Source of the DNA: a virus
DNA length: 64,000 nucleotides
Virus record (IMG/VR): IMGVR_UViG_3300027987_000382
Coordinates: 62,001-126,000 of that record
Reading direction: 5' to 3' (one strand)
Part shown: positions 1-64,000 of the stretch, in pieces
Numbering within the stretch: position 1 is the first letter of the stretch
Layout: each line of letters begins with the position of its first letter
Program-made: the position numbers and the translations under genes
Notes under the pieces: model-generated
Databases searched by the model: none
The model's input: the letters and a program-made list of their open reading frames with translations, nothing else
Told to the model about the DNA's origin: nothing

Positions 1-45
1 TACGAAACTACCAGCTCGGAAGCTGGAAACGAGCACTTGGAAGGT

Positions 46-291
46 ATGATCCATGTCAGACCGGAGCCACCAAAGAACCTTGAAGATCCTGAGGTTCCTG
101 ATCATGTATTAACGATCGACCTAGTTACAGTCGATATTAGTCCTGATCCCAAGCCGCGAGGTATGAAAGGCTGGAATCGGTTAAAGGGCAAAACGGCCCA
201 TTGGGATAATGCTGATTGGAAAATCGCTGAAGTCCAACCAATTGAAAACGGAGATTCTTGCTTTGTCTGGATTGAAAGATTGTCGCCATGA
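46..291 (+). CDS. Hypothetical protein, 81 aa
   Basis: Small soluble protein with no family I recognise. I take the ATG at 46; a TTG three codons upstream (37) is also in frame. The stop overlaps the ATG of the next gene by four bases (ATGA at 288-291), so the two are probably translationally coupled. The N-terminal half is rich in Pro, Glu and Asp; the rest has a Lys/Trp-rich centre and ends in a short beta-like stretch. Confidence 0.55.
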   Translation: MIHVRPEPPKNLEDPEVPDHVLTIDLVTVDISPDPKPRGMKGWNRLKGKTAHWDNADWKIAEVQPIENGDSCFVWIERLSP

Positions 292-1214
292 AACGCAACA
301 AAGGCTTCCCCTACCGGGAGAAGAAAAAGCAAAAATCGAAGCTGCCTGAGGACCGGCGTCCTCATATCTCCGTCCGTATGCCCTTGCGTGGGTGGGTCCG
401 AAGAGAAGAACTTGAAGAGGCAACTGGCGATGTAGGCTTCTATATCCCAAGCCTGAAATACATCGAAGACAGTGGCAGACCGAATTGGACTCGTCAAGAA
501 GCCCATACTCTCATCGATTCCTACGCCAATATCGCCTGGAAGGACAACCAGGAATTTCGCCGCAATATGGCAAAACTCGCCGGGCACTTCATGAGCTTGT
601 TCGACAAACAGAAAGGACTCTGTGCTCTCACCGATCTCCCACTACTCGGTGCACCGGGCATGAAGCATTACGGAATTGGGATCGACTTGCTGCATAAAAA
701 GCGTGGGCCAGTGAAGGGCAATATTCGCCTTGTATCATGCCCACTCGCAGTCATGCGATACCGCTATCCGCAATATGCGACACAATCCGTGGCTTTGCCG
801 AATCGCAAGCACTACCCGAACTTCGACATCACGTATGCGATCGCCCACACCATTTATTGGTACATCGACCGTAAGGTGCCGTTCAAGAACTTGCCAATCA
901 GAGTCGAATTCCCGCCAGAAAGCGATCAACGGCCGTCGTCACGCTACGACACCAGCAAGGGAATGATCAAATTCCTGTGGGTCTACGCCGATCCGTCGTT
1001 ATCGACGTATAATGACCTGAAAATCTCGCAGGATTCATTTTTCAGAGTCTATCTTGATGGAGCAGACCTACGACTCGAAGGCACCGACAAGATCGTGGAG
1101 CGGCATATTCCGTTGACAGATCCAAGCTTTGACATCGAGAAAGAGATTTGTGACGCTGTGAAATTATGCTTCAGGCGAGGGCTGCACATCAAATTCCGCA
1201 AATCTTCATACTAA
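288..1214 (+). CDS. Protein with degenerate HNH-like motif, 308 aa
   Basis: Not assigned to a named family. Around residues 108-150 it carries C-A-L-T-D-L-P-L, then G-I-D-L-L-H-K-K-R-G, then G-N-I-R-L-V. This is the layout of the phage HNH-like module whose usual form is C-x-LTG-x-PL / S-x-DRI-x-S / GN-x-x-x-V. The DRIDS block is altered to DLLHK, so nuclease activity is doubtful. The rest is basic and rich in Tyr and Pro. It is coupled to the preceding small gene by an ATGA overlap. It could be a decayed homing-type nuclease or a DNA-binding derivative; the family call is inference. Confidence 0.6.
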   Translation: MKRNKGFPYREKKKQKSKLPEDRRPHISVRMPLRGWVRREELEEATGDVGFYIPSLKYIEDSGRPNWTRQEAHTLIDSYANIAWKDNQEFRRNMAKLAGHFMSLFDKQKGLCALTDLPLLGAPGMKHYGIGIDLLHKKRGPVKGNIRLVSCPLAVMRYRYPQYATQSVALPNRKHYPNFDITYAIAHTIYWYIDRKVPFKNLPIRVEFPPESDQRPSSRYDTSKGMIKFLWVYADPSLSTYNDLKISQDSFFRVYLDGADLRLEGTDKIVERHIPLTDPSFDIEKEICDAVKLCFRRGLHIKFRKSSY

Positions 1215-1246
1215 TCCCCAGCAAAAGATACGCTGGAGGATTCGAA

Positions 1247-1795
1247 ATGTTCAACGCCGTACTTCTTTCACTCAGCGATGGTCAGTCGTATGAGAATGTC
1301 CAGGTCTGTGAAGACGGAGACATGGACAAATACGGTATTCCGAAGATTTTCGAAGAATGGACCGGCTGTTTCTTCGCTGACGGAAAATGCATCGTAGTGC
1401 ACCACTGGAAGATCAAAGTCATCCAGATCGACAAGCTACAGCGGAGCGGGAAGGGTTCTTTGTACACAGAACGTCTCGTGCTTGATGGCGACATTCTGTA
1501 TGCTCCGGCTACGATTATCTCGCACGAGGTCTGTCATACGTTAGGAGTCCCACACTTCTTCGTAAAGCGTGGTGGAATTGCCGGACAACTGACGTGGTCA
1601 TGCCCGCACGGCACATTCATCACTCACGACACGAACGTTGTGAGTATCATTGTCAATGATCCAAGACCAAAAGGCATCACAAGAGCACACCAGCCAGGAG
1701 TCGATTCTATCACACCGACTCAGGTAATTCGAGCTGCAAATGCTCCAGAGACTGTTCATGGGAAATTGGCTCCTCGAAAATCGAGATTCTCATGA
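1247..1795 (+). CDS. Hypothetical protein with HExxHxxGxxH motif, 182 aa
   Basis: Start chosen at the ATG at 1247 because GGAGGA lies at 1235-1240; upstream in-frame codons overlap the previous gene. Residues 93-103 read H-E-V-C-H-T-L-G-V-P-H, an exact match to the HExxHxxGxxH zinc site of metzincin proteases. No Met-turn methionine follows: there is no Met after the motif in the remaining ~80 residues. Either this is a divergent peptidase or the match is chance. No signal peptide or membrane segment. The stop overlaps the next ATG (ATGA, 1792-1795). Confidence 0.6.
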   Translation: MFNAVLLSLSDGQSYENVQVCEDGDMDKYGIPKIFEEWTGCFFADGKCIVVHHWKIKVIQIDKLQRSGKGSLYTERLVLDGDILYAPATIISHEVCHTLGVPHFFVKRGGIAGQLTWSCPHGTFITHDTNVVSIIVNDPRPKGITRAHQPGVDSITPTQVIRAANAPETVHGKLAPRKSRFS

Positions 1796-2139
1796 AACTT
1801 GGCCAAATAGCCGAGAACTACGAAGGTCTCGAGGACGCTGATGAATTTGGCGATACCGGATTCCCTGATGTATGGGAATTGGACGAGACACTGAAGGCCG
1901 TTATTAGAAGCGGCAAGATGGTTTCTGCGGAGCCGGTTGGTGATTCTTGGAGCGACGATCATATCCCTTGTATTCAAGCTCGTATCAACATGGTCGACGA
2001 GTATGGTGAGACATGGGAAATTGAAGTGACGTTGATGTGGTGCGGCCAAAACATCGTTGGTGGCCTACACTATTGTCCGAACAATCCAAAACTTCTATCG
2101 GACATTCACGACCATCTCATGTATTCAGTCAACGACTGA
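1792..2139 (+). CDS. Hypothetical acidic protein, 115 aa
   Basis: Acidic small protein (many Asp/Glu, few Lys) beginning M-K-L-G-Q-I-A. It overlaps the previous stop by four bases. No motif recognised. The acidic N-terminal half followed by a beta-rich C-terminal half would fit a small accessory or DNA-mimic-like protein, but nothing proves this. Confidence 0.55.
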   Translation: MKLGQIAENYEGLEDADEFGDTGFPDVWELDETLKAVIRSGKMVSAEPVGDSWSDDHIPCIQARINMVDEYGETWEIEVTLMWCGQNIVGGLHYCPNNPKLLSDIHDHLMYSVND

Positions 2140-2218
2140 TTTGCGGTTGAGTGCGAAGGCTGCAGCTGTATTGTAGTCGCGGAGACTCCGCCCGCAGCCC
2201 TGGCACGGAAGAGACGGA

Positions 2219-4042
2219 ATGGCAACAGAACTTGAACAGGCTCCTGTACTGCGACCGCCAGTACGCTTCAATCCAGACAAAATCGATGATCATTTCCCAA
2301 TGCTCTCGTACCGAGAGGGCCAGCGGGCGGCAATCGAATTCGCCGTCAACGCCTTCAATTCTGGGAAAAGAATCGTAATCATCGAAGCCCCGACCGGCAG
2401 TGGCAAGTCTGCTGTAGCCATGACCCTTGCCGATATGGTAAATGACGCTTACTATCTAACGATCACCAAAATCCTTCAAGACCAGTTGAGCGGCGATTTT
2501 GGCGAAGAGTCAAGCTACCACGACCCGGTGATCGAGTTGAAAGGCCGAAACGCCTACCCGTGCACTTTCTGGAGCAGATACGGTAAGAGTTACGTCACCA
2601 AGAAGTTGTGGTCACAATCCGAGCTTGACGACATGATCGACAAGCACGGTAATTGTGCTGACGGATTCTGCCGAACGAAATGGAATCAAGAACCTGGCAA
2701 GAAGAAAATCCGGAAGCACAAATGTGACAAGTGCTTTCAGACTCGCGAGGAAGACCAAGCTCAATCTTGGAAGGTGAAACTCCCGGCGGGTTCATTGGAT
2801 CATCTGCCGCCTGGGTTCGAGTACAGCACATGCCCGTACTATGAGCAGGTCTTCAAGGCGATCGCTAATCGCAAATGCGTAATGAATTTCTCAAGCTTTC
2901 TGTTCCAGACTTCATTGACACCGCGATTTGACGTTCCTCGTAATCTGATGGTGATCGACGAGTGTCACAACGTCGAGCCAATTCTTCTCGATTTCGTTTC
3001 GTTGACAATCAACGATATGCAGTTGCAGGAACACGGGATTTTTATCCCAGAACTCGATTCGGCCGACGCGTATGCGATTTTCTTTCAAGATGCGAAGATC
3101 GAGCAGACTATCATGGAGGTTATCAAGCAGGCCCAGGTCGATGAGAAGAATAAGCTTGTGGACGAATTGTCTCGAACTCTGAAGAAGTACGAGATGTTCA
3201 TGAAGCATGTCACCACGACGGGAGCTGAATGGGTCGTCGAGTATGAGGAGAAGAATGATGGGAAAGGTGGGATTTCTCACCGATCCGTTACTTTGCGGCC
3301 TGTCTATGCGATGAGCTTCCCAGAGGAGCTTCTGTTCAAGTATGCCGACAAGGTTCTGATGTTGAGTGCGACCGTGCTCGATGTTGGCGTTATGTGTCGA
3401 TCGTTGGGTATCGATCGAGACGAGGTCGCGGCATTCAGAATGAAGAACAGGTTCCCGGTTGAAAACAGGCCGATTTATCTAGATCGTGTCGCCAAGATGA
3501 CTGGTGGCAAGGATAAGATGGGCGAGTGGATGCCAAAGGTCATCAAACGTGTCGACGAAATCGTGTCTGCTCATCCTGACGAGAAGGGGATCATTCACAC
3601 GCACAATTTCGCGATTATGGACAACATTCTGACGAAGTGTAGTCCGTCTACGAAGGCGAGATTATGCAACCAGCGTGACTTCCGCGACAAGGCTGAGATG
3701 CTTGAGTTTCATTCGCGGAATCCTGGTAATGTACTTATTGCCCCTGCGATGCATGAGGGTATTGACCTTGTTGGTGATCTGAGTCGATTTCAGATTATTT
3801 GCAAGGTTCCGTATCCGAATTGCTTTGATAATGAGCAGTTGGCTCGGCGAGTTGAGATCGACCGAAAATACTATGATTGGTTGACGGCTCTCAAACTCGT
3901 TCAGTCGTACGGACGCAGCATCCGTAGCGTTGATGATTACGCCGTCACTTACATTCTAGATGAAGCGATTGACCGCTTTCTCAAGGTGACGAAAAAGATG
4001 CTGCCGGATTGGTTCTTGGAAGCTATTCAGGATGGCGACTAA
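2219..4042 (+). CDS. DinG/XPD-like superfamily 2 helicase
   Basis: ATP-dependent DNA helicase of the Rad3/XPD/DinG type, 607 aa. Walker A is A-P-T-G-S-G-K-S at residues 57-64, the DEAD-box variant is D-E-C-H at about 247-250, and motif VI is Q-S-Y-G-R-S-I-R-S from about 562. Between motifs I and II lie cysteines including C-A-D-G-F-C, C-D-K-C and a final S-T-C-P-Y-Y-E before the conserved N-F-S-S-F-L stretch. Position and the C-P-Y-Y signature resemble the 4Fe-4S domain of XPD/DinG, though the spacing is irregular. Probably acts in phage replication, recombination or repair; the SbcC-like gene lies just downstream. Start is the ATG at 2219 after a purine-rich stretch. Confidence 0.85.
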   Translation: MATELEQAPVLRPPVRFNPDKIDDHFPMLSYREGQRAAIEFAVNAFNSGKRIVIIEAPTGSGKSAVAMTLADMVNDAYYLTITKILQDQLSGDFGEESSYHDPVIELKGRNAYPCTFWSRYGKSYVTKKLWSQSELDDMIDKHGNCADGFCRTKWNQEPGKKKIRKHKCDKCFQTREEDQAQSWKVKLPAGSLDHLPPGFEYSTCPYYEQVFKAIANRKCVMNFSSFLFQTSLTPRFDVPRNLMVIDECHNVEPILLDFVSLTINDMQLQEHGIFIPELDSADAYAIFFQDAKIEQTIMEVIKQAQVDEKNKLVDELSRTLKKYEMFMKHVTTTGAEWVVEYEEKNDGKGGISHRSVTLRPVYAMSFPEELLFKYADKVLMLSATVLDVGVMCRSLGIDRDEVAAFRMKNRFPVENRPIYLDRVAKMTGGKDKMGEWMPKVIKRVDEIVSAHPDEKGIIHTHNFAIMDNILTKCSPSTKARLCNQRDFRDKAEMLEFHSRNPGNVLIAPAMHEGIDLVGDLSRFQIICKVPYPNCFDNEQLARRVEIDRKYYDWLTALKLVQSYGRSIRSVDDYAVTYILDEAIDRFLKVTKKMLPDWFLEAIQDGD

Positions 4043-4541
4043 TCTTCACATCCATGGTCTAATTCCTGGCTGTAGAGTCGCTCTTTTCGAAATAGCTGGC
4101 GAAGAGATAAAGTCCGAAATCTTCAACGAACGGGTCTTCTGGTGGACTATCACCAAGCAGATCGAATTCAAGGGTGACGCCCTGTTGCGTGTTCGCTGTG
4201 GTAGCGTCGCCCCTTTCTTGCCGTTCGAAAGCACGCTGGTAATCGACAACGACGAAATCTCCGTCTCTGCCGTGATGGTTCGAGACAGCGTCGTTATCAC
4301 CGACGAAGCTTTACCAGCGGCGTCGAATGAATTTTGTGCCGCAATGGTAATGTGGGCCAAAGAAGCGTTCCACTCCAAGGTCCATCTACAGCACAACGAC
4401 GTCGTGATAGACGGCGTTGGTATTATAAGGTGTCAGCTTGGCGTGGTGCTAGCCATTAATCAGGCCGGTGCTCAAGTACGATACCTGTGGGAAGACCCAG
4501 CCCTCTTCGATTTGATACTGGAAGCTTTCAATGTCTCGTGA
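4032..4541 (+). CDS. Hypothetical protein, 169 aa
   Basis: Unrecognised soluble protein. Its ATG lies inside the last codons of the helicase gene (11-base overlap), and its own end overlaps the CxxCxxCC gene by 11 bases, so it belongs to the same transcription unit. The pattern of hydrophobic strands (for example A-L-L-R-V-R-C-G and S-T-L-V-I-D) suggests an all-beta or alpha/beta fold. No catalytic motif visible. Confidence 0.6.
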   Translation: MATNLHIHGLIPGCRVALFEIAGEEIKSEIFNERVFWWTITKQIEFKGDALLRVRCGSVAPFLPFESTLVIDNDEISVSAVMVRDSVVITDEALPAASNEFCAAMVMWAKEAFHSKVHLQHNDVVIDGVGIIRCQLGVVLAINQAGAQVRYLWEDPALFDLILEAFNVS

Positions 4542-5004
4542 ATGTGGTGAATGCCAACTCTGCTGCGTACTCATCGGAGTTGAAGAACTCGGGAAGTATC
4601 CACACCAAGCGTGTCAACATCAGTGCGAGACCGGCTGTGCGATCCACGAATCACGGCCGCGTGAGTGCCGTACGTATCAATGCCACTGGCGTTCAGACGA
4701 GACAATCCCAGAAGAATTGCGTCCCGATAAGCTGGGATGCATCGTCGACATCCATGACACGCCGATCGGGCTCGCTGTGGTCATTCATCAGCAGCGTCCG
4801 AACCAGTGGCAAGACAGACACATCGCAGAACTACTACAGCGTTTGGCCCATCACAACAAGTGTTGGATCTATGCTATATATGGCAACGACAGGCAAGCGA
4901 TCTTCCCAGAATGGGCCAAGCAGCAGCAGCGGAAATTTGACACGATGGCAGAATCTGGGTCGATACCCGAGATGTACGGACATATTGCACATCCAGACGA
5001 GTAA
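4531..5004 (+). CDS. CxxCxxCC (YkgJ-type) metal-binding protein
   Basis: Residues 5-12 read C-G-E-C-Q-L-C-C, the CxxCxxCC signature of the YkgJ-like zinc/iron-chelating family (PF03692). More cysteines follow in C-Q-H-Q-C-E-T-G-C and R-P-R-E-C-R-T-Y-Q-C, the usual second half of that family. 157 aa, cytoplasmic, no signal peptide. The biochemical role of the family is poorly defined; metal or Fe-S binding is the usual proposal. It sits directly before the recombination ATPase gene with a 5-base gap. Confidence 0.75.
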   Translation: MSRECGECQLCCVLIGVEELGKYPHQACQHQCETGCAIHESRPRECRTYQCHWRSDETIPEELRPDKLGCIVDIHDTPIGLAVVIHQQRPNQWQDRHIAELLQRLAHHNKCWIYAIYGNDRQAIFPEWAKQQQRKFDTMAESGSIPEMYGHIAHPDE

Positions 5005-5009
5005 AGGTA

Positions 5010-6839
5010 ATGCTTGAACTGAAATCAGTCGCCTGGCGAAATTTCATGTCGTACGGCGACTACGAAACAGCTCTACCACTCGATTCACTTGGTCAGTGCT
5101 TAATCACTGGTGAGGTCGTCGACAACGATAAGTCCATATTCGATACAAGCTCCGATTTCCAGATTGCCAAATCAAACGGTGCTGGAAAATCGACCATCGT
5201 CAACGTGATTCAGTGGGTCTTATTCGGCAGGACAATGCATTCAGGCAGTCCTGGGGACAAAGTCGTCAATTACTTCACAGGGAAGGACTGTGTCGCCACC
5301 CTTGAATTCAAGAACGGCGATTTCATTACCAGAACCAGGAAGTCCGGCGGCCACAACGAGCTACACTTCGTCAAGGACGGTAACGAATTCAACCTGACGA
5401 GCGATACTCTGTCGACGCAGAAGAATCAGCAGAAGCAGCTCAACCGCGAGTTTGGTCTCGATTGGGAGCTTTTCTGCGGCTCCGTTTTCTTCAACCAGTA
5501 CGGCAAGCCATGGATGGAAATGGCTGAGCCAACCAGGAAGAAGGCAATCGAACGAGCACTTCACGTCGATCGATTCACCTATTACGCCAAGAACGCGAAG
5601 GGCAAATGCGAGGCACTGGACCGAAGCGTTGAAACTAAGCGGGAGCGTATTAGCACACTCTCGAGCAACATCACTCGTTACGAGGCTGATATCGAGAGAC
5701 TTATCGCGGCATCACAGAATTACGGAGCCGATCGTGACAGACGGATCACGGAAGCACTCCAGCAAGCAGTCGAGGAGAAGAAAAAGCGGGACGAGATCGA
5801 AAAGCCTGACCTTACGCAGCTGCAGGCGAAGTGGGACGTGGTCAAGAAAGTCGAACAGCAAATCGCGGCCAAAAGGGAAGCCCTCAACTCACTGACCAGA
5901 GTGATCGCCGAACTCGATGGTACAGTTAGTTCGCTCAAGAAGAAAATCAAGACTTGGGAAGACAAGACAGGTGAGATGTGCAATACCTGCGAACAGGAAG
6001 TTCCAGCAACTCATACAGCCGCCAAGATCGATCCAATCCAGAATCAACTGACTGAAGAAACTGAGAAGATAGAGGCCCAGCGGGCGGAGCTGGAGAAACT
6101 TCGCAACACCATCAAGACGGCCGAAACTCAGCTGGAACAACGTAAACCGAAGATGACAATGCGGGCTGCCAAGGACCTACATGAATCGTGGAATCGACAT
6201 GATAAAGCAATGAAGCGTCTGAAATCAGACGCTGAGAAGATTCAAAACGAAAAGAATCCTCACGAAGTGTCGATTAACAATACCCGCGAGACGATTTCGA
6301 AGGCAAGAAAGGAGATCGACAAGGTCGATAAGGAGATCGAACAAGAGACCTTCCTAAATCGCCACTATGCCTACATCTACAAAGCGTACAATGACCGCAC
6401 CAAGATCAAGAGTTTCGTTTTCCAGGATCACGTCCCGTTCATCAACAGTAGGCTCCGCCATTACCTCGACGTATTTGGACTTGATGTTCAGATAGAATTA
6501 ACTCCTGCACTCGGAATTTCGAGCAACATGTGGGGGTATGAGTTCGAGTCTGGTGGTGAGCGGAAGCGAACAGACGTCGCTTTCATGCTCGCGATGTTCG
6601 ATTTCCACGAGCAGATGTACGGTCGCCAGTGCAATCTACTTGTCCTGGATGAAGTGGATGGCCGCCTTGATGATGACGGCATCGATTCGCTGATCAACAT
6701 CATCAAGAACGATCTGGCACCGAAGGTCGAGACGATCCTTATCATCTCGCACCGAAACCTAATGCACGACACTTTCCCAAGAGAGCTGAAAGTGATCAGG
6801 ACCGATCGGTTCTCACAAATCCTCATGGATGCAGCGTGA
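5010..6839 (+). CDS. SbcC/Rad50-like recombination ATPase (T4 gp46 type)
   Basis: ABC-type SMC-family ATPase, 609 aa, close in length to T4 gp46. Walker A G-A-G-K-S-T is at residues 57-62 and the signature E-S-G-G-E is at 513-517. Walker B runs L-L-V-L-D-E-V-D with catalytic D547-E548. Residues ~190-450 are coiled coil split by C-N-T-C at 324-327, the zinc-hook position. Family role: with an Mre11/gp47 nuclease it resects double-strand ends for recombination-dependent replication. No gp47-like gene is in this window; it may lie elsewhere. The stop overlaps the GTG of the next gene (GTGA). Confidence 0.9.
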   Translation: MLELKSVAWRNFMSYGDYETALPLDSLGQCLITGEVVDNDKSIFDTSSDFQIAKSNGAGKSTIVNVIQWVLFGRTMHSGSPGDKVVNYFTGKDCVATLEFKNGDFITRTRKSGGHNELHFVKDGNEFNLTSDTLSTQKNQQKQLNREFGLDWELFCGSVFFNQYGKPWMEMAEPTRKKAIERALHVDRFTYYAKNAKGKCEALDRSVETKRERISTLSSNITRYEADIERLIAASQNYGADRDRRITEALQQAVEEKKKRDEIEKPDLTQLQAKWDVVKKVEQQIAAKREALNSLTRVIAELDGTVSSLKKKIKTWEDKTGEMCNTCEQEVPATHTAAKIDPIQNQLTEETEKIEAQRAELEKLRNTIKTAETQLEQRKPKMTMRAAKDLHESWNRHDKAMKRLKSDAEKIQNEKNPHEVSINNTRETISKARKEIDKVDKEIEQETFLNRHYAYIYKAYNDRTKIKSFVFQDHVPFINSRLRHYLDVFGLDVQIELTPALGISSNMWGYEFESGGERKRTDVAFMLAMFDFHEQMYGRQCNLLVLDEVDGRLDDDGIDSLINIIKNDLAPKVETILIISHRNLMHDTFPRELKVIRTDRFSQILMDAA

Positions 6840-7600
6840 AGGTTCTTGTTGCGTCAGCCCACCTTCGCACTTCTCGCGGAAAGCTTTGGCGTGATCTTCA
6901 GTGGAAGTTCCTGAGCGAGAATGCCGACGTCGATTTCGATTACGCCGTCGTAGCCAATGGGACGAGTCCTCAGCTTTATGAGAACGCCAAGTTCGTTCTC
7001 CCTATGACGGACGCGACTCATCTTGCTTGTATCCGCGAAATCCTCGGTTTGTTCAGGGAGCATGAACGGTATACTCACCTGCTCTTGTTGGACAGTGACG
7101 CGTGGCCGGTTCGCCCGTGGTTTGAGATTTTGGACAGCCTGTTAGCGAGGTTCGATAATGTCTACGCGGCTCCCATGCGGGCGGAGAACTATGATGATTT
7201 CCCTCATCCTTCGGCTGTTCTCATGGCACGCAACGTTGTGGAGTGGGCTGATTTTGGTGGCAGTAATAAGTACTATAATTTATTGGGTCAGTCTGTCAAT
7301 GATGTCGGTTGTGGGATGGATCAAGGGAAGAGGTCGGGCCGTCTTTGGCTTCCTCTGATGAAAACTAACATGTGGTCGCCACACCCGTTGTTCGCATCAA
7401 TCTACGGCGATTTGTTCTATCATCATGGGGCTGGGTCGAGAGAGCCTGGGATTCGGTTGGCAGGGCTTGGAGTTTACGACCACATTCTGAAGCGGCAGGA
7501 CCACAGGAAAATATACAATAGAGTTACCAGAGAGCTGAAGCGAGACCCTGATGGCTTCATTGGAAGATTGCGTGGTCTAGATGGATTCCAGAACAGTTGA
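6836..7600 (+). CDS. GT-A-like glycosyltransferase, putative
   Basis: 254 aa, starting at a GTG that overlaps the previous stop (GTGA). Residues ~80-90 contain L-L-L-L-D-S-D-A-W-P, a DxD-type metal and nucleotide-sugar site after a hydrophobic strand. Further on are G-C-G-M-D-Q-G and F-Y-H-H-G-A-G-S-R, a pattern seen in small GT-A-like phage proteins. No membrane segment. It begins the glycan theme of this genome but sits among recombination and unknown genes. Sugar donor and acceptor cannot be read. Confidence 0.55.
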   Translation: MKVLVASAHLRTSRGKLWRDLQWKFLSENADVDFDYAVVANGTSPQLYENAKFVLPMTDATHLACIREILGLFREHERYTHLLLLDSDAWPVRPWFEILDSLLARFDNVYAAPMRAENYDDFPHPSAVLMARNVVEWADFGGSNKYYNLLGQSVNDVGCGMDQGKRSGRLWLPLMKTNMWSPHPLFASIYGDLFYHHGAGSREPGIRLAGLGVYDHILKRQDHRKIYNRVTRELKRDPDGFIGRLRGLDGFQNS

Positions 7601-8129
7601 CACTCTGAAGCATGTGTCGAACACCGAAGTGATTCGGCGTTTGCTGATTAAGTATTTTGTCGACAAGGGATTCTTCGAGAGCTTCGACCGTCAACTCTAT
7701 CCTGCCGCTATGCAGGACCTCCCGTTCGTGGTTCCGGCTCTGGCCAGCAAAATTGAGGTTGTCCCCCACGCAGAAAACATCGATACGGCACTCGGCAAGG
7801 CCGTGATTGGATGGAACCTGTTCTGCCTTGGTAATCAGAGGATGTATCTCGGCGAGACACATCACAACAATCTGCAGGATTTGGCGAGGCAGATTAAGAG
7901 CGGCATGATTATGCCGGAAGGGACACAATCGTCAGCACGTCGCCAAACGACTCCGCGAAGAGTGGTTGCTTTCTTGACGCGGGTGCTTGGCGACCATCAG
8001 GCTGGCTACGTGGATCTTGCTCCGATCACTAGGCCGGTTTCCCAGCCGGGCGATGTCTACGGTGCCCGTCGCAATGCGATGAGTGGTATGCCGCAGCAGT
8101 TCTTCACCCGGTCTGGTTACGGCACCTAG
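7581..8129 (+). CDS. Hypothetical protein, 182 aa
   Basis: Unrecognised. It overlaps the preceding gene by 20 bases. The first two-thirds looks globular alpha/beta; the C-terminal tail is basic and Gly/Ser/Gln-rich, ending R-S-G-Y-G-T. It converges on the next gene, with the two stops overlapping by four bases. No motif assignable. Confidence 0.55.
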   Translation: MDSRTVDTLKHVSNTEVIRRLLIKYFVDKGFFESFDRQLYPAAMQDLPFVVPALASKIEVVPHAENIDTALGKAVIGWNLFCLGNQRMYLGETHHNNLQDLARQIKSGMIMPEGTQSSARRQTTPRRVVAFLTRVLGDHQAGYVDLAPITRPVSQPGDVYGARRNAMSGMPQQFFTRSGYGT

Positions 8130-9442
8130 TTCTTGGGCACCAGTCCGTGGGCGAGGCACACGGTCCTGATGTTCTCCATGTAGATGTTCACTGACCGGGT
8201 CGTAATCCCGAGAAACATCGCGATGTGATTCTTCTTCGGTCGGTCGTCACCAAATCGTTCTGAAAACTCGTCGTAGACATCGCCGATGCCGCATTGGATG
8301 TCGAAGATCTTTTGACAGTCACCTTCTGGCAGCGACTCTCGTACAGCGATCATCACGTCCGTGGCATCGATTGTTGCGATGTGATCGTCCTGGTCCATTT
8401 TCTGTGCTCCAACGGTCCTGAACGAGAGCTGGCTGATCGTGAAGCTGTCACTTTCATCATCGCTCCCGCTCTTGGTGTGGTTATCGAGAACCAGGACGTG
8501 TTCCGGCTTGGAGACGTACGCTTCTAGGTCTCCGGCATCCGCGTTTTCAACGACCTGAATCTCTGACGGATTGCAGAGGACTTCAATCCCAAGTCCTGTT
8601 GCTTTCTTCCGCAATACGGCAAGCTCGGCCGTGAGTTCAGGCGGTGTGAGGAGACCGACAACGTTGATGGTGTATCGTCCATTGGACGGGTTGTCAACGT
8701 GCGAGTAGTTGAAGTCACATTTGAGGCGTGACAGCTGACCGATGATCTCTTCCGTGATCACCTTGTCGGCACGTCCGACGATTTTCTGTGGCTCCTTGCG
8801 GTGCTCTTTTCGGACGTTCTCTGCAAGTTGCTGGCGGAAGTAGTTCCAGACGAATTCGCCGAAGAATTTGACGAGCTGGGTGTCGTCATTGATGATGTCG
8901 TTCGGGTTTTCGTACTTCTTCTCGCCTGGAATCCAGTCGATGGGCGATTCGCACTTTGGTGCTCGCTTCGTCTGGTCGAAGTATTTGTAGCTGTCCTGGA
9001 AGACGTCGAAGGTGACGTAGCTGCCGACTTCGAGGTCGGTGTCACCGGCGTCTGTCACGCGGACTTGCTTACAGTTGGGGCATTTGTCCGCTTGGCGGTT
9101 GATCTCGCGTGGGACGCCCTGTTGCGTGATCCAGGTGTCGGAGCCGCAAGCTCGGCAGTGGAAGGTGTACTTGCGGTGGTAGAATAGCTCGACGGTCCCC
9201 TTCCAGACCGCGATTTGGTACTCGATGTCGCCGCACTTCTTGTCGCTGGCGTAGTCGGCACCGATTGTGTTACCAAGCTCTTCGATGACACCTGCTCGGT
9301 GTCTGGCCATTCCAGGATGGGTGGCGACGTACTCCACGATGCTTTCGACGTGGAGCTTTTCATCTTCGGTCAGGTTCGCCATCGTTACATTGGCGAGTGA
9401 ACCCCTGAGATAGAGTTCGGGCATTTGGCGTACGAGGGCCAT
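8126..9442 (-). CDS. Zinc-ribbon protein with C-terminal HTH, 438 aa
   Basis: Start set at the ATG at 9442 because on the minus strand it follows GGAGGAATTC, a strong ribosome site; a GTG 14 codons upstream is also open. A four-cysteine zinc ribbon (C-R-A-C-G ... C-P-N-C) lies in the first third. The last ~60 residues contain I-A-M-F-L-G-I-T-T-R-S-V-N-I-Y, which looks like a helix-turn-helix followed by a final helix. It diverges from the gp55-like sigma gene. A regulator or transcription-associated protein is a fair inference; the exact family is unknown to me. Confidence 0.6.
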   Translation of the reverse strand: MALVRQMPELYLRGSLANVTMANLTEDEKLHVESIVEYVATHPGMARHRAGVIEELGNTIGADYASDKKCGDIEYQIAVWKGTVELFYHRKYTFHCRACGSDTWITQQGVPREINRQADKCPNCKQVRVTDAGDTDLEVGSYVTFDVFQDSYKYFDQTKRAPKCESPIDWIPGEKKYENPNDIINDDTQLVKFFGEFVWNYFRQQLAENVRKEHRKEPQKIVGRADKVITEEIIGQLSRLKCDFNYSHVDNPSNGRYTINVVGLLTPPELTAELAVLRKKATGLGIEVLCNPSEIQVVENADAGDLEAYVSKPEHVLVLDNHTKSGSDDESDSFTISQLSFRTVGAQKMDQDDHIATIDATDVMIAVRESLPEGDCQKIFDIQCGIGDVYDEFSERFGDDRPKKNHIAMFLGITTRSVNIYMENIRTVCLAHGLVPKN

Positions 9443-9570
9443 GAATTCCTCCGGTTGGGATAGTACGTCCTTGAAACGTTGCACATGTTGTAGTAATTAG
9501 TAGCACGTCCCGCGAATACATCCGTATTTGGGGGAGTACCTTCCGGTCGTCTTGTTACAAGGGGAACACG
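9443..9570. promoter_or_regulatory. Divergent intergenic promoter region
   Basis: About 130 bases separate the start of the minus-strand zinc-ribbon/HTH gene from the plus-strand gp55-like sigma gene, so promoters for both should lie here. A short AT-rich stretch (GTTGTAGTAATTAGTAG around 9486-9502) is the most promoter-like part. AAGGGGAA near 9559-9566 is the likely ribosome site for the sigma gene. I do not see convincing -35/-10 pairs of the host vegetative type. Confidence 0.35.
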
Positions 9571-10350
9571 ATGAGTCAATATTGCGACAGCAAGGTTTTG
9601 GAACAGAACTGGTTCAACTGGCTGCTGTCTTCGTCCGTTCCGGAACTCGAGCCGTTCCGTAAGGCGGGAGTTTTGTGGACGAAAGTCGTGGGCACTGTTA
9701 GGCGGGATGACGGGACGGAAATCCTCCGTCACGGAGTGCCCTTGGCAGATCCATCGTACCCTACCAGAGCCCATTGCATTGCTTTGGGGCATCCGGTGTA
9801 CTTGAACAGTTACAATGGTGTTCCGCAGTCTGCTGGTACTGTCTTCATCGCCGGGGAGCCGACCCCCGTTACCTTGTTCGATCTCGTCAGCGAGCTGCAT
9901 CTCCTTTCGGACGCGTGGTTTCACAACCTCGGGAATCCACTGAGTCAACATGAGACCCTCCCGCACATCGAGGTCAATGGGTATATTCGGGAGGTGCCAG
10001 AAGAGGTATCTTGGCACGCGATCCTGGGCGACATCGACAAGATCTGCCAGGGGATCGCGATGAAGTTCAAGCAGCCGTCAGAAGAGGAGAGATTGGACTT
10101 GGCGAATGAAGCCCTACTCCAGGTCACCAACAAGCTTGTCAATCGCAAGCTTGTGTACACTCCGGGTAAGGCACCAGTCTTCAATCTTCTCACAACGACG
10201 ATCCACCGCTGTATGTATTCGATTATGAATCGGCGGACCAACAGAAGGCAGGGTCAAGCCAAGCTGCTAGAAGATGCCCAAGCAGGCATCCTGCCAGACT
10301 CACAACGGTCATTACGCACGCCGACGCGACGAACCATTAGATCACACTGA
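9571..10350 (+). CDS. gp55-like late sigma factor
   Basis: 259 aa; T4 gp55 is shorter (185 aa). Residues ~170-230 contain L-D-L-A-N-E-A-L-L-Q-V and G-K-A-P-V-F-N-L-L-T-T-T-I-H-R, then M-N-R-R-T-N-R-R. This matches sigma region 2 as found in gp55-type proteins, where the F-x-Y/L-x-T helix contacts the -10-like late promoter. The N-terminal ~150 residues are an unrecognised extension. Family role: directs host RNA polymerase to late genes, usually together with a gp33-like co-activator and the sliding clamp. The assignment rests on motif resemblance. Confidence 0.6.
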   Translation: MSQYCDSKVLEQNWFNWLLSSSVPELEPFRKAGVLWTKVVGTVRRDDGTEILRHGVPLADPSYPTRAHCIALGHPVYLNSYNGVPQSAGTVFIAGEPTPVTLFDLVSELHLLSDAWFHNLGNPLSQHETLPHIEVNGYIREVPEEVSWHAILGDIDKICQGIAMKFKQPSEEERLDLANEALLQVTNKLVNRKLVYTPGKAPVFNLLTTTIHRCMYSIMNRRTNRRQGQAKLLEDAQAGILPDSQRSLRTPTRRTIRSH

Positions 10351-10497
10351 AGGTTTCGTGTCAATACCGGATACAGAGCGTGCCATCTCCTTCAAATACA
10401 TCCGGAGTGTTTCTCTCGAACAACGTTGATCCCCTCTCGATGCTAGCACGTATTTGTACGTTAGGGAGCGAGATCACAAGTAAGCGAGATTCCTCCA

Positions 10498-10755
10498 ATG
10501 ACAGATCGAGCACCCACGGAGGGACAGCCACCAGCTGCGGTGAAAGAACTTCTGGCAGACCACCAGGAAGTCTTGGTCGTATTGCTTGACCCAGACACTA
10601 CCACTGAAGGCGAATCTACAATAGCATGTTTCATGAAGCTCGAAGAGAAAAGCCGATTGTCAGCTTACCTCCAAAAGCTTCTGCAGCAGTTATTGAAGAC
10701 AAGCAGTGCCAAATCAGGTGGTCACATCGCGACTCAAACCACAATTAGTCCGTAA
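10498..10755 (+). CDS. Hypothetical protein, 85 aa
   Basis: Small protein with a predicted helical C-terminal half (L-S-A-Y-L-Q-K-L-L-Q-Q-L-L) and an acidic Thr/Glu-rich middle. It begins at an ATG at 10498 and overlaps the next gene by 50 bases. The 147 bases before it, after the sigma gene, hold no convincing gene. Product unknown. Confidence 0.45.
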   Translation: MTDRAPTEGQPPAAVKELLADHQEVLVVLLDPDTTTEGESTIACFMKLEEKSRLSAYLQKLLQQLLKTSSAKSGGHIATQTTISP

Positions 10756-11689
10756 AAGGACTATCGTTCGAGTCCCCCCGACAGTTAAAGTTGTTGTCAA
10801 GAGCGTCGCCGGGGAGCCAAAAGTCGCAAGACCGGATCAGATCAAGCAATTGAAGCAGATCCGTATCCGCTCCAACAGTGCACAACAGCAAGCCTCCCCA
10901 CCGCCACAACAACGAGCAGTCCCACCACCGTCGAACGCCGTAGTTCAAGGCAGAAACAGACGAGGTATCAGGCGTGCGACTAAGGTCAAGTACATCACAC
11001 GTGGTGTCTCGCCAGAGTCAATCGCCAAAATAAACGCTCTCAGGAACGCCGGACGCGGGAAAATCCTGATCATAGTCGGAAACGGACCATCCATTAGCGA
11101 AGCACCTCTAGATAAGCTCCGCAATATCCGTAACATCGACACTCTTTCTATCAACAAGCCCGACGACCGGCTTTGGCCGACTTCTCACTGGGCATTCTTC
11201 GACGGTTCGCAAATGCGGAGACACGAAGCATTGTGGACCAGCTACGGTGGCTACATCTTTAATAGCACGGCCATCAAAAGGCAAAAAGAGAAGTCGATGC
11301 AATTCAAGAATCTTGGCGGGCACGGCTTCAGTCGCGACATGTCAAAGGGGCTTCACATCGGACGTTCCTCGGTTTACGCCTCTATGCAGATTGCTCTTTG
11401 GATGGCATACGAGCACATCTACATTTTCGGTTGCGACATGAACCCAGCAGGGCTGAACGGCAAACTACACTTCTACGGAGTGAATCCTGACGTCGATCCA
11501 CACAATCGTGCTGAACGATTCCAAAAGGAAGCTGAACACTACGATACGGCTGCCAAAGCACTTTCTCCAGAAGAGCGTGCGAAATTCACGTTCTGCACGG
11601 AGTACAACCCTTGGCAGTTCGTCGATTCGTTCAACAAGATGAGCCACAAGGATGTCAGTAAGATTCTGGAACACGCTGCGAAGCTGTAG
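10706..11689 (+). CDS. MptE/DUF115-like Rossmann protein (sugar-transferase type)
   Basis: 327 aa. The first ~95 residues are basic and Gln/Pro-rich, probably disordered. The rest resembles the DUF115/MptE-like family. I-V-G-N-G-P-S-I-S matches the G-N-G-P-S-L loop. H-I-G-R-S-S-V-Y-A-S-M and I-Y-I-F-G-C-D-M-N match the later conserved strand and helix. Relatives include 6-hydroxymethylpterin diphosphokinases and Maf-type glycosyltransferases that add nonulosonic acids to flagellin, with phage homologues known. In this glycan-rich genome a sugar-transfer role is likelier than pterin synthesis. GTG is the first available start; the true start could be later. Confidence 0.6.
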   Translation: MPNQVVTSRLKPQLVRKRTIVRVPPTVKVVVKSVAGEPKVARPDQIKQLKQIRIRSNSAQQQASPPPQQRAVPPPSNAVVQGRNRRGIRRATKVKYITRGVSPESIAKINALRNAGRGKILIIVGNGPSISEAPLDKLRNIRNIDTLSINKPDDRLWPTSHWAFFDGSQMRRHEALWTSYGGYIFNSTAIKRQKEKSMQFKNLGGHGFSRDMSKGLHIGRSSVYASMQIALWMAYEHIYIFGCDMNPAGLNGKLHFYGVNPDVDPHNRAERFQKEAEHYDTAAKALSPEERAKFTFCTEYNPWQFVDSFNKMSHKDVSKILEHAAKL

Positions 11690-11700
11690 AACTACAGTCG

Positions 11701-11721
11701 CAACAATGCTCCGAGTTGTTG
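11701..11721 (+). other. Small hairpin between genes
   Basis: CAACAA at 11701-11706 pairs with TTGTTG at 11716-11721 around a 9-base loop, directly after the stop at 11689 and 13 bases before the next start. There is no U-tract, so it is a weak terminator or mRNA-processing candidate at best. Confidence 0.25.
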
Positions 11722-11733
11722 TATTGAAGTAGC

Positions 11734-12162
11734 ATGCGTGGTAGAATATATGTGGGCACTAGCCTTCGCAACGCGAAGAGAGCAAATGAGCTTCAACAGC
11801 GTTTCAGAGACGCTGGTTGCGAGATAACGTACGATTGGACTACGCACGGACAAGTATATACTGATGCGGAGCTAGAGGAGTTTGGAGTCGAAGAAGAACG
11901 CGGGGTTGAATCAGCCGACGTGTTCTTTATGGTGTTCCCGGCTCGTAACGGCTCGCATTGTGAGCTTGGTTTGGCACGAGGTTTTGGGGTAAAAATCGTC
12001 TTGTTGATCGAAGAAGAGCACGAGAAGAAGACGTTCTACTACTTACCGAAAATCGCGAACAGACCAGAGGTTTCGCGTTTCACCAACGAGGACGAAGCCG
12101 TTCAATTTACTCTTGATTTCCTGGATACCAAATATGAGCGGTGCAATTCTCAACCGGCTTGA
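11734..12162 (+). CDS. Nucleoside 2-deoxyribosyltransferase-like protein
   Basis: 142 aa. R-I-Y-V-G-T-S-L-R-N at the N-terminus, D-W-T-T-H-G in the middle, then G-V-E-S-A-D-V-F-F and G-S-H-C-E-L-G-L-A follow the layout of the nucleoside 2-deoxyribosyltransferase fold (PF05014/COG3613). In that family the conserved Glu after the G-x-H/T (here H-C-E-L-G) is the nucleophile. Family reaction: exchange of bases between deoxynucleosides or hydrolysis of the glycosidic bond. It lies three genes before the PurZ-type gene, which suggests a nucleotide-salvage or modified-base role. Overlaps the next gene by 29 bases. Confidence 0.65.
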   Translation: MRGRIYVGTSLRNAKRANELQQRFRDAGCEITYDWTTHGQVYTDAELEEFGVEEERGVESADVFFMVFPARNGSHCELGLARGFGVKIVLLIEEEHEKKTFYYLPKIANRPEVSRFTNEDEAVQFTLDFLDTKYERCNSQPA

Positions 12163-12844
12163 AATCGATGTCATGCAAGCAAACGAGCTTGTCGAAGCTT
12201 CCGAGCTTGCCTCAAAATACAAAATGCCAGCCCTCATAGTTCACCCGGATCTTGCCTCAGAGGCTCAGATCTATCGCGGTCGGACGAGAGGGAGGTACGC
12301 ACTGATCACGCCAATCGATTGGCCGAAAGGTGAGACGTTCGGGCAGAACAAACTTCGCGGCCTTTCAACTGACGCCCTCGACGCCGATGGTTTCGAGATT
12401 CTGTTGACTGGCGGCAAATCGGTGACAGATACCAGGAACGAGGCCAAATACCTCACAGAATTCCTGAAGCAGCATTTGTCAGAGACAATCGAGGTCAGGT
12501 TCGTCCTCGGCTCTAATATGCGTGATCACCAGAACGTCTTGCAGATGTGTGAAGCACTGCGTGGCGTCAGAACCCCAGCGTATGTCAGAAATGACACACA
12601 GCTCAAGTTGCAGGTTAGCAAGGCTAACCCAGACACTCACAATGCCTTGATGGAAGAAATCCGAAAGATAATCAAGGTTCCGATCAAGCTGAGTGGCAAC
12701 ATCACAGGCGTCAGGGCCATTACTTCATGCAATGATGCATCACGTTTTGCTGTCAATCTTCTGCAGGCCAAAAATGTGGTGAAAGAACTCCAACAGCAGC
12801 CTGAAGAATTACGGCAGCTGTTGGAGAGTCAAGATGCAACATGA
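12134..12844 (+). CDS. DeoC-like class I aldolase fold protein, putative
   Basis: 236 aa, starting at the ATG at 12134. Strands such as A-L-I-V-H-P-D-L-A, Y-A-L-I-T-P-I-D-W-P, G-F-E-I-L-L-T-G and the late V-P-I-K-L-S-G-N-I-T follow the beta/alpha-barrel order of deoxyribose-phosphate aldolases. The last matches the position of K-x-x-G-G-I-R. The Schiff-base lysine expected on strand 6 (K-T-S-T-G) is not evident: the aligned stretch reads Y-V-R-N-D-T. It may have another activity or bind phosphate only. It is adjacent to the deoxyribosyltransferase-like gene, supporting a deoxyribose-linked role. Moderate confidence in fold, low in reaction. Confidence 0.45.
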   Translation: MSGAILNRLEIDVMQANELVEASELASKYKMPALIVHPDLASEAQIYRGRTRGRYALITPIDWPKGETFGQNKLRGLSTDALDADGFEILLTGGKSVTDTRNEAKYLTEFLKQHLSETIEVRFVLGSNMRDHQNVLQMCEALRGVRTPAYVRNDTQLKLQVSKANPDTHNALMEEIRKIIKVPIKLSGNITGVRAITSCNDASRFAVNLLQAKNVVKELQQQPEELRQLLESQDAT

Positions 12845-13217
12845 GCATGTGATCTGTCCACATTGCGGTGGCAACATTGGATGGGAATTCGTCCGGGCGG
12901 ACATCGAAACACGATTGTCCGAAGGAATACCGGATGGTCCGTACCATTGTTATCATTGCGACAGGTCATTCACTCTTGTTTCAGACGGGAATTTGACGGT
13001 CGAAAATACTGGTAGAGTTAATCTGAAAGAAAGTCTCCCAGTATTAGAAAAAGGAACGACGGTACTACTAAACAATGAAGAACACCCTTGGCACAACGAA
13101 ATCGCTCTGATCTGTGATCGGAAGCACAAGTTCTACCGTCTGGAAATTCGTGGGAAGAGGCTTTGGGTACCGGAAGAATGGGTAAAAACCGATGAATCAC
13201 TTGCTGACTCAGATTAG
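12834..13217 (+). CDS. Zinc-ribbon hypothetical protein, 127 aa
   Basis: The N-terminus holds C-P-H-C-G-G-N and then C-Y-H-C-D-R, a classic two-knuckle zinc ribbon. A C-terminal stretch with L-W-V-P-E-E-W-V follows. Overlaps neighbours on both sides (11 and 26 bases). Function not assignable; nucleic-acid or protein binding is typical for such ribbons. Confidence 0.6.
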   Translation: MQHEHVICPHCGGNIGWEFVRADIETRLSEGIPDGPYHCYHCDRSFTLVSDGNLTVENTGRVNLKESLPVLEKGTTVLLNNEEHPWHNEIALICDRKHKFYRLEIRGKRLWVPEEWVKTDESLADSD

Positions 13218-13578
13218 TGAGTTAGGCGAGGATGCTGATCTGCTCACAAGACATGATGATTGGCTTGAGACGCAACGGAATGCCCTACAAGGTGATCTTG
13301 AACAAAAGGCGACTGAACTAAGAGCCGTCCTTCTTGCTCAACGTATCAAAAGACTTCTGCAGCAAAAGAATCTGGTCGCTGTTCAGCACCTGATTCGCAG
13401 CAGCGAAGGCAAGGTCATCGACATCGTCATACGGATCATGAACCTGCCTGACGCACTTCAACATCTCCTCGAGAAGCCAGTCGACACCCTCGACGAAGTC
13501 AATGCCGCAGCTCAAGTCCACGGATGGGACCGAGACGGCTATGACATCCCCGGCTCGCAAGCTCTCCGCTCCGCATAA
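13192..13578 (+). CDS. Hypothetical helical protein, 128 aa
   Basis: Leu/Gln/Glu-rich, largely helical with coiled-coil character (L-E-Q-K-A-T-E-L-R-A-V-L-L-A-Q-R). Not recognised. I looked for a MazG-type E-E-x-x-E / E-x-x-D metal site because of the PurZ-type gene that follows, and did not find one. Confidence 0.5.
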   Translation: MNHLLTQISELGEDADLLTRHDDWLETQRNALQGDLEQKATELRAVLLAQRIKRLLQQKNLVAVQHLIRSSEGKVIDIVIRIMNLPDALQHLLEKPVDTLDEVNAAAQVHGWDRDGYDIPGSQALRSA

Positions 13579-13656
13579 TTGCGTGTCATCTCCAGCTTCT
13601 GTTCCAGTATTGAACTGGCAGTCGTAGGAGAACCATCACGCCAAAGGAGAGCAGAG

Positions 13657-14826
13657 ATGCAAAGTCGTCGATTCAACGTCGTAACAGACGGCCAATGGGG
13701 TAGCTGTGGCAAGGGCCTCATCACCACCGCCCTCGCCGCTCGATACCGCCCCGAGATCATCTCGACGACAAACATGGCGAACGCCGGGCACACCGCCGTG
13801 CACGAGAACGGCGAAGACAAATTCGTCGCCAAAGCACTCCCATCAGCTGCGATTCTCCGCCAATGGATAGCCGGATACGACCCACACATCGTCGTCGGCT
13901 GCAGTGCGGCATTCACGATCGAGCAAATGCACGACGAAATCCAACTGACCGGATCAAACTACCAGCTCACGATCCACGAAAGAGCTGGTGTCATTACCGA
14001 AGCACACAAGGCCGCAGAAGGTAGCCTCGAGACCGGTACAAAGCACGTTGCCAGCACCATGCAAGGCTGTGGAGCATTCCTTGCCGACAAGATCATGCGA
14101 CGCAAAGATCTCAAGCTCGCTCGAGACTACCCAGAACTCAACAGCCACATGCCAGAGCATCTCGGCAAAAAGATCGACAACATCAACCCGGCAATCAGGG
14201 ACGCGGTCGCCGGAATGAGCCTACCACGTGCTCTCGCCACGCTGATGCACCTGTTCGACATCACAATTCTGCACGAAGGAGCCCAAGGATTCTCGCTGGA
14301 CATCAATCACGGCTCGCACTACCCACAGTGCACAAGTCGTAGCACCACGGCAATGCAGAACTTGGCTGACATGGGATTGAACCACACCCATGTCGGCGAC
14401 ATCTATCTTGTCATCAGACCGTTTCCGATCAGAGTGGGGAACGTCATCGAAGAAGGCAAGACTGTCGGCTACTCTGGTGATTGCTACGACGATCACGAAG
14501 AGACCACCTGGACCGAAGTTGCACAACAATGCAACGCACCGCCAGAAGTGATGCAGGGCGAACTGACCACGGTGACAAAGCGTCTACGACGCGTCTTCAC
14601 CTTCTCTGAAAAACAATTGCGAGAAGCTGTTGCCATCAATGGTGCAACAAAGATCGCCCTCAACTTCGCCAACTACATCGACTGGGCCTGCTACGGCACG
14701 AGTGAATATCGCGAGCTGCCGACGAAGGTCGTAGATTTCATCACTCGCATTGAGGATATCGCCGGTATTCCAGTCACCGTGGTTGGAACCGGTCCACACA
14801 ACGATCACGTCTGCTTCCTGAGTTAA
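13657..14826 (+). CDS. purZ: PurZ-type adenylosuccinate synthetase homologue
   Basis: 389 aa, clearly of the PurA fold. N-A-G-H-T keeps the catalytic His (His45), E-G-A-Q-G and L-D-I-N-H-G-S are conserved, and T-T-V-T-K-R-L-R-R matches the aspartate-binding loop. PurA has G-D-E-G-K-G in the P-loop; here it is G-S-C-G-K-G, with Ser16 replacing the catalytic Asp. This swap is the hallmark of phage PurZ, which joins dGMP and Asp to give the precursor of 2-aminoadenine (Z). The T-K-L-D block that reads GTP guanine in PurA is N-F-A-N-Y-I-D here, consistent with another phosphate donor such as (d)ATP. Start: ATG 13657, with AAAGGAGA just upstream. It could instead be a divergent PurA, but the active-site change argues against that. 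Confidence 0.75.
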   Translation: MQSRRFNVVTDGQWGSCGKGLITTALAARYRPEIISTTNMANAGHTAVHENGEDKFVAKALPSAAILRQWIAGYDPHIVVGCSAAFTIEQMHDEIQLTGSNYQLTIHERAGVITEAHKAAEGSLETGTKHVASTMQGCGAFLADKIMRRKDLKLARDYPELNSHMPEHLGKKIDNINPAIRDAVAGMSLPRALATLMHLFDITILHEGAQGFSLDINHGSHYPQCTSRSTTAMQNLADMGLNHTHVGDIYLVIRPFPIRVGNVIEEGKTVGYSGDCYDDHEETTWTEVAQQCNAPPEVMQGELTTVTKRLRRVFTFSEKQLREAVAINGATKIALNFANYIDWACYGTSEYRELPTKVVDFITRIEDIAGIPVTVVGTGPHNDHVCFLS

Positions 14827-14911
14827 CAATGGCTACTTCCATTGTATATAGTGCGTGTTGGGCTGGCAAAATCCTCACGCATATCGAAACTCCGGGAGTA
14901 TTCGAGGTAGA

Positions 14912-15742
14912 ATGGGTGGAGAAACAGTACAATCTAGAAGTGGGCGAACGAGAGATACGCTCCGAGTCGCCGCTTATCTTGAAGAGGTTGGAGAAGACCC
15001 AGCAACCTCTTGTGGAAACCTATTAGAATTCAGGATTCCGTACGTTGCGTTGAAGCATGTCTGGACCGGGAACGTAGATTCTCTTCCCGACAACGCTTAC
15101 CAGCGGCTCCGCAAAACCATCTCAGAGCATGAGATGACGGTGGTTCTGATCGCTAGCGATCTCGGCAGCGATCCAGCCGATTCCCTCAGTAAAATCGGTG
15201 AATCACGGATCGATCACGTCTTCAATCTCGCCTCCTATTTCAAATCCCCGTTTGTCAGAATTGGTATTGGCACCGAATGTAGCCAGAAATGTGCCACTGC
15301 TATTGACGAATGGATGGCGAAGATCTCCACGAAGGCTATCAAGGCCAACGTGACGCCACTGCTCGAAATCACACACAACACTTATATCAACACGCCAAGT
15401 GGCGTCGCCAATCTACTGCTAAAACACAAGCGGTGGAAAATTCTCTACGATCCTGTCCAATTCATTCTACGACAGAATCAAGATCCGTTTGTGAAATACT
15501 GGACTCTGCTGAAGAACAGCGTTTCGGCTATCGATGTTCGCGATCTGAAGATAGGTAAAGGATTCAAGCCGTCTGGGTTTGGTAATTCCAGGATCGACTT
15601 AACGATTAAGGACGCTATCGGCAGCGGCTACCAGGGCTGGTACATAATGGAGCCGTCCCTCGGAAGGCGTCATGGCGACGCTCTGACGAAAAAGGACACG
15701 TTTAAAATGGCTCTCGACGCCTTTGATGCTATCATAGAATAG
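14912..15742 (+). CDS. Sugar phosphate isomerase/epimerase-like TIM-barrel protein
   Basis: 276 aa from the ATG at 14912 (GAGG at 14904-14907 upstream). Y-V-A-L-K-H-V-W-T-G-N-V, then V-V-L-I-A-S-D-L-G-S, V-R-I-G-I-G-T and a final W-Y-I-M-E-P-S-L-G follow the xylose-isomerase-like TIM-barrel family. In that family ELR-x-x-W-x-x-NV and I-A-S-P-I-G are typical. The metal ligands of active isomerases are only partly evident. Upstream, another frame is open from 14829 to 15026, starting two bases after the PurZ stop, and overlaps this start; a frameshifted N-terminus cannot be ruled out. Substrate unknown, presumably a sugar or sugar phosphate. Confidence 0.6.
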   Translation: MGGETVQSRSGRTRDTLRVAAYLEEVGEDPATSCGNLLEFRIPYVALKHVWTGNVDSLPDNAYQRLRKTISEHEMTVVLIASDLGSDPADSLSKIGESRIDHVFNLASYFKSPFVRIGIGTECSQKCATAIDEWMAKISTKAIKANVTPLLEITHNTYINTPSGVANLLLKHKRWKILYDPVQFILRQNQDPFVKYWTLLKNSVSAIDVRDLKIGKGFKPSGFGNSRIDLTIKDAIGSGYQGWYIMEPSLGRRHGDALTKKDTFKMALDAFDAIIE

Positions 15743-15783
15743 TAATCAAAGTTATGGCGGGACATAGTACCCTGGAGTGACCC

Positions 15784-15999
15784 ATGGCTGTCAATGTCAA
15801 CGAGGCAATCGTAAAGATCAAAGAGGCCGGTTCATCAAACGTCCGAACCGTGCCGATGCCAGGCCAGAATGTCAATTCTGGCCAATACCAGATCGAAATC
15901 AATCAGGCTGGAACGTGGGTTCCAGTCGCAACGGGGATCAGCAAGAAAATCGCAGAGGACATTATCAGCCAGGCGACCAACAGGGTCATATTGGGATGA
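15784..15999 (+). CDS. Hypothetical small protein, 71 aa
   Basis: Compact, beta-rich-looking protein with a C-terminal helix (K-K-I-A-E-D-I-I-S-Q-A). TGGAG at 15773-15777 provides the ribosome site for the ATG at 15784. No known family. Could be a small structural or accessory virion protein, but nothing shows this. Confidence 0.5.
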   Translation: MAVNVNEAIVKIKEAGSSNVRTVPMPGQNVNSGQYQIEINQAGTWVPVATGISKKIAEDIISQATNRVILG

Positions 16000-16009
16000 G
16001 GTACCCAAA

Positions 16010-16459
16010 ATGGCTCGACGAAACAAAGAACGCATTTCGTCGGTCTTGGAGCTTTCCCGCTACAAGGTCGGCGAAACAGTCTGGTGGGTGATCCTTCGGA
16101 ACACAGAACCAGTTCCGGACATCTCTGAAGAAGACCGTTGGATGGAAAGCCACCATCCAAAGGCTCTCTACGAACGTGGTCCATACCAACGCTTGTGGAC
16201 CAGCAAAGCCATGCTTCCGAAGCTGCAGCATATGGACTTCGGGATGATGGTGTCGCTCCTCACCGCAGAATTCAAAGTTGAACCGTTCACCATCGTAGAA
16301 GTCGTTCGCAGCAGAGACACAGCCGAATTCTTCTACTCGAACGCCGATGACGAATGGATGCCAGAATCAAGCCTCTTCTGCACCGACATCGCGGCCCGTC
16401 GTGAACGAAATCGCATTATGAGGCTCATTAAAAAGTGGGCAACCAGCCAGTCCACTTAG
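16010..16459 (+). CDS. Hypothetical protein, 149 aa
   Basis: The ATG at 16010 begins M-A-R-R-N-K-E-R. Aromatic-rich (V-W-W-V-I) with a basic C-terminal helix (R-R-E-R-N-R-I-M-R-L-I-K-K). Not recognised. Ends six bases before the transaldolase start. Confidence 0.55.
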   Translation: MARRNKERISSVLELSRYKVGETVWWVILRNTEPVPDISEEDRWMESHHPKALYERGPYQRLWTSKAMLPKLQHMDFGMMVSLLTAEFKVEPFTIVEVVRSRDTAEFFYSNADDEWMPESSLFCTDIAARRERNRIMRLIKKWATSQST

Positions 16460-16464
16460 GCGGC

Positions 16465-17154
16465 ATGATGAAGATATACGCCGATGGATCAGATCCAGAC
16501 GAAATGGTGGCATTGACCGAAAACCGCACAATCTCCGGTTTCACCACCAACCCTACCCTCATGCGGAAAGCAGGAATCACCGATTACGAACAATTCGCCA
16601 AACAAGTCCTACAGCGAATCCCGCACCACCCAATCTCATTCGAAGTTTTCGCCGACGACCATTCAGAAATGGAACGGCAAGCACATAAGCTAGCCTCCTT
16701 CGGCGATAACGTGTTCGTTAAAATCCCAATCACCAACACAAAAGGCGAGACGACCACCCACTTGATCAAACGGCTCCTGGACTCAGGAATCAAAGTCAAC
16801 GTCACAGCAGTTCTAAGCAGCCGACAAATTAACGAAGTGACGCACTTCCTAGCGAGCGAAACCAGAGCCATTCTCTCTGTCTTCGCAGGACGAATCGCCG
16901 ATTCAGGTGTCGACCCAAAGCCCCTCATCAAAGAAGCTCTTGGACTAGCAGCTCCCAACGTCGAAGTTCTTTGGGCGAGCTGCAGAGAGATCTACAACGT
17001 GTACGAAGCCGATTCTATCGGTTGTCACATCATCACCGTCCCCAACAATCTGATTCCAAAATTGGCGTTACGTGATAAAGATCTGGATGAATTCTCTCTC
17101 GAGACTGTCAAGATGTTCTACGACGACGCCGAGAGCAGCGGATTCGTTTTATGA
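16465..17154 (+). CDS. Transaldolase (TalC/FSA subfamily)
   Basis: 229 aa, the length of the small transaldolase/fructose-6-phosphate aldolase group. G-F-T-T-N-P-T-L is the family N-terminal signature, and F-V-K-I-P-I-T-N places the Schiff-base lysine at Lys86. V-N-V-T-A-V-L-S and I-L-S-V-F-A-G-R-I-A-D-S-G are further conserved strands. Family reaction: transfer of a dihydroxyacetone unit, for example making sedoheptulose-7-phosphate from F6P and E4P. Cyanophages carry related enzymes to shift host carbon flow. Here it precedes a heptose-kinase-like gene with a 4-base overlap, so supplying sedoheptulose-7-phosphate for heptose synthesis is an attractive inference. Confidence 0.85.
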   Translation: MMKIYADGSDPDEMVALTENRTISGFTTNPTLMRKAGITDYEQFAKQVLQRIPHHPISFEVFADDHSEMERQAHKLASFGDNVFVKIPITNTKGETTTHLIKRLLDSGIKVNVTAVLSSRQINEVTHFLASETRAILSVFAGRIADSGVDPKPLIKEALGLAAPNVEVLWASCREIYNVYEADSIGCHIITVPNNLIPKLALRDKDLDEFSLETVKMFYDDAESSGFVL

Positions 17155-18116
17155 TCCTGACCAGAACGCCATTTCGCATCACCCTTGGTGGCGGCGGCAC
17201 AGACATACCCTCATATTACCAGCACAACGGTGGGCTGGTATTGTCGATGGCGATCGACAAATACGTCTACATCACCCTCAAGCCAGATGCCTTTGAACAT
17301 CTCTGCAAAGTCCGATACTCGGAAATCGAGATCGTCGACAACCTCTCTGATCTGAAAAACACAAGAGCCAGAGAAGCACTCATAGCTCATGATCTCCTAG
17401 CAGTCGAGATCAATACTTGTGCCGATCTCAACCACAGATCTGGCCTCGGCTCATCCGGCTCTTTCCTGGTCGGCCTATTGAAAGCGATCAGAGAGTACAA
17501 GCAACTTGATAGCTCTCCACACACAATAGCCGACGAAGCTTGCACAATTGAAATCGAAAGACTCAATGAACCGGTCGGCAAACAGGATCAATATATTGCT
17601 GCCTTTGGCGGCGTCAAGATTTTGAAGATCTCCAAAAGTGGTTCCGTCGAAGTAAGTCCGCTCGAGATTGATCATGCTGCTCTAATCCAGAACATGCACA
17701 TCTACTCGTTGGGCGTCTACCGCGATGCGTCCAGTGTTCTGGCAACTCAACAGAAGATGGGCGGCACCACCAAACAAACGCTCGACACGATCATGGAGTT
17801 TGGAGAGAGGACGATCGAACTTCTGTCGTCTTCAGAATTCGACGAATATGGCCGTCTACTTGATGCTTATTGGACCGAAAAGAAAAAGCTTTCCAACAAG
17901 GTGTCGATCCCTATCGTAGACAAGATCTACGAAGAGGTAAAGGGATTCGGTGTCCTTGGTGGCAAAATAATTGGTGCTGGCGGAGGAGGGTTCTTGCTGT
18001 TATATATAAATCGAAGGCACGCTGAACTTGAACAATTCATGGCGAGCCGGGGTCTGCGGAGACTGCGGTACGAAGCAGACTTCACAGGCAGCAAGATCCT
18101 AGGAAATTTCTTATGA
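17151..18116 (+). CDS. GHMP kinase, HddA (heptose-7-phosphate kinase)-like
   Basis: 321 aa. The N-terminus T-P-F-R-I-T-L-G-G-G-G-T-D and the P-loop-like H-R-S-G-L-G-S-S-G-S-F mark a GHMP sugar kinase. E-P-V-G-K-Q-D-Q-Y-I-A-A-F-G-G is the block typical of D-glycero-D-manno-heptose 7-phosphate kinase (HddA/WcbL). K-I-I-G-A-G-G-G-G-F is the C-terminal GHMP motif. The family phosphorylates heptose-7-phosphate at C1. A GmhA-like isomerase and a HAD-nucleotidyltransferase lie in the facing operon, giving adjacent pathway steps. Start overlaps the previous stop by four bases. Confidence 0.8.
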   Translation: MILTRTPFRITLGGGGTDIPSYYQHNGGLVLSMAIDKYVYITLKPDAFEHLCKVRYSEIEIVDNLSDLKNTRAREALIAHDLLAVEINTCADLNHRSGLGSSGSFLVGLLKAIREYKQLDSSPHTIADEACTIEIERLNEPVGKQDQYIAAFGGVKILKISKSGSVEVSPLEIDHAALIQNMHIYSLGVYRDASSVLATQQKMGGTTKQTLDTIMEFGERTIELLSSSEFDEYGRLLDAYWTEKKKLSNKVSIPIVDKIYEEVKGFGVLGGKIIGAGGGGFLLLYINRRHAELEQFMASRGLRRLRYEADFTGSKILGNFL

Positions 18117-18997
18117 AGATTCTCGTGACAGGCGGCCGTGGTTTTATCGGCACCCACTTGGTACGAAGATTGACGCAGCAACACTCCGTGCGAGTCATCG
18201 ACAATCTCTCATCAGCCAGCCTACCAAAGGTGCGAGACGTCGAATATCATTGCTACGACATCCGAAATTTCGATGATATCGAACCCTTGTTCGCCGGTGT
18301 CGACGGCGTCTTTCACCTCGCGGCAGAGGCAAGAATCCAAGCAGCAATCGACGATCCAAGAAACACCGCCGAAATTAATATCCTCGGCACCGTCAACGTT
18401 CTGGAAGCGTGCAGGATCAACAATGTCCCAAGAATTATCAATTCAAGCACCTCGGCGATTTACGGTCTAACCGATCAATTTCCAACTTCTGAAGACGTGA
18501 AACCTGATTGCCTCAACCCGTACGCCTCTAGCAAGCTCGCCGCAGAGGAGATGGTGCGATGTTACTCAAGTCTTTACGGCATCAAGTCTCTCAACCTCAG
18601 ATACTTCAACGTCTTTGGGGAAGAATGTCCCGTCACTGGCCCATACTCGCTCGTCGTCGGTCTGTTCTTACAACAACGTAGCAATGGCGAAAGCTTAACC
18701 ATTGTCGGAACCGGCGAGAGCAGGCGTGATTTCGTCCATGTTGGCGATGTTGTCGACGCCAACATCAGAGCAATGAGCTGCAAACTAGAAAAGAGTGGGG
18801 AGCAGGTCAATATTGGCTCTGGGAGTAATATATCGGTTCTGGACGTAGCAAAAGCGATATCGGACAATATGGTCTTCGTCGAACCACGGCCAGGGGAAGC
18901 CAAAGAGACCTTAGCGGACGTATCACGAGCAAAAGAATGGCTAGGCTGGGAGCCGAAAGTCAACCTTTTGGACTGGCTTCAAAGAAGCAGTCATTGA
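18113..18997 (+). CDS. NAD-dependent sugar epimerase/dehydratase
   Basis: Extended short-chain dehydrogenase of 294 aa. The NAD loop is T-G-G-R-G-F-I-G at the N-terminus, catalytic S-S-T-S-A-I-Y-G is followed by Y-A-S-S-K (YxxxK), and L-R-Y-F-N-V-F-G-E is the usual substrate-domain signature. Such enzymes epimerise or dehydrate nucleotide sugars; GalE, heptose epimerase or 4,6-dehydratase activities cannot be told apart by eye. It is slightly short at the C-terminus. It is the third gene of the transaldolase-kinase operon (4-base overlap) and converges on the FkbM gene with 38 bases of overlap. Confidence 0.85.
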   Translation: MKILVTGGRGFIGTHLVRRLTQQHSVRVIDNLSSASLPKVRDVEYHCYDIRNFDDIEPLFAGVDGVFHLAAEARIQAAIDDPRNTAEINILGTVNVLEACRINNVPRIINSSTSAIYGLTDQFPTSEDVKPDCLNPYASSKLAAEEMVRCYSSLYGIKSLNLRYFNVFGEECPVTGPYSLVVGLFLQQRSNGESLTIVGTGESRRDFVHVGDVVDANIRAMSCKLEKSGEQVNIGSGSNISVLDVAKAISDNMVFVEPRPGEAKETLADVSRAKEWLGWEPKVNLLDWLQRSSH

Positions 18998-19586
18998 TGT
19001 TGGCCATTCCAATAAAGCGATAGCCCTTCTCAGCCATATACTCGATCATCCTCTTCTTGCGGTAATCGAGTGATGAAGTCTCAACTCTGATGAATCTTGG
19101 CGGATTCTTAGCGAAGTCGAGCCCATTCATGGCTTCGTATTCATAGCCTTCCACGTCCAGGGACAAAAGGTCGATACGATCAATACCGTGCTGGTCGATA
19201 ATCGACTGCAGAGTTCTAGCCGGTACGTGAACGACAGTCGGCTTCACCGCTTTCTCCTCAGCGGCCGTCCTCTGATGGACATCGTAATAATCGAGCGGAA
19301 TTGTGATCTGCCCGACAAGACTGTCATCGATCCCTATTTCTGCGAAATTCCCCGGAATTGTTGCTTCGCTATAATCGAAAGCCACTAATGCACAGTGTTC
19401 GAAGATATTCTTGGATGAGCGATTGGCTTGACATTCTGAGAGCCGTTGTTTGTTTGGTTCAATCAGCAATCCATGCCAACCCATCATTTCTAAACGAATA
19501 GTGTTAGATTGGGCGAGGCCGTTATTCGCACCGGCCTCGATGTAGAAACCATTGTTGAAGTCCAGAAATTCATCCATGTAATTCAC
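18960..19586 (-). CDS. FkbM-family methyltransferase
   Basis: 208 aa. F-Y-I-E-A-G-A-N-N-G is the SAM-binding loop, L-L-I-E-P-N follows, and L-S-L-D-V-E-G-Y-E is the FkbM signature. These enzymes O-methylate sugars and polyketides. Last gene of a six-gene minus-strand operon, overlapping the GmhA-like gene by 17 bases. A role in decorating the glycan made by the island is likely. Confidence 0.85.
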   Translation of the reverse strand: MNYMDEFLDFNNGFYIEAGANNGLAQSNTIRLEMMGWHGLLIEPNKQRLSECQANRSSKNIFEHCALVAFDYSEATIPGNFAEIGIDDSLVGQITIPLDYYDVHQRTAAEEKAVKPTVVHVPARTLQSIIDQHGIDRIDLLSLDVEGYEYEAMNGLDFAKNPPRFIRVETSSLDYRKKRMIEYMAEKGYRFIGMANINDCFFEASPKG

Positions 19587-20136
19587 ACAACCAGTTAACT
19601 ACGAGATGCCACACGATTCCTTGCCACTCCTCCGCGTGAGGCGTAATTCTTTTTTTCTCAACAATAGGAATCAGAACGCATGTGTCGCCATGGAATCTAG
19701 CATAACCACCATCTCGCGAAACGATCGATAGGATTTTGGCTCGTTGCGATTTCGCATAGTCGATCGCCTCAACGATGTTGTGCGATGTTGTCAACGAGCC
19801 ACCGCCGACAGATAGAACGAACAGAGCGTCGCGTTCATTCATCGACGACGTCTTGAGCCATTGCGAAAAGCTCGTGCTCCAACCATCGTCGTTGATCCTC
19901 GCCGTTAATTCAGCCACATTATCTGTGACGGCGTAGCATTCGATACCGGCGATTTTGCGGAAATCATTAACGGCATGAGAACAGTTAGCAGCACTGCCAC
20001 CGACACCAACAAAGAAAATTCTGCCTTTGTTGTTGCGAATTTCAGCGATTGATGTGACGAGATCACTGATCTGAGAGCGGTCTATCTTTTTGGCGATCTC
20101 GATCACCTCAGATAGATATTGGTCAACGTAAGTCAT
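19570..20136 (-). CDS. gmhA: Phosphoheptose isomerase-like SIS protein (GmhA-like)
   Basis: 188 aa, the length of GmhA. F-F-V-G-V-G-G-S-A-A-N-C-S-H-A-V-N-D-F matches the GmhA phosphate-binding and catalytic region (G-N-G-G-S-A-x-D-A-x-H-x-x-x-E), though the Glu is not obvious. L-F-V-L-S-V-G-G-G-S is the second SIS loop and the C-terminal Q-G-I-V-W-H-L is present. Family reaction: sedoheptulose-7-phosphate to D-glycero-D-manno-heptose-7-phosphate. The operon also holds a HAD-nucleotidyltransferase, and a heptose-kinase-like gene faces it. Confidence 0.75.
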   Translation of the reverse strand: MTYVDQYLSEVIEIAKKIDRSQISDLVTSIAEIRNNKGRIFFVGVGGSAANCSHAVNDFRKIAGIECYAVTDNVAELTARINDDGWSTSFSQWLKTSSMNERDALFVLSVGGGSLTTSHNIVEAIDYAKSQRAKILSIVSRDGGYARFHGDTCVLIPIVEKKRITPHAEEWQGIVWHLVVNWLCELHG

Positions 20137-20756
20137 TTTTTCAACATCACATGGAAACTGTCGCCATACCGAACTTTATTCTTGAACGGCAGGTCGGTTA
20201 TTACGGAAAAGTGCTCTGGGAGTAGGACATTGAACCAGACATCCTTCGGATATACCGACTGATGCAGAACATGGCCTTCGACCACGTCTGGGATCGGGGC
20301 GATACTGGCACAAAAGATCGCGTCGTCCGCCATGTGCTTTTTGATATTGTCGAAGAACGGTCGCAAATCGTGCGAGGCGATGTGTTCCACGACCTCCCAG
20401 GAAGTGACCAGATCGAAAAGAATCTGGTTTCCTTCGTCATCAACGATCTGGTATGGCTTGGTGGCGTCACACGTGAAAAGGCAAACGTTGTGGAACTGCG
20501 GCCAATTGGCACGAGCATGTTTCACGCTGTAGTCGCTTCCTTCGATTCCAACGGCCATGTGGCCTCTATTGTTGAAGTCGATGGTCAGTTGCCCGCCAGA
20601 ACACCCAACATCCAACGTCTTGATCTTCCTGCCGCCGAACCATTCCTCGATCTCACGGATGAAACCGGGGTCCGTGGTGTTGTCGCGTTTCGTTCCCCAA
20701 GGGAAGATGTGGTCCGGTGAATCATAAGCTACCGGATGATCTGTAATGACTTTCAT
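20133..20756 (-). CDS. Class I SAM-dependent methyltransferase
   Basis: 207 aa. Motif I is L-D-V-G-C-S-G-G-Q-L, motif II region A-V-G-I-E-G-S-D, motif III-like T-S-W-E-V-V-E-H-I. Resembles methyltransferase-11/23 type enzymes that act on small molecules or glycans. Overlaps both neighbours by four bases in the minus operon. Acceptor unknown. Confidence 0.8.
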   Translation of the reverse strand: MKVITDHPVAYDSPDHIFPWGTKRDNTTDPGFIREIEEWFGGRKIKTLDVGCSGGQLTIDFNNRGHMAVGIEGSDYSVKHARANWPQFHNVCLFTCDATKPYQIVDDEGNQILFDLVTSWEVVEHIASHDLRPFFDNIKKHMADDAIFCASIAPIPDVVEGHVLHQSVYPKDVWFNVLLPEHFSVITDLPFKNKVRYGDSFHVMLKK

Positions 20757-21424
20757 TGGATCAGGAACCCTACTTGAGAATAATGTTCGTGAATTTGATA
20801 TGAAAGAGGCTTCGCCTTTAATCCGGTTTCAATCAAGAACTCGGCGAAAGCTTTCACCTCATGTTCTCGATCTCTGTTATGAGGATAACCGCACCAATCA
20901 TCAAAGCACATTACCGTGCCAGGTACGATCTTGTCGAAAAAGGCCCCAAGGATCGTCTTACAAGAGCTGTAAAGATCCGAGTCGATGTGCATAAATGCCA
21001 CAAGCTCAGAATGTTCTTTCACGAACTGAGGAAGCGTATCCTCAAACCAGCCCTTGACGAACCTGACATTCTTCGGCCAGTCTTCCCACACTTTGCCGTG
21101 GATCACGTTCTCACCTCGGAAGATTCGTTCTGGAATCTTGCCACCAAGCGAGAACGTTCCCTTCGGATTTGTCGGAGTCCAATCCTCTGGTAGCCCTTCG
21201 AAACTGTCAAATCCGTAAATCGTCTTGTCGGGATTGCAGTTGGCGATCGTCCCCAGTGATTTACCCTGGAAAACCCCGAATTCCATCCACAAGCCGTTCA
21301 ACTTGACGTGCTTGAAGCAGTGGCTGAAATGAGTCCTGTTGCAATCGCCGTGGATATGCGGGAATTTCGGTTCCGATTTCTCCAAATCGGCCAGTAATTC
21401 GTCTATTTTCTCATTGATGTCCAT
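20753..21424 (-). CDS. TylF/MycF-like methyltransferase
   Basis: 223 aa from the ATG at 21424 (M-D-I-N-E-K). The longer frame upstream lies inside the neighbour. W-M-E-F-G-V-F-Q-G-K-S is the SAM loop, Y-G-F-D-S-F-E-G-L-P-E-D-W is the hallmark of TylF/macrocin O-methyltransferase-like enzymes, and M-H-I-D-S-D-L-Y and C-F-D-D-W-C-G give the metal-site Asp residues. Such enzymes O-methylate sugars on natural products and capsules. Overlaps the next upstream gene by 14 bases. Confidence 0.8.
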   Translation of the reverse strand: MDINEKIDELLADLEKSEPKFPHIHGDCNRTHFSHCFKHVKLNGLWMEFGVFQGKSLGTIANCNPDKTIYGFDSFEGLPEDWTPTNPKGTFSLGGKIPERIFRGENVIHGKVWEDWPKNVRFVKGWFEDTLPQFVKEHSELVAFMHIDSDLYSSCKTILGAFFDKIVPGTVMCFDDWCGYPHNRDREHEVKAFAEFLIETGLKAKPLSYQIHEHYSQVGFLIQ

Positions 21425-22115
21425 CAAGTATCCTCTGTCGTAATTCTGATGACGAGTAATTGTGCGATCGATCGTGGAAGTAGAGAACCCCGCAGTATTC
21501 CTTGCCTGTGATCTCACCCTGGTTATCAGAGCCAAGGAATCGAATATCCGGCCGGATATCCTTGAGCAGAGTTGTCAAGTCCGCTTCTGTGTCGTACTGA
21601 ACTATCTCGTCAACGTACTTACAACCTTCAAGTTGAATGCGACGCTCTTCAAGCGATTGAATTGGTTGATTTTTACTCGGCCGATCGATAGTTGGATCTG
21701 TCTGCAAGGCCGCTATCACGTGGTCACATCGTTCTTTGGCTTCTTTCAGAATCAAACAGTGACCGGCGTGAAGAAGGTCGAAGCAACTCGCCAAGAAGCC
21801 AACTAATCTGATATTTTGTTCCATCCTCCATGCAGCCGTGCTGATCGCTTTGTCATCAACCAGACGATCGAACGAATGTTTCCCGGTCAAGAAGTAGTGA
21901 TACTTGACGCCCCATTCGTTCAACTGGAAAATGCTCAGTGGTCCGTAATCTATCCCAGACGTTCCGCCACGCGATGTGTGGATCGTGATTTCGTGTCCCT
22001 CATCGTACAGCTGATTCACACGCTGGATCACTTTGAGAAGCGGAACCGCCTCTGAATAGTCCCTAGACGCTGGAGTTAAGCAGAGCGTCTCATCTAGGTC
22101 GAAATAGTATCTCAT
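21411..22115 (-). CDS. HAD phosphatase - cytidylyltransferase fusion
   Basis: 234 aa in two domains. Residues 1-~118 are a HAD-type phosphatase: F-D-L-D-E-T-L gives DxDxT, and V-D-D-K is the later Asp pair. Residues ~119-234 are a HxGH nucleotidyltransferase: G-F-L-A-S-C-F-D-L-L-H-A-G-H, then Y-S-S-S-E-L-R near the end, as in HldE-C and glycerol-3-phosphate cytidylyltransferases. Combined it could remove the 7-phosphate and transfer a nucleotide to heptose-1-phosphate, the last two steps of NDP-heptose synthesis. That reading is inference; another sugar or polyol phosphate is possible. Fourth step of the same minus operon. Confidence 0.75.
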   Translation of the reverse strand: MRYYFDLDETLCLTPASRDYSEAVPLLKVIQRVNQLYDEGHEITIHTSRGGTSGIDYGPLSIFQLNEWGVKYHYFLTGKHSFDRLVDDKAISTAAWRMEQNIRLVGFLASCFDLLHAGHCLILKEAKERCDHVIAALQTDPTIDRPSKNQPIQSLEERRIQLEGCKYVDEIVQYDTEADLTTLLKDIRPDIRFLGSDNQGEITGKEYCGVLYFHDRSHNYSSSELRQRILDGHQ

Positions 22116-23179
22116 AGAAGTCCACGAAATCTGCTCGCGACCAAGCTGTATTCGTACACGGATAGGTACCTCTCATAGGTCATTTTGGCCAGTTCAGCAC
22201 GATATCCAGTATCGAAGAATTTGCTCATCTCGGCAGCATATTCACCTACCGAGTCCGTAACAGCACCGATCCCTCGCACCTGCTCCAAATGGCCAAGGTT
22301 AGTCCCATCGCCGTAATGGCTAACGATCGGTTTGCCATGGGCCATTGCTTCAATGAGGCTAGCAGAACAGACCTCACCGTCGCGACGACAATGTGCATAG
22401 ACGTCGATCGATTCAAGGAAGGCGTGAACCGTCTCTACACCGGAGACTGGCAGAAAGATGACGTTCTTGATTCCCTGACTTTGGACGAACTGACGATGTT
22501 GTTGATCGCCACCAAGGATGACATAATAAGTGTTATTGCGTACTATTTGAGAAAAGGCGTTCAAGGAGACGAGCGATGGAACCCCAGGTGCTTGGTGTAA
22601 TCCAAACACAAGAGCGTCGGCCGGAACACCAATTGATTCTCTGAAGCCCGTACCATCGACTCGTGGGATTGGAATTAGAGACGGGATTACCTCGAGCTTT
22701 GACGTATCACCACCATTCGCTTTCCATTGATTCGCTTGCCAATTGCACAAGAGCACCGACTTGCGAATGTTGGGGGCATTGTAGACATGCCACCCATGGA
22801 TCGTGTGAATAATCGGGACTCGCCCCAATTTGGTGTATGGAAATTCTGGCCTTCCGTCACCGGCTGTTACTAACCGATCGTACTTCGACTCATCGAACAG
22901 ATCAAAGAAATTGGTGTCAACCCAACCAGCTCCATCTGCCGCACTTCTGCGTCTACTTAACTGCACCAATTTGGTGTTGATCCCGGCGGATTCGACAAGC
23001 TCTTTCCTGGCAGGACATGTATCTGGATGTTGCCAGTTCGTTCCCTCGATTGGTGTCGCATTGGTGTAAAAGTAATCGACTTCGTGACCGGCTTCTTTGT
23101 ACAATAATGCAAGACTTTGGAGGTACTTTTCAGTGCCACCGGCCGCCAAACCACCGTACTTGCAAAAAGCGATTTTCAT
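22112..23179 (-). CDS. GT4-type glycosyltransferase
   Basis: 355 aa GT-B glycosyltransferase. The N-terminal G-G-L-A-A-G-G-T-E-K-Y-L is the acceptor-side glycine loop of GT4 enzymes. The C-terminal domain has Y-A-H-C-R-R-D-G-E-V-C-S-A-S-L-I-E-A-M-A-H-G, equivalent to the E-x7-E donor motif region. First gene of the six-gene minus operon; its start lies 20 bases from the divergent GT2-sulfotransferase gene. Donor sugar unknown; NDP-heptose is plausible from the operon context. Confidence 0.8.
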   Translation of the reverse strand: MKIAFCKYGGLAAGGTEKYLQSLALLYKEAGHEVDYFYTNATPIEGTNWQHPDTCPARKELVESAGINTKLVQLSRRRSAADGAGWVDTNFFDLFDESKYDRLVTAGDGRPEFPYTKLGRVPIIHTIHGWHVYNAPNIRKSVLLCNWQANQWKANGGDTSKLEVIPSLIPIPRVDGTGFRESIGVPADALVFGLHQAPGVPSLVSLNAFSQIVRNNTYYVILGGDQQHRQFVQSQGIKNVIFLPVSGVETVHAFLESIDVYAHCRRDGEVCSASLIEAMAHGKPIVSHYGDGTNLGHLEQVRGIGAVTDSVGEYAAEMSKFFDTGYRAELAKMTYERYLSVYEYSLVASRFRGLL

Positions 23180-23199
23180 ACGCTGGAAAACCTATCTTT

Positions 23200-24738
23200 A
23201 TGGAAACAACAAAAGTATCCGGTCTAACGATCGTCCGTAACGCCATTTCGAACGGCTACATGATCGCCGAAGTTATCGACACTTTGGCGGCAGTGGCAGA
23301 GCATCAGATAGTTGTATGTGACGGCCACTCTGACGACGGCACGTACGAGTATCTACAGACACGAAACGACATCGAATTATTCCAAGACCGGTGGGATCTC
23401 GAATCCGAAAACGGCCTGGAATTCGCCAAGATTACCAACCTTGGATTGAAACGATGCACCGGAGACTATATATTCTATCTTCAAGCCGACGAGCTGATCC
23501 ATGAAGACCAGATCGAACAGCTCAAAGAATTGATCCAATCTGGCAAGTATAACTCTATTTCTTGCAAATTCAACCATATCAGATACGATTTGGAATTTGC
23601 ATTGACAGAAGGCTACCAAAGAGCCGCCAGAGTGATCAAGAACAATGTCGGCATCAGCTCTGCTTACGACGGCTATGATTTCCAGGGCAGCGGTATGCAC
23701 CCACAGTGCATTTCAGGGGTCAACATCTACCACTACGGCTACGTCTTCCTCGAGAACATCATGAGGAAGATGATCAATCACTCCGACAATTTCTACAACA
23801 GAGCACCGAATTACGCGAACAGGAAACGCCTCGCCCAAGATTTCCTGAAGAGGATAGAGGCAGGTGAGGTTCTAAACGCTCTCGACCTACAGAAGACTCT
23901 GGAACCAGAGTACACGATACAAAAGCATGGTTTGCCGCTACCAGCCTGCATGGAAAGGTTACGGATCACAACAATCACCTACAGCACTGTTACCAAGTAT
24001 ACCTTACCACCGATTCCAGAGCCACCGGAGCCTAAAGAGCCAGAAGGTCCCGTGCGTACCATCGAGGATCTCGCCGTACATATCCCATTCTGGGATATCG
24101 CTGGTATCAAATTCACACGATCACACAGAGGCAACGCGTGGGTGAATCATAGGCTAAAAATAGCGTGCCTCGGGATACCAAAATGTGCTAGCACATCGTT
24201 GAGAAATCAGTTCAAAATGTCGGAACTGATGTTGGTTGAAGATATCCCAGACGATTATTTTCTATTCAGTGTGATAAGAAACCCGATCGGCAGAATTATC
24301 TCTGCATACATCGAGGTAGTCGAGAAGTGCCGGGCTTATCCAAATGGCAGATATAACACAGATCTTGAACTTTCTGAGGATCAAGTCTCGTTACTCGATG
24401 ATTTGATGGCTGACTACGACGATTGTGGCCGTTTCTCAGTCTATCTCAGCAAAATCCAAGATGAACTTGGTTTCTTCGAGCTTCACTGCGTTCCGCAGAT
24501 CATCTATCTCACGAACGAAAACAATCAGTTAATACCACGCATAGAGATCTTCAGGATCGATCGGCTCGAAGCCTTAGAGAAACGGCTCGGCACCAAAATC
24601 CAAAAAGAGAACCAGTCAGAGAACCCTGGTCTGAAGAATAAACTGGGGCACTTCGTGATGGCAAATTCCACTATCAGAAAACAGATCGCCCAGCTTTACA
24701 ACTACGACGCAAGAATCTGGGAAGAGTACGGCTTGTAA
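23200..24738 (+). CDS. GT2 glycosyltransferase - sulfotransferase fusion
   Basis: 512 aa from the ATG at 23200. Residues 1-~250 are a GT2-like domain (L-T-I-V-R-N-A, V-V-C-D-G-H-S-D-D-G, Y-L-Q-A-D-E with the metal-binding acidic pair near 97). Residues ~269-283 are a Pro/Glu-rich linker. Residues ~300-512 are a PAPS sulfotransferase-like domain: L-G-I-P-K-C-A-S-T-S-L is the 5'-phosphosulfate loop near 326 and F-S-V-I-R-N-P-I-G-R-I-I-S-A-Y is the 3'-phosphate motif. A bifunctional enzyme could add a sugar and sulfate it. PAPS would come from the host. Convergent with the GT10 gene; stops are one base apart. Confidence 0.85.
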   Translation: METTKVSGLTIVRNAISNGYMIAEVIDTLAAVAEHQIVVCDGHSDDGTYEYLQTRNDIELFQDRWDLESENGLEFAKITNLGLKRCTGDYIFYLQADELIHEDQIEQLKELIQSGKYNSISCKFNHIRYDLEFALTEGYQRAARVIKNNVGISSAYDGYDFQGSGMHPQCISGVNIYHYGYVFLENIMRKMINHSDNFYNRAPNYANRKRLAQDFLKRIEAGEVLNALDLQKTLEPEYTIQKHGLPLPACMERLRITTITYSTVTKYTLPPIPEPPEPKEPEGPVRTIEDLAVHIPFWDIAGIKFTRSHRGNAWVNHRLKIACLGIPKCASTSLRNQFKMSELMLVEDIPDDYFLFSVIRNPIGRIISAYIEVVEKCRAYPNGRYNTDLELSEDQVSLLDDLMADYDDCGRFSVYLSKIQDELGFFELHCVPQIIYLTNENNQLIPRIEIFRIDRLEALEKRLGTKIQKENQSENPGLKNKLGHFVMANSTIRKQIAQLYNYDARIWEEYGL

Positions 24739-25656
24739 TTACGCGTCAATTACGTTTAAGACTCGCTCTGGGGCGAACTCGTCCAAGACGGTCCTTTTCA
24801 GGGGTGGCTCACTGACCATTGACAAATATTCGCTATCGTTGGTCAGGATTTTCTTAACTCGCTTGATTACGGCTGGCCAATCATCTCGGCCGCCAACTGG
24901 AATGAAGTTCCGTTCGTTGAAGTATTCAAATATCTTGTCCGCTCCCCAATAGATTGGCACACATCTGGTGCAAACCCCATGAAGTGCCTTCTCTGTAAGG
25001 TATCCGGGATGCTTGCTGTTTTCAAAAGCGATGATTGATCGGTATCGATTGATGAAGTCGATCTTTTGTTTCTGATCCCCACGTCCACCAATTTCTGGGC
25101 AATTATTCAGAACCGGCCCAGCACAGTCTACTTTGAGGTGTTTCTGCATTTCTCTGCAGAATTGATTCCTCTCTGTTGCGGTTGGGTTCTTTGCTAAGAA
25201 GCAACAACCGTCCGTCTTTTGGCGAAGAAGAACATTACTATCTGTGATCGGCTCGAACAGGCTGTCCATACTCGCCAGGAACGCCATGTCGCGGTTGTGA
25301 TCGTACGGAACATTGAACCAGTTCATGAACAGCACGAATAGAGGCAGGTAGGTGTTCCTTCCCTCGGTCTTGTCGAATGTCAAAGTGACGTCGTAATCAA
25401 GCTTTATATCGGTCCAGTGCCCATTATGCACAGACCAAAGTCCTCTGTTTTCACCGCTGAAAAACACCTTCTTGCAGCGGTGCTTTTCGTACCGAAGCTT
25501 ATCCATGCTGTAGCACGACATGAAGACGATGTCAGGGTCTGACTCGTCGATGAGTACGTCGTACTTCTGCGAGAGGAGATGGAAGAAATAATTGTCTCGT
25601 TTTGGTAGGGCTGGCCAGAAATCAACGAAGTCGATTTTTATCGTTGGTGACTGCAT
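24739..25656 (-). CDS. GT10 fucosyltransferase-like protein
   Basis: 305 aa. I-I-A-F-E-N-S-K-H-P-G-Y-L-T-E-K-A-L and C-V-P-I-Y-W-G-A are the diagnostic alpha-1,3/4-fucosyltransferase block (F-E-N-S-x5-Y-x-T-E-K ... P-I-Y-W-G), and V-F-F-S-G-E-N-R matches the earlier conserved strand. Donor would be GDP-fucose; a GDP-fucose-synthase-like reductase is encoded at 42.9 kb. Located with a GT25-like gene in a two-gene minus operon (19-base overlap). Confidence 0.85.
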   Translation of the reverse strand: MQSPTIKIDFVDFWPALPKRDNYFFHLLSQKYDVLIDESDPDIVFMSCYSMDKLRYEKHRCKKVFFSGENRGLWSVHNGHWTDIKLDYDVTLTFDKTEGRNTYLPLFVLFMNWFNVPYDHNRDMAFLASMDSLFEPITDSNVLLRQKTDGCCFLAKNPTATERNQFCREMQKHLKVDCAGPVLNNCPEIGGRGDQKQKIDFINRYRSIIAFENSKHPGYLTEKALHGVCTRCVPIYWGADKIFEYFNERNFIPVGGRDDWPAVIKRVKKILTNDSEYLSMVSEPPLKRTVLDEFAPERVLNVIDA

Positions 25657-26267
25657 TGGTAAGTTCCGTTTTCTGATCCTTGGACAACGATCCCCGGCTC
25701 GTACCAGTACACGTTGAGGTTATGCTTCAGAAATCGATAATTCAGATCCCAGTCAATTGCGGCATAGACTCTGTCGCTAACGAGATCGTCGTAGACTGTT
25801 TTAGCTGCTCGGTGATGGATGAGCATGCTGTCTGCACATTTCGATTTCAGTCTCCCGGTGTGTTTGACAAATCCTTTGCCAGGTATCGTTAGGTTTAAAC
25901 CAGTGCCAAAGAAGCACCAATCCAGATCGCCAGGCATTGTAGCACATTCGCGGACAAATTCGTCAAATTTCTTCGGGTCGAAGATGGCATCGTCTTCGAG
26001 TATGATTGCTGGCTCGCCACCGCGTGCGATCTTTCCGAACGCTCGGAAATGTTTGTGGTAAACCGATCTTTCCAGTTTGGTGGTTGCATGCATCGGCCAC
26101 CCATCAGGAAGCGTCGCCTTGTTTTCCTCAGGTGTGGAGAATTTTACTGCACTTGTTTCAGAGGTGATTAGTTCGATGTCTTCGACAGTCTCACAGGCGA
26201 GCAATCGCTCAAACATCGGAGAAATCCTCTCCTTCAGTGCTTTGTAGTGGAGCAGATAAACTTTCAT
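25638..26267 (-). CDS. GT25-like glycosyltransferase
   Basis: 209 aa, starting at the ATG at 26267 (GAGG seven bases upstream); a GTG four codons earlier is in frame. M-K-V-Y-L-L-H-Y-K-A-L at the N-terminus and A-I-I-L-E-D-D-A-I-F fit the GT25 LPS-biosynthesis family, whose E-D-D is the metal site. D-W-C-F-F-G-T-G-L and I-D-W-D-L-N-Y-R-F support the assignment. Sugar unknown. Confidence 0.75.
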   Translation of the reverse strand: MKVYLLHYKALKERISPMFERLLACETVEDIELITSETSAVKFSTPEENKATLPDGWPMHATTKLERSVYHKHFRAFGKIARGGEPAIILEDDAIFDPKKFDEFVRECATMPGDLDWCFFGTGLNLTIPGKGFVKHTGRLKSKCADSMLIHHRAAKTVYDDLVSDRVYAAIDWDLNYRFLKHNLNVYWYEPGIVVQGSENGTYQCSHQR

Positions 26268-26315
26268 CTGAATCCTCACGGTACATACGACAACCTTTAA
26301 TAATTACGGTGACCA

Positions 26316-26753
26316 ATGGCGAAACGACGCAAGCAACCAACATTTTTCGTGCTCGAAGGAACAATCCTTTGCTATGAGGACGGAAGTATGTTGGAGTTGC
26401 ACGGACAAGTCCAACCAGCTGAATGGGAACAGATTGTCGAGGAGACAGTCAAGTATCTGGTCTTTGTCGAATGCCTCAAATCTACTGGCATTCCGCTCCT
26501 GGAAGAACGTTGGACCGAAGACGACGACTACTTTAGGATTCAACTCGAAGTTGCCGTATCTAGGATGAGGAATATCGATCCTCTCCTGGTGGCAAAATTC
26601 AAGCAGGACGAAATCGCCGAAGAGTACAAGAAGCAAATGAAAAGTGGGGCCATCGAAGTTAAAGAGGTGGTCACCCAAGTCCGGGAAGCCAACAAGCAGG
26701 CAATCCTGGATCGTTTCGGCGATGGTAATGCTACGCAGGTGTCGGATCTTTAG
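26316..26753 (+). CDS. Hypothetical helical protein, 145 aa
   Basis: Follows a 48-base divergent spacer from the GT25-like gene. Mostly helical and charged, with an acidic W-T-E-D-D-D-Y and a C-terminal amphipathic helix. No recognised family. It precedes the giant virion or adhesin gene and could be its chaperone or assembly factor, but this is only a positional guess. Confidence 0.55.
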   Translation: MAKRRKQPTFFVLEGTILCYEDGSMLELHGQVQPAEWEQIVEETVKYLVFVECLKSTGIPLLEERWTEDDDYFRIQLEVAVSRMRNIDPLLVAKFKQDEIAEEYKKQMKSGAIEVKEVVTQVREANKQAILDRFGDGNATQVSDL

Positions 26754-26757
26754 CCTC

Positions 26758-26784
26758 GAATCTACACAAATCTACTGTAGATTC
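26758..26784 (+). promoter_or_regulatory. Hairpin upstream of the giant gene
   Basis: GAATCTAC (26758-26765) and GTAGATTC (26777-26784) form a perfect 8-bp stem with an 11-base loop. It begins four bases after the stop of the 145-aa gene and ends 14 bases before the giant gene's start. No U-run follows, so an mRNA processing or translation-control site is as likely as a terminator. GAGCGAGGAT next to the start supplies the ribosome site. Confidence 0.4.
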
Positions 26785-26798
26785 TTGAGAGCGAGGAT

Positions 26799-29700
26799 AT
26801 GGCCACTGGCACCGTAAAAGACCCGTTCGAAGACTACAAACGCCCCATTTGTGGCGAGTTCGTCGAGATCGGGCAACCAACATTCGCTGAACTTATCTGG
26901 GCTCGAGAAGTTCTAACACGAGCCACAAGCGGCCCCGACCCAGACGTCGCGACGGCCCTCAGGATTATTGCATATAGCAAAGGCCCTGTCGAACTGCCGG
27001 AAATGCGGAAGAAAAAATCCTTCCACGCAATTCCACCGCCAGTAGCATCAGAGGCTGCAGCCGCCAAATACGCAGTCAACGCCAGAAATAACGCCAAAGC
27101 ATACAAGCAGAAAGTCAAGGGCCTCGGCATCGCTAAGACGAGCGTTGAATTTCGCAAACTCGTCGCCAACGACCCAGAAATCCTCTCCGGTGATCCAGAA
27201 CTACTCAACCCATTAGGTCTGGAAGATTGCGTTATGCTTTCTGGTGGCGGGTTCGGTGGAATCACTCCCATCATCACGCCGACAGGATGCCCACCTAGCG
27301 AATGCGTCGTTGACGCTGTTTTCAGCATCGACAATAGCGGCAGTATGGGCCAATCCATTACTAATGTCAAGAACGGTGCGAATCAGATGGCATCTCTGAT
27401 TTCCACCGTTGCCAATGGCAGCTACCGATTCGCTCTAACAAGATTCGGTCAAGGACAAAACAACGGCAACCTTGACGTCCTGTTGGACATGACAAACCGC
27501 AATTGCGGTAATATTACTGAGTTCCAGACTGCCGTCAACACGATGAATGCCTCTGGTAGTACGGAACCGTGGCACCAGCAATTGCTTCAAGTTCAGGGTA
27601 ACGCAGGTCTTCGCTGGACATTCAGAGAAGAGTCGAACGCAAGGATCATCTTCACAATCACAGATGAGTCCGGCAATGTCACCACCGCTGACACATTGGC
27701 AGCCGCATCCAAACTAGGCAGTTGCAACATTCGTTGGGTTCTGATCTGGACCGGACTGATAAACCCTTACAACCAGACATTCCCAAATCGAACTGCTGAT
27801 GGATTCTCGAACGAAGGACAATTTTTCGACGCAATCGCAAAAAGGACTGGTGGCACCTGGGTGTGGGCTCCAAGAGGCACAGATATCGTGCCACTCATGA
27901 CGAGCTTCATCTTCAGCGTCTGTGCCTCAGCTGGTGAACTGGCCGAATGCCCAGGCGGTGTTGACAAAATCCTGAACGGAAGATTCGAAACGAGCATCGC
28001 CAACTGGAATAATCTTTCGACGCTTCCCCGTACGATCAGCTGGAACAGCGGGTTTCAATCACTCGAATTAAATGGGGCCGCTGGTCAAAAGGTCACTGGT
28101 CTTACTCCAGGTGACATCGCTATCATGAGTTTCGACGTCTGGGTCGAAACCACTCCGAGTGCTGCGAAAGCGGACGCCCCACTTGTTCCGCTTTCTGGTC
28201 CTGCGTGCCCAGCTGGGTATTCGCTACTAGACGAGGATGATTGGACTGGTGGCAACACCTCTCTCCAAGGTTGGGATGGCAGTGGGGCAATAGTCGAAAC
28301 AGGTGCTATGAAGTTCGCTACCATCAACGAAGGTGGCGGAACTGGCTCCTTGACAGACAAGTTGATCTTGACGGCCTCAGATAAGATCAAGACTTCGAAT
28401 CCAGATGGCACCGGTCTCACCGATTTGCTAACTGGATCTGGGAATGCACGCGATCTTGATGTTGACACCGTCCAAAAGCACATTTATTGGATGGAAATCA
28501 ACCAAGCGGGCGGCACCGAGAACGCCATTTATCGTGCGAATTTTGATGGCAGTGGTATAACAAAGATCAAGGACGTCGTGTATTCGCTCGGATTGTTTGT
28601 CGAGAGCACCACTCCATCCTACATCTACTACGGCGAAGCATCTGGGTCGTTCAGAATCAGAAGAATGGATCTCGATGGCACGAACGAAATAACTATCGCC
28701 ACCAGCCCACGCCGAGTAGTCAGATTACAAGTAGACAAAGACAACGGCTACATCTATTGGGTTGGATCGTCATCGGCCAGCAACGGCAGCGTCTATCGAT
28801 GCAATCTTGACGGAAGCAATCTGATTGTCATCATCGACGAAACATCTCAGCCAAAGATGGCGAATGCCAGAGGTATCGCCGTCGATAAGGCTAACGGCAA
28901 GATCTACGTCGCAACAGCCACCGACTTGTTATGGATGAATCTGGATGGTTCTGGATTTGCCGACATCGGAGACACAGGCGGTGCTGGCGATGATGTCTGG
29001 ATTGATCCAGTGGCAGGCCGTCTCTACGTTGCAGATGGTGGTACGGACACAGTTTTCAAGTATCGACTCGATGGCAGCAACCGACAACAACTATTCCCAA
29101 CCAGCACAGCCAATTTCAGTGGTGTAACCAGGCTCGCCGCCAATGCTGGATATGTCACCAAAACAAGCACCGGACTCACACCAGGAGATGATTTCAGATT
29201 TGCTGTTGATTTTCAAGCGATTGGTGGGTCCGGAACAGTTGCGATACAATTGTTTGACGGAGCGGTTCTGCTGGCTGAGAAAACCGGTATCACGATCGCC
29301 GCGATCGAGAACATCTCAGCAACTGTCCCAGCAAGCGGACAGATCACTGCAGTCATCAGAGCCATTCCGAATCCAACATTCAGCATGTCCATCAGAGTTT
29401 CTTCCACTTCATTCTGCGTCTCTGGTGCGGTCGGTGGCAGCGGTGGATTGCTGAAGTATAAGCTGCGGAACAATTCTGGCATAGTCTTAACCGAAGACTC
29501 TGTGACCGACTCTGATCTTCAACCTCCAGGCGTGGCTAACGCACAAAGATTCGACCTCTTTACCACAATTGGTATAGATGGGACAATCGAAGTCTTCTTC
29601 ACAGCGGAAGATGGCGACGACGTCGATTTTTATATCGACAACTGTCTGCTGTGCATTCTGAAAGAAGACGACTGCGGCCCAGGAACCAGAAACCTCGTCC

Positions 29701-32700
29701 TCAATCCGAACTTCGAAAGTGGCGTCGAATTCTGGGACGACAGCACGAACACCCCGATTTCGCCAACAGACGACCCAAACGTCTGGGACGACTTGCTCAA
29801 CGCCATCATCGTCAGCATCACCGGTGAGCGGGAAGTCAGAACAACAATCAACGACCTGAAGCCCGGTGCGAACTACAGCGTTAATTTCGAGTTGACATCA
29901 TTCGAACCGGAAGTAATCGGCACTCTCGAATTCATCTACGGTGTTCTGGACTCCAGCGATGTCGTGATCATTCAAGCGACGAAACTCCGTAGCGAGGTCA
30001 ATCCGCCAGAGAGACTGCAAATCGATTTCGTGGCACCAGCCAATGGAATCGCACGAATCTTCTTCAAAGGCGGCATCACTAGTGGTGTGGCCAAAATTCG
30101 CAACGTCCTGTGCTGCGAAAGATCCGGAGAATGTGAGCCGGGATACACAAAACTGTCGTTCAACGACTTTTCGACTGGTCGTGGTGCGTGGGCAGGTGGC
30201 ACATACGACGCAGTCAACCAATTGATGACGTTGGGAGCGACTGGCGGTGGCAATGATATTCTCAGCCAGACGTTTGCAGCACTCGACCCAGGCTCAACGA
30301 TTCAGATCAGCCTCAATGTTCTGAACAGTCCAGGTGGAGTGGGGGTATTCCAAGTTGAATTCCACTCCGATGGTATCATTGACCAATTCAACACCGGCGG
30401 AACACCCGGCATAAAAAGCTTCTCGTCGATCGTCCAAGACAGCGGCCTCGTGCTGATCAGAATCAAGAATCTATCAGCATTTGCCGCCAATCTCGACGAT
30501 ATCCTCGTTTGTGTCCAGAACGCACCGCCTTGCGACGGCAGCATCACGAATCTTGAAGTGCTGGTTGAATGGGACGGGATTCCGCGTAAACCAACCAATC
30601 TGTTCAATGCCATTGTCAGGTACACGATTAGAGATCCGAACGACCCATTCTCCATCTCGACGGTGACGCACATTCCAACGGACGAAGGTGCCCTTGGCCT
30701 GGCTTCTTGCGACCTTTGGAAGCAACAGGGTCAAGGCGGTGCTCCGCAGAATGGAATTTTGGCCTTTGGAATGACTCCATCGTTGGCCGCCACTATCGAT
30801 AATGGCGATTTCGCTAGTGTCGCCACAAGGACAAACTGGGTTTGGTCGATTCCGGACACAGGCGGCATTCAAGACACGCTCTCGATCGCGTTCCCAGATC
30901 CACCAGAGGGTCTGATCGAAAGTGTAGAAGTGTTCTTGCTGATGAATCACGTGACTCCAAGCGGGTCTGATTCGTCGCCGGTTCACCCAGCACCATTGCT
31001 ATGCACACCGGACCTTGCTTCTGAATTGACAGTTTCGATTCGTTACATCAATAGCCAGAATCTGCAGCGTGAGTTCACCAAGAAGATCAACAAGAACGAT
31101 GTCTGGCAGCAAAATGCAGATTTCACTGTCGGTCTCCCGTGGGATACCGATACGCCTCTCGGTAACGGATTAAAGGGTTCCTCCGCACGATGGGAGTCGT
31201 GGGAATTCGTACTAGACGATGTTGATGGCAAGGGCCTAGACCAGTGCACCACGGCTTTGTTCTTTACAGCAACAGGCCAAGGTGTACTCACTTTCCCAGA
31301 ATTCGGTTTTAAGAACTCGAAGGCACGATTTGTCGATGCTTGTTTAGCCGAAATTCTCATCACCGGTCTATCAGCTGGCTCGGCGGTCAATGAAGTCCAG
31401 TCAATCGTTCTGCCGAACCCATCTGGTGGAACTTGGACATTAACTTTCGATTTCGGTACGGTCGAAACGACGGCCACAATCCCGTGGAATGCGTCGGCGA
31501 CGATGGTTCGAAATAAACTCGCGGCGTTGCCGAACATCGGTTCAAACAACAATGTATCAGTCACTGGAACTGGAACTCAGGCCGATCCGTTCCTCGTGAC
31601 ATTCAAGGGAACTCTCGGTGCGACTGACCACAAACTATTGGTGGCAAATGGGTCTGGTCTAACTGGTGCGTCGACCGCATTCGTTACAACAATCACAGAT
31701 GGAACAATCAACGAACGTCAGACGATCACTCGCAACAGTAGCACAGTAACAGCCGACTTGTTGATCACATTCGGCGGACAAACCACTGTTCCTCTTGCAT
31801 ACAACCGCAGCTTGAACGAAGCTCAATCAGCCCTAGAGGGTCTCTCGAGTATCGGTGCTGGAAACGTCACAGTCAGTGGCGACGTGACCGATCGCGACGC
31901 TCCTTACACCGGCCCACTACGAGTCGATTTCATCAACGCTCTTGGCGGCCAGAATGTGTCGCTGATGACCGTATCGCCAGCGTCGCTCTACACCGTCACG
32001 CAGGATTGGATGGGTGGTGTGCCGCCAGCTGGTGGCGTCAATGAGAAACAAGAAGTTACTGTCGAAGCATTTGGCGGCACATTCGTGCTCCGCGTCTTCG
32101 ACATCGGTGGTACGGCCCCAGATATCATAGTCAACACGGTACAAGATGGTGGTAATACCAACGTTGACATTTATGATATTGAATTTGGTGGAACCCTAGC
32201 CGGACAAGATATCACCGCATGTAGAGGATTGTTCTTTTCCCCAAGTGGTGCCTGGAATGCTGAGGTTTCAACTGTCAGAAACGGTGCGGCTGGTACTGAT
32301 CCGATCACCGAAATCCAAAGGTATTCTCTCATCTGGAGTAGCGGGTTCACTACAGGTTCGTGGGACATCCGAAACATCAGCGGTGAATGCAACATCGACC
32401 CGATTTTCTCCTCTATCCAGGGTTTATTGCTAACAGATCTCACGAAGGGTGTTAATCAATCCTCAATCATCAAAGGCGATCTGGAAACAGCATCAGCTAT
32501 CACTGTCGGCGACCTCACTGTGACGAATGTCCAGCTCGCTGGTTCTCTGAATGAGATCCAGACAATCACAATCACAGGCAATCCAACCAGTGGGACATTC
32601 ACCCTTACAATCGCCGGGGAAACAACAGCCCCAATTCCATACAATGCAACCGCGACCCAGGTCCAAAATGCACTCAATTCGCTGATGGCACTTGCTGGAG

Positions 32701-33890
32701 TCACAGTTACCAAATCCGGAAGTCTACCAGGCGATGTCATTTACACCGTCACATTTGGCGGTGCGTCTGGTGGCCAGGATTGGGAAGAATTGGTTCCTGA
32801 CACAACCAATTTGGTTGGTGGTTCGAACTACGCAGACACCGCCGGTATTGCCTACAATGCCGCCGCTGCAGCAGTCAAGTCCGCAATCGTGACCGCAGCT
32901 TCTTGGCTTTCTGACACCGACATCAATGTAACATCAATTCCGGATTTGCCAGAAGGGATGTTCCAATGGATCGTCGAGTGGACCGGTGCATACAAGAGGA
33001 TGGATATTCCTCGTATGCAAGCCGATCCTAGCGGCTCGCAGCTGACAGGTGCACCGATCATTATCGAAGAAGAGGTGAAAGGATCTGGCTCCAACGAGCG
33101 TCAGCGTCTACAGATTCTCCGTGCCACTGGCGGATCGTTCAGAATCACCATCACAATCGGCGGTAAATCGGATACGACCACGCCAATTCCGTGGAATACG
33201 ACAGCCGCAGGTCTCGAAGCTCAACTTCTACAGCTGATGTTCTTCGATACTCCTGGCCAGTTGTCAGTCGTCGATGAATACCCATCGAGTCTACCACCGT
33301 CTCCAATCAATTCGTCTTATATCGTTGTCTTCCAGAAGATCTTCGGCGATGTCCCGCCCATGGTCGCCGATTTCCAAGAGACATTGCTCTGCAACCCAAT
33401 AATTCTGCCGATCGTCGATCCAGGCCCGTACCCGTACCCACTACCAGAATGCGATGATTTGAGCGACATTTCTTGCCAATCTGGACCGCTCCTTTGCAAG
33501 CCGGGTGAAGGAGACGAGCCGATCCCAGAGATCGATTGCTGCGACAACGAGACAATCACGTCTTCCGCCAATTTCTCCAGACGGATTCAAATCGAACGAG
33601 ACCTATTCGATCCGAACAGAAAAGTCAACGGCAAACGATTGACACTCCGAGATCTAGCATTGATCAAGGGGTTGAAGATCAGCGAATATACACCATACGT
33701 GAGGAATTGGAATCTCGGCACTCTGAAAGAAACTTCTTGGACGACCGAGATCTATACGAAACAGAGTTTTGTGTTGATCGAGAATAATCTCGATACGACG
33801 AGAGGACGGCAGAGGATTCTCGGCCATCTCGCCGGTCATCGAGAGATTCTACCAGCACGATTCGTCTGGCCAGAAGGAAATTTCACATAG
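26799..33890 (+). CDS. Giant multidomain virion/adhesin protein, 2363 aa
   Basis: Largest gene of the window. Residues ~165-375 form a von Willebrand A-like domain with the metal-site D-N-S-G-S-M (about 177-182). Jelly-roll-like segments begin N-G-R-F-E-T and L-N-P-N-F-E-S-G near 392 and 969, with another near 1121. Residues ~525-775 are YWTD/NHL-like propeller blades (I-Y-W-M-E, Y-I-Y-W-V, each with a D-G-S). From about 1530 to 2190 there are roughly five repeats starting N-E-x-Q and ending near V-T-F-x-G. The C-terminal ~120 residues differ and may anchor the protein. No signal peptide. Such architecture fits a tail-fibre or host-binding surface protein, perhaps with glycan and metal-dependent adhesion. 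No Cys-rich protease domain seen. Confidence 0.8.
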   Translation: MATGTVKDPFEDYKRPICGEFVEIGQPTFAELIWAREVLTRATSGPDPDVATALRIIAYSKGPVELPEMRKKKSFHAIPPPVASEAAAAKYAVNARNNAKAYKQKVKGLGIAKTSVEFRKLVANDPEILSGDPELLNPLGLEDCVMLSGGGFGGITPIITPTGCPPSECVVDAVFSIDNSGSMGQSITNVKNGANQMASLISTVANGSYRFALTRFGQGQNNGNLDVLLDMTNRNCGNITEFQTAVNTMNASGSTEPWHQQLLQVQGNAGLRWTFREESNARIIFTITDESGNVTTADTLAAASKLGSCNIRWVLIWTGLINPYNQTFPNRTADGFSNEGQFFDAIAKRTGGTWVWAPRGTDIVPLMTSFIFSVCASAGELAECPGGVDKILNGRFETSIANWNNLSTLPRTISWNSGFQSLELNGAAGQKVTGLTPGDIAIMSFDVWVETTPSAAKADAPLVPLSGPACPAGYSLLDEDDWTGGNTSLQGWDGSGAIVETGAMKFATINEGGGTGSLTDKLILTASDKIKTSNPDGTGLTDLLTGSGNARDLDVDTVQKHIYWMEINQAGGTENAIYRANFDGSGITKIKDVVYSLGLFVESTTPSYIYYGEASGSFRIRRMDLDGTNEITIATSPRRVVRLQVDKDNGYIYWVGSSSASNGSVYRCNLDGSNLIVIIDETSQPKMANARGIAVDKANGKIYVATATDLLWMNLDGSGFADIGDTGGAGDDVWIDPVAGRLYVADGGTDTVFKYRLDGSNRQQLFPTSTANFSGVTRLAANAGYVTKTSTGLTPGDDFRFAVDFQAIGGSGTVAIQLFDGAVLLAEKTGITIAAIENISATVPASGQITAVIRAIPNPTFSMSIRVSSTSFCVSGAVGGSGGLLKYKLRNNSGIVLTEDSVTDSDLQPPGVANAQRFDLFTTIGIDGTIEVFFTAEDGDDVDFYIDNCLLCILKEDDCGPGTRNLVLNPNFESGVEFWDDSTNTPISPTDDPNVWDDLLNAIIVSITGEREVRTTINDLKPGANYSVNFELTSFEPEVIGTLEFIYGVLDSSDVVIIQATKLRSEVNPPERLQIDFVAPANGIARIFFKGGITSGVAKIRNVLCCERSGECEPGYTKLSFNDFSTGRGAWAGGTYDAVNQLMTLGATGGGNDILSQTFAALDPGSTIQISLNVLNSPGGVGVFQVEFHSDGIIDQFNTGGTPGIKSFSSIVQDSGLVLIRIKNLSAFAANLDDILVCVQNAPPCDGSITNLEVLVEWDGIPRKPTNLFNAIVRYTIRDPNDPFSISTVTHIPTDEGALGLASCDLWKQQGQGGAPQNGILAFGMTPSLAATIDNGDFASVATRTNWVWSIPDTGGIQDTLSIAFPDPPEGLIESVEVFLLMNHVTPSGSDSSPVHPAPLLCTPDLASELTVSIRYINSQNLQREFTKKINKNDVWQQNADFTVGLPWDTDTPLGNGLKGSSARWESWEFVLDDVDGKGLDQCTTALFFTATGQGVLTFPEFGFKNSKARFVDACLAEILITGLSAGSAVNEVQSIVLPNPSGGTWTLTFDFGTVETTATIPWNASATMVRNKLAALPNIGSNNNVSVTGTGTQADPFLVTFKGTLGATDHKLLVANGSGLTGASTAFVTTITDGTINERQTITRNSSTVTADLLITFGGQTTVPLAYNRSLNEAQSALEGLSSIGAGNVTVSGDVTDRDAPYTGPLRVDFINALGGQNVSLMTVSPASLYTVTQDWMGGVPPAGGVNEKQEVTVEAFGGTFVLRVFDIGGTAPDIIVNTVQDGGNTNVDIYDIEFGGTLAGQDITACRGLFFSPSGAWNAEVSTVRNGAAGTDPITEIQRYSLIWSSGFTTGSWDIRNISGECNIDPIFSSIQGLLLTDLTKGVNQSSIIKGDLETASAITVGDLTVTNVQLAGSLNEIQTITITGNPTSGTFTLTIAGETTAPIPYNATATQVQNALNSLMALAGVTVTKSGSLPGDVIYTVTFGGASGGQDWEELVPDTTNLVGGSNYADTAGIAYNAAAAAVKSAIVTAASWLSDTDINVTSIPDLPEGMFQWIVEWTGAYKRMDIPRMQADPSGSQLTGAPIIIEEEVKGSGSNERQRLQILRATGGSFRITITIGGKSDTTTPIPWNTTAAGLEAQLLQLMFFDTPGQLSVVDEYPSSLPPSPINSSYIVVFQKIFGDVPPMVADFQETLLCNPIILPIVDPGPYPYPLPECDDLSDISCQSGPLLCKPGEGDEPIPEIDCCDNETITSSANFSRRIQIERDLFDPNRKVNGKRLTLRDLALIKGLKISEYTPYVRNWNLGTLKETSWTTEIYTKQSFVLIENNLDTTRGRQRILGHLAGHREILPARFVWPEGNFT
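31387..33350 (+). repeat. Protein repeats within the giant gene
   Basis: About five divergent copies of a ~100-residue domain begin near nucleotides 31387, 31708, 32040, 32550 and 33091. Most copies run N-E-x-Q, then a G-G-T-F-x-L-x-x-like strand, then P-x-x-Y/W-N-A/T-T/S-A-x-x-x-x-x-A-L, then V-T-V-x-G, then Y-x-V-T-F-x-G; the third lacks the middle part. Copies are diverged at the DNA level, so they are old duplications. Similar repeats are familiar from planctomycete and actinobacterial surface proteins (established knowledge, matched by eye). Confidence 0.6.
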
Positions 33891-33899
33891 AGGCCACCC

Positions 33900-34169
33900 A
33901 TGTCATTTCAAGACATCAAAATTCACCGCGATTTTCAGGTCATCAATGACTTCGTGCAGATCCCTCCCAACAATGAGACGGATAAGACGCGAGTCACACC
34001 AACTGAAGCACTGTCGCTCATTGCTGGATCGGAACAAAAGCATCTCTCGCTCGGTTCCGGACGGCCACGCGGATCGAAGGCTGGTCAGCAATCGTTCATT
34101 CGCCTGCCTGGTATCAGCCCGAATGAATGGTACGCAACCGATCCTGTCGATGACGTCGCAGGTGCCTAA
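33900..34169 (+). CDS. Hypothetical protein, 89 aa
   Basis: Starts seven bases after the giant gene. AGAGG at 33889-33893 would serve as ribosome site. The sequence is polar, with a possible basic segment G-S-G-R-P-R-G-S-K. The last base overlaps the ATG of the DUF6527-like gene. Unknown function; likely co-expressed with the giant virion gene. Confidence 0.5.
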   Translation: MSFQDIKIHRDFQVINDFVQIPPNNETDKTRVTPTEALSLIAGSEQKHLSLGSGRPRGSKAGQQSFIRLPGISPNEWYATDPVDDVAGA

Positions 34170-34507
34170 TGTCCTGCCGCCGTAGCAAAGTCTTGGCGGA
34201 GCATACGGCAGTCGACAAGGACAAGAAACCGCTTTACGCGATGTTCTGGTTTTGGTGTCCCGGCTGCAACGAAGCCCACGCATATGCGGCCAAAATCAAA
34301 GGAGTTGAGCCTCCTCCGAATAGGCCGATGTGGACATTCGATGAGAACATGGATGCCCCAACCTTCACCCCAAGCCTTCGGATCATCAGTGAAGAACGCC
34401 CCTGCCATCTCTTCGTCAAGAACGGGCATATTCAGTATTGTGGCGATTGTTTCCACGAGCTGAAGGGGAAGATAGTTCCGATGGTAGAGATACCGGATTG
34501 GATATGA
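34169..34507 (+). CDS. DUF6527-like phage protein
   Basis: 112 aa. C-P-G-C-N-E-A-H early, P-T-F-T-P-S-L in the middle, then C-H-L-F-V-K-N-G-H-I-Q-Y-C-G-D-C-F-H-E-L-K-G-K match the conserved framework of DUF6527, a small zinc-ligand-rich family common in phages and close to lysis or tail genes. Biochemical role unknown. Overlaps a small membrane-protein gene by ATGA. Confidence 0.7.
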   Translation: MSCRRSKVLAEHTAVDKDKKPLYAMFWFWCPGCNEAHAYAAKIKGVEPPPNRPMWTFDENMDAPTFTPSLRIISEERPCHLFVKNGHIQYCGDCFHELKGKIVPMVEIPDWI

Positions 34508-34638
34508 ACCAGAACCCATTACAACCACCAGAAAATCCTAATTGGTGGGTAATTAGTGGTGTCATCATTACTGTCGCCGGGGTGGTGAAAGCCATTCACT
34601 ATCTTCTGACGCACGTCGATGTCACTTGGAGATTCTAG
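34504..34638 (+). CDS. Small single-membrane-span protein, 44 aa
   Basis: Starts at the ATG overlapping the previous stop (ATGA). Residues ~13-37 are one hydrophobic helix (W-W-V-I-S-G-V-I-I-T-V-A-G-V-V), with a short polar N-terminus. The size and position before other membrane genes would suit a pinholin or antiholin, but a single helix is not enough to say. The frame stays open past the TAG at 34636 into the methyltransferase. Confidence 0.5.
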   Translation: MNQNPLQPPENPNWWVISGVIITVAGVVKAIHYLLTHVDVTWRF

Positions 34639-34686
34639 ATTCCACAGATTAACCACTTCGGCGATTTCGATTCAGATCCGCAAGCT

Positions 34687-35283
34687 TTGGCGGCCAGAGA
34701 AGCGGCGAATGCGAATTCATCTTGTGATTTCGACATGTGGCTGATCGATCAGCTAGAGTTGTCAGACAATCCCGTGGTACTGGATCTCGGATGCGGGTCG
34801 GGAAGACATATCAAACAAATCAAAAAGCGACACCCAGGTGCGACAGTAATTGGTGTCGATCTGAACCCAGGCCAAGATATTATTGTATCTTCTTTCGAAG
34901 AGTACGTTCCGGACCGGACTTTTGAGACGATCTTTTCATCGTACGCACTTTACTACGCTGAGAACATGATCGAACTCATTGAAAGGCTGCTTGGGTATAC
35001 CCGTATGATGTTCGTATGCGGGCCAGCGAAAGGTACGAATCAAGAATTGGCTGATATTGGCATCATCCCTCCAGTCCCTGACTTCATTTCAGCAGAAGAA
35101 ATCGCTCAATTAGAAGCTCGATGCTCGAGTCTTGAGCAAGTGCGTCTTGATAACACCGTATTGTTTACAGAGGGATCGTTTGAATCATGGTGGCATAACC
35201 ACAATGCCTATGATCCAAACGTCGAATTTATCAGACCACTGTCAATGAGTAAGAAAACGCTCGGGATCAGAATGCATGCGTAA
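34687..35283 (+). CDS. SAM-dependent methyltransferase
   Basis: About 198 aa from a TTG at 34687. V-V-L-D-L-G-C-G-S-G-R-H is motif I and V-I-G-V-D-L-N is motif II. Y-A-L-Y-Y-A-E-N marks the motif IV region. The start is uncertain: no ATG is available upstream and the frame is open back to the TAG at 34636. An ATT at 34639, seven bases after GGAG (34628-34631), could also initiate. Lies directly before the PIG-L deacetylase gene (8-base overlap), so a sugar acceptor is plausible. Confidence 0.65.
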   Translation: MAAREAANANSSCDFDMWLIDQLELSDNPVVLDLGCGSGRHIKQIKKRHPGATVIGVDLNPGQDIIVSSFEEYVPDRTFETIFSSYALYYAENMIELIERLLGYTRMMFVCGPAKGTNQELADIGIIPPVPDFISAEEIAQLEARCSSLEQVRLDNTVLFTEGSFESWWHNHNAYDPNVEFIRPLSMSKKTLGIRMHA

Positions 35284-35884
35284 GGTGCTATTTGTGGGGG
35301 CACATGTTGATGACATCGAACTTGGATGCGGCGGGACGCTGCATAAGCACCAAGATTGGGACTGTCACTGTCTGACCATATCGAAACACAGTTTCTCTCC
35401 GCTTGGGAAAGATGGTCCAAACCCAGATATATGGAAATCACAAGTCGCCGCATTGAAACATCTTGGCGATCCGCCTTTGGAGTTGTACAGCCATCGGACC
35501 AACTTTCTCGAAGAGGAAAGAAACGCTGTCTATCAGACTCTGAAAAACGCGGCTGAGAAATTCGCTCCAGATTGGGTCTTCGTTAATCATCCAGACGATC
35601 ACCAAGACCACGGCACTGTCTACCGAGAAGCCGTCAGGGCATTTTACGATTCATCTCTGATCTGCTACCCAATCTCAAGCAGCACTCAGAACTTTGAAGC
35701 CAATTATTATGAGGTCCTTCCGGACGATTCTGTAGAAGCGAAAATAGCTTCTCTACGAGAGTACGGAATGTATAAAGACAAGCCGTACTTTAAAAATGCG
35801 AGAGAACATCTCATCGCTGCGGGGACGTACCTCAGACAAGGACCGACAGAAGTTTTCAGGATTGTGAAACTAATCGAGCCTTAG
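35276..35884 (+). CDS. PIG-L/LmbE-type deacetylase
   Basis: 202 aa. A-H-V-D-D-I-E-L-G-C-G-G matches the A-H-x-D-D-x-E zinc and active-site motif. N-H-P-D-D-H-Q-D-H carries the second zinc-ligand block. Family members remove acetyl groups from N-acetyl-hexosamines on lipids, thiols or glycans. With the GNA1-type acetyltransferase at 47.7 kb and many glycosyltransferases, this enzyme probably tailors an amino sugar. Convergent with the NucS-like gene by 4 bases. Confidence 0.85.
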   Translation: MRKVLFVGAHVDDIELGCGGTLHKHQDWDCHCLTISKHSFSPLGKDGPNPDIWKSQVAALKHLGDPPLELYSHRTNFLEEERNAVYQTLKNAAEKFAPDWVFVNHPDDHQDHGTVYREAVRAFYDSSLICYPISSSTQNFEANYYEVLPDDSVEAKIASLREYGMYKDKPYFKNAREHLIAAGTYLRQGPTEVFRIVKLIEP

Positions 35885-36501
35885 ACGTCGAACCGCACTT
35901 CGACCCATTCGAATCCGAGTTTCTCGAGGTACTCGAGAGCTTTGTCTCCAATCTCTGGCCCGGCAAGATAGCCACGTGCTGACTCGAAGGTTTCGACGTA
36001 CTTTCGCAGCTGGCCACAATCAGTGACGGTAGCTTTCCGTCTCTTCACCTCAATGACGTGCTTGGTTTCATCAAATTCTGTTCCAAGCAGGTCAATCGGG
36101 CCGTGTTCTGTCTGAACTTCGGTTTCAATGCTGAAACACTCAATGTCGAAGTAATCTGGCCAGTTCCAAAAGAGCTTTTGTACCAACTCTTTTTCTGTTC
36201 GCCGCAATCTGACTTCGTCCTCGGACCAGCCATCCATCTCGCGGTAGAACAGAACCTCATCGACTATTACTTCTATCGTCTCACCATGTCTGGTAAAGGC
36301 AAGGCGTCCACATTCGACACTGCCTTCCATTTCTGTTCCCGCTCCCATATAGTTGCGTGGAGGTATCAGAGAGCCGCCATGGACAGATACGCTTCCGTCG
36401 TTCTTCCTTAGCAGAAGAAAGCTTCCTGGACCAAGGAGGCCCAGAGCCCGGCCATCATAGCGGACGGAGCCGGAAAAGTACAAGGAGAAGCTTTCAGACA
36501 T
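35881..36501 (-). CDS. nucS: NucS/EndoMS-like endonuclease
   Basis: 206 aa. The C-terminal domain has G-P-I-D-L-L-G-T-E-F then H-V-I-E-V-K-R-R-K-A-T and D-C-G-Q-L-R-K-Y-V. This is the RecB-like nuclease core of NucS with the D and E-x-K metal residues. The N-terminal half contains L-L-L-R-K-N-D-G-S-V-S-V-H-G, the dimerisation domain segment of NucS. Known members cleave mismatched or branched DNA in archaea and actinobacteria. A phage copy could act in mismatch or recombination processing. Flanked by a membrane gene and the deacetylase. Confidence 0.8.
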   Translation of the reverse strand: MSESFSLYFSGSVRYDGRALGLLGPGSFLLLRKNDGSVSVHGGSLIPPRNYMGAGTEMEGSVECGRLAFTRHGETIEVIVDEVLFYREMDGWSEDEVRLRRTEKELVQKLFWNWPDYFDIECFSIETEVQTEHGPIDLLGTEFDETKHVIEVKRRKATVTDCGQLRKYVETFESARGYLAGPEIGDKALEYLEKLGFEWVEVRFDV

Positions 36502-36537
36502 GCCTTATCTACAAACATACCTGCGGAGGATCAAAAG

Positions 36538-36900
36538 ATGCGGAAAGAACATGTTTGGAATGCTGTTTTGGCGGCCATCGCAACAGCCCTATTGGGTATT
36601 GTTGGATGGCTATCGCTGTCTGTTATCCATCTGCAGAACCAGCAAGCGGCAGAAGACGCCGAGAAGAAACTACGAGCAGACATCACCGACGTGATGAATG
36701 ATGTCGACAAAAGACTCGCAGTAATCGAAGCCTTGATGCGAAGAGACCCGATATCGCCATCGGTGTTGCCGTCGCCGCCGACTACAGCTTCGCCGAACAT
36801 CTTCAGCGACGACCCAGAACCATCGCCAGAACCGCCATCGCCACAGATACCGCTCCCTCGTTATGACTTACGGGAGCAACAGAAGCTTCCGGACAACTAG
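36538..36900 (+). CDS. Membrane-anchored coiled-coil/Pro-rich protein, 120 aa
   Basis: ATG at 36538 with CGGAGGA at 36525-36531. Residues ~8-32 form one transmembrane helix, followed by a charged heptad-like region and a Pro/Ser/Glu-rich C-terminus (P-S-P-E-P-P-S-P). This resembles an inner-membrane spanin or lysis accessory in outline, but no lipoprotein partner is visible here. Convergent with the holin-like gene (4-base overlap). Confidence 0.55.
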   Translation: MRKEHVWNAVLAAIATALLGIVGWLSLSVIHLQNQQAAEDAEKKLRADITDVMNDVDKRLAVIEALMRRDPISPSVLPSPPTTASPNIFSDDPEPSPEPPSPQIPLPRYDLREQQKLPDN

Positions 36901-37154
36901 CCGCCGTCCTGGTCTGCAGCCGCAGCTTGAGCAGCAAAGTTCACCGGATCGTTCGGCCGGTACTTGAGCTTGGCGATTTTGAACACAGTGCGACAAATTA
37001 AGTATGTCACGGCCGCCACTGTAAGACAGACGATAAGAATTCTGGTGACGTCGCTTGGGGCTGTCGCCGCCAAAATCGTGTTGACCAGACCGGTGACGGT
37101 CGTCAACCAAAGTTCCGTTGTCTTGAATCCCGGATTGTTGGTGTCGTCTGTCAT
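36897..37154 (-). CDS. Holin-like membrane protein, 85 aa
   Basis: N-terminus has N-P-G-F-K-T-T-E-L-W-L-T, close to the P-x-x-K-T-T-E-F-W-L block of a small phage holin family. Two hydrophobic segments follow (T-T-V-T-G-L-V-N-T-I-L-A and I-L-I-V-C-L-T-V-A-A-V-T-Y-L-I), then a Lys-rich tail. Overlaps the end of the 617-aa gene upstream by four bases, so it is co-transcribed with it. No endolysin in the window to pair with. Confidence 0.6.
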   Translation of the reverse strand: MTDDTNNPGFKTTELWLTTVTGLVNTILAATAPSDVTRILIVCLTVAAVTYLICRTVFKIAKLKYRPNDPVNFAAQAAAADQDGG

Positions 37155-39004
37155 GCTCCCGCCTGCTTCGCTTTTCTTGAGTCAAGCAATGCCTTAGTTT
37201 TGGCTGCAGCACGCTTGAGCTTGTCTGTTGGAATAGTACCTCCAGCACGAGCAACCGCCTGTTCCATTTTCTGCTGGCTTGGTTTTTGGCCGGTCAATGC
37301 CCACCAAAGGAGAAAAGCCTCTTGAGTGTTAAGTGCTGGTTTGGCAGAAATCTCTTTGAGCTTTTGGATGACCGGACTAGTTTGTTGTGGTTGGGGCGTC
37401 GGGGTCTCGAGTGGTGCCACCTCAAGTGGTTCCGGCTCTAGATCAGGCTGCCCGGCCTGTGTTGGTAATGTGGTAGTTGGTCTTGGTGCTGGTGTTGGTG
37501 TTCGCGTTTGTGCCGCTTCAGGTGCAGCTCCCAGCCCAGCAGCATCAGGAGGCGTTTCTGGTTCGGCCGGTGCTTCGATCTGATTGAACTGATGCTTCTT
37601 GTTGCCGTGATTGAAGAGTTTGAATGCCTTTTTCAGCGTGTCAGCCGCCTGATTGTAAGTTGCCAGTGCCTGCTGATCACCAGCTTCAGCCTTTGGCTTC
37701 AGTTTTTTCCATTGATCATACGTTTGAATAATTTGGTCCGGTGTCAGACCATTCGCGGATAGTGCTGCTTGGAATTTTTGTCGAATGTTGTCCGACAGAA
37801 TCTGAACAGCGAGTTTAGCGGCCCGCTCGTTCGTGGCAGCTGCTCCCGAAGCCGCCAACTGCTGCTGAGCATAGGCCGGATTCGACGCCATGTTTTTGGC
37901 TGTCTGAATTCCGCCACCGATGCGATTAGCAAGTCCTCCTAAGGCTCCCTTTAGACGTCCAAGAAGGCCGCCTTGTTCGGCTTCTGTCAGGGCTGGGATT
38001 GATGTACTGTGTTCGCGACCAATCTTCATCAGCATAAGATTGGCGATGAGCCCGATATTCCTGCAAACCGCCTGCTCGCACATGAGGTCCATCGCTAGTT
38101 CGCGGACGATGTCCTCACCTTTGAGCCTCTTGGCGGTTTGTTCATATTCTGGCGACCCAGGTAACGCCAAGCCTGGAGGTTTGGCGATCTGGCTTTGTGG
38201 CGTCACAATCGGACTTTGTGGTGCTTGTGGTGCCGCTTGTGGTGCCGCTTGTGGTGCCGCTTGTGGTGCCGCCGGAGCTGTCGGCTGCGTCTGTTCGGGT
38301 TGAGCTGCACCAGCCGCCTTTCTCGCTTTGATATCCTCCAACCTTTTGAGCAATTGTCCCAACCGCTCACGATGACTGCCTTGTGTCGTTGGCTGTTGCC
38401 GCTGTGCACCACCAAGTAGTTGTTGAAGCAAACCCTGCTGTTGCTGCGGCTGCTGCGGCTGGACTGGTTGTGCTCCGTTCTGACCTTGCGGTTGCTGAGC
38501 CTCGGCCTGAGCTGCCTGCTGCCCGCCACTGAGGATGTCCTGCTGGACTTGTTGCTTTACAGCCGTCTTTGATTCTTGATCGACACCGCCGAATGCCCCA
38601 AACAGTGATTCCCACCAGTCGGCGTTCGTGTCGTCGAGAATCGATCCTTGGAGTTGTCCGGCCTGTTTGATCAGATTGTTGATCTGCTGGCTGCTCCCGC
38701 TCGGGGCCATAATCGAGAGCAGTGTCTCGAGATCGCCACCTGGTCCTGGAGTCAGAGCTGAGCGTAATTTTGCGAGACCGGTCTTGAAGAGTTCTCCGAG
38801 AGCACCTTCGCTCAATACATTACTATCCAGTACGGATTCGACGAATATGTAAGGTATTGGGCGTGGTTCGCGATAGACGCGGCCGTTCCCGGCTTTGATT
38901 CTGACGATTGTGTTTTCAACCACGACTGGACGCATTCCATCCAGCATCAAACGAAGCTGGAGGAAGTATGGGTCGTCCAGGGTTGTGATCTTAGCCAGTT
39001 TCAT
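37151..39004 (-). CDS. Ala/Gln/Pro-rich protein, 617 aa
   Basis: Probable virion-associated or scaffold-like protein; no family recognised. Residues 1-~150 are globular. Two low-complexity regions follow: a Gln-rich one (Q-P-Q-Q-P-Q-Q-Q-Q) around 185-200 and A-A-P-Q repeats around 245-260 encoded by a 12-bp tandem repeat. A middle helical domain with G-L-I-A-N-L-M-L-M lies near 330, and a Pro-rich segment (T-P-T-P-A-P-R-P-T) near 515. The final ~60 residues are basic. Co-transcribed with the holin-like gene. Confidence 0.65.
   Translation of the reverse strand: MKLAKITTLDDPYFLQLRLMLDGMRPVVVENTIVRIKAGNGRVYREPRPIPYIFVESVLDSNVLSEGALGELFKTGLAKLRSALTPGPGGDLETLLSIMAPSGSSQQINNLIKQAGQLQGSILDDTNADWWESLFGAFGGVDQESKTAVKQQVQQDILSGGQQAAQAEAQQPQGQNGAQPVQPQQPQQQQGLLQQLLGGAQRQQPTTQGSHRERLGQLLKRLEDIKARKAAGAAQPEQTQPTAPAAPQAAPQAAPQAAPQAPQSPIVTPQSQIAKPPGLALPGSPEYEQTAKRLKGEDIVRELAMDLMCEQAVCRNIGLIANLMLMKIGREHSTSIPALTEAEQGGLLGRLKGALGGLANRIGGGIQTAKNMASNPAYAQQQLAASGAAATNERAAKLAVQILSDNIRQKFQAALSANGLTPDQIIQTYDQWKKLKPKAEAGDQQALATYNQAADTLKKAFKLFNHGNKKHQFNQIEAPAEPETPPDAAGLGAAPEAAQTRTPTPAPRPTTTLPTQAGQPDLEPEPLEVAPLETPTPQPQQTSPVIQKLKEISAKPALNTQEAFLLWWALTGQKPSQQKMEQAVARAGGTIPTDKLKRAAAKTKALLDSRKAKQAGA
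38224..38271 (-). repeat. 12-bp tandem repeat, four copies
   Basis: CTTGTGGTGCCG occurs four times head to tail with no mismatch, inside the 617-aa gene. It keeps the reading frame and codes A-A-P-Q units. Perfect copies indicate recent slippage expansion, so copy number may vary between relatives. Confidence 0.9.
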
Positions 39005-39028
39005 ACTCTATCTTTGCGGATCTGGACA

Positions 39029-39460
39029 ATGAAGTTTCCCATCATGGTGCTCACCTACGGTGCTTTCGGAGCAGACCAGAAGAAATTGTATATCTACGAA
39101 AGCGAAGGGGTACCTCTATTTCCAGCTTTCCACGATCCTGTGGTTGCAGCACAATTCCAAGCAGCACATCAAAAGATCATCGCGGAGCATGGGGACGAGC
39201 GGCGTCTTACGCTTCAGGTCTGCAAAGAACCGAAGTACATGCGAGACATGATGGTCGTCATGATGTCCATCGCTCCGGACGTCACTACAATAATTTTTGA
39301 CCCGTCTCCGCCAGAGGGCCTTTCTCAGAAGGCGATGAAGGCTGGGGTCAAGCCCCAAGATAGGCAGCGATCATTTGAAGACGTGATTCAAGAATTGGAG
39401 GATTCTTTGTCCACCAAATCGCCGTCAAATGCGGAGAAATCGTCAGAGCACTCGAAGTAG
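39029..39460 (+). CDS. Hypothetical protein, 143 aa
   Basis: ATG at 39029 (G-G-A purine stretch before it). It diverges from the 617-aa gene with 24 bases between starts. Met-rich middle (M-M-V-V-M-M-S-I) and a Ser/Glu-rich C-terminus. Not recognised. The last 73 bases overlap a minus-strand small gene. Confidence 0.5.
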   Translation: MKFPIMVLTYGAFGADQKKLYIYESEGVPLFPAFHDPVVAAQFQAAHQKIIAEHGDERRLTLQVCKEPKYMRDMMVVMMSIAPDVTTIIFDPSPPEGLSQKAMKAGVKPQDRQRSFEDVIQELEDSLSTKSPSNAEKSSEHSK

Positions 39461-39603
39461 ACTGGTTCTTTTCTCTTCTGGCCATCTACTATCACGATGG
39501 TCGGCTCCTCGATATCGTCAAGCGAGATCTCTTCTTCAACTTGAGATGACTTTGTCGAGTTGTCGTCTATTCCAGACACGGTGTTCGATCTTCCTCTGTT
39601 CAT
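39388..39603 (-). CDS. Possible small acidic protein, 71 aa
   Basis: Minus-strand frame rich in Asp, Glu and Ser (S-L-D-D-I-E-E-P-T-I-V-I-V-D-G). It overlaps the end of the sialidase-like gene by 68 bases on the same strand and the 143-aa gene by 73 bases on the other. Long overlaps make it uncertain; the true start may be later than 39603. The sequence looks protein-like, so I keep it with low confidence. Confidence 0.35.
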   Translation of the reverse strand: MNRGRSNTVSGIDDNSTKSSQVEEEISLDDIEEPTIVIVDGQKRKEPVYFECSDDFSAFDGDLVDKESSNS

Positions 39604-40561
39604 TCGAGAACGTCATGTGAAGATTGTCGTATTCGTCTACGCACATTGATGGGTATCCACCAACATCGCCGATCACACAGATCTTTTGGACACTCGGAAC
39701 TCTGTCCTTAAACGCGATCTCGCCTAATGTTAGGTTTCGGCGGCTGATCTTGTCGGTGTCATTCCATAATAACAGATCACGGCCCGCCCATTGGATAGCG
39801 TGCAATGAACTATTTCTGTTCGGGATTTTAGTCGGTCGTGGTGAAGACCAGCTTTCTCCGAAATCATCAGAGTAGCAATATCGGCACGCAGTTTCGTTGG
39901 TACCGAAATTTCTGCTGAGCGAGTGGACCCGGTTATCTGTCTTCCACAAGGTCGGCTGAATCATGTCCTGCCCAATCGATCCAACACGCATCGTGTGCAT
40001 CGTCTGGTCCAGCACTCTTGTGGTCGATTTGTCAACGATCCTGATCTTATAGATGACGCCGGATCGTGCTAACTCATCATATAAAGGCAGTAAATAATCG
40101 GTTCTGCATCCGATTGTCCCGTAGTGAATGGGGTTACAACGCCCAAGGAGGTGCTGGTCAGGGAATGCTAATTGCCTTGGTTCGGCGACAAATTCGATTC
40201 CGTTATTGAGGACCACCTCCTGTATCCAAAGACTACAGAACCTCCAGCGGTCAACGATGCGGCGTACATCGCCGGTGTCTTCGAACTTGGACCAGATAAG
40301 ATAGGCTTGTGTGCCGTGCGACCAAATCACAGGATTGCCAGTTTTGTCGCCGATTCTCACGGCTTCGGAGTATGTGCCATCGTCCTTGCTGAATGTGACG
40401 TACACGCTTTGATCGTCGCGGCATTCACCTGTTCCGGAATACCAGGCCAAAAGCACCCCTCCACGAAACGGACAAACAGAAGAGCAGTGATTGAACCTCC
40501 CGGCCCCAACTTCGTGTCGGCGGCTAGTCGCGAAGATACTACGGATGATTCTTCGGAGCAT
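39536..40561 (-). CDS. Sialidase/BNR-repeat-like protein
   Basis: 341 aa. C-Y-S-D-D-F-G-E-S-W-S-S is an Asp-box (S-x-D-x-G-x-T/S-W). Earlier V-Y-V-T-F-S-K-D-D-G resembles a second, degenerate one. R-N-F-G-T-N-E-T and N-R-N-S-S-L-H-A-I suit the six-bladed propeller of GH33-type or related exosialidases and BNR glycoside hydrolases. No signal peptide. It could cut terminal sialic-acid-like sugars on the host surface, or be a virion glycan-binding propeller. Arg-triad assignment needs a structure. Confidence 0.65.
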   Translation of the reverse strand: MLRRIIRSIFATSRRHEVGAGRFNHCSSVCPFRGGVLLAWYSGTGECRDDQSVYVTFSKDDGTYSEAVRIGDKTGNPVIWSHGTQAYLIWSKFEDTGDVRRIVDRWRFCSLWIQEVVLNNGIEFVAEPRQLAFPDQHLLGRCNPIHYGTIGCRTDYLLPLYDELARSGVIYKIRIVDKSTTRVLDQTMHTMRVGSIGQDMIQPTLWKTDNRVHSLSRNFGTNETACRYCYSDDFGESWSSPRPTKIPNRNSSLHAIQWAGRDLLLWNDTDKISRRNLTLGEIAFKDRVPSVQKICVIGDVGGYPSMCVDEYDNLHMTFSNEQRKIEHRVWNRRQLDKVISS

Positions 40562-40591
40562 CGAAGCCTCCTCGGATTTGGAAGCGTGTCA

Positions 40592-40981
40592 ATGGAACGA
40601 TCAACGATCAGCAGTTGGATTCGTCAAGCACGATACCGTGCCAAGCGTCAAGATATCTACAGCGATTTGGAGATTTCCGATGTAGAGGAAATAATTGAGA
40701 GTTACGAGGACAAGTGTGCGTATTGTGGTGATGAAGCGGAGACTCTCGATCATCCGTTCCCACTAAAACCAACCGCACCGAATGTCCCCGCGAACATCCT
40801 GCCGTCGTGCAAGGACTGCAAGGCTCACAAGAAAAATAATGATCTTGTCTGGATGTTCTCGTCAGGCACGCTCGAGCAAGTAAAGTATCTCGAATTGCTC
40901 CAACAGATGTTCAGTCGCAAAGGTGGGGACACGATTAAGGAACACGTCAGAAAAGTGACTGGCCTCGTTGGAGACTCTTAG
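40592..40981 (+). CDS. HNH endonuclease
   Basis: 129 aa, ATG at 40592. C-A-Y-C-G-D-E-A then L-D-H-P-F-P-L, then N-I-L-P-S-C-K-D-C-K-A-H-K-K-N make a zinc-bound HNH with H and N. Basic N-terminal helix (R-Q-A-R-Y-R-A-K-R-Q) binds DNA. Free-standing HNH genes are common in phages as homing or packaging nucleases. Diverges from the sialidase gene with 30 bases between starts. Confidence 0.8.
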   Translation: MERSTISSWIRQARYRAKRQDIYSDLEISDVEEIIESYEDKCAYCGDEAETLDHPFPLKPTAPNVPANILPSCKDCKAHKKNNDLVWMFSSGTLEQVKYLELLQQMFSRKGGDTIKEHVRKVTGLVGDS

Positions 40982-40982
40982 C

Positions 40983-41240
40983 GTGTCGAAAAAACCTTAT
41001 CCTGGCTTCTCGCCAAATTACAAGACTGTGGACGAAACCGCAGGCTTCAAGAGAACGTGCATTGTTCTCGAATTTCTCAGCATCGGACCGCTCGAATCAA
41101 CGCATCTGGCTCTAATCCAAGAGCAGCTTGAAGCTCTCACAGAACGACTACAAAGACAAATTCCATACGTCGAAAACACGGACGTCGTCCTCCCAGACCG
41201 TTTCGACCCGGTCCTGAAGGAGGGTCTCCGGCTCTCATGA
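40983..41240 (+). CDS. Hypothetical protein, 85 aa
   Basis: GTG at 40983 starts one base after the HNH stop; a TTG at 40968 is in frame. Contains an amphipathic helix (L-I-Q-E-Q-L-E-A-L-T-E-R-L-Q-R). Unrecognised. The ~125 bases after it, before the next gene, hold no + gene; the minus strand there encodes a short protein-like stretch. Confidence 0.5.
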   Translation: MSKKPYPGFSPNYKTVDETAGFKRTCIVLEFLSIGPLESTHLALIQEQLEALTERLQRQIPYVENTDVVLPDRFDPVLKEGLRLS

Positions 41241-41366
41241 ATCACGTGTTCTCGAATGGTAGTTCTCTGTATTTGAGGAAGTACCAATTGTAGTCCTCAT
41301 TTAACGGGGACCATTGCGTTGCAACAATTCGCCGTTTCAACGTATTGATCTCCGGAGGATTGACTG

Positions 41367-42197
41367 ATGAGCACAAATTCGGGTGGACGTGAGAGGTTCC
41401 CAACAGGCCAAGAGGTCCAGATACTACTGTTGACAGGCCAAGTAGATCCAAAGATCTACGTCGTCGAACCAGAGCCGGTCGAAACGACCGACGAAGATGA
41501 CAACGAAGCCGAAAACATCGTACCAGACTTCGTCAGAGCCGACAGGAAAGGGCACGTCCCGCTCCGCGAGAAGGACGGCACCCGCACTTGCAAGATTCAC
41601 TTTCGCCGGATTCTTCCGCTGGACTCAGATGGCAAAGCGACTGTCATTGAGTCGAGTGATAAATACCGTGCGATTTGTCCGAAGTGTGGGAACGTATTCG
41701 ATGTTGGACCGGATTGTGAACGGATCAACTGCCCCAATGACGGCGAATTCGAGTTATCCTGGCTAGGAGTCAAACCCATGACAACAGAGACGAAGAAGGA
41801 AACCACCACCGCCACTGCTCCGAAGAGCAAGAGCGATACGAAGGACAAGCCCAAGCCCGAAAAGAAGAAAGTCGCCAAAGAGCCGGTGCTCGTCGACTTC
41901 AAGGCCCTCGAAAGCCTCGATGGATGCGAACTCTGGACGAAAAAGAACGTCAAATTCGACCATCCCGAAGTTGACGTCAGGGCACACGTCCTGCTCTTCA
42001 CCGGCGAATCGCCGCGTAAGTATTGCTTCAACACGTACAACGGTGCTCTCGGCAAAAAGTCCACCGCAATCCACACGGACGAATTCATCGCCGACAAGCC
42101 CATCAAGGGAGCGAAGAAAGATCGCCCCTGGTTCGCCGTCAAAGACCTCGACAAAGAGCGAGAACGCCTCACCAAGAACGGCTACGAGCAGTCCTGA
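41367..42197 (+). CDS. Zinc-ribbon protein with charged linker, 276 aa
   Basis: GGAGG at 41354-41358 precedes the ATG. Residues ~1-100 are acidic and beta-rich. C-P-K-C-G-N-V and C-E-R-I-N-C-P form a zinc ribbon near 105-125. A Thr/Lys-rich linker (T-E-T-K-K-E-T-T-T-A) spans ~140-175, and the C-terminal ~100 residues are globular (D-R-P-W-F-A-V-K-D-L). No family recognised. Upstream of csrA, with its own leader. Confidence 0.6.
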   Translation: MSTNSGGRERFPTGQEVQILLLTGQVDPKIYVVEPEPVETTDEDDNEAENIVPDFVRADRKGHVPLREKDGTRTCKIHFRRILPLDSDGKATVIESSDKYRAICPKCGNVFDVGPDCERINCPNDGEFELSWLGVKPMTTETKKETTTATAPKSKSDTKDKPKPEKKKVAKEPVLVDFKALESLDGCELWTKKNVKFDHPEVDVRAHVLLFTGESPRKYCFNTYNGALGKKSTAIHTDEFIADKPIKGAKKDRPWFAVKDLDKERERLTKNGYEQS

Positions 42198-42253
42198 GTC
42201 CCGTCGACAACTGGACACGGCCGTCCGAATCCCCATAGCAACGGAGTGCAGAC

Positions 42254-42451
42254 ATGCTAGTTCTGTCACGTAAAAAGAACGAATCGATCGTGATCAGCAA
42301 CGACATCGTGATCACGGTCGTCGAAATCCGGGGCGACAAAGTCCGCCTCGGAATCGAGGCACCGAAAGAGATCCCCGTCCATCGCTCCGAAGTCAAGGAC
42401 GCGATCGATCGGGATGCTGCAAAAGCAGCAAAAGCTAACACGTCAGTGTAA
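42254..42451 (+). CDS. csrA: CsrA-family carbon storage regulator
   Basis: 65 aa. M-L-V-L-S-R-K-K-N-E-S-I-V-I is the canonical CsrA N-terminus. I-T-V-V-E-I-R-G-D-K-V-R-L-G-I-E-A-P and I-P-V-H-R-S-E-V are the RNA-binding beta-strands and C-terminal contact residues. A short helical tail follows. CsrA dimers bind A-N-G-G-A sites in mRNA leaders and change translation and stability. A phage copy could rewire host carbon metabolism during infection, in line with the sugar genes around. ACGGAG sits before its own start, so autoregulation is possible. Followed by a strong hairpin. Confidence 0.95.
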   Translation: MLVLSRKKNESIVISNDIVITVVEIRGDKVRLGIEAPKEIPVHRSEVKDAIDRDAAKAAKANTSV

Positions 42452-42471
42452 CGCAATCCGCCGTCCGTGGT

Positions 42472-42498
42472 CGAGAGCCGGGTCCTGCCCGGCTCTCG
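42472..42498 (+). terminator. Strong hairpin after csrA
   Basis: CGAGAGCCGGG (42472-42482) pairs perfectly with CCCGGCTCTCG (42488-42498), an 11-bp GC-rich stem with a 5-base loop, starting 20 bases after the csrA stop. No T-run follows, so termination may be Rho-assisted or the hairpin may protect the csrA mRNA end. The csrA gene and hairpin form a compact unit. Confidence 0.55.
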
Positions 42499-42512
42499 GC
42501 GTATATAATCCC

Positions 42513-42794
42513 ATGGATGAACACACCCCAATCGACGGTGAATACGGCCTCGATTACCAGCTCTTCGTCATGCGACGAATGATCGAGCAACTCCCGCCCG
42601 ATCTCGCAACCTCTCTAAACGGACAATTGGATTCCATTATAGAAGCCATCAAGAACCGCTTCAAAATTGTCCGAGACAACATCGAAAACAATCTCGATGA
42701 CGCCGTCCTGGCCGTCAAAATGCTCGAATTCGACCTACAAGCGACGAAGAATGAACGAGACACCCTCCAAGAACGTCTCGACGGCTCTCCCTGA
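42513..42794 (+). CDS. Hypothetical helical protein, 93 aa
   Basis: ATG at 42513 lies 15 bases after the hairpin stem, with no clear Shine-Dalgarno site; ATATAAT sits directly before it (42503-42509). Highly helical, acidic and Leu/Ile-rich coiled-coil pattern (M-L-E-F-D-L-Q-A-T-K-N-E-R-D-T-L). Unrecognised. After its stop a ~105-base gap follows before the next gene. Confidence 0.5.
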   Translation: MDEHTPIDGEYGLDYQLFVMRRMIEQLPPDLATSLNGQLDSIIEAIKNRFKIVRDNIENNLDDAVLAVKMLEFDLQATKNERDTLQERLDGSP

Positions 42795-42878
42795 GCCTTT
42801 CTAGCCCTCTCCGCCCTCAGCCCCACCGCTTCCAGAATTCAAAGGAAGCCAAGAGAGAAGCTCGGAGCCACATAGTAG

Positions 42879-44261
<1,383 letters not shown>

Positions 44262-44265
<4 letters not shown>

Positions 44266-44456
44266 GCGACGACGCCCCCGACACAGCGGAATCGGATAGT
44301 CCACGCGAGCAGAAACGACGGCAAGTTCAACGGCACTGGTTCGACCAGCAGCCAGAGAAGAAGCAAGACGAGATTATCAAGCCTCACTTCGACGCCGAAC
44401 ACAAGACGTCTGAAGACGTCAAAAAAGCCGTCAAAGACTTTGAGGAGTATCAGTGA
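44262..44456 (+). CDS. Hypothetical charged protein, 64 aa
   Basis: ATGA overlaps with both neighbours. Very hydrophilic, Glu/Lys/Asp-rich, probably disordered with a helical C-terminus. Could be a small partner or linker protein in the glycan operon. Unrecognised. Confidence 0.5.
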
Positions 44457-45181
44457 GCAAGCTCACTTTGATGGTTTCGATCTACAACAGCGGTGATTGG
44501 ATCGCAAACCGACTCAAAAACATCCTCTGCAGCACCGTCATCAACGACATCGAAGTCTGGTGCGTGAACGCGAATAGCCCAGACGAACGAGATCACGATG
44601 TCCCGCTAGCGTTCTCACAACAACACCCACAAATCAAGTACGAACGGCTCGCAGACAGGATTTCTGTTTACGAGACCTGGAACTATATCATCAAGAGATC
44701 ACAGAGCACCTACATCGCCAATGCGAACACAGACGATATCGTATCACCAGTGTGCTACGAAACCCTGATGGGTGCTCTAGACTCTGAAGGGCCTGGGTGC
44801 GGACTAGCATATTGCAGTTGGTACACAACTGGAAGGCCGAACCAAGAATGGGCCAAGATGGTAGCCGCCGCTCCAGACGGAAAGCCCGGCAACTACGCTG
44901 GAAATATTGACACAGCAGGAGTAGGTCATTTCCCATTATGGAGACGCTCTTTACACGACGAGATCGGTCTCTTCGACACTTCGTTCCAAGCTCTCGCTGA
45001 TGCCGACTGGTGGGCAAGAATCTACTACGTAGCCAAAAAGCGATTGAGGTGGATCAATCAAGACCTTGGCCTTTACCTGTGGCGTAACGGCCAAAATCTT
45101 TGGCATCAGAAAGTGAACGGAGAGGAATGGCGGAAATACCACAGCAAACTGGCGATGTACAAGCAAGGAAAGTTGGAGTAG
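44453..45181 (+). CDS. GT2-like glycosyltransferase
   Basis: 242 aa from a GTG overlapping the previous stop (GTGA). L-M-V-S-I-Y-N-S-G and V-W-C-V-N-A-N-S-P-D are GT-A strands; Y-I-A-N-A-N-T-D-D-I supplies the metal-site acidic pair. D-A-D-W-W-A-R lies late, where GT2 enzymes keep a catalytic E/D-D. Related in layout to the 45963 gene. Donor unknown. Confidence 0.8.
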   Translation: MSKLTLMVSIYNSGDWIANRLKNILCSTVINDIEVWCVNANSPDERDHDVPLAFSQQHPQIKYERLADRISVYETWNYIIKRSQSTYIANANTDDIVSPVCYETLMGALDSEGPGCGLAYCSWYTTGRPNQEWAKMVAAAPDGKPGNYAGNIDTAGVGHFPLWRRSLHDEIGLFDTSFQALADADWWARIYYVAKKRLRWINQDLGLYLWRNGQNLWHQKVNGEEWRKYHSKLAMYKQGKLE

Positions 45182-45963
45182 AATCCGCACACGGATTCGG
45201 CGATTGCCTCTTCAACGCTCCGCTCATCAAAGCCATCGGCGAGAAACACGGCACCACAGTCGATGTGACCGTACGCCCTCACTGTGCCGATGCCTTCACC
45301 AACTTTCCCTTCATCGGTAAAATCATCCACGTCCAAGAGATGAACCACGGAGTCAGACTCTTACGACAGCAAGGATACCAGCACGTCTACCAAATCACAC
45401 AGAACGTCAAATTCTTCGAATTCAGACAACACGATAATCATCACTCACTCATTGACACCCCGGCCCTGACTGGCAAACAGATCGGCGTCGAATTCGACCC
45501 ACGGCCCCTGTTTGCCGCCTCACCAAAAGAATTAGCCGCCGCCAGCTCTCTCCCAGACGTGCCGACGATCGCCATCGAGAGCGTCTATAAATCAGCTCAG
45601 AGCTGGGCTCAGCGAAATCACGTGATGGAGATCGTCGAGAAATTCAAGAGCACACATCGCATCTTGTGGCTCAGCAACGAAGGTTGCCCTAACGCCCCGA
45701 ACATTGACAACATGCTTCGCTTCAGCAGACGCGAATGCATCATGTGTCTCCAAAAATGCTCGTACTTCTTTTCGGTTGGCTCAGGCTTCTTCTGTGCGTC
45801 GCTCGCCCTTCCAAAAGAATGCCAGCCGAAACACATCGTCTGTCTCTGGACGGATGATCTGTATAGATACGAGGGACGCTTGAGCGAATTCAAATGGCAC
45901 CCACAAATAACATGGATTCACAATGCCCGTGATCTGACAACGGCTTTGCAGATTATCAGATAA
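45127..45963 (+). CDS. GT9-like protein (heptosyltransferase type)
   Basis: 278 aa from the ATG at 45127 (A-C-G-G-A-G before it); it overlaps the GT2 gene by 55 bases. V-E-S-A-H-G-F-G-D-C-L-F-N-A-P-L-I-K-A-I is the N-terminal acceptor loop of the ADP-heptose:LPS heptosyltransferase (GT9) group. The C-terminal half has Y-F-F-S-V-G-S-G-F-F-C-A-S-L-A, analogous to the G-x-D-S-G/T-x-H donor loop but altered. Activity is uncertain; a heptose donor would fit the heptose genes at 16-22 kb. Confidence 0.6.
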   Translation: MAEIPQQTGDVQARKVGVESAHGFGDCLFNAPLIKAIGEKHGTTVDVTVRPHCADAFTNFPFIGKIIHVQEMNHGVRLLRQQGYQHVYQITQNVKFFEFRQHDNHHSLIDTPALTGKQIGVEFDPRPLFAASPKELAAASSLPDVPTIAIESVYKSAQSWAQRNHVMEIVEKFKSTHRILWLSNEGCPNAPNIDNMLRFSRRECIMCLQKCSYFFSVGSGFFCASLALPKECQPKHIVCLWTDDLYRYEGRLSEFKWHPQITWIHNARDLTTALQIIR

Positions 45964-46673
45964 TGCAAGAAAAACTGTGTACAATCCTGGTCGCCCTCTG
46001 GCATGCTGGCCGCTTCATTGAGGCCAAGCTCAAGAACTTGAGTGCACTGGAAGGATTCGACAACTGCTGGATAGTGCTGTTGAATTGCCTGGATCATGAT
46101 GATGTATCGAAGAAATATGCATATTTCCTCGAGCATCCAAACGTTCTCGAAATCAAGTACGACCAGCAGGTCAACCTATACCCAACCTGGAACGACGGCA
46201 TCAAAGCGACGTCATCGAGATTTGTTATGAACAGCAATGTTGATGACATGTTGCACCCGACATACGTCCAACGATGTTGCGGTTGGTTGGATTCGCATCC
46301 TCAATTCGCTTGTGTGTCATCCAGTGTACTCGTGACACACTCACCAAATCAAGATGACCATACCAAATGGGAATGGCAACGAAAAATGCCGTTTTACCCA
46401 TATCCACATTCGTCGGCCGGACCATGCCCTGTGTGGCGTAGATCATTACACGGAAAATATGGATATTTTGGCGACTATCGCGTCATTGGTGACGCCAGAA
46501 TGTGGGAGAAATGGCTGGCGAATGGCGAACAATTCGGCCTAGTCAAGGAAGATCTTGTCCTGTACTACAGGCACAACAGCTCGCTAGAGATGAGATTCGA
46601 CGAAAACGGAACCATGTATCGAGACCTGGACCTTGCGGAAGATAAAGCCAAATCTGAAGCGGCAAAAGATTAG
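45963..46673 (+). CDS. GT2-like glycosyltransferase
   Basis: 236 aa. TAATG shares a base with the previous stop. C-T-I-L-V-A-L-W-H-A-G, then F-V-M-N-S-N-V-D-D-M with the acidic pair, and G-P-C-P-V-W-R-R-S-L-H and V-I-G-D-A-R-M-W mirror the 44453 protein (V-G-H-F-P-L-W-R-R-S-L-H). Thus the two GT2 genes look like paralogues flanking a GT9-like gene. Sugar unknown. Confidence 0.75.
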   Translation: MQEKLCTILVALWHAGRFIEAKLKNLSALEGFDNCWIVLLNCLDHDDVSKKYAYFLEHPNVLEIKYDQQVNLYPTWNDGIKATSSRFVMNSNVDDMLHPTYVQRCCGWLDSHPQFACVSSSVLVTHSPNQDDHTKWEWQRKMPFYPYPHSSAGPCPVWRRSLHGKYGYFGDYRVIGDARMWEKWLANGEQFGLVKEDLVLYYRHNSSLEMRFDENGTMYRDLDLAEDKAKSEAAKD

Positions 46674-47670
46674 AAAAGAACCAATCGTACGCCGCCTTGT
46701 TAGGACTACGCCGCGAGATCGGCCAGCGTCTCCAGCTGTCGCTGTACCAACCAAGAGTCCACCAACCTACACTAAAGACTCCCGCAAGAAGATCGCTTTG
46801 ATTCAGACCGGATGTTGGGGAGATAACGTCAATAGTACATTGATGTTCGGGCCGATAAAAAACCGTTTCAACGATTGCATCATTGACGTTCATACCTCGA
46901 CCCTGTATGAATCAGCCTTCACCAACAACCCCCTCATCGACCACATCGTCACTTACTCGGCGGATCGCAAGCAAGACGCATTGCATCTGACAATGACGAT
47001 TCCACCTAAGATCGTTTCTGCCGGATACGATATGGTGTTTGCCCCGCATCCGATGTATAACGGAGACAAGTGGAAAAGCATACTGCACCCAGATCTCGGC
47101 GACAATCTCATTTTCGCCTGGGTCAGAGCACTCGAAGACGCCAAAATTCCTTATGAGCTGCCGCTTGAGACTATCTTACGGCTGACGTCTCACGAGATCA
47201 ACAACGTCGTCAAATTCAAGACCAAAATCAAGACGTTCAACAAGTTTCGTAATATTCTGATGGAGGTGCATGGGGAATCTGGTCAGACATTCTGGGACCA
47301 CACGTGGACGGTCGCGGTTGGGAAATATCTGCTGGAAAATGAAGAGACAAATCTCTTTATAAGTCGCAAGAACACCAGTGGTGACGTTCAGGAGTTGGCT
47401 GCACTCGCTCCGGGCAGAGTGTTCTTTGTAGGGACACTCAGCATTAGAGAATGTGCGGAGTTATTCAACCACTGCGATGCCTTCTTCAGTGTGTCAAGCG
47501 GATTGTCGAACGCTTGCAATACGAATTGGTGCAAAAACGACATCAAATGGATCGAAACGATCAACTCACAAGCAGTGTCAAGTGCACCGATCCGTAAAGA
47601 AGGGAAGGTCTTCTGGACTCACAATGACAAGAAGAAATTCTTCCACATGCTCAAAGACGAGGGATTATGA
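46633..47670 (+). CDS. GT9-like protein, second copy
   Basis: 345 aa from a TTG at 46633; the first ~50 residues are basic and may be partly untranslated. K-K-I-A-L-I-Q-T-G-C-W-G-D-N-V-N-S-T-L is the GT9-type N-terminal loop. F-F-S-V-S-S-G-L-S-N-A-C-N-T-N-W-C is the C-terminal donor-side equivalent, with the usual D-S/T-G changed. Together with 45127 it forms a GT2-GT9-GT2-GT9 alternation that suggests duplication of a GT2-GT9 pair. Confidence 0.6.
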   Translation: MRKIKPNLKRQKIRKEPIVRRLVRTTPRDRPASPAVAVPTKSPPTYTKDSRKKIALIQTGCWGDNVNSTLMFGPIKNRFNDCIIDVHTSTLYESAFTNNPLIDHIVTYSADRKQDALHLTMTIPPKIVSAGYDMVFAPHPMYNGDKWKSILHPDLGDNLIFAWVRALEDAKIPYELPLETILRLTSHEINNVVKFKTKIKTFNKFRNILMEVHGESGQTFWDHTWTVAVGKYLLENEETNLFISRKNTSGDVQELAALAPGRVFFVGTLSIRECAELFNHCDAFFSVSSGLSNACNTNWCKNDIKWIETINSQAVSSAPIRKEGKVFWTHNDKKKFFHMLKDEGL

Positions 47671-48092
47671 ATGTCACAATCACCCTCCTGCAAGCCGGTG
47701 ACCTGTTCAACGGATTCCTTGAGACTCTCTCCGCCCTCCGTGATCCAGAGCTGACTCCGGACGAAGCACGACAGCTCAACGACATTCGTCGAGAGAGCGG
47801 TATCGACACTTACGTCGCCAAAATGGCAGATGAGGTCGTCGGAACTTTCTCTGTGTTTATTGAGAGGAAGTTCATCCACAAAGGCGGCAAAGTTGCACAC
47901 ATCGAAGACGTAGCTGTCCGCGAGGACATGCAACGTAAAGGCATCGGTAAAGCAATGATGCAGGCGGTCGACTCAATCGCAAACCTTGCTGGATGCTACA
48001 AGATCATTCTTGATTGCGGCGATCACAATATCGGCTTCTACGAGAAATGTGGCTATCGCCTGCACGAGAAGATGATGAGAAAGGATACATAG
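47667..48092 (+). CDS. GNA1-type glucosamine-6-phosphate N-acetyltransferase
   Basis: 141 aa GNAT. E-R-K-F-I-H-K-G-G-K-V-A-H-I-E-D-V-A-V is the GNA1 hallmark; R-K-G-I-G-K-A-M-M binds acetyl-CoA; G-C-Y-K-I-I-L-D-C and G-F-Y-E-K-C-G-Y close the signature. GNA1 makes N-acetylglucosamine-6-phosphate and is best known from eukaryotes, where bacteria normally use GlmU instead. Four-base overlap with the GT9-like gene. Likely feeds UDP-GlcNAc into the glycan; pairs conceptually with the PIG-L deacetylase. Confidence 0.85.
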   Translation: MNVTITLLQAGDLFNGFLETLSALRDPELTPDEARQLNDIRRESGIDTYVAKMADEVVGTFSVFIERKFIHKGGKVAHIEDVAVREDMQRKGIGKAMMQAVDSIANLAGCYKIILDCGDHNIGFYEKCGYRLHEKMMRKDT

Positions 48093-48135
48093 TTTCGCTT
48101 CTAGGGGCTCCCCACGGATTATAGGAGATCCGAAA

Positions 48136-48504
48136 ATGAGAGGTCGTATCGCTATCGTTATGCTGATCGTTCTATTCCTCGCAAGTGACGAAGCTCACGC
48201 AAGACGTCGGTTCAGGCGATCCGCGTCAAATTCCGGCAACAACGTCGGAACAGAATGGACGGGGGCAGTCGCGATTCGTGAAGACGACCAGGCAGCCTGC
48301 CAACGCGAAGCAGAATACATGGCCAAACACGGAATTCGTGGCCACGTCTTCGGGGTTATTGGCAGATTCGAAGGATGCGGTTGGGGAGCAAGAGGAAAGA
48401 ACCGTTGTGGTACCTGTCGACCCGGCTGGAACGCGACACTCACCGGCGATGCCGAAGCAACATCATCCTGGGGAGAAAAGTTCAGGGTTAGGTCTTGGAG
48501 GTAA
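48136..48504 (+). CDS. Secreted Arg-rich protein, 122 aa
   Basis: Signal-peptide-like N-terminus (I-A-I-V-M-L-I-V-L-F-L-A-S) followed by A-H-A-R-R-R-F-R-R. Mature part has C-Q-R-E-A-E-Y-M-A-K-H-G-I-R-G-H and G-R-F-E-G-C-G-W-G, then paired Cys (C-G-T-C). I associate this pattern with hypothetical secreted proteins of planctomycetes (recalled, not searched). ATAGGAG at 48121-48127 precedes the ATG by 8 bases. Role unknown. Confidence 0.6.
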   Translation: MRGRIAIVMLIVLFLASDEAHARRRFRRSASNSGNNVGTEWTGAVAIREDDQAACQREAEYMAKHGIRGHVFGVIGRFEGCGWGARGKNRCGTCRPGWNATLTGDAEATSSWGEKFRVRSWR

Positions 48505-48505
48505 T

Positions 48506-48808
48506 TTGTACTACTACAGAGTCCTCTCAGGACCAACCAGAGTCGGCGAAGACGAACACGGTGCACGTGTCTCCTGTTTCAATATCTTGCCAGCTGGCGA
48601 ATCATTAGAAGGAAACGTGCCCATCATCGGATGCGAACTTGATCTGACGGATCAGCAAGGACTCGCAATCAGGAAGATGATGCAAGAGATTGACGTCTTC
48701 TTTGACGATTACATGTACGAGTACAGGGCACAATACCAACAAAAAGATGAAGAAGGCAAACTGAAGCGAATCCTCCTTGAGGTCAAGAACGGAATAAAGG
48801 TCAGATGA
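48506..48808 (+). CDS. Hypothetical protein, 100 aa
   Basis: Starts at a TTG at 48506, five bases after GGAGG (48497-48501), one base after the previous stop. Contains E-L-D-L-T-D-Q-Q-G and an aromatic/charged C-terminal helix (F-F-D-D-Y-M-Y-E-Y-R-A-Q-Y). Unrecognised. Overlaps the next gene by four bases. Confidence 0.55.
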   Translation: MYYYRVLSGPTRVGEDEHGARVSCFNILPAGESLEGNVPIIGCELDLTDQQGLAIRKMMQEIDVFFDDYMYEYRAQYQQKDEEGKLKRILLEVKNGIKVR

Positions 48809-49770
48809 GAATTCACTTCGTGTACGCTTTCGATCCCGATAATGGTGTTCTGCAATCACCGTACAGCATCACTCGTAATCTCCACCGCTATCTCAAAGCA
48901 CGAGCGGAAGTCGTCTACTACCAATGGGATCAGAAGAGAACTCCGGAGTTAAAGCCGGACGACATCTTCATCGGCCACCCACACTACGACCCAGACACCG
49001 TCGTCCAAAGAGTCTTCCGCAAGAACTTGCAATGTAAAGCACGTTGCACGATCCACCCATTACACACGGCCAGAGTCAACGACAACTGGCCATTCGACTT
49101 CATGGCTCAGCAGGCCAACAAGATCTTTTCGATCTGCGGTCCATACTGGGTGGATACCATCGAAAACACCGTCTTCAAGCATTGGAAGCCGAAGATCACC
49201 AGACTCGACATGGCGGTCGACGCCAACCACTTTCCATTCCTACGGAAGAAATTCCACGAATCCGGCAAAAGAAGACTCGTTTATATTGGCAGTGCTATGC
49301 CCCAGAAGAATCTTGGGTACATGGCACAGCTGATGTCCACCATGCCCGATGTCCAACTGGACTGGTACGGCGGAGACTCGAATCATCCACTAGCCAAATT
49401 GGCAAACGTCAGGACTTTTGGGTGGATGACTCTCAATTCTACTGTGGCTCAGAAGATCATTGATGACTGTGACATCATGATCAACACCAGCATCTCTGAC
49501 GCAAATCCGACGACACTGCTAGAAAGCCGAGCATGGGGATTAATCACGGCCTGCACACCACAGTCCGGCTATTACAACGACCCCTTCTTCACAGAATTGG
49601 ACCTCGGAGATCTCAAAAAGTCACGAGAGGCCCTTCGTTACCTTCTCCACGACGCAAGTAACGAAGAACTCATGGTACGTGCCATTAAATCCCGCAAAGA
49701 GATCGAAGATAAATACACGTGGGAGAATTTCTGTGGCACAGTCTGGCGAGAACTCGAAAAGTTCGCCTGA
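48805..49770 (+). CDS. GT4-like glycosyltransferase
   Basis: 321 aa GT-B protein. N-terminal S-P-Y-S-I-T-R-N-L lacks the glycine loop of classic GT4. R-L-V-Y-I-G-S-A-M-P-Q-K-N-L-G and M-I-N-T-S-I-S-D-A-N-P-T-T-L-L-E-S-R-A-W-G are the C-terminal donor-site strand and E motif. W-Y-G-G-D-S-N is the middle strand. Ends by overlapping the following small gene. Donor unknown. Confidence 0.75.
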   Translation: MRIHFVYAFDPDNGVLQSPYSITRNLHRYLKARAEVVYYQWDQKRTPELKPDDIFIGHPHYDPDTVVQRVFRKNLQCKARCTIHPLHTARVNDNWPFDFMAQQANKIFSICGPYWVDTIENTVFKHWKPKITRLDMAVDANHFPFLRKKFHESGKRRLVYIGSAMPQKNLGYMAQLMSTMPDVQLDWYGGDSNHPLAKLANVRTFGWMTLNSTVAQKIIDDCDIMINTSISDANPTTLLESRAWGLITACTPQSGYYNDPFFTELDLGDLKKSREALRYLLHDASNEELMVRAIKSRKEIEDKYTWENFCGTVWRELEKFA

Positions 49771-49942
49771 GATCATCCCATTCGACACAGAATGCATCCT
49801 CTGCGGAAAGCCGTTCATAGAGGCTGAGTCAACTCGTATCGACAAATGCCCAGAATGCGTGGCTATCCAAGAAGCAGCAATCAAAAAAGACGTAGACGAA
49901 TGGCTTGCGAGGCAACAGAATGCTTCTTCCGGTTCTAACTGA
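49733..49942 (+). CDS. Small zinc-ribbon protein, 69 aa
   Basis: Best start is a GTG at 49733 after GGGAG, overlapping the GT4 gene; other starts are possible (GTG 49679). C-I-L-C-G-K-P-F ... C-P-E-C is a zinc ribbon, then a helical, charged tail. Overlaps the radical-SAM gene by 23 bases. Unknown role. Confidence 0.5.
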   Translation: MAQSGENSKSSPEIIPFDTECILCGKPFIEAESTRIDKCPECVAIQEAAIKKDVDEWLARQQNASSGSN

Positions 49943-50999
49943 CAAAATGCATTGTTGGGCTTGGAACCGCATATACGTCAAATCCAACGGCCGAGTCCCC
50001 TGCTGGTGTGACGCCGGAGAGATCAAAACAATCTGGCAAAAAGACTTTGGCGAATCAGACTTCGTCAAAGACCTCGTCAACGGCCCAGAGCTGCGAGAAA
50101 TGCGGCTCAAAGTCCTCCGCGACCAGCAATACTACATCGAAGAATGTGGCAGATGTTGCTGCATGATCGAAAAGGGCAAAGGCAGCCACTGGCGGTACCC
50201 TGACGGCGATCGCGACATCGACGTCGGCAAAATGAACGAAACCGCCCTCGGCATCTTGCGACGCGTCGCCAAAGTCAGAAAATGGCCCTACGGCAGCATC
50301 GACAAAATCGCCGAAATCCAGCTCGAGCCATCATTCCCATGCAATCTTCGCTGCCCAGGTTGTCTTCATGGCTGGCACAGCGACCCAATGAGCACAGAAG
50401 AGCGGCCATATTTCTTCCCGCTTGATTGGTTCACCAAAATGATCAAATCGATCGTCGTGAACCGCGTCACCCTAAAGCGGATCGCATTCGTAGGACGCGG
50501 AGAACCGACGCTCAATAAGCAATTCCCGGTCATGATCGATCACGCCAGGAGTCGTATCCCAGAAGTCCTCATGTCCATGGACACCAACAGTAATCAACCA
50601 TGGAGAGACGAGTACATCTGCCTCAATTGGATAAACTGCTCTATTGATGGGTCGACACCAGAAGCGTATTCGACCTATCGTCTGCGTGGTCGTTTCGCAC
50701 CAGCAATCCGATTTATGGAGAACGCTGTAGCCGCAAGAGATGCAGCCGGTGATACAACCAACTGCAAGATTCGCTGGAAATACATTCTATTTGACACAAC
50801 CGAATCAGATGAGCTGCTGAATCGGGCTCAACAGATGGCGAAGGATATCGGCATCGACGAGCTTGACTTCGTGATCACTACTGTCGGAGCATTCGACAAG
50901 ACGGTGAATCCAGCCACCAGATTCAAAACCATGGAACAGTTCAACGAATATCTGACAGGAAATCCGATATTCACAGGATCAATGGTGTCACGATCATGA
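49920..50999 (+). CDS. Radical SAM protein with N-terminal SPASM-like domain
   Basis: 359 aa from the ATG at 49920. C-N-L-R-C-P-G-C (C141, C145, C148) is the CxxxCxxC cluster for the SAM-binding 4Fe-4S. F-V-G-R-G-E-P-T is the GE motif. The first ~85 residues have W-N-R-I-Y-V-K-S-N-G-R-V-P-C-W-C and, ~45 residues later, C-G-R-C-C-C, the Cys layout and flanks of a SPASM domain, which is normally C-terminal. So the order seems permuted. SPASM domains hold extra Fe-S clusters in peptide- or sugar-modifying enzymes. Substrate unknown. A methyltransferase follows with a 4-base overlap. Confidence 0.8.
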   Translation: MLLPVLTDKMHCWAWNRIYVKSNGRVPCWCDAGEIKTIWQKDFGESDFVKDLVNGPELREMRLKVLRDQQYYIEECGRCCCMIEKGKGSHWRYPDGDRDIDVGKMNETALGILRRVAKVRKWPYGSIDKIAEIQLEPSFPCNLRCPGCLHGWHSDPMSTEERPYFFPLDWFTKMIKSIVVNRVTLKRIAFVGRGEPTLNKQFPVMIDHARSRIPEVLMSMDTNSNQPWRDEYICLNWINCSIDGSTPEAYSTYRLRGRFAPAIRFMENAVAARDAAGDTTNCKIRWKYILFDTTESDELLNRAQQMAKDIGIDELDFVITTVGAFDKTVNPATRFKTMEQFNEYLTGNPIFTGSMVSRS

Positions 51000-51733
51000 C
51001 TCACCCATTCAATGACATGAACCAGTGGGTCGGCTCTCCAGTCGACTACCGAACCGGCGACAAGGCCAAACAAGCCCTAACAGAAATCAACGACAACCGA
51101 TATTGGAACGACGAAACTGGCAGCATCCTCGTGGACGATGCCCGCTGGCGACAAGCTCAGCAATACGAACACGACACCTGGATGAAGCACGGCCTCGGCA
51201 CGAGTACCGATCGGGATAACCAACATACCGCCAATTTCGGCAATTACGACGTCGTTCCCAAACATCTTCATCATTTGGTGGAGATTGGTTGCGGTCCCTT
51301 CACACAGACCTACAACATTCTACAGGGACGGCTAGCAGACTCTATCACTCTGGTCGACCCACTTCTGAACGAATATCTCAGACACCCGCATTGTCGTTAT
51401 CGGAAACTCCAGACTCCAGGATCGCCAAAACCACCAATCCTCAAACCGATCCCGGCGGAAGACTTTGACGGTAAGGGCTTCGACACAGCTGTCTGCATCA
51501 ACGTGCTAGAGCACGTGCGAGATGCCACCAAAGTCATGGAGAACCTCGTTGGCTGCCTCCGTAAAGGCGGCACCCTGATCTTCCATGACAGGACTTATGA
51601 CGGCCTCGATATCACAAAGATCTATGATATCGGTCACCCAATACGGATTACGACGAAGTTCCTTGAACCGTTTCTTAAACAATTCACGCCCCTACGCGTG
51701 CACGGGGATTATTTCATAGGTCAGAAGGAGTGA
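50996..51733 (+). CDS. Class I SAM-dependent methyltransferase
   Basis: 245 aa. L-V-E-I-G-C-G-P-F-T-Q-T is motif I, V-C-I-N-V-L-E-H-V-R-D is the motif IV region, and R-K-G-G-T-L-I-F-H-D-R is post-IV. Lies between radical-SAM genes and may act on the same substrate. Four-base overlap with the rSAM gene; stop overlaps a GTG in the next gene. Confidence 0.8.
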   Translation: MTHPFNDMNQWVGSPVDYRTGDKAKQALTEINDNRYWNDETGSILVDDARWRQAQQYEHDTWMKHGLGTSTDRDNQHTANFGNYDVVPKHLHHLVEIGCGPFTQTYNILQGRLADSITLVDPLLNEYLRHPHCRYRKLQTPGSPKPPILKPIPAEDFDGKGFDTAVCINVLEHVRDATKVMENLVGCLRKGGTLIFHDRTYDGLDITKIYDIGHPIRITTKFLEPFLKQFTPLRVHGDYFIGQKE

Positions 51734-51735
51734 AG

Positions 51736-52269
51736 ATGGCCAAGCCCAAACCAGTCAACTGGCAGCTCATTGAGGACCAAGAGCTATACACCTTTGTTGG
51801 CGAACTCATCGAGAAATTCCACGGCAGCGACAAAGACATCGGCGGCGTCGGCCTCAACTTCGTCCTCATGTGGCGGCACAACGTCAAAATGGACCAAGAC
51901 GGCTACGTCGTGCTCGCCGACGTCACAAAATCCTCGGACCAGAATCGCGAGCTGCGTCCACATGATGTCATCATCGGCGTCAACAAAGACGCCTGGAGCG
52001 TCATGGACGCCAGACAGCGGACAGTCGTTATCGACTCCCAGCTCGAGCGAATCGCCGTCTGCCTAGACAAAGACGGCAACCCGAAAGAAGACGATCGTGG
52101 TCGCACCCTGTTTCGACTCCGTCGAGTCGAGACGATCGATGACCACACATTCGCTCGGCGGCACGCCCACACAATGCGTGAAGTCCAGGAATTCATTCAC
52201 GACCAATTCGCAAAAGCGGGTGCAGAAGAAGGCAGCTATGTAGCTGAGCAGCTGGAAGACGATGAGTAA
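51736..52269 (+). CDS. Phage metallopeptidase-like protein, degenerate site
   Basis: 177 aa, ATG at 51736 five bases after AAGGAG. H-D-V-I-I-G-V-N-K-D-A-W-S-V-M and Q-R-T-V-V-I-D-S-Q-L-E-R-I match the putative phage metallopeptidase family (PF18894-type), where D-H-E-L-x-H provides the metal histidines. Here it reads D-S-Q-L-E-R, so both His and the catalytic Glu are gone. C-terminal F-R-L-R-R-V-E-T and H-T-M-R-E-V-Q-E-F align with the family's final block. Probably a non-catalytic binding protein. Confidence 0.5.
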   Translation: MAKPKPVNWQLIEDQELYTFVGELIEKFHGSDKDIGGVGLNFVLMWRHNVKMDQDGYVVLADVTKSSDQNRELRPHDVIIGVNKDAWSVMDARQRTVVIDSQLERIAVCLDKDGNPKEDDRGRTLFRLRRVETIDDHTFARRHAHTMREVQEFIHDQFAKAGAEEGSYVAEQLEDDE

Positions 52270-52732
52270 TTGTACCTCCAAGTTCAGCAGATTCCAGCTC
52301 CCAATGATGCGGAAGGTCTATCCATCGTTGATCGCCAGCAGCATTGTTAGCGTTCAACCGATGAGTCAGCCCGCAAGCCTCATCTTCTACCTCAAGCACA
52401 GATACAAGGGAGCTTTCATACTGAAATCTGGCTTCTACGTGCTGGTCGGCACATGGATTCACAACGACAAAGAATTATTGCTCCTACGAGAATTCAGTGG
52501 AGATCCAGACGAAGAATGCGTTTATGTCGATGTTGCTGAGAACATGACCGAGCCAGGACAAGACCAATCCAAGCAACAATACCAGCTCAGAGTTGAGTTC
52601 GAAAACGGCGATATCAAGGAAGGCAACCAAGAGTTCATCGACACAAACGTAGACATCAAATTCCACAAAGATGGGATCTGCCACGATTTCAAGTTCATTC
52701 GCAAAGAGATGGCAGCCGTATGCCTGACCTAA
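52262..52732 (+). CDS. Small protein with gp23-like capsid motif
   Basis: 156 aa. Residues ~17-50 contain V-Y-P-S-L-I-A-S-S-I-V-S-V-Q-P-M and S-L-I-F-Y-L-K-H-R-Y. They closely resemble the conserved R/T-Y-P-N-L-I-A-x-x-I-V-x-V-Q-P-M-x-x-P-x-G-L-I-F stretch at the start of T4-like major capsid proteins. The rest (about 100 aa) is acidic and does not look like a capsid fold. It may be a capsid fragment, vertex or accessory, or a decoy that interacts with assembly proteins. Overlaps the previous stop and the radical-SAM gene. Confidence 0.55.
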   Translation: MSNCTSKFSRFQLPMMRKVYPSLIASSIVSVQPMSQPASLIFYLKHRYKGAFILKSGFYVLVGTWIHNDKELLLLREFSGDPDEECVYVDVAENMTEPGQDQSKQQYQLRVEFENGDIKEGNQEFIDTNVDIKFHKDGICHDFKFIRKEMAAVCLT

Positions 52733-53493
52733 CCAAGCCAGGACGACTTTTCGAAGCACAGGTGGAGTTCACAACGAACTGTAATCTCCGCTGCATCTAC
52801 TGTGCCGTGAGTCAGCCATGGTATCAAGGCAAGGCACCTGAAGGCGGCCGAACTGAAGACAGGCGAAAGGACCTTGTCGTCAATGTTGACGAGCTTATTG
52901 AGATCTTCAAAAGACGGCAGACCAAGATCGTCAACATTCACGGGCATGGTGAGACCACCATGCTTGATGGTTGGCACCACACAGCCCAAAAGTTCATTGA
53001 CGCCGGATTTGACGTTATTGTCTGTACCAATCTGATCAAGAGATATTCTGAGGAAGAGTTGCGAGTCCTCAGTAAGCTAAACAGCATCACAGTCAGCATC
53101 GATGCTGTTGATCAGAGTACTTTCAAACAGCTGAGGGGAGGCGATGTCCGCCAGCTGGTCTACAATATGGTCCGGATTAGGGCCATCGCTGAAGAAAGGA
53201 GTTTTTATCAGCGGTGGGTTTGGTCGATCGTCGTTGTCGATCGTTCTTTACCGGGGCTTTTGGACGTCGTCAAGACCGGCCTCGCCCTTGGAGTAGAATC
53301 ATTCTGCTTCTGCGATTTCTACAAGGAGGCGATAGTATCCCCGGTGGTTGGCATAGGGGATATGGGGGAGGATGCCAGGGCTGAGGCAGATAGAATTATG
53401 CGTGAGGTCCAGGACTACTGCTTGACCAACGGTGCCGTTTTTATGACGTCTCTTGATGGACAGGAGCGATTCAGCAAGAGGGGTTATCTATGA
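52720..53493 (+). CDS. Radical SAM protein (core only)
   Basis: 257 aa. C-N-L-R-C-I-Y-C (C21, C25, C28) binds the 4Fe-4S, and I-H-G-H-G-E-T-T is the GE motif. I-T-V-S-I-D-A-V-D is a later barrel strand. It lacks the C-terminal SPASM extension expected of this type; the next gene encodes exactly that domain with a 4-base overlap. Likely an iron-sulfur peptide- or sugar-modifying enzyme; substrate unknown. Confidence 0.8.
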   Translation: MPDLTKPGRLFEAQVEFTTNCNLRCIYCAVSQPWYQGKAPEGGRTEDRRKDLVVNVDELIEIFKRRQTKIVNIHGHGETTMLDGWHHTAQKFIDAGFDVIVCTNLIKRYSEEELRVLSKLNSITVSIDAVDQSTFKQLRGGDVRQLVYNMVRIRAIAEERSFYQRWVWSIVVVDRSLPGLLDVVKTGLALGVESFCFCDFYKEAIVSPVVGIGDMGEDARAEADRIMREVQDYCLTNGAVFMTSLDGQERFSKRGYL

Positions 53494-53783
53494 GTGAGCA
53501 GACGAGATTGTGCCTCGATCCGTGGGCGAAGGTATTGATTAAAAGCAACAGATCGGTGTGTATTTGTTGTTATTCGCCGCCCGTTGGGCATCTCGACAAG
53601 TCCACTCTGGATGAGATATTGGATGGTGCCGAAGCTACCGCATATCGTGCCAAATTACTGTCTGGGGAAATGATGCCTGCTTGCAGGATCTGCCCTGATA
53701 AGAATATGGTTCCGATCGAGAGGCTCAAGGAGGCTGTCACCAACTATGTCGAATCTGGGGAGAAGCCATACGGGATTGGATGA
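53490..53783 (+). CDS. Stand-alone SPASM-like domain protein
   Basis: 97 aa. C-L-D-P-W-A-K-V-L-I-K-S-N, C-I-C-C-Y-S, G-H-L-D-K-S-T-L-D-E-I-L and C-R-I-C-P-D-K reproduce a SPASM domain (Cys at 8, 24, 26, 27, 65, 68). SPASM domains bind auxiliary Fe-S clusters. ATGA overlap with the radical SAM gene suggests one enzyme split over two chains. Confidence 0.75.
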   Translation: MSEQTRLCLDPWAKVLIKSNRSVCICCYSPPVGHLDKSTLDEILDGAEATAYRAKLLSGEMMPACRICPDKNMVPIERLKEAVTNYVESGEKPYGIG

Positions 53784-54109
53784 ACTCTGTTGCGATACTA
53801 TTCATGCTCTACGCAATCAAGCAGCAGAAAATTCCGTACAAAGAAACCGCGTGCACAGCGTCTCGCACGATCTACGTAGATCTCCCTGATAGAATTCACG
53901 CTCTTGCTACTGAGATAGAAATCCAGATCACCCTGGAAGTCGGCCAAGAGTTCATTTCACTCGAGGCCGTCTTTGGCAACAGGCGATTGACGAAAGTCGC
54001 CAAACTACAATTATCTGGTTTCATCATGGGCACCACCTCATTCCTTGAGCCCCAACGGGCTTGCATTTCGTTGATTGAAGAAGCATGGGACAGCTTACAG
54101 CCGAAGTAG
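53780..54109 (+). CDS. Hypothetical protein, 109 aa
   Basis: ATG overlaps the SPASM stop (ATGA). Hydrophobic N-terminus (M-N-S-V-A-I-L-F-M-L-Y-A) is too short for a confident membrane span. Alpha/beta composition. Overlaps RNase HI by 25 bases. Unrecognised. Confidence 0.5.
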   Translation: MNSVAILFMLYAIKQQKIPYKETACTASRTIYVDLPDRIHALATEIEIQITLEVGQEFISLEAVFGNRRLTKVAKLQLSGFIMGTTSFLEPQRACISLIEEAWDSLQPK

Positions 54110-54573
54110 TCATCTACACAGACGGGGCCTGCGAACCGAATCCAGGCCCTGGAGGATGGGGGACTATCCTCCTGTTCGAAAATTCCAAAGGATTGCACGA
54201 ACGTGTCCTCTCTGGAGGTCATCATGACACCACCAATAACCGCATGGAGATGATGGCAGTCATCAAGGGTCTAGAAGCACTCTCACGACCCTGTGACGTT
54301 ATCGTCTACTCCGACAGCCAGTATGTTGTCAAAGGAATTGGCAACTGGAACGAAGGCCAAGGTATACACCCAACTGGCTGGATGGTCAGCTGGGAGAAAA
54401 AAGGATGGCGAAAGTCGGACGGCCCACTCAAGAATGTGGACCTCTGGCAAGACCTATTCAAACTTGTGCGAGAGCAGAACAGCGTACAAATGAAATGGCT
54501 GAAAGGACACGCCGGTCATGAGTACAACGAAAGATGCGATGTTTTGGCTCTCGAAGAGAGACAGAAATTCTAA
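54085..54573 (+). CDS. rnhA: Ribonuclease HI
   Basis: 162 aa. Y-T-D-G-A-C-E-P-N-P-G-P-G-G-W-G supplies the first Asp, N-N-R-M-E-M-M-A the Glu, Y-S-D-S-Q-Y-V the second Asp, and K-G-H-A-G-H-E-Y-N-E-R-C-D the last Asp and His loop. Complete active site D-E-D-D. Cuts RNA in RNA-DNA hybrids, for primer removal in phage replication. Confidence 0.95.
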   Translation: MGQLTAEVVIYTDGACEPNPGPGGWGTILLFENSKGLHERVLSGGHHDTTNNRMEMMAVIKGLEALSRPCDVIVYSDSQYVVKGIGNWNEGQGIHPTGWMVSWEKKGWRKSDGPLKNVDLWQDLFKLVREQNSVQMKWLKGHAGHEYNERCDVLALEERQKF

Positions 54574-55073
54574 TGTACGACAAAGACGAACACTTAGACA
54601 ACCTCATTCGACACATCTCACTTGTCCGAGATGCCTGTACCCTACTTGGGAAAAGACTAATCTCACAAGGACGATGTGAATTCGGAATCCAACTAATCGC
54701 ACGTGGCCATAATCACGACGTCTCGAAATTCTACGGAATCGAGCACGACTTCTTGCATCGTGGCCCAGACACGCCAGCAGAAGAGCTTGAACTGGCTATC
54801 AACCAGCACGTGCGAACAAACTCCCACCACCCCGAATTCCACGGCGGCGTCGGGCACATGCCCGAACTCGACGTGGCTGAAATGGTCTGCGACTGGTATG
54901 CTCGCGGCCAAGAATTCGGCACCGGTCTCCGCGACTGGATCGCGGACTCTGCGATCGATCGCTACAGTATCGATCTGGAAGGGAAACACTATCAATGGAT
55001 CAACGCCTTCGTTGATCTTCTCCTGCAAGATCCATTCAGCAAGGAAGTGAAAGCCCAAAAGGCAGCAGTGTAA
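54573..55073 (+). CDS. DUF5662/HD-like protein
   Basis: 166 aa. TAATG overlap with rnhA. R-G-H-N-H-D-V-S-K-F and N-S-H-H-P-E-F-H-G-G, then D-V-A-E-M-V-C-D-W-Y-A-R, match the DUF5662 family, which has an HD-like His/Asp metal-site layout and is common in phages. Function unproven. I considered a role as the DatZ partner of PurZ; the layout differs from DatZ, so I do not claim it. Confidence 0.65.
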   Translation: MYDKDEHLDNLIRHISLVRDACTLLGKRLISQGRCEFGIQLIARGHNHDVSKFYGIEHDFLHRGPDTPAEELELAINQHVRTNSHHPEFHGGVGHMPELDVAEMVCDWYARGQEFGTGLRDWIADSAIDRYSIDLEGKHYQWINAFVDLLLQDPFSKEVKAQKAAV

Positions 55074-55363
55074 TGTGCACTGTCTTCCATCTGATGGACT
55101 TCGACAAAGTTGAACGCTACAACCTTGTCGTAAAGCCCGGACCGTTCTCTGCCGACTCGTGGGAATTGCAAGACGAAGTCGGCAGACCGGTCCGAGAAAT
55201 GGTATCCTACGCCATGTCATCCGATGCTGTATCTGAGGAGCATCAAGTCGTACTTAAACGGAAGGACGACAGCCTCCTCAAACTAGCACTAGTCGGAGTC
55301 AGTTCATGGCGGAATTCGCAAAGCAGCTCGAAGCCCTCAGATGGAAGCGGTTCTCCGCCCTAG
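55073..55363 (+). CDS. Hypothetical protein, 96 aa
   Basis: ATG overlaps the previous stop. Beta-rich N-terminal two-thirds, Ser/Pro-rich end. Overlaps thyX by 58 bases; the tail coded in the overlap is low-complexity and probably a by-product of the thyX start. Unrecognised. Confidence 0.5.
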   Translation: MCTVFHLMDFDKVERYNLVVKPGPFSADSWELQDEVGRPVREMVSYAMSSDAVSEEHQVVLKRKDDSLLKLALVGVSSWRNSQSSSKPSDGSGSPP

Positions 55364-56217
55364 GCACCGGCGAGGTCTGTCTCGTTGACGTCATGGGCGA
55401 TGACAGTGCAATCGTCCAAGCAGCCCGAGTCAGCTACGGCGAAGGAACCAAAAAGGTCTCTGACGATCGCACGCTAATCCGCTATCTCATGCGGCACCGG
55501 CATACGACCCCGTTCGAAATGTGCGAGGTCAAACTCCGAGTCAGAGTACCGATGGACTGCTGGCGGCAATGGATTCGCCACCGCACAGCCAACGTCAATG
55601 AATACAGCACTCGCTACAGCGTCGCCATCGACGACTGTCAAATCACCAGCCCGACAGAATGGCGGTCACAAGCCACAACCAACCGCCAAGGCTCCGGCGA
55701 CTTTCTCAATGAGGAAATCGGCCTCGGCCTCACATTGGCCGAGACAGAACTACAAAAGCAAGCCCGCGATGTCTATCAAAACAGACTCGATGCTGGCGTC
55801 GCTCGAGAACAAGCTCGCAAAGATCTTCCGCTTAGCACTTTCACTGAAGCGTACTGGAAGGTCGATCTCCACAACATGTTCCACTTCCTCTCTCTCCGCA
55901 TGGATTCTCATGCACAGAAAGAGATTCGAGAATACGCGACCATCATCGGCAAACAAATCATCAAACCACTCTACCCACTCGCGTGGGAGGCATTCGAAGA
56001 CTACCGTCTCGGTGCTATGTTCCTATCACGGCTGGATATTGGCGTCATCCAGCGGCTTAACGAAATGGCACGCTCCGAACGCGGCTACACAGAACCGGAC
56101 TTTATCGTCGCTCAAGATTCCAGCTGGAAAGAACTTGAGCGTTGTCGTGAACGAGACGAGTGCTTCGAAAAGCTCGCTCGCCTCGGTATCATAGAAGTAC
56201 CAATCATCGCTGCGTGA
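55306..56217 (+). CDS. thyX: Flavin-dependent thymidylate synthase
   Basis: 303 aa. R-H-R-T-A-N-V-N-E-Y-S-T-R-Y-S starting at residue 91 is the ThyX motif (R-H-R-x7-8-S). T-P-F-E-M-C-E and L-H-N-M-F-H-F-L-S-L-R-M-D support the FAD and dUMP sites. Makes dTMP from dUMP with methylene-tetrahydrofolate and NADPH. Next to dUTPase, which supplies dUMP. Confidence 0.95.
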   Translation: MAEFAKQLEALRWKRFSALGTGEVCLVDVMGDDSAIVQAARVSYGEGTKKVSDDRTLIRYLMRHRHTTPFEMCEVKLRVRVPMDCWRQWIRHRTANVNEYSTRYSVAIDDCQITSPTEWRSQATTNRQGSGDFLNEEIGLGLTLAETELQKQARDVYQNRLDAGVAREQARKDLPLSTFTEAYWKVDLHNMFHFLSLRMDSHAQKEIREYATIIGKQIIKPLYPLAWEAFEDYRLGAMFLSRLDIGVIQRLNEMARSERGYTEPDFIVAQDSSWKELERCRERDECFEKLARLGIIEVPIIAA

Positions 56218-56242
56218 GGACATTGTGATGAAGGAGCAACAA

Positions 56243-56875
56243 ATGACAGAGTGGTTGCAATTGAAGCGTCTAGAGCGTAACAATCTTCCACTACCCAAGT
56301 ACGAAACAGAGCACTCAGCAGGCATCGATTTCAGCGTCTGCCTAACACGAACTTGCAAAGAATGCTTGCCCGGCGGATCGAAGCGAAAATTCCTCGCAGT
56401 CGATAAAGGTGGACACGGATTCGGCCGCCACCACTTTGGCGAAGAAAATGTTCCAGACATCATCCAGTGCCCCAACGGTCCAGACAAACTTGCGGTCGTC
56501 ATACAACCGCGAGAAACCTTGATGCTACCGCTAGGCTGGATCGCAGAGTTTGGAGCCAACTTCGTCCTCAAAATCCACGTCAGATCCTCGGCAGGGCTCA
56601 ACGGACTGATGCTGGCAAACGGCACTGGCATCGTCGACCCAGACTATCGCGGCGAGTTATTCGCCTGCCTCTGGAATCGGACAGACGGCCCAATCCAGAT
56701 CAAACACGGACAACGCGTAGTCCAAGGAGTCATGCTCGCCTTCAATCAGGCGATTGTCACAGAAGCCAAAGAAGTGTCGGAAACAGGTCGCGGAGACGGC
56801 GGATTCGGCTCAACCGGCGATCAACTCACAATTCCGGCACCGGCAGCGGATCCTCCGCCGCAATCAGGCAGTTGA
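56243..56875 (+). CDS. dut: dUTPase
   Basis: 210 aa from the ATG at 56243 (AAGGAG at 56231-56236); an ATG at 56228 also exists. Five trimeric-dUTPase motifs: H-S-A-G-I-D-F-S; R-S-S-A-G-L-N; G-I-V-D-P-D-Y-R-G-E-L; G-Q-R-V-V-Q-G; G-R-G-D-G-G-F-G-S-T-G. An extra Cys/His-containing insertion (C-K-E-C-L, G-H-G-F-G-R-H-H) lies between motifs 1 and 2, making it longer than usual. Converts dUTP to dUMP. Its last 50 bases overlap the minus-strand sulfatase end. Confidence 0.9.
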   Translation: MTEWLQLKRLERNNLPLPKYETEHSAGIDFSVCLTRTCKECLPGGSKRKFLAVDKGGHGFGRHHFGEENVPDIIQCPNGPDKLAVVIQPRETLMLPLGWIAEFGANFVLKIHVRSSAGLNGLMLANGTGIVDPDYRGELFACLWNRTDGPIQIKHGQRVVQGVMLAFNQAIVTEAKEVSETGRGDGGFGSTGDQLTIPAPAADPPPQSGS

Positions 56876-58055
56876 CCAAATTCTGACGCATCTTCGCGAT
56901 CACACGAGGCATCGAGTCCGCACGGTTCACTGTCTCACCCGGATCAGATTCGAGATCGAATAGGAACTCATCATCGCCGCATATCCAATATTTAAAGCGG
57001 CTATTCCTCACCATCTTCAATCTCGGTTTGTAACCGACCATGCTCAAGGCACACCGAGTAAAATCAATATGCGTCAAACTCTTCCCTTGAATACCAGGGC
57101 CGATTTCTTGTTCCAGCATCTCAAGTATCGTCGGCACAACATCAATATGCTCATGCAACCCATAACATCGCCTTGGCCCCCAGCCCGGAATGCGAACAAT
57201 CAACGGCACCGACACTACTTGTTCGTAAGCATATAAACCCTTTGAGAAGCACCCATGGTCGCCGAGCATGTCACCATGATCAGAAGTGAAAACAACGATT
57301 GTGTCTCGAGCTTTCCTATCCACAAAGTCCATGATACGGCCGACATTGTCATCTATCCATGAGACACAGCCGTAATATTGGCTTTTGATCATTCGCCAAT
57401 CTTCCGGCGTCAGCTTCGTTCCCTCGTATGTCTCAATCCCATCAGGAGCAGAAAAAGAATCAGGATCATACATGCCACAGAACGGCGGAGGAGAAGCATA
57501 CGGAGGATGAGGACCTCTGAACCCAATCGCACATAAGAATGGTCGCTTGCAATTACTCATGAATCTGACGGCACGCTCCGAAATCACATCCTCATGCTGA
57601 TAAAGGCGACTGCTCAACTTAGCCGCCCAAGACGTCGTCTTCATGATCTCCAGATACTCACGACGGGCAACGCCAGCATCACGGCCCGGCAAATCCTTTC
57701 CTTCTCTCCAATCCTCGGACAAATACGAATTTTGCGGATCGAATCCAAAATGGCCTAGAGTGTGGGTCGTTCTGTCCAGATGCCATTTCCCGAAATAGGC
57801 AGTCTCGTACTGGACATCACGGAGCATGTTGGCAAGCGTCTGTTCCGTCTTCGCCAACTCCATCTCATTCCACCACATCCGCAAAGTGCTCGGATAGCGG
57901 CCGGTCCAGAAGGCCGCTCTTGCCGGTTGGCATTGCGGGCTTTGAGCGTAACAGTCGAACGAGAGTGACTGTTCTGCGAGTTTGTTGATGTTCGGGGTGC
58001 ATGCACCGATCGTATCAGTTCGTTGCTGATCGGTCATGATGATCAAGACATTCAT
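56826..58055 (-). CDS. Arylsulfatase-type sulfatase
   Basis: 409 aa. C42-Q-P-A-R46 is the C-x-P-x-R formylglycine motif needed for activation; G-R-Y-P follows. Metal-site residues are seen in M-T-D-Q-Q-R (start) and S-D-H-G-D-M-L-G-D-H. H-E-H-I-D-V-V-P-T and the C-terminal L-F-D-L-E-S-D-P-G-E fit the S1 sulfatase family. Needs a host formylglycine-generating or anSME enzyme. No signal peptide, unlike typical secreted sulfatases, so it may act in the cell, on the virion, or after lysis. Last gene of a five-gene minus operon. Confidence 0.9.
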   Translation of the reverse strand: MNVLIIMTDQQRTDTIGACTPNINKLAEQSLSFDCYAQSPQCQPARAAFWTGRYPSTLRMWWNEMELAKTEQTLANMLRDVQYETAYFGKWHLDRTTHTLGHFGFDPQNSYLSEDWREGKDLPGRDAGVARREYLEIMKTTSWAAKLSSRLYQHEDVISERAVRFMSNCKRPFLCAIGFRGPHPPYASPPPFCGMYDPDSFSAPDGIETYEGTKLTPEDWRMIKSQYYGCVSWIDDNVGRIMDFVDRKARDTIVVFTSDHGDMLGDHGCFSKGLYAYEQVVSVPLIVRIPGWGPRRCYGLHEHIDVVPTILEMLEQEIGPGIQGKSLTHIDFTRCALSMVGYKPRLKMVRNSRFKYWICGDDEFLFDLESDPGETVNRADSMPRVIAKMRQNLVNCLIAAEDPLPVPEL

Positions 58056-58405
58056 GCTACTTCTACTTCCATAAACAACACTTCGAAAATATGTATGTCG
58101 CCGTCAGGTGCGATGATCACTTTGGGATTCTTCAAAAGACGCTTGACCGCTTTGATGGAGCACTCTGCTTCCTCGCGAGTCCATCCATCTGACATCATAT
58201 CTTCTGGAGTGCTGAGTTTGTCGGCTCGCCTGCCGCCAAACATGACGATCTCGCCATCCTTGTCATATTCCCACGTCTTTGGGACGTTGGCACAAGTGAA
58301 ACAGATCTCTGGGTAAGTGCGACCGTCTATGAACGGTTCCTCGGAGAAGCATCGTACAATGACTTCGATTGGAGTCTTGCAGATGGGGCAGAGGTAGTCA
58401 TCCAT
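58052..58405 (-). CDS. Zinc-ribbon hypothetical protein, 117 aa
   Basis: ATG at 58405 (M-D-D-Y-L-C-P-I-C-K). Cysteine pairs C-P-I-C and C-F-T-C make a zinc site. The C-terminal half has a helical E-E-A-E-C-S-I-K-A-V-K-R-L-L-K. Overlaps both neighbours (4 and 8 bases). Unknown. Confidence 0.6.
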   Translation of the reverse strand: MDDYLCPICKTPIEVIVRCFSEEPFIDGRTYPEICFTCANVPKTWEYDKDGEIVMFGGRRADKLSTPEDMMSDGWTREEAECSIKAVKRLLKNPKVIIAPDGDIHIFEVLFMEVEVA

Positions 58406-58724
58406 TATCAAACAGGCCCTCGTGGCGATGAGCCCTCCTACCGCACAGATCGCAAATGTGCTCTGAATCGTTGTTTCCAGAAGCGTCTGGATAATACGTC
58501 GTTTCGAGATGCGGACACTGCTTCTGTAAATCCACTCTTCTTGCATTTATCTCGCCGACAGCTTTCTTATGACGCTCCTCTTCATCCTGCTCGTCGCGAG
58601 TGATGGACCGCAATTCTTGGTGGAGTGTCTTGTCTGTTTCGATGGCGTTAGCGATGTAATCACCCAGTTCGCTTTGCTCACCCTTGAACTCGTCAACCAG
58701 CTTTTTGATTGTTTCTGATTTCAT
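58398..58724 (-). CDS. Helical protein with C-terminal Cys/His motif, 108 aa
   Basis: ATG at 58724 (M-K-S-E-T-I-K-K). Glu/Lys-rich helices, then C-P-H-L-E ... C-D-L-C-G-R-R-A-H-R-H, a probable zinc site. Overlaps neighbours on both sides. Unknown. Confidence 0.55.
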   Translation of the reverse strand: MKSETIKKLVDEFKGEQSELGDYIANAIETDKTLHQELRSITRDEQDEEERHKKAVGEINARRVDLQKQCPHLETTYYPDASGNNDSEHICDLCGRRAHRHEGLFDNG

Positions 58725-58953
58725 CGTGACGTCCTTCCCGGAGCTTCTTGACCCAATCCTCAAGGTCAGATGCTGGATCTGTAAAGCACAACGCGTATTC
58801 GGTTCCAGCAGCGATGCCGTAGACCACGTCATCTTCGACCACAAACATGAGGCGATGCCACTTACCGTCAGGTCCTGGAAAGGACGATCGCACAACGTCA
58901 CCTTCAATCCTGAAAGCTGGGTCCAGGACAGCGGCGATCAAATCAACAATCAT
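58693..58953 (-). CDS. Hypothetical protein, 86 aa
   Basis: ATG at 58953 overlaps the upstream gene by 11 bases. M-F-V-V-E-D-D-V-V-Y-G-I-A strand region and D-L-E-D-W-V-K-K-L-R-E-G helix. Unrecognised. Part of the sulfatase operon. Confidence 0.5.
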   Translation of the reverse strand: MIVDLIAAVLDPAFRIEGDVVRSSFPGPDGKWHRLMFVVEDDVVYGIAAGTEYALCFTDPASDLEDWVKKLREGRHDEIRNNQKAG

Positions 58954-59269
58954 CGAGCGATTCTGTGAGGGCAAGATCAAGGTCGCGGAATAACGGTTCG
59001 AAGTCTGCATTTGGATCACACATATCGTACGACTTCAAGACGTCGCGGTAGACTCTTTCAGTCGGCGGTTTGGTTGTGTCGCCTTTCTTGTGATATCGAA
59101 CTATTTTCAGATCACCGTCGAAGACAATCTGATATTGTTGAAGATCAAGAGTTATTTCAATACAGTGCTCATCGTAAATCTTCGTTGTGTAAACTATCGC
59201 CTTCGGCCAGCGTGCTTTCAGCTGTTCCGCCAACGCCATGTAGAACGTCTTAAGCCAGTCTCCGCTCAT
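58943..59269 (-). CDS. Hypothetical protein, 108 aa
   Basis: First gene of the five-gene minus operon; its ATG at 59269 is 114 bases from the divergent radical-SAM ATG. Alpha/beta composition with Y-H-K-K-G-D-T-T-K and acidic C-terminal helix. Unrecognised. Confidence 0.5.
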   Translation of the reverse strand: MSGDWLKTFYMALAEQLKARWPKAIVYTTKIYDEHCIEITLDLQQYQIVFDGDLKIVRYHKKGDTTKPPTERVYRDVLKSYDMCDPNADFEPLFRDLDLALTESLDDC

Positions 59270-59382
59270 TGTTCCTCAATACGTTGTCGGCCGGATTTAA
59301 CGAGGGGTTCACCGCTCGCAACACGTGTATTAGAAAGAGGTGCAACGGCACCCCATCCCGGATACCCCGAAGGAGACTGCGT
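59270..59382. promoter_or_regulatory. Divergent promoter region
   Basis: About 113 bases separate the two divergent start codons and should hold promoters for both the minus sulfatase operon and the plus radical-SAM gene. GAAGGAGA at 59368-59375 is the ribosome site for the latter. No clear consensus -10/-35 found by eye. Confidence 0.35.
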
Positions 59383-60396
59383 ATGCCTACGAAAGCAACG
59401 GTGAGCGTCGCCCAGAGATCTGCTCTGATCTCAGAGACCGGCTTCAAGAACTACGACGTCATGATGAATCCGTACGTCGGCTGCGAGTTCGGCTGCACGT
59501 ACTGCTACGTCCGGTTCTTCATCAAAGACGAAGACCACGACTGGGGCGAGTTCGTCCGCGTCCGAGCACACATGGCGAGCAAACTCCCCAAAGAGCTTCG
59601 CAAAAACCAAGTGAAGCTCAAGGACGGTTGGGAGAACTACGAAGACGAAGAAACAGGAGAAGAGAAACGCCGACGACGCTACCGCTACCTCGCGATTCCC
59701 GAAGCACGACTGGTAATCGGTACGATGACTGATCCCTACCAGCCGGTCGAACGGAAACATAGAATTATGAGGACAGCACTCGAAATTCTCACGACAGACT
59801 CCATGCCACAATTCCAAAAAGTGGGCATCTTCACACGCTCCCCGATCGTCCTAGACGACCTGGAACTCATCCAGAAACTCCCCAAAGCCAGGATTCACTT
59901 CACAGTCACGCCCTTCCCTCCAAACGTCCTCAGAGTCATCGAGCCCTACAGCCCGAAGACCTCAAGACGCTGGGACGTCGTACGACGCCTCAAAGAAGCA
60001 GGGCTCCGCGTGCACTGCAACATCTCGCCGGTCATCCCCGGACTAAGCGAGGAGTTCATCGAGGAGTTCGCAGAAATGGTCGCAGAGCTGCAAGTCGACG
60101 AATATTTCGTGGACCCAATGCAGCCCTACAAAGAGAGCTTCGACAGCTTCCGCAACGCCTGCCAAAGCTTGCCCGGCGTCAACTGGCCTGACATCGAACA
60201 GACGATGACAGACAAAGACCGATACCTCGACTGGAAAGCAGACTTCTTCGGACGCTGGAACGAAGAGCGGCAGAAGCACCAACACAAAGCACCGAATCAG
60301 CTGCCGATCTGGTGCGACCACGAAAACCACGTCTGGATCAACATGCTCACAATGAAGCAGATGGACCACAAGCACTACGGAGAAGAGGCGAACTAA
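59383..60396 (+). CDS. Spore photoproduct lyase-like radical SAM protein
   Basis: 337 aa from the ATG at 59383. N-P-Y-V-G-C-E-F-G-C-T-Y-C-Y-V is the SPL-type (COG1533) start with C34, C38, C41. I-G-T-M-T-D-P-Y-Q-P-V-E, T-R-S-P-I-V-L-D-D-L and I-S-P-V-I-P-G-L-S follow. Family includes DNA photoproduct repair and uncharacterised members common in phages. The conserved downstream Cys of true SPL is not identified. Ends before an inverted-repeat region. Confidence 0.8.
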   Translation: MPTKATVSVAQRSALISETGFKNYDVMMNPYVGCEFGCTYCYVRFFIKDEDHDWGEFVRVRAHMASKLPKELRKNQVKLKDGWENYEDEETGEEKRRRRYRYLAIPEARLVIGTMTDPYQPVERKHRIMRTALEILTTDSMPQFQKVGIFTRSPIVLDDLELIQKLPKARIHFTVTPFPPNVLRVIEPYSPKTSRRWDVVRRLKEAGLRVHCNISPVIPGLSEEFIEEFAEMVAELQVDEYFVDPMQPYKESFDSFRNACQSLPGVNWPDIEQTMTDKDRYLDWKADFFGRWNEERQKHQHKAPNQLPIWCDHENHVWINMLTMKQMDHKHYGEEAN

Positions 60397-60404
60397 GTCA
60401 CGAA

Positions 60405-60500
60405 TCACCACCGGCCCGGAGCTAGCCTCCAGGACCACGTCCCTCGATGGGTGTGCGAGAGGTGTCTACAGGCTTAATGAGAGCGGCGGGCCGGTGGTGA
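60405..60500 (+). other. Structured RNA candidate (inverted repeat)
   Basis: TCACCACCGGCCCG (60405-60418) and CGGGCCGGTGGTGA (60487-60500) are a perfect 14-bp inverted repeat enclosing 68 bases. Inside, AGCCT (60424-60428)/AGGCT (60470-60474) and CTCG (60443-60446)/CGAG (60456-60459) can pair, so a branched or stacked fold is possible. Lies 9 bases after a stop and 23 bases before the next ATG, with no coding sequence. Could be a leader element or small RNA. No U-tract after it. Confidence 0.55.
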
Positions 60501-60522
60501 AATTTACGACTGGAGATACAAG

Positions 60523-61008
60523 ATGATCAACGAACACGAACTTGGCGAGCGACTTGGCAACATCATCAAACATGGTGATTGGATCAAGCCCAAGCTCGAC
60601 CGGCTCCAGCCGTGGGCTCGCAAACTTGTTGCAACCTTCTTCGACCGACACGGTATCGGCTGGCAAGTCAGCAAAGAGAAAGTGAACGAAGCCCTCGTCG
60701 TGAAAATCGACGATCCTCGAATCAAGTACATGCTCGTACTGCCACACCAATGCTACGCCGGGCAACAATGTGACCAATTCTACTGGATGATCGGAGATGA
60801 TCCCAATAATGATGATCACTCAATCCATCCAGACCAAGCCTCGGCCTACCTGATGGCCAGAGAATTTCCAGGAATAAAGATCACCGACGAACGCGGCGAC
60901 GACGGCTCCTGTATTTCCACCATGGAGATGCCAGAAGGTAACAAAATCGTTATCGCCTTCCCACCAGGGACGTTCTCGGACAAGACCTATGCTCCGAAGG
61001 ATTCTTAA
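60523..61008 (+). CDS. Hypothetical protein, 161 aa
   Basis: ATG at 60523, with TGGAG at 60511-60515. Polar alpha/beta protein; C-terminal P-P-G-T-F-S-D-K-T-Y. Overlaps the next gene by 20 bases. No family known. Preceded directly by the inverted-repeat element, so it may be controlled by it. Confidence 0.55.
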   Translation: MINEHELGERLGNIIKHGDWIKPKLDRLQPWARKLVATFFDRHGIGWQVSKEKVNEALVVKIDDPRIKYMLVLPHQCYAGQQCDQFYWMIGDDPNNDDHSIHPDQASAYLMAREFPGIKITDERGDDGSCISTMEMPEGNKIVIAFPPGTFSDKTYAPKDS

Positions 61009-61375
61009 ATTCCTGACAGCTTGGTTCCAGAGCAAGCAAGAGCCGCGAAAACTCTTGTGGCATGAAGTCAAGAGACGAACTACACAGAACGGTGTTCAAC
61101 TCACACCACAAGAGTTCGCGATCATCGGACAATGCCTTTGTCCAGATTGCGGCAGCAAACTGCTGAAAGGACCAGAAGGAGGTGGCTCAGTCAACGTCTA
61201 CTGTGCAAACGACAAAGACTGTGGAAGCCGCTACAACCTGATGGGCTGGATCGGAGCAGAACGGATTAATGACAGCCGAGGATCAATGACCCTCGTCGAG
61301 ACATTTAAGCCTCATCGTACTCCGGCAACCGCTCGGTCGGATGCAGCGAGATCTTGTCACGCTTCGCACCAGTGA
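60989..61375 (+). CDS. Zinc-ribbon hypothetical protein, 128 aa
   Basis: Basic N-terminus (R-R-I-L-K-F-L-T-A-W-F) may be an amphipathic helix. C-P-D-C-G-S-K-L and C-A-N-D-K-D-C-G form a zinc ribbon as in several small phage proteins. The Ala/Arg-rich C-terminal tail overlaps the convergent gene by 71 bases. Confidence 0.55.
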   Translation: MLRRILKFLTAWFQSKQEPRKLLWHEVKRRTTQNGVQLTPQEFAIIGQCLCPDCGSKLLKGPEGGGSVNVYCANDKDCGSRYNLMGWIGAERINDSRGSMTLVETFKPHRTPATARSDAARSCHASHQ

Positions 61376-61712
61376 GCAGCTCCTGAATACCGTCAAGAAT
61401 CTCAGCGAGATTCACGATCTTCAGCTCCTCGTTCTTCCACAGAAGACGAGCATTCTCCAGATCAACGATCACACGGAGATTCTTCCGGCCAGCCCCCTTG
61501 CCCGACTTCTCCCACGAATCCGTGGTGAAGTCACGGACCTTGAGCTTCGCCGTGATCTCGATATCAGCCCTCGGGTCTGACAGAGGATGGCCGTTCTTCG
61601 AGCGGACTTCGACGGTGCACATTTCGGCATGAGGCCGCATACACCGGATGGTTCCCAGATTCACTCTGGTTTCCTTCTCGAATTCCTCGTTGATAGTTCG
61701 CTTGATCGCCAT
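61305..61712 (-). CDS. Hypothetical protein, 135 aa
   Basis: Basic, alpha/beta protein, M-A-I-K-R-T-I-N-E-E-F. G-K-G-A-G-R-K-N-L-R-V-I-V-D. Converges on the zinc-ribbon gene with a 71-base overlap. Not recognised. Its upstream region contains the hairpin at 61792-61818. Confidence 0.55.
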   Translation of the reverse strand: MAIKRTINEEFEKETRVNLGTIRCMRPHAEMCTVEVRSKNGHPLSDPRADIEITAKLKVRDFTTDSWEKSGKGAGRKNLRVIVDLENARLLWKNEELKIVNLAEILDGIQELLTGAKRDKISLHPTERLPEYDEA

Positions 61713-61791
61713 CGTTTGATCCTTAGAGACTTGTGATGTCCCTATGTTGCAGCTCCTGGCCCAAAGTTAATTGCCATGTCCTACCTGCAAC

Positions 61792-61818
61792 AATACCTCG
61801 GGACCACCATGAGGTATT
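61792..61818 (+). promoter_or_regulatory. Hairpin in divergent region
   Basis: AATACCTC (61792-61799) and GAGGTATT (61811-61818) form a perfect 8-bp stem with an 11-base loop, 12 bases before the ATG at 61830, within the ~115-base space between divergent genes. Could be a protein-binding palindrome or a 5' leader hairpin covering the translation start. Confidence 0.4.
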
Positions 61819-61829
61819 AGGGTAATAGA

Positions 61830-62228
61830 ATGCCAAGAAAGAATGAGTACAGCCTAAGAGCCGCCGTCATACTATTTTCGCTGATTCCGCACACCGGCAA
61901 AGAAAAGTTGCAGGTCTGGCAAGCAGGGAACAGGTGGACTACCAAAGACGGTAAAGTCAAACAAGCTCGAAAACGCTTCAAAACAGAGGGCATCGCAACG
62001 CACGAAGCTCACCTCAATGGCAAGAACATAACGGAAGCAGGAACTTCGATCGAATCACCGAACGCCAACACCGCCATCATTGTCGCCAGACACGGTGACT
62101 GGAGGCTAATACATAACGAAGAAGAATACAAGATTCTCACCTGGCGTGATCTCGAAGGCGGCGGGACACACCCGGTAGCCAGAAAACACAAAGGCCGCAT
62201 GGTCTACCTACTACGGAAAATCCAATGA
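61830..62228 (+). CDS. Hypothetical basic protein, 132 aa
   Basis: ATG at 61830. Lys/Arg-rich (K-V-K-Q-A-R-K-R-F-K) with H-G-D-W-R and V-A-R-K-H-K-G-R; likely nucleic-acid binding from charge alone. Four-base overlap with the sulfotransferase-like gene. Confidence 0.5.
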   Translation: MPRKNEYSLRAAVILFSLIPHTGKEKLQVWQAGNRWTTKDGKVKQARKRFKTEGIATHEAHLNGKNITEAGTSIESPNANTAIIVARHGDWRLIHNEEEYKILTWRDLEGGGTHPVARKHKGRMVYLLRKIQ

Positions 62229-62752
62229 TCTACTGCCCCGGCCGATTCATCTTCATCCACATCCCAAGAACAGCAGGCATCTCAATCACACGAGGACTCG
62301 CCTCAACCGACGTCTGTGATCTCGCCCTCATCAACACCTGCAACACCCCCGCCGAATTCTGGCGACACGTAACCGCAACAGAAGTCAAACCACTCATTCC
62401 GGATTGGGGCGAAATCAAGAAATTCGCCTTCTACAGATCGGATCACGACATCTACGAATCCGACTACCGCCTCCACAAAAGCTGTATCAAAGACATAGAC
62501 TCCTGGCCAGACGTCTCAATGCTCTCCGACTGGAAGAAAAGCGTGCTCCAGTCCAATGATGAGTCATTCCAACAGTTCATCCAAAGACATTGGGTGCCCT
62601 GGCTCGGTCAAGACCGCACCGTCTGGGAACACTGGACGACACACGAATTCGAACGATTCAAGTTCGACGATCTCATAAACGAATGGAATCGTCTCCTCGA
62701 ATGGCTCGAAATTACCTATGTTCCACTACAGCACTTGAACAGAACGAAATGA
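62225..62752 (+). CDS. Sulfotransferase-like protein (degenerate)
   Basis: 175 aa. F-I-F-I-H-I-P-R-T-A-G-I-S-I-T is the 5'-phosphosulfate loop of family-2 sulfotransferases (I-H-I-P-K/R-T-A-G-T-S). The expected R-N-P-x-x-R-x-x-S motif appears only as F-Y-R-S-D-H-D-I-Y-E-S-D-Y. Shorter than typical (250+ aa). Activity is doubtful; it could be a compact variant. The second sulfotransferase-like gene here besides the GT2 fusion. Confidence 0.65.
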   Translation: MIYCPGRFIFIHIPRTAGISITRGLASTDVCDLALINTCNTPAEFWRHVTATEVKPLIPDWGEIKKFAFYRSDHDIYESDYRLHKSCIKDIDSWPDVSMLSDWKKSVLQSNDESFQQFIQRHWVPWLGQDRTVWEHWTTHEFERFKFDDLINEWNRLLEWLEITYVPLQHLNRTK

Positions 62753-63066
62753 TCGAAGAAGAAATCCTACAAGGACTCGCCGAAGAACTGTCTGAAAAGC
62801 TATTCGACGCCCAATACGGAGACCCCCACCAAGGCGGCCCTCAAGTACGTGTCAAGGGCAATGAGATTAACACGTATTTTGTCAGAATAAAGGATGGTTG
62901 CTTCGAAATAATCGAGTACAGCTCACTCAGTTGTGATCACACTGACGGCATACCAATCAGGACAATCCCACTTGAGCATCCAAACTCCCTGACAGCTGTA
63001 TTTCGTATATTGGACCGAAAATGCGAATTCGGTAGGACTAGACGACGCCAAGCTTTTAGCTTTTGA
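62749..63066 (+). CDS. Hypothetical protein, 105 aa
   Basis: ATG at 62749 overlaps the previous stop (ATGA). Acidic helical N-terminus (I-E-E-E-I-L-Q-G-L-A-E-E-L), then beta-rich; C-terminus basic. Unrecognised. Confidence 0.5.
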   Translation: MIEEEILQGLAEELSEKLFDAQYGDPHQGGPQVRVKGNEINTYFVRIKDGCFEIIEYSSLSCDHTDGIPIRTIPLEHPNSLTAVFRILDRKCEFGRTRRRQAFSF

Positions 63067-63075
63067 GGCAGAATC

Positions 63076-63645
63076 ATGGGAAGATCAAAGAACGACGCCG
63101 GTCTCGGCGTGCTCATCATGTTGGCATTTTTCATCATCACACCGTTCGTCGTGCTCGGAGTGACCAGATACTTCAAAGGCATCACACTCGAGCAGAACCT
63201 TACCGGCAAACTCAAGCAAGCCGCCGACGCCAACGGCATCCCACTCGCCCAAAAGAAACTCACTGAATGTATCGCGTGGATGGAAAAGAACGACCTCACA
63301 GAAGGATCGACACACGTCTGGATCAAGACACCAGAATGTGACATCGAATTCTTCTACCAGAACCTCGTCGCCGCCAAGAAAGATCTCGACAACTTCCCGC
63401 TAGAACCGGCAGAGAATGCAACACCAGACGAACGGACCAAGCACGATCTCGCCGAATCCAACCAGCTGATCAAACTCCGCGAGACGCTCCTTGATTCAGG
63501 AGAGCAAGGCACCCACGTCACCTGCCCGCCAAATCTGGCCGTCTACCCAAGCCAAATGTTCTGGTGGTGGGTCTGGCCGCTTGCGTGTATCTGGACCATC
63601 GTGGTAATTATCTTCGGAGCTGTGAATTGGAACTGGAACGTGTAG
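63076..63645 (+). CDS. Two-span membrane protein, 189 aa
   Basis: N-terminal helix (V-L-I-M-L-A-F-F-I-I-T-P-F-V-V-L) and C-terminal helix (M-F-W-W-W-V-W-P-L-A-C-I-W-T-I) flank ~120 residues that include the pair C-I ... P-E-C. Resembles a hairpin-anchored membrane protein with a soluble loop. Unrecognised; may act in lysis or host-envelope takeover. Confidence 0.6.
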   Translation: MGRSKNDAGLGVLIMLAFFIITPFVVLGVTRYFKGITLEQNLTGKLKQAADANGIPLAQKKLTECIAWMEKNDLTEGSTHVWIKTPECDIEFFYQNLVAAKKDLDNFPLEPAENATPDERTKHDLAESNQLIKLRETLLDSGEQGTHVTCPPNLAVYPSQMFWWWVWPLACIWTIVVIIFGAVNWNWNV

Positions 63646-63653
63646 GAGCCACC

Positions 63654-63860
63654 ATGGATCGTGACGGACAAGCAGTCATAGCCTACCTCGGAGAAGACCG
63701 CCAAATCTACCTCCACAGTCCGGGCAAATCAATCTGCGAGTTTCCCGCTCGCATCATGCACTTTGGGCAACGCAAAGTCATCTACATCACAGAAGTGCCA
63801 GAAAAGTACGATGGCAAAGGCGTCAAAGCCCCGCCAGGGTACGAAATCGATGGAATCTGA
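63654..63860 (+). CDS. Hypothetical protein, 68 aa
   Basis: ATG at 63654 with TAGGAGC just upstream (63645-63650). Beta-rich small protein (I-A-Y-L-G-E-D-R-Q-I-Y-L). Overlaps the next partial gene by 11 bases. Unrecognised. Confidence 0.5.
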   Translation: MDRDGQAVIAYLGEDRQIYLHSPGKSICEFPARIMHFGQRKVIYITEVPEKYDGKGVKAPPGYEIDGI

Positions 63861-64000
63861 GATCCTCAAAGCGATCGTTGACCTCATCAACACCAGCCCC
63901 AATCATAACGCTTGGCTGGACAACCACCCCTCTTCCTGGCTCAACGAAGAGGGAGAAGTCATCGCCGGATTCGGGACCGGCATGCCCTGTATCCATATCA
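63850..64000 (+). CDS. Partial hypothetical protein (runs off window)
   Basis: ATG at 63850 overlaps the previous stop region. An open frame continues to the window edge for about 50 codons, beginning M-E-S-E-I-L-K-A-I-V-D. N-x-H-N-A-W-L-D-N-H-P-S-S-W-L-N-E-E-G is polar and Trp-rich. Product unknown; the C-terminus is missing. Confidence 0.45.
   Translation, partial: MESEILKAIVDLINTSPNHNAWLDNHPSSWLNEEGEVIAGFGTGMPCIHI

What the first reader, a model, noticed from the sequence alone, without database searches (positions are those of the whole stretch)
13657..14826. PurZ-type synthetase: possible 2-aminoadenine (Z) DNA or nucleotide pool
The P-loop of this PurA-fold protein reads G-S-C-G-K-G, with Ser in place of the catalytic Asp, while catalytic His45 and the aspartate-binding loop are kept. 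The GTP-reading T-K-L-D block is replaced by N-F-A-N-Y-I-D. Established: this Asp-to-Ser swap characterises phage PurZ (aminodeoxyadenylosuccinate synthetase), which makes diaminopurine precursor from dGMP. Inference: the phage may replace or supplement adenine with Z. DatZ, MazZ and DpoZ are not in the window. If they are absent from the whole genome, this would be a partial or alternative Z pathway.
Basis: partly seen in the sequence, partly recalled or inferred. Interest (0 to 1): 0.9.

Follow-up and report, generated by a model that had tools for sequence, protein, structure and literature searches.

The report
Third-lineage PurZ cassette in large phages
A large uncultivated phage carries a gene for making 2-aminoadenine ("Z") building blocks for DNA, from a separate branch of that enzyme family and set in a conserved gene cassette that lacks the usual Z helper genes, so it may make Z-DNA by a different route from the known Z phages.

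Summary
Window 13657-14826 (+) encodes an intact 389-aa PurZ-type synthetase. It keeps nearly all substrate-contacting residues mapped in S-2L PurZ: Ser for the catalytic Asp, the NF-x-N adenine-reading block, His, and the Asp-binding TTVT loop. By profile and tree it belongs with PurZ, not PurA or PurZ0. With more than 20 IMG/VR relatives it forms a separate lineage, mostly on large phage contigs (up to 408 kb). DatZ, MazZ/DUF550 and DpoZ are absent from all 146.8 kb of the record, using profiles that recover them in control phages. The replicase is a split Pol III alpha.

The aldolase-like gene was found only beside purZ (18 of 18 contigs). In one relative a very divergent PurZ fills the same slot.

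Best reading: PurZ makes the dZTP precursor, and this cassette replaces DatZ/MazZ in tuning the nucleotide pool for a replicase not known to prefer Z. Z in virion DNA is inferred, not shown. New variant of a known kind.

The parts
13657..14826 (+). purZ: succino-2-amino-deoxyadenylate synthetase homologue, 389 aa, third PurZ lineage
11734..12162 (+). NDT-superfamily protein (5'-nucleotide N-glycosidase / deoxyribosyltransferase type, DmtZ-like), invariant Tyr6 and Glu77
   Evidence: phrog_12607 2.3e-6; PF05014 in 9/9 family members, best 1.9e-9; PDB profile hits to MilB/BlsM CMP N-glycosidases 5.5e-6; direct profile comparison with DmtZ P = 4e-4
12134..12844 (+). deoxyribose-phosphate-aldolase-fold protein (about 236 aa); Schiff-base Lys position holds invariant Arg151, second active-site Lys (K184) kept
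   Evidence: AlphaFold pLDDT 88, Foldseek top hits nearly all DERA, E 1.2e-11, TM 0.72; alignments; no Pfam or PDB sequence hit
12834..13217 (+). small protein with a sub-threshold zinc-ribbon match, syntenic in the nearer relatives
13192..13578 (+). 128-aa protein of unknown function, syntenic directly upstream of purZ
14912..15742 (+). TIM-barrel protein (AP_endonuc_2/xylose-isomerase-like), syntenic directly downstream of purZ, fast-evolving
   Evidence: PF01261 2.2e-8
15869..16459 (+). conserved protein of unknown function (relatives about 145 aa), syntenic
56225..56875 (+). dUTPase-family protein, next to thyX; possible but weak counterpart of DutZ
   Evidence: PF00692 8.8e-15; DutZ profile 43 bits, and closer to the Bacillus phage Dut than to DutZ
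55306..56217 (+). thyX, flavin-dependent thymidylate synthase (nucleotide supply, context only)
   Evidence: PF02511 5.5e-50

Best explanation
The gene is a true PurZ of a third, previously unplaced lineage, carried mainly by large tailed phages. It joins dGMP and aspartate, with ATP or dATP as energy source, into N6-succino-2-amino-dAMP. Host PurB and nucleotide kinases (no phage purB was found in this record) then turn this into dZTP. Because the phage replicates with a Pol III alpha enzyme not known to favour Z, and lacks DatZ, MazZ and DpoZ, the A:Z balance must be set in the nucleotide pool. The conserved neighbours are the likely tools: the NDT-family N-glycosidase would destroy (or exchange the base of) a purine deoxynucleoside monophosphate, most simply dAMP as DmtZ does. 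The aldolase-fold protein would bind or process the deoxyribose-5-phosphate side of that reaction, not necessarily as an aldolase. Shown: gene identity, active-site residues, lineage, cassette conservation, absence of the classical helpers from the record. Inferred: enzyme activity, substrate of the N-glycosidase, role of the aldolase-fold protein, Z in virion DNA.
For: PurZ residues conserved in the lineage members aligned: Ser for Asp, V241 (excludes ribose 2'-OH), TTVT loop, and the N/T-F-x-N/Q/D adenine-reading block (mapped with PMC8342488). Tree: the window lineage is one group, 94/99, in 100% of 200 bootstrap trees, apart from PurZ0 (100/99) and from classical PurZ. The cassette order NDT-family, aldolase-fold, purZ, TIM barrel is conserved down to about 54% PurZ identity. 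The aldolase-fold gene was found on 18 contigs, all with purZ within 10 kb. In contig 3300010413_002638 the same neighbours surround a PurZ only about 32% identical to the window's and outside its lineage: the enzyme was swapped, the neighbours stayed. A related subclade (L041, G016) instead has a DatZ-like protein (1.7e-16) and a full-length PolA, as expected if both helper sets serve the same purpose. In PurZ0 phages an NDT-family enzyme, DmtZ, hydrolyses dAMP and makes dZMP (PMC12884076). S-2L already shows that a non-selective polymerase plus pool editing can give Z-DNA (PMC8342488, PMC8065100).
Against: No base analysis exists. NCBIfam's PurZ cut-off is not reached. The NDT-family protein lacks DmtZ's Asp12, needed for dAMP (Arg12 here, variable in the family), so its substrate is unknown, and its family also occurs on contigs where no purZ was found within the fetched flanks. 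The aldolase-fold protein has Arg at the Schiff-base Lys position, so it is probably not an ordinary aldolase. The record is a linear fragment of unknown completeness, so datZ, mazZ or dpoZ could lie outside it.
Confidence: 0.6

Rival explanations
1. PurZ makes dZ nucleotides, but Z only supplements adenine (partial substitution) because the Pol III replicase takes both and no strong dATP destroyer is present.
For: No DatZ, MazZ or DpoZ in the record; Pol III alpha replicase; Klenow does not discriminate A from Z (PMC8342488).
Against: A conserved neighbour of a dNMP-hydrolase family suggests some adenine depletion; PurZ itself can consume dATP (S-2L enzyme, PMC8342488).
Confidence: 0.25
2. 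The enzyme serves the nucleotide pool or an anti-defence purpose (for example dGMP consumption or a further-modified base derived from dSMP/dZMP), and virion DNA has no free 2-aminoadenine.
For: Conserved unknown neighbours (TIM barrel, zinc-ribbon-like, 196-aa protein) could act on the product; no Z-specific polymerase found.
Against: Substrate residues are those of enzymes proven to feed Z-DNA; a related subclade carries DatZ-like and PolA genes; no modification starting from dSMP is known to me.
Confidence: 0.12
3. An ordinary phage PurA (IMP + GTP) with a chance Ser substitution.
For: It shares the PurA fold and matches PF00709.
Against: Ser is invariant across the lineage and the GTP-reading block is replaced throughout; PurZ profile 272 bits against 69 for E. 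coli PurA; the tree joins it to PurZ, though with only one PurA outgroup.
Confidence: 0.03

Closest known systems
PurZ of S-2L / phiVC8 / SH-Ab 15497 (classical PurZ, with datZ, mazZ/DUF550 and, except in S-2L, dpoZ)
   Same: Fold, Ser for Asp, dGMP pocket, N-F-x-N/Q adenine-reading block, Asp-binding loop.
   Different: About 31-35% identity; separate lineage; no datZ, mazZ or dpoZ in the record; large phages, C-family replicase.
PurZ0 system of Ghobes and Wayne (PurZ0, DmtZ, DutZ, DUF5664, DpoZ-1; PMC12884076)
   Same: An NDT-family gene near a PurZ gene and a dUTPase-family gene in the genome.
   Different: PurZ is not PurZ0 (106 against 272 bits); the NDT-family protein is only distantly similar to DmtZ (P = 4e-4) and lacks its Asp12; the dUTPase is about 41 kb away and not clearly DutZ; no DUF5664 or DpoZ-1 match.
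Bacillus phage vB_BpsS-140 PurZ
   Same: Closest annotated phage protein (34.9% identity); that phage also has a dUTPase and a weak DmtZ-profile match (1.8e-4).
   Different: Small genome (55 kb), different gene neighbourhood, outside the window lineage.
Flavobacterium phage MaF61 ORF141 (PQ858689)
   Same: Cultured large phage (168 kb) with a Ser-type, NFVN PurZ homologue and an adenosuccinate lyase gene.
   Different: A separate deep branch of the tree (100/99); purZ lies among structural and RNR genes, not in the cassette.

Membership tests
PurZ | Adenylosuccinate-synthetase fold and homology | tested here: met
   PF00709 4.7e-37; PDB PurZ 7odx 3.7e-34
PurZ | Ser in place of the catalytic P-loop Asp | tested here: met
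   Ser at the S23 position in the window and all 26 relatives mapped
PurZ | Adenine-reading N-F-x-N/Q block and dGMP-pocket residues | tested here: met
   26 of 30 mapped S-2L positions are identical to S-2L or another classical phage PurZ; W for Y21, A for G130, Q for Y203 and V for R244 differ, mostly shared with relatives
PurZ | Groups with PurZ rather than PurA or PurZ0 in a tree | tested here: met
   placement of long branches is unsure and the only PurA outgroup is E. coli
PurZ | NCBIfam NF038379 curated cut-off (300 bits) | tested here: not met
   215 bits; probably marks divergence within the family, since the model presumably rests on the classical lineage
PurZ | Converts dGMP + Asp + ATP to dSMP | not testable with these tools
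   needs an assay
Classical Z-cluster (datZ-mazZ-purZ with DpoZ) | datZ, mazZ/DUF550 and dpoZ in the genome | tested here: not met
   No hit in the 146.8-kb record, while the same profiles recovered them in control phages, some of them held out; record may be incomplete
DmtZ | NDT superfamily with catalytic Tyr6 and Glu (Glu103 in DmtZ) | tested here: met
   Y6 and E77 invariant in 9 sequences; PF05014
DmtZ | Asp12, required for activity on dAMP | tested here: not met
   Arg12, not conserved in the family; by position only, the alignment is weak
Deoxyribose-5-phosphate aldolase (DERA) | DERA fold | tested here: met
   Foldseek E 1.2e-11, TM 0.72; nearly all of the top 50 are DERA
Deoxyribose-5-phosphate aldolase (DERA) | Schiff-base lysine (E. 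coli Lys167) | tested here: not met
   Aligned position is Arg151, invariant in 17 sequences; the second model puts strand 6 at residues 150-151. The first, poorer model put Lys157 there
DpoZ | PolA with 3'-5' exonuclease domain, similar to DpoZ | tested here: not met
   The record's only PolA match is a 439-aa protein, 8 bits to the DpoZ profile, and its family also occurs on contigs without a purZ match

The most novel reading that the evidence does not exclude
A third, independently assembled way to make Z-genomes: large phages in which a bacterial-type split Pol III alpha copies DNA from a pool where PurZ makes Z and an N-glycosidase plus a repurposed aldolase-fold protein remove adenine deoxynucleotides, without DatZ, MazZ or DpoZ.
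Probability: 0.35. Interest if true: 0.82.

Novelty: new variant of a known kind. Interest (0 to 1): 0.62.

Why it matters
Known Z phages have small genomes (about 38-68 kb in the records read here) and a Z-preferring DpoZ or, in S-2L, DatZ plus a PrimPol. A PurZ lineage in large phages with a C-family replicase would widen the size range and replication types compatible with Z-DNA, and would test whether pool editing alone can set the base content of a large genome. The cassette offers two new protein families to assay, and the cultured MaF61 offers a direct LC-MS test of a related, deeper PurZ branch.

Tried and rejected
Ordinary PurA: rejected on residues, profiles and tree. PurZ0: rejected on profile and tree. 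The 439-aa PolA as a hidden DpoZ: its motif C reads HDS like some DpoZ, but it scores 8 bits to the DpoZ profile and its family turned up on 69 contigs, several of 80 kb or more without a PurZ match, so it looks like a general gap-filling polymerase. The dUTPase as DutZ: only weakly similar, so left open. A split-intein explanation of the divided Pol III alpha: no intein signature at the junction. The tblastn search of annotated phages with the NDT-family protein gave nothing, and with the aldolase-fold protein nothing significant. PF18909 (DUF5664) search: nothing in any control either, so uninformative on its own.

Full report
What was found. Window 13657-14826 (+) is an intact 389-aa ORF preceded by AAAGGAG. 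The window is bases 62001-126000 of a 146,839-base linear IMG/VR phage record. The protein matches adenylosuccinate synthetase (PF00709), the phage family phrog_1211 '2-aminooxy adenylosuccinate synthetase' and NCBIfam PurZ at 215 bits, above every PurA model but below that model's cut-off. In the Protein Data Bank it matches S-2L and phiVC8 PurZ about as well as short PurA proteins.

Active site. The ligand contacts published for S-2L PurZ (PMC8342488) were mapped by alignment. The window protein keeps G22, S23 (the Ser that replaces PurA's Asp), G25, N49-T53 with the catalytic His, S131, T132, R146, Q190, C204, T205, R240, V241 (blocks ribose 2'-OH), T273-T276, R280, N305, F306, N308 (as in phiVC8), G335 and P336. 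E. coli PurA has D, T-K-x-D and no TTVT.

Lineage. Annotated phages hold only distant relatives (best 34.9%, Bacillus phage vB_BpsS-140). IMG/VR gave 31 loci in one scan, many on contigs of 75-408 kb and up to 79% identical. In a maximum-likelihood tree the window protein and 23 others form one group (94/99, and in 100% of bootstrap trees), apart from PurZ0 and classical PurZ; MaF61 and three large-phage proteins form a further branch. Several terminal branches are long and E. coli is the only PurA outgroup, so branching order among PurZ groups is unsure.

Cassette. Around purZ, gene order is conserved across the relatives: NDT-family gene (11734-12162), a 236-aa gene (12134-12844), two small genes, purZ, a TIM-barrel gene (to 15742) and a further unknown. 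The NDT-family protein keeps Tyr6 and Glu77, matches PF05014 in 9 of 9 family members, has MilB/BlsM nucleotide N-glycosidases as best PDB profile hits, and aligns with DmtZ at P = 4e-4 in a single direct comparison. DmtZ itself hydrolyses dAMP and transfers its deoxyribose phosphate to Z base in PurZ0 phages (PMC12884076).

The 236-aa protein has no meaningful Pfam or PDB sequence match. Two AlphaFold models (pLDDT 81 and 88) match deoxyribose-5-phosphate aldolases almost exclusively among the top 50 (TM about 0.72, E 9.5e-11 and 1.2e-11). A profile alignment with seven DeoC proteins is collinear over 212 columns but statistically weak (P 0.002-0.02). It places invariant Arg151 at the Schiff-base Lys and keeps the second Lys (K184) in the motif PIKxSGN. 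So it works on, or descends from, something like deoxyribose-5-phosphate chemistry, but should not be called an aldolase.

Association. A collection-wide scan with this protein family found 18 contigs, each with purZ within the fetched 10-kb flanks; several contigs are near-copies, and one purZ is cut by the contig end. The NDT family is wider: of 27 contigs, 17 had purZ in the fetched flanks. On contig 3300010413_002638 the same neighbours flank a PurZ only about 32% identical to the window's, placed outside its lineage. Exchange of the enzyme within an unchanged setting argues that the neighbours depend on PurZ's activity rather than on one protein.

Missing helpers. Profiles for DatZ, MazZ/DUF550, DpoZ (both kinds) and phage PurB, built from known Z phages, find nothing in the record and recover control phages, some held out. 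MazG-family genes were found in 1 of 21 records of this set and HD-domain genes in 4. One of the latter, in the L041 subclade, is DatZ-like (1.7e-16), and that subclade has full-length PolA with no Pol III alpha match. The window's phage has Pol III alpha in two genes, a 439-aa PolA, a separate 5'-3' exonuclease, a gp32-like protein, RecA and a DnaB-type helicase. A dUTPase is present about 41 kb from purZ, not clearly DutZ.

Interpretation. PurZ identity is close to certain (about 0.93). Production of a dZTP precursor is very likely. That the cassette replaces DatZ/MazZ is the best explanation but rests on family membership, conserved order and association (0.6 for the whole reading). Whether Z replaces all, some or none of the adenine is open. 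No paper found in the searched library reports PurZ in large phages, or with an aldolase-fold partner; most subscription papers and all preprints were not searchable.

Noticed in passing
L044 (IMGVR_UViG_3300045256_000294) 6809-10504; L045 8273-10537: PurZ carries inteins at active-site positions: two in L044 (at NAGH|C...HN|TAV and HYPQ|C...HN|CTSR) and one in L045 at the second site.
   Followed up: partly
G000:46115-47539 (-) and 40583-43519 (-); relatives G001-G019: The replicative Pol III alpha is split into two genes at the FLxPxR / MPDID point without intein signs at the junction; the split recurs in many relatives, and in G003 the halves are about 58 kb apart on opposite strands.
   Followed up: partly
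G000:21024-22343 (-); loci L117-L185: A compact PolA (about 400-450 aa, motif C HDS, altered O helix) is found on 69 viral contigs, often with no detectable purZ; G000 also has a separate 5'-3' exonuclease gene nearby (18101-18952).
   Followed up: partly
Flavobacterium phage MaF61, PQ858689 118051-119394 and 129735-131090 (L196): A cultured 168-kb phage encodes a deep-branching Ser-type PurZ homologue plus adenosuccinate lyase; a term search of the paper on it (PMC13269007) found no mention of them.
   Followed up: partly
L043 5299-6609 (-): A homologue of the PurB-like lyase of PurZ0 phages lies within 5 kb of purZ in the L041-L043 subclade.
   Followed up: no
window 16435-22115: A run of sugar-metabolism-like genes (transaldolase-like, GHMP-kinase-like, NAD epimerase, GmhA-like isomerase, methyltransferases, by inspection) follows the purZ cassette.
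   Followed up: no
L048, Dehalococcoidia MAG contig JAUXIH010000023.1: The only hit in the scan of 84,980 prokaryote species genomes is a 35% identical PurZ on an 11-kb contig, possibly phage DNA binned with the MAG.
   Followed up: no

What the first reader, a model, noticed from the sequence alone, without database searches (positions are those of the whole stretch)
56826..58055. Phage-encoded sulfatase in a genome that also has sulfotransferases
A full C-x-P-x-R sulfatase sits at the end of a five-gene operon, and sulfotransferase domains occur at 24 and 62 kb. The phage may both add and remove sulfate. It could strip sulfate from host polysaccharide to reach the surface or to reuse nutrients, as host planctomycetes do. 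Lack of a signal peptide means release by lysis or virion attachment.
Basis: partly seen in the sequence, partly recalled or inferred. Interest (0 to 1): 0.7.

Follow-up and report, generated by a model that had tools for sequence, protein, structure and literature searches.

The report
Jumbo-phage sulfatase clade beside sulfotransferases
The window holds a complete, apparently active sulfate-removing enzyme from a separate branch found only in one group of uncultured giant phages, which also carry sulfate-adding enzymes; the molecule it acts on is unknown.

Summary
Window 56826-58055 (-) encodes a 409-aa formylglycine-type (S1) sulfatase (PF00884 E 3e-40; AlphaFold pLDDT 92; best solved match the iota-carrageenan sulfatase PsS1_NC, Z 41). 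All 11 active-site residues are kept; there is no signal peptide.

New here: five other large phage contigs carry 41-46% identical copies. The six form one clade (100/100) on a long stem; the best cellular matches found are about 33%. These phages are one uncultured contractile-tailed jumbo-phage lineage, and the gene lies beside or near dUTPase in five. The nearest relative (408 kb) keeps the neighbours but lacks the sulfatase. All six carriers also have a sulfotransferase match.

Corrections: the 24-kb sulfotransferase domain holds; the 62-kb one is unproven. A planctomycete host is unsupported. Lack of a signal peptide does not imply lysis release or virion attachment. No maturase was found, so host maturation is inferred. 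It is not a choline sulfatase.

Most likely it is a host-matured glycan O-sulfatase working with the phage's glycosyl- and sulfotransferases. Substrate and site of action are inferred.

The parts
56826..58055 (-). Sulfatase gene, 409 aa, S1 (formylglycine-type) fold, no signal peptide
57930..57932 (-). Codon of Cys42, predicted formylglycine nucleophile, first residue of C-x-P-x-R
   Evidence: invariant in 37 aligned sulfatases
57918..57920 (-). Codon of Arg46 of C-x-P-x-R
58026..58031 (-). Codons of Asp9 (metal ligand) and Gln10 (partner of the acid Lys)
57276..57281 (-). Codons of Asp259 and His260 (metal ligands, TSDHGD motif)
57780..57788 (-). Codons Lys90-Trp-His92 (GKWH motif, sulfate binding)
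57507..57509 (-). Codon of His183 (general-acid pair with Lys272)
57240..57242 (-). Codon of Lys272 (general-acid pair)
58052..58405 (-). Small gene just upstream, its stop overlapping the sulfatase start (start set at Met48 of the longest ORF); homologues precede the sulfatase in G002 (47%) and G003 (36%)
58398..59269 (-). Three further overlapping small ORFs of the same minus-strand run, function unknown
56225..56875 (+). dUTPase, convergent neighbour that overlaps the sulfatase 3' end by 50 bases; marks the conserved locus
   Evidence: PF00692 E 9e-15; synteny
24229..24714 (+). Sulfotransferase domain at the C-terminus of a GT2 glycosyltransferase fusion (ORF 23017-24738)
   Evidence: PF03567 E 5e-8
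62225..62752 (+).
   Evidence: no family match

Best explanation
The gene encodes an active class-I sulfatase. Cys42 is oxidised to formylglycine by the host's maturation enzyme; FGly42, a divalent metal held by D9, D259 and H260, the residues K90, N63 and H92, and the H183-K272 acid pair then cleave a sulfate ester. It is an old, mainly vertically inherited gene of one jumbo-phage lineage. The most likely role is to remove O-sulfate from a carbohydrate (a host glycan, its cytosolic precursor, or a phage-made glycan) during infection, as the eraser opposite the phage's own sulfotransferases and glycosyltransferases, so that infected cells or virions carry altered surface glycans. Shown: gene, fold prediction, complete active site, phage clade, conserved locus, sulfotransferases in the same records. 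Inferred: host-dependent maturation, carbohydrate substrate, cytosolic site of action, glycan-remodelling role.
For: Family and fold. All 11 active-site residues of choline and aryl sulfatases matched (one search read against PMC5870055) and kept in six phage copies. Phage clade 100/100, best cellular identity about 33%. Conserved locus and lineage. Closest solved relatives are polysaccharide sulfatases (PsS1_NC E 3e-67 by profile; Z 41.4). Sulfotransferase matches in all six carriers and a sulfotransferase-type gene in 9 of 10 lineage records. Many glycosyltransferases and GDP-sugar genes in the record. No leader peptide in any copy.
Against: Substrate is untested; S1 specificity cannot be read safely from 26% identity. 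No direct link between this enzyme and the sulfotransferases. No FGE or anaerobic maturase found in the phage, so activity depends on an unknown host. G009 lives without it. No APS kinase, so sulfation also leans on the host. No expression data.
Confidence: 0.5

Rival explanations
1. Extracellular role: the enzyme is set free at lysis or rides on the virion and strips sulfate from a sulfated capsule or slime, easing adsorption or spread.
For: Nearest solved enzymes act on sulfated polysaccharides. A leaderless protein could leave at lysis.
Against: No leader, no fusion to a tail or spike domain, and the locus lies among nucleotide-metabolism genes beside dUTPase, not beside structural genes.
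Confidence: 0.2
2. Nutrient or osmolyte scavenging: the enzyme cleaves a small cytosolic sulfate ester of the host to free sulfate or the alcohol.
For: Leaderless, like cytosolic choline sulfatase; TIGR03417 is the top NCBIfam match at 171.7 bits.
Against: Far below the choline-sulfatase cut-off of 433.45 bits. The choline-recognising Glu386 (PMC5870055) aligns with Met339, not conserved as Glu in any phage copy, and the C-terminal tail 449-512 that shapes that pocket is absent. Other small esters remain possible.
Confidence: 0.17
3. It is a phosphodiesterase or phosphonate monoester hydrolase of the same superfamily, not a sulfatase; for example a counter-defence enzyme that destroys a nucleotide signal.
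For: PMH structures are close (Z 39-40) and the superfamily is promiscuous; Gln10 and Lys272 are shared with PMH.
Against: The phage protein matches all 11 residues of the sulfatases, while RlPMH matches only 9 of 11 (PMC5870055); sequence profiles and the top structures are sulfatases.
Confidence: 0.08
4. Artefact or passenger: bacterial DNA in the contig, or a recently captured host gene without a phage role.
For: Several sulfatase hits in public phage records are of this kind: the Campylobacter phage A11a hit lies among bacterial chromosome genes, and the Klebsiella hit at the end of a prophage record. G009 lacks the gene.
Against: Phage-only clade of six, conserved locus, third-position GC that follows each phage genome, and lineage genes on both sides.
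Confidence: 0.05

Closest known systems
PsS1_NC exo-2S-iota-carrageenan sulfatase (PDB 6pt4, 6ptk, 6pt6)
   Same: Same fold over nearly the full length (Z 41.4, 379 residues, rmsd 2.3-2.4 A); best profile match, aligned to the C-terminus (E 3e-67)
   Different: 26% identity; a bacterial enzyme whose chain begins with about 24-37 extra residues; specificity cannot be transferred
Sinorhizobium meliloti choline sulfatase BetC (PDB 6fny, 6g5z)
   Same: All 11 catalytic residues including Gln10 and Asn63 equivalents; leaderless
   Different: Glu386 replaced by Met339, C-terminal tail 449-512 missing, far under the TIGR03417 cut-off
Sulfatases of giant viruses of eukaryotes (Satyrvirus, Terrestrivirus, Tetraselmis virus 1, Yasminevirus)
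   Same: Virus-encoded sulfatase fold
   Different: 15-18% identity, viruses of eukaryotes; no full-length phage match among the confident BFVD hits
PHROG 19870
   Same: All six copies match it, best E 2e-57
   Different: Listed as unknown function; its members and their phages could not be inspected
Phage-borne FGE genes of Pseudoalteromonas phages (PMC10232697)
   Same: Phage gene touching the sulfatase pathway
   Different: There the phage carries the maturase; here it carries the sulfatase and no maturase was found

Membership tests
S1 formylglycine-dependent sulfatases (SulfAtlas) | PF00884 domain and alkaline-phosphatase-superfamily sulfatase fold | tested here: met
S1 formylglycine-dependent sulfatases (SulfAtlas) | [CS]-x-P-x-R maturation core | tested here: met
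   C42-Q-P-A-R46; invariant C and R in 37 sequences
[quoted passage not shown]
   Gln41 and Gln43 fall outside the pattern in all six phage copies; the pattern is empirical and is not claimed to recover every sulfatase, so it is not a strict definition
S1 formylglycine-dependent sulfatases (SulfAtlas) | Metal ligands and catalytic Lys/His set | tested here: met
   D9, Q10, N63, K90, H92, H183, D259, H260, K272
S1 formylglycine-dependent sulfatases (SulfAtlas) | Formylglycine present and sulfate-ester hydrolysis | not testable with these tools
   needs protein and assays
Choline sulfatase (BetC) | Score over the TIGR03417 cut-off | tested here: not met
   171.7 against 433.45 bits
Choline sulfatase (BetC) | Glu386 and C-terminal tail forming the choline pocket | tested here: not met
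   Met339 at that place and chain ends at 409
Phosphonate monoester hydrolase | Active-site set of RlPMH, which differs from sulfatases at 2 of 11 places | tested here: inconclusive
   The phage protein has the full sulfatase set; the two PMH residues were not compared directly
Phage core or near-core gene of a jumbo lineage | Found at the same locus in contigs picked by an independent core gene | tested here: met
   Helicase-based sampling: of six contigs reaching the region, five carry it, four of these near dUTPase; small sample
Sulfotransferase (62-kb ORF) | Family-level match to a sulfotransferase model | tested here: inconclusive
   No match; short motif only

The most novel reading that the evidence does not exclude
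A jumbo-phage lineage carries its own writer and eraser of sulfation: conserved sulfotransferases and a phage-specific S1 sulfatase subfamily that re-pattern sulfate on host or virion glycans from inside the cell, for instance to block superinfection or to mask virions, with the eraser switched on by the host's formylglycine enzyme.
Probability: 0.3. Interest if true: 0.75.

Novelty: new variant of a known kind. Interest (0 to 1): 0.52.

Why it matters
Phage sulfatases are barely mentioned in the searchable literature, and several public examples are contaminants. A catalytically intact sulfatase that has descended with a jumbo-phage lineage implies that sulfate-ester chemistry matters during infection. 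It gives a defined clade to express and assay, and a possible case of a phage enzyme that depends on the host's formylglycine machinery.

Tried and rejected
Phage-encoded maturase: radical-SAM proteins at 49905-50999 and 52720-53493 and the separate SPASM ORF 53490-53783 looked like candidates, but none scores as the anaerobic sulfatase maturase. The FGE-type match in G003 sits inside a 1693-aa frame, as in diversified C-type-lectin proteins of phages (title and abstract of PMC6328139), so it was not counted as an FGE. Choline sulfatase: rejected on cut-off, Glu386 and tail. INPHARED hits as phage precedents: rejected for A11a (bacterial chromosome neighbours); the unverified fecal records were not followed. 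dN/dS was not attempted, since the copies are 41-49% identical and synonymous sites should be saturated. The single-protein viral scan found nothing; an alignment query was needed. ThyX as a lineage marker was too widespread and was dropped. Literature searches for phage, viral or jumbo-phage sulfatases gave no dedicated study; the library lacks most subscription papers.

Full report
What is there. The window is bases 62001-126000 of a 146,839-base IMG/VR virus record, G000. ORF 56826-58055 (-) encodes 409 aa and matches Pfam Sulfatase over residues 2-314 at E 3e-40. It is the only sulfatase in the record. The AlphaFold2 model, built from 37 aligned sequences, has mean pLDDT 92.1 and pTM 0.93. 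Foldseek and VIA-align both put PsS1_NC, an exo-2S-iota-carrageenan sulfatase, first (Z 41.4, rmsd 2.3-2.4 A, 379 residues, 26% identity), with other glycan sulfatases, dimeric aryl sulfatases, phosphonate monoester hydrolases and choline sulfatase close behind. A profile of the six phage copies also ranks PsS1_NC first (E 3e-67), above choline sulfatase (E 2e-54).

Is it intact? In the phmmer alignment with Sinorhizobium choline sulfatase, the residues that PMC5870055 names as its active site are all matched: D9, Q10, C42, R46, N63, K90, H92, H183, D259, H260, K272. All eleven are invariant in the six phage copies. The choline-specific Glu386 aligns with Met339 and the tail 449-512 is missing, so this is not a choline sulfatase; TIGR03417 also fails its cut-off (171.7 against 433.45 bits). 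The motif is PQCQP[SA]R: the core [CS]-x-P-x-R is present, but Gln41 and Gln43 lie outside the extended pattern of PMC5066984. The protein starts at its first strand, and no copy shows a hydrophobic leader (highest 15-residue mean hydropathy 0.16-0.90).

A phage clade. Scans of IMG/VR with alignments found five other large contigs (137-228 kb) with 41-46% identical sulfatases. A scan of 84,980 bacterial and archaeal genomes gave at best about 33%. That scan was seeded with motifs of the phage clade, which should favour close relatives, but it is not exhaustive. In a maximum-likelihood tree of 58 sequences the six phage proteins form one group with 100/100 support on a stem of 1.0 changes per column. 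Three other viral-contig sulfatases (L016-L018) fall elsewhere, next to bacterial ones.

One phage lineage. Between 66 and 91 of the 161 called genes of this record are found in each of the five contigs, many at 40-70% identity and in the same order. A 408-kb relative, G009, shares 103 genes and has terminase, portal, tail sheath, baseplate and ribonucleotide reductase, so the lineage is a contractile-tailed jumbo phage. No isolated phage is close (replication-protein hits near 30%). The sulfatase lies next to dUTPase in G000, G001, G002 and G008 and two genes away in G003; G007 has it elsewhere. In G009 the dUTPase and homologues of the ORFs that follow in G000 (58943-59269 and 61305-61712) are kept and the sulfatase is absent; a loss is the simplest reading. 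Of the contigs found through the replicative helicase, independently of the sulfatase, six reach across this region and five carry the gene; the other long ones examined (G010-G012) end before it. The sample is small. Third-position GC of the gene follows each phage (0.56 in G000, 0.66 in G001, 0.26-0.37 in the AT-richer ones), though always somewhat under the genome mean.

Sulfate adders. The 24-kb domain is real (PF03567); the 62-kb ORF is unproven. More telling are two genes outside the window: L002:7813-8472, a family with conserved FLHIPK and VRHP-WYQSRW motifs, present in 9 of 10 records and recognised as PF03567 in 3 of 6 members, and L002:17331-18104 (PF13469 just over its cut-off). 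All six sulfatase carriers show a PF03567 match at E <= 0.01, four of them over the cut-off; G009, without the sulfatase, shows none, although it has a homologue of the first gene. No APS kinase was found, so PAPS would come from the host.

Maturation. No free-standing FGE was found in G000 or its relatives and no anaerobic maturase passed its cut-off. The records are fragments, and the longest genome, G009, lacks the sulfatase, so a phage maturase is not excluded. Dependence on a host enzyme is the simplest reading and is inferred.

How it probably works. Shown: predicted sulfatase fold, complete active site, phage ancestry, sulfotransferases in the same phages. Inferred: formylglycine made by the host, a carbohydrate sulfate as substrate, and action inside the infected cell alongside the phage's glycosyl- and sulfotransferases.

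Novelty. Formylglycine sulfatases are well known, and PHROG 19870 already holds phage relatives of unknown function. What appears new is a deep phage-only branch, kept at one locus of a jumbo-phage lineage, that may deserve its own S1 subfamily. The searched literature holds only passing mentions of viral sulfatases (PMC10029852) and of phage FGE (PMC10232697).

Noticed in passing
window 13579-14826 (+): PurZ/PurA-like 2-aminoadenylosuccinate synthetase (PHROG 1211, E 2e-58), kept in every lineage record; G009 has a second one (L269:18326-19741). Possible diaminopurine (Z) DNA in a jumbo-phage lineage.
   Followed up: partly
L179:4944-8582 and L177:3246-7064 (G001): PurZ and the DNA polymerase III PHP protein of G001 lie in ORFs of 1212 and 1272 aa with only partial alignment to the 415- and 474-aa G000 proteins; large in-frame insertions, perhaps inteins.
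   Followed up: no
window 52720-53493 and 53490-53783 (+): A radical-SAM ORF and a SPASM-domain ORF sit side by side as two genes; they look like one split rSAM/SPASM protein, target unknown.
   Followed up: partly
G000 record genes at 2684-3235, 27772-28806, 57428-57856, 129415-129849: Several otherwise different proteins share a short EYEGLEDADEF-like peptide near the N-terminus, an odd repeated acidic tag.
   Followed up: no
L004:13858-15528 (-): Volactin (viral actin-like) domain PF25216 E 3e-37, kept in nearly all lineage records.
   Followed up: no
L004:2583-5519 and L004:8115-9539 (-): DNA polymerase III alpha appears split in two genes, a PHP/N-terminal part and the rest, several kb apart.
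   Followed up: no
window 24739-25656 (-), 42900-43898 (+), 39536-40561 (-): Fucosyltransferase (GT10), GDP-sugar epimerase-type enzyme and a BNR (sialidase-like) protein: a rich glycan toolkit.
   Followed up: partly
L008 (MG065691.1 77124-90437): The 'Campylobacter phage A11a' record carries what reads as an enterobacterial chromosome segment (acetolactate synthase, drug exporter and sugar transport genes): contamination in a public phage record.
   Followed up: partly
L012 (MK416010.1 1-3031): Klebsiella prophage record begins with a sulfatase maturase next to a sulfatase-superfamily 'phosphatase', probably host genes at the prophage edge.
   Followed up: no
L002:90-2245 (-): Cluster of 12 tRNA genes at the start of the record; G009 has about 23 tRNA calls, two of them typed as selenocysteine tRNAs.
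   Followed up: no
G000 record 129850-133000: About 3 kb without an ORF called by the simple gene caller.
   Followed up: no
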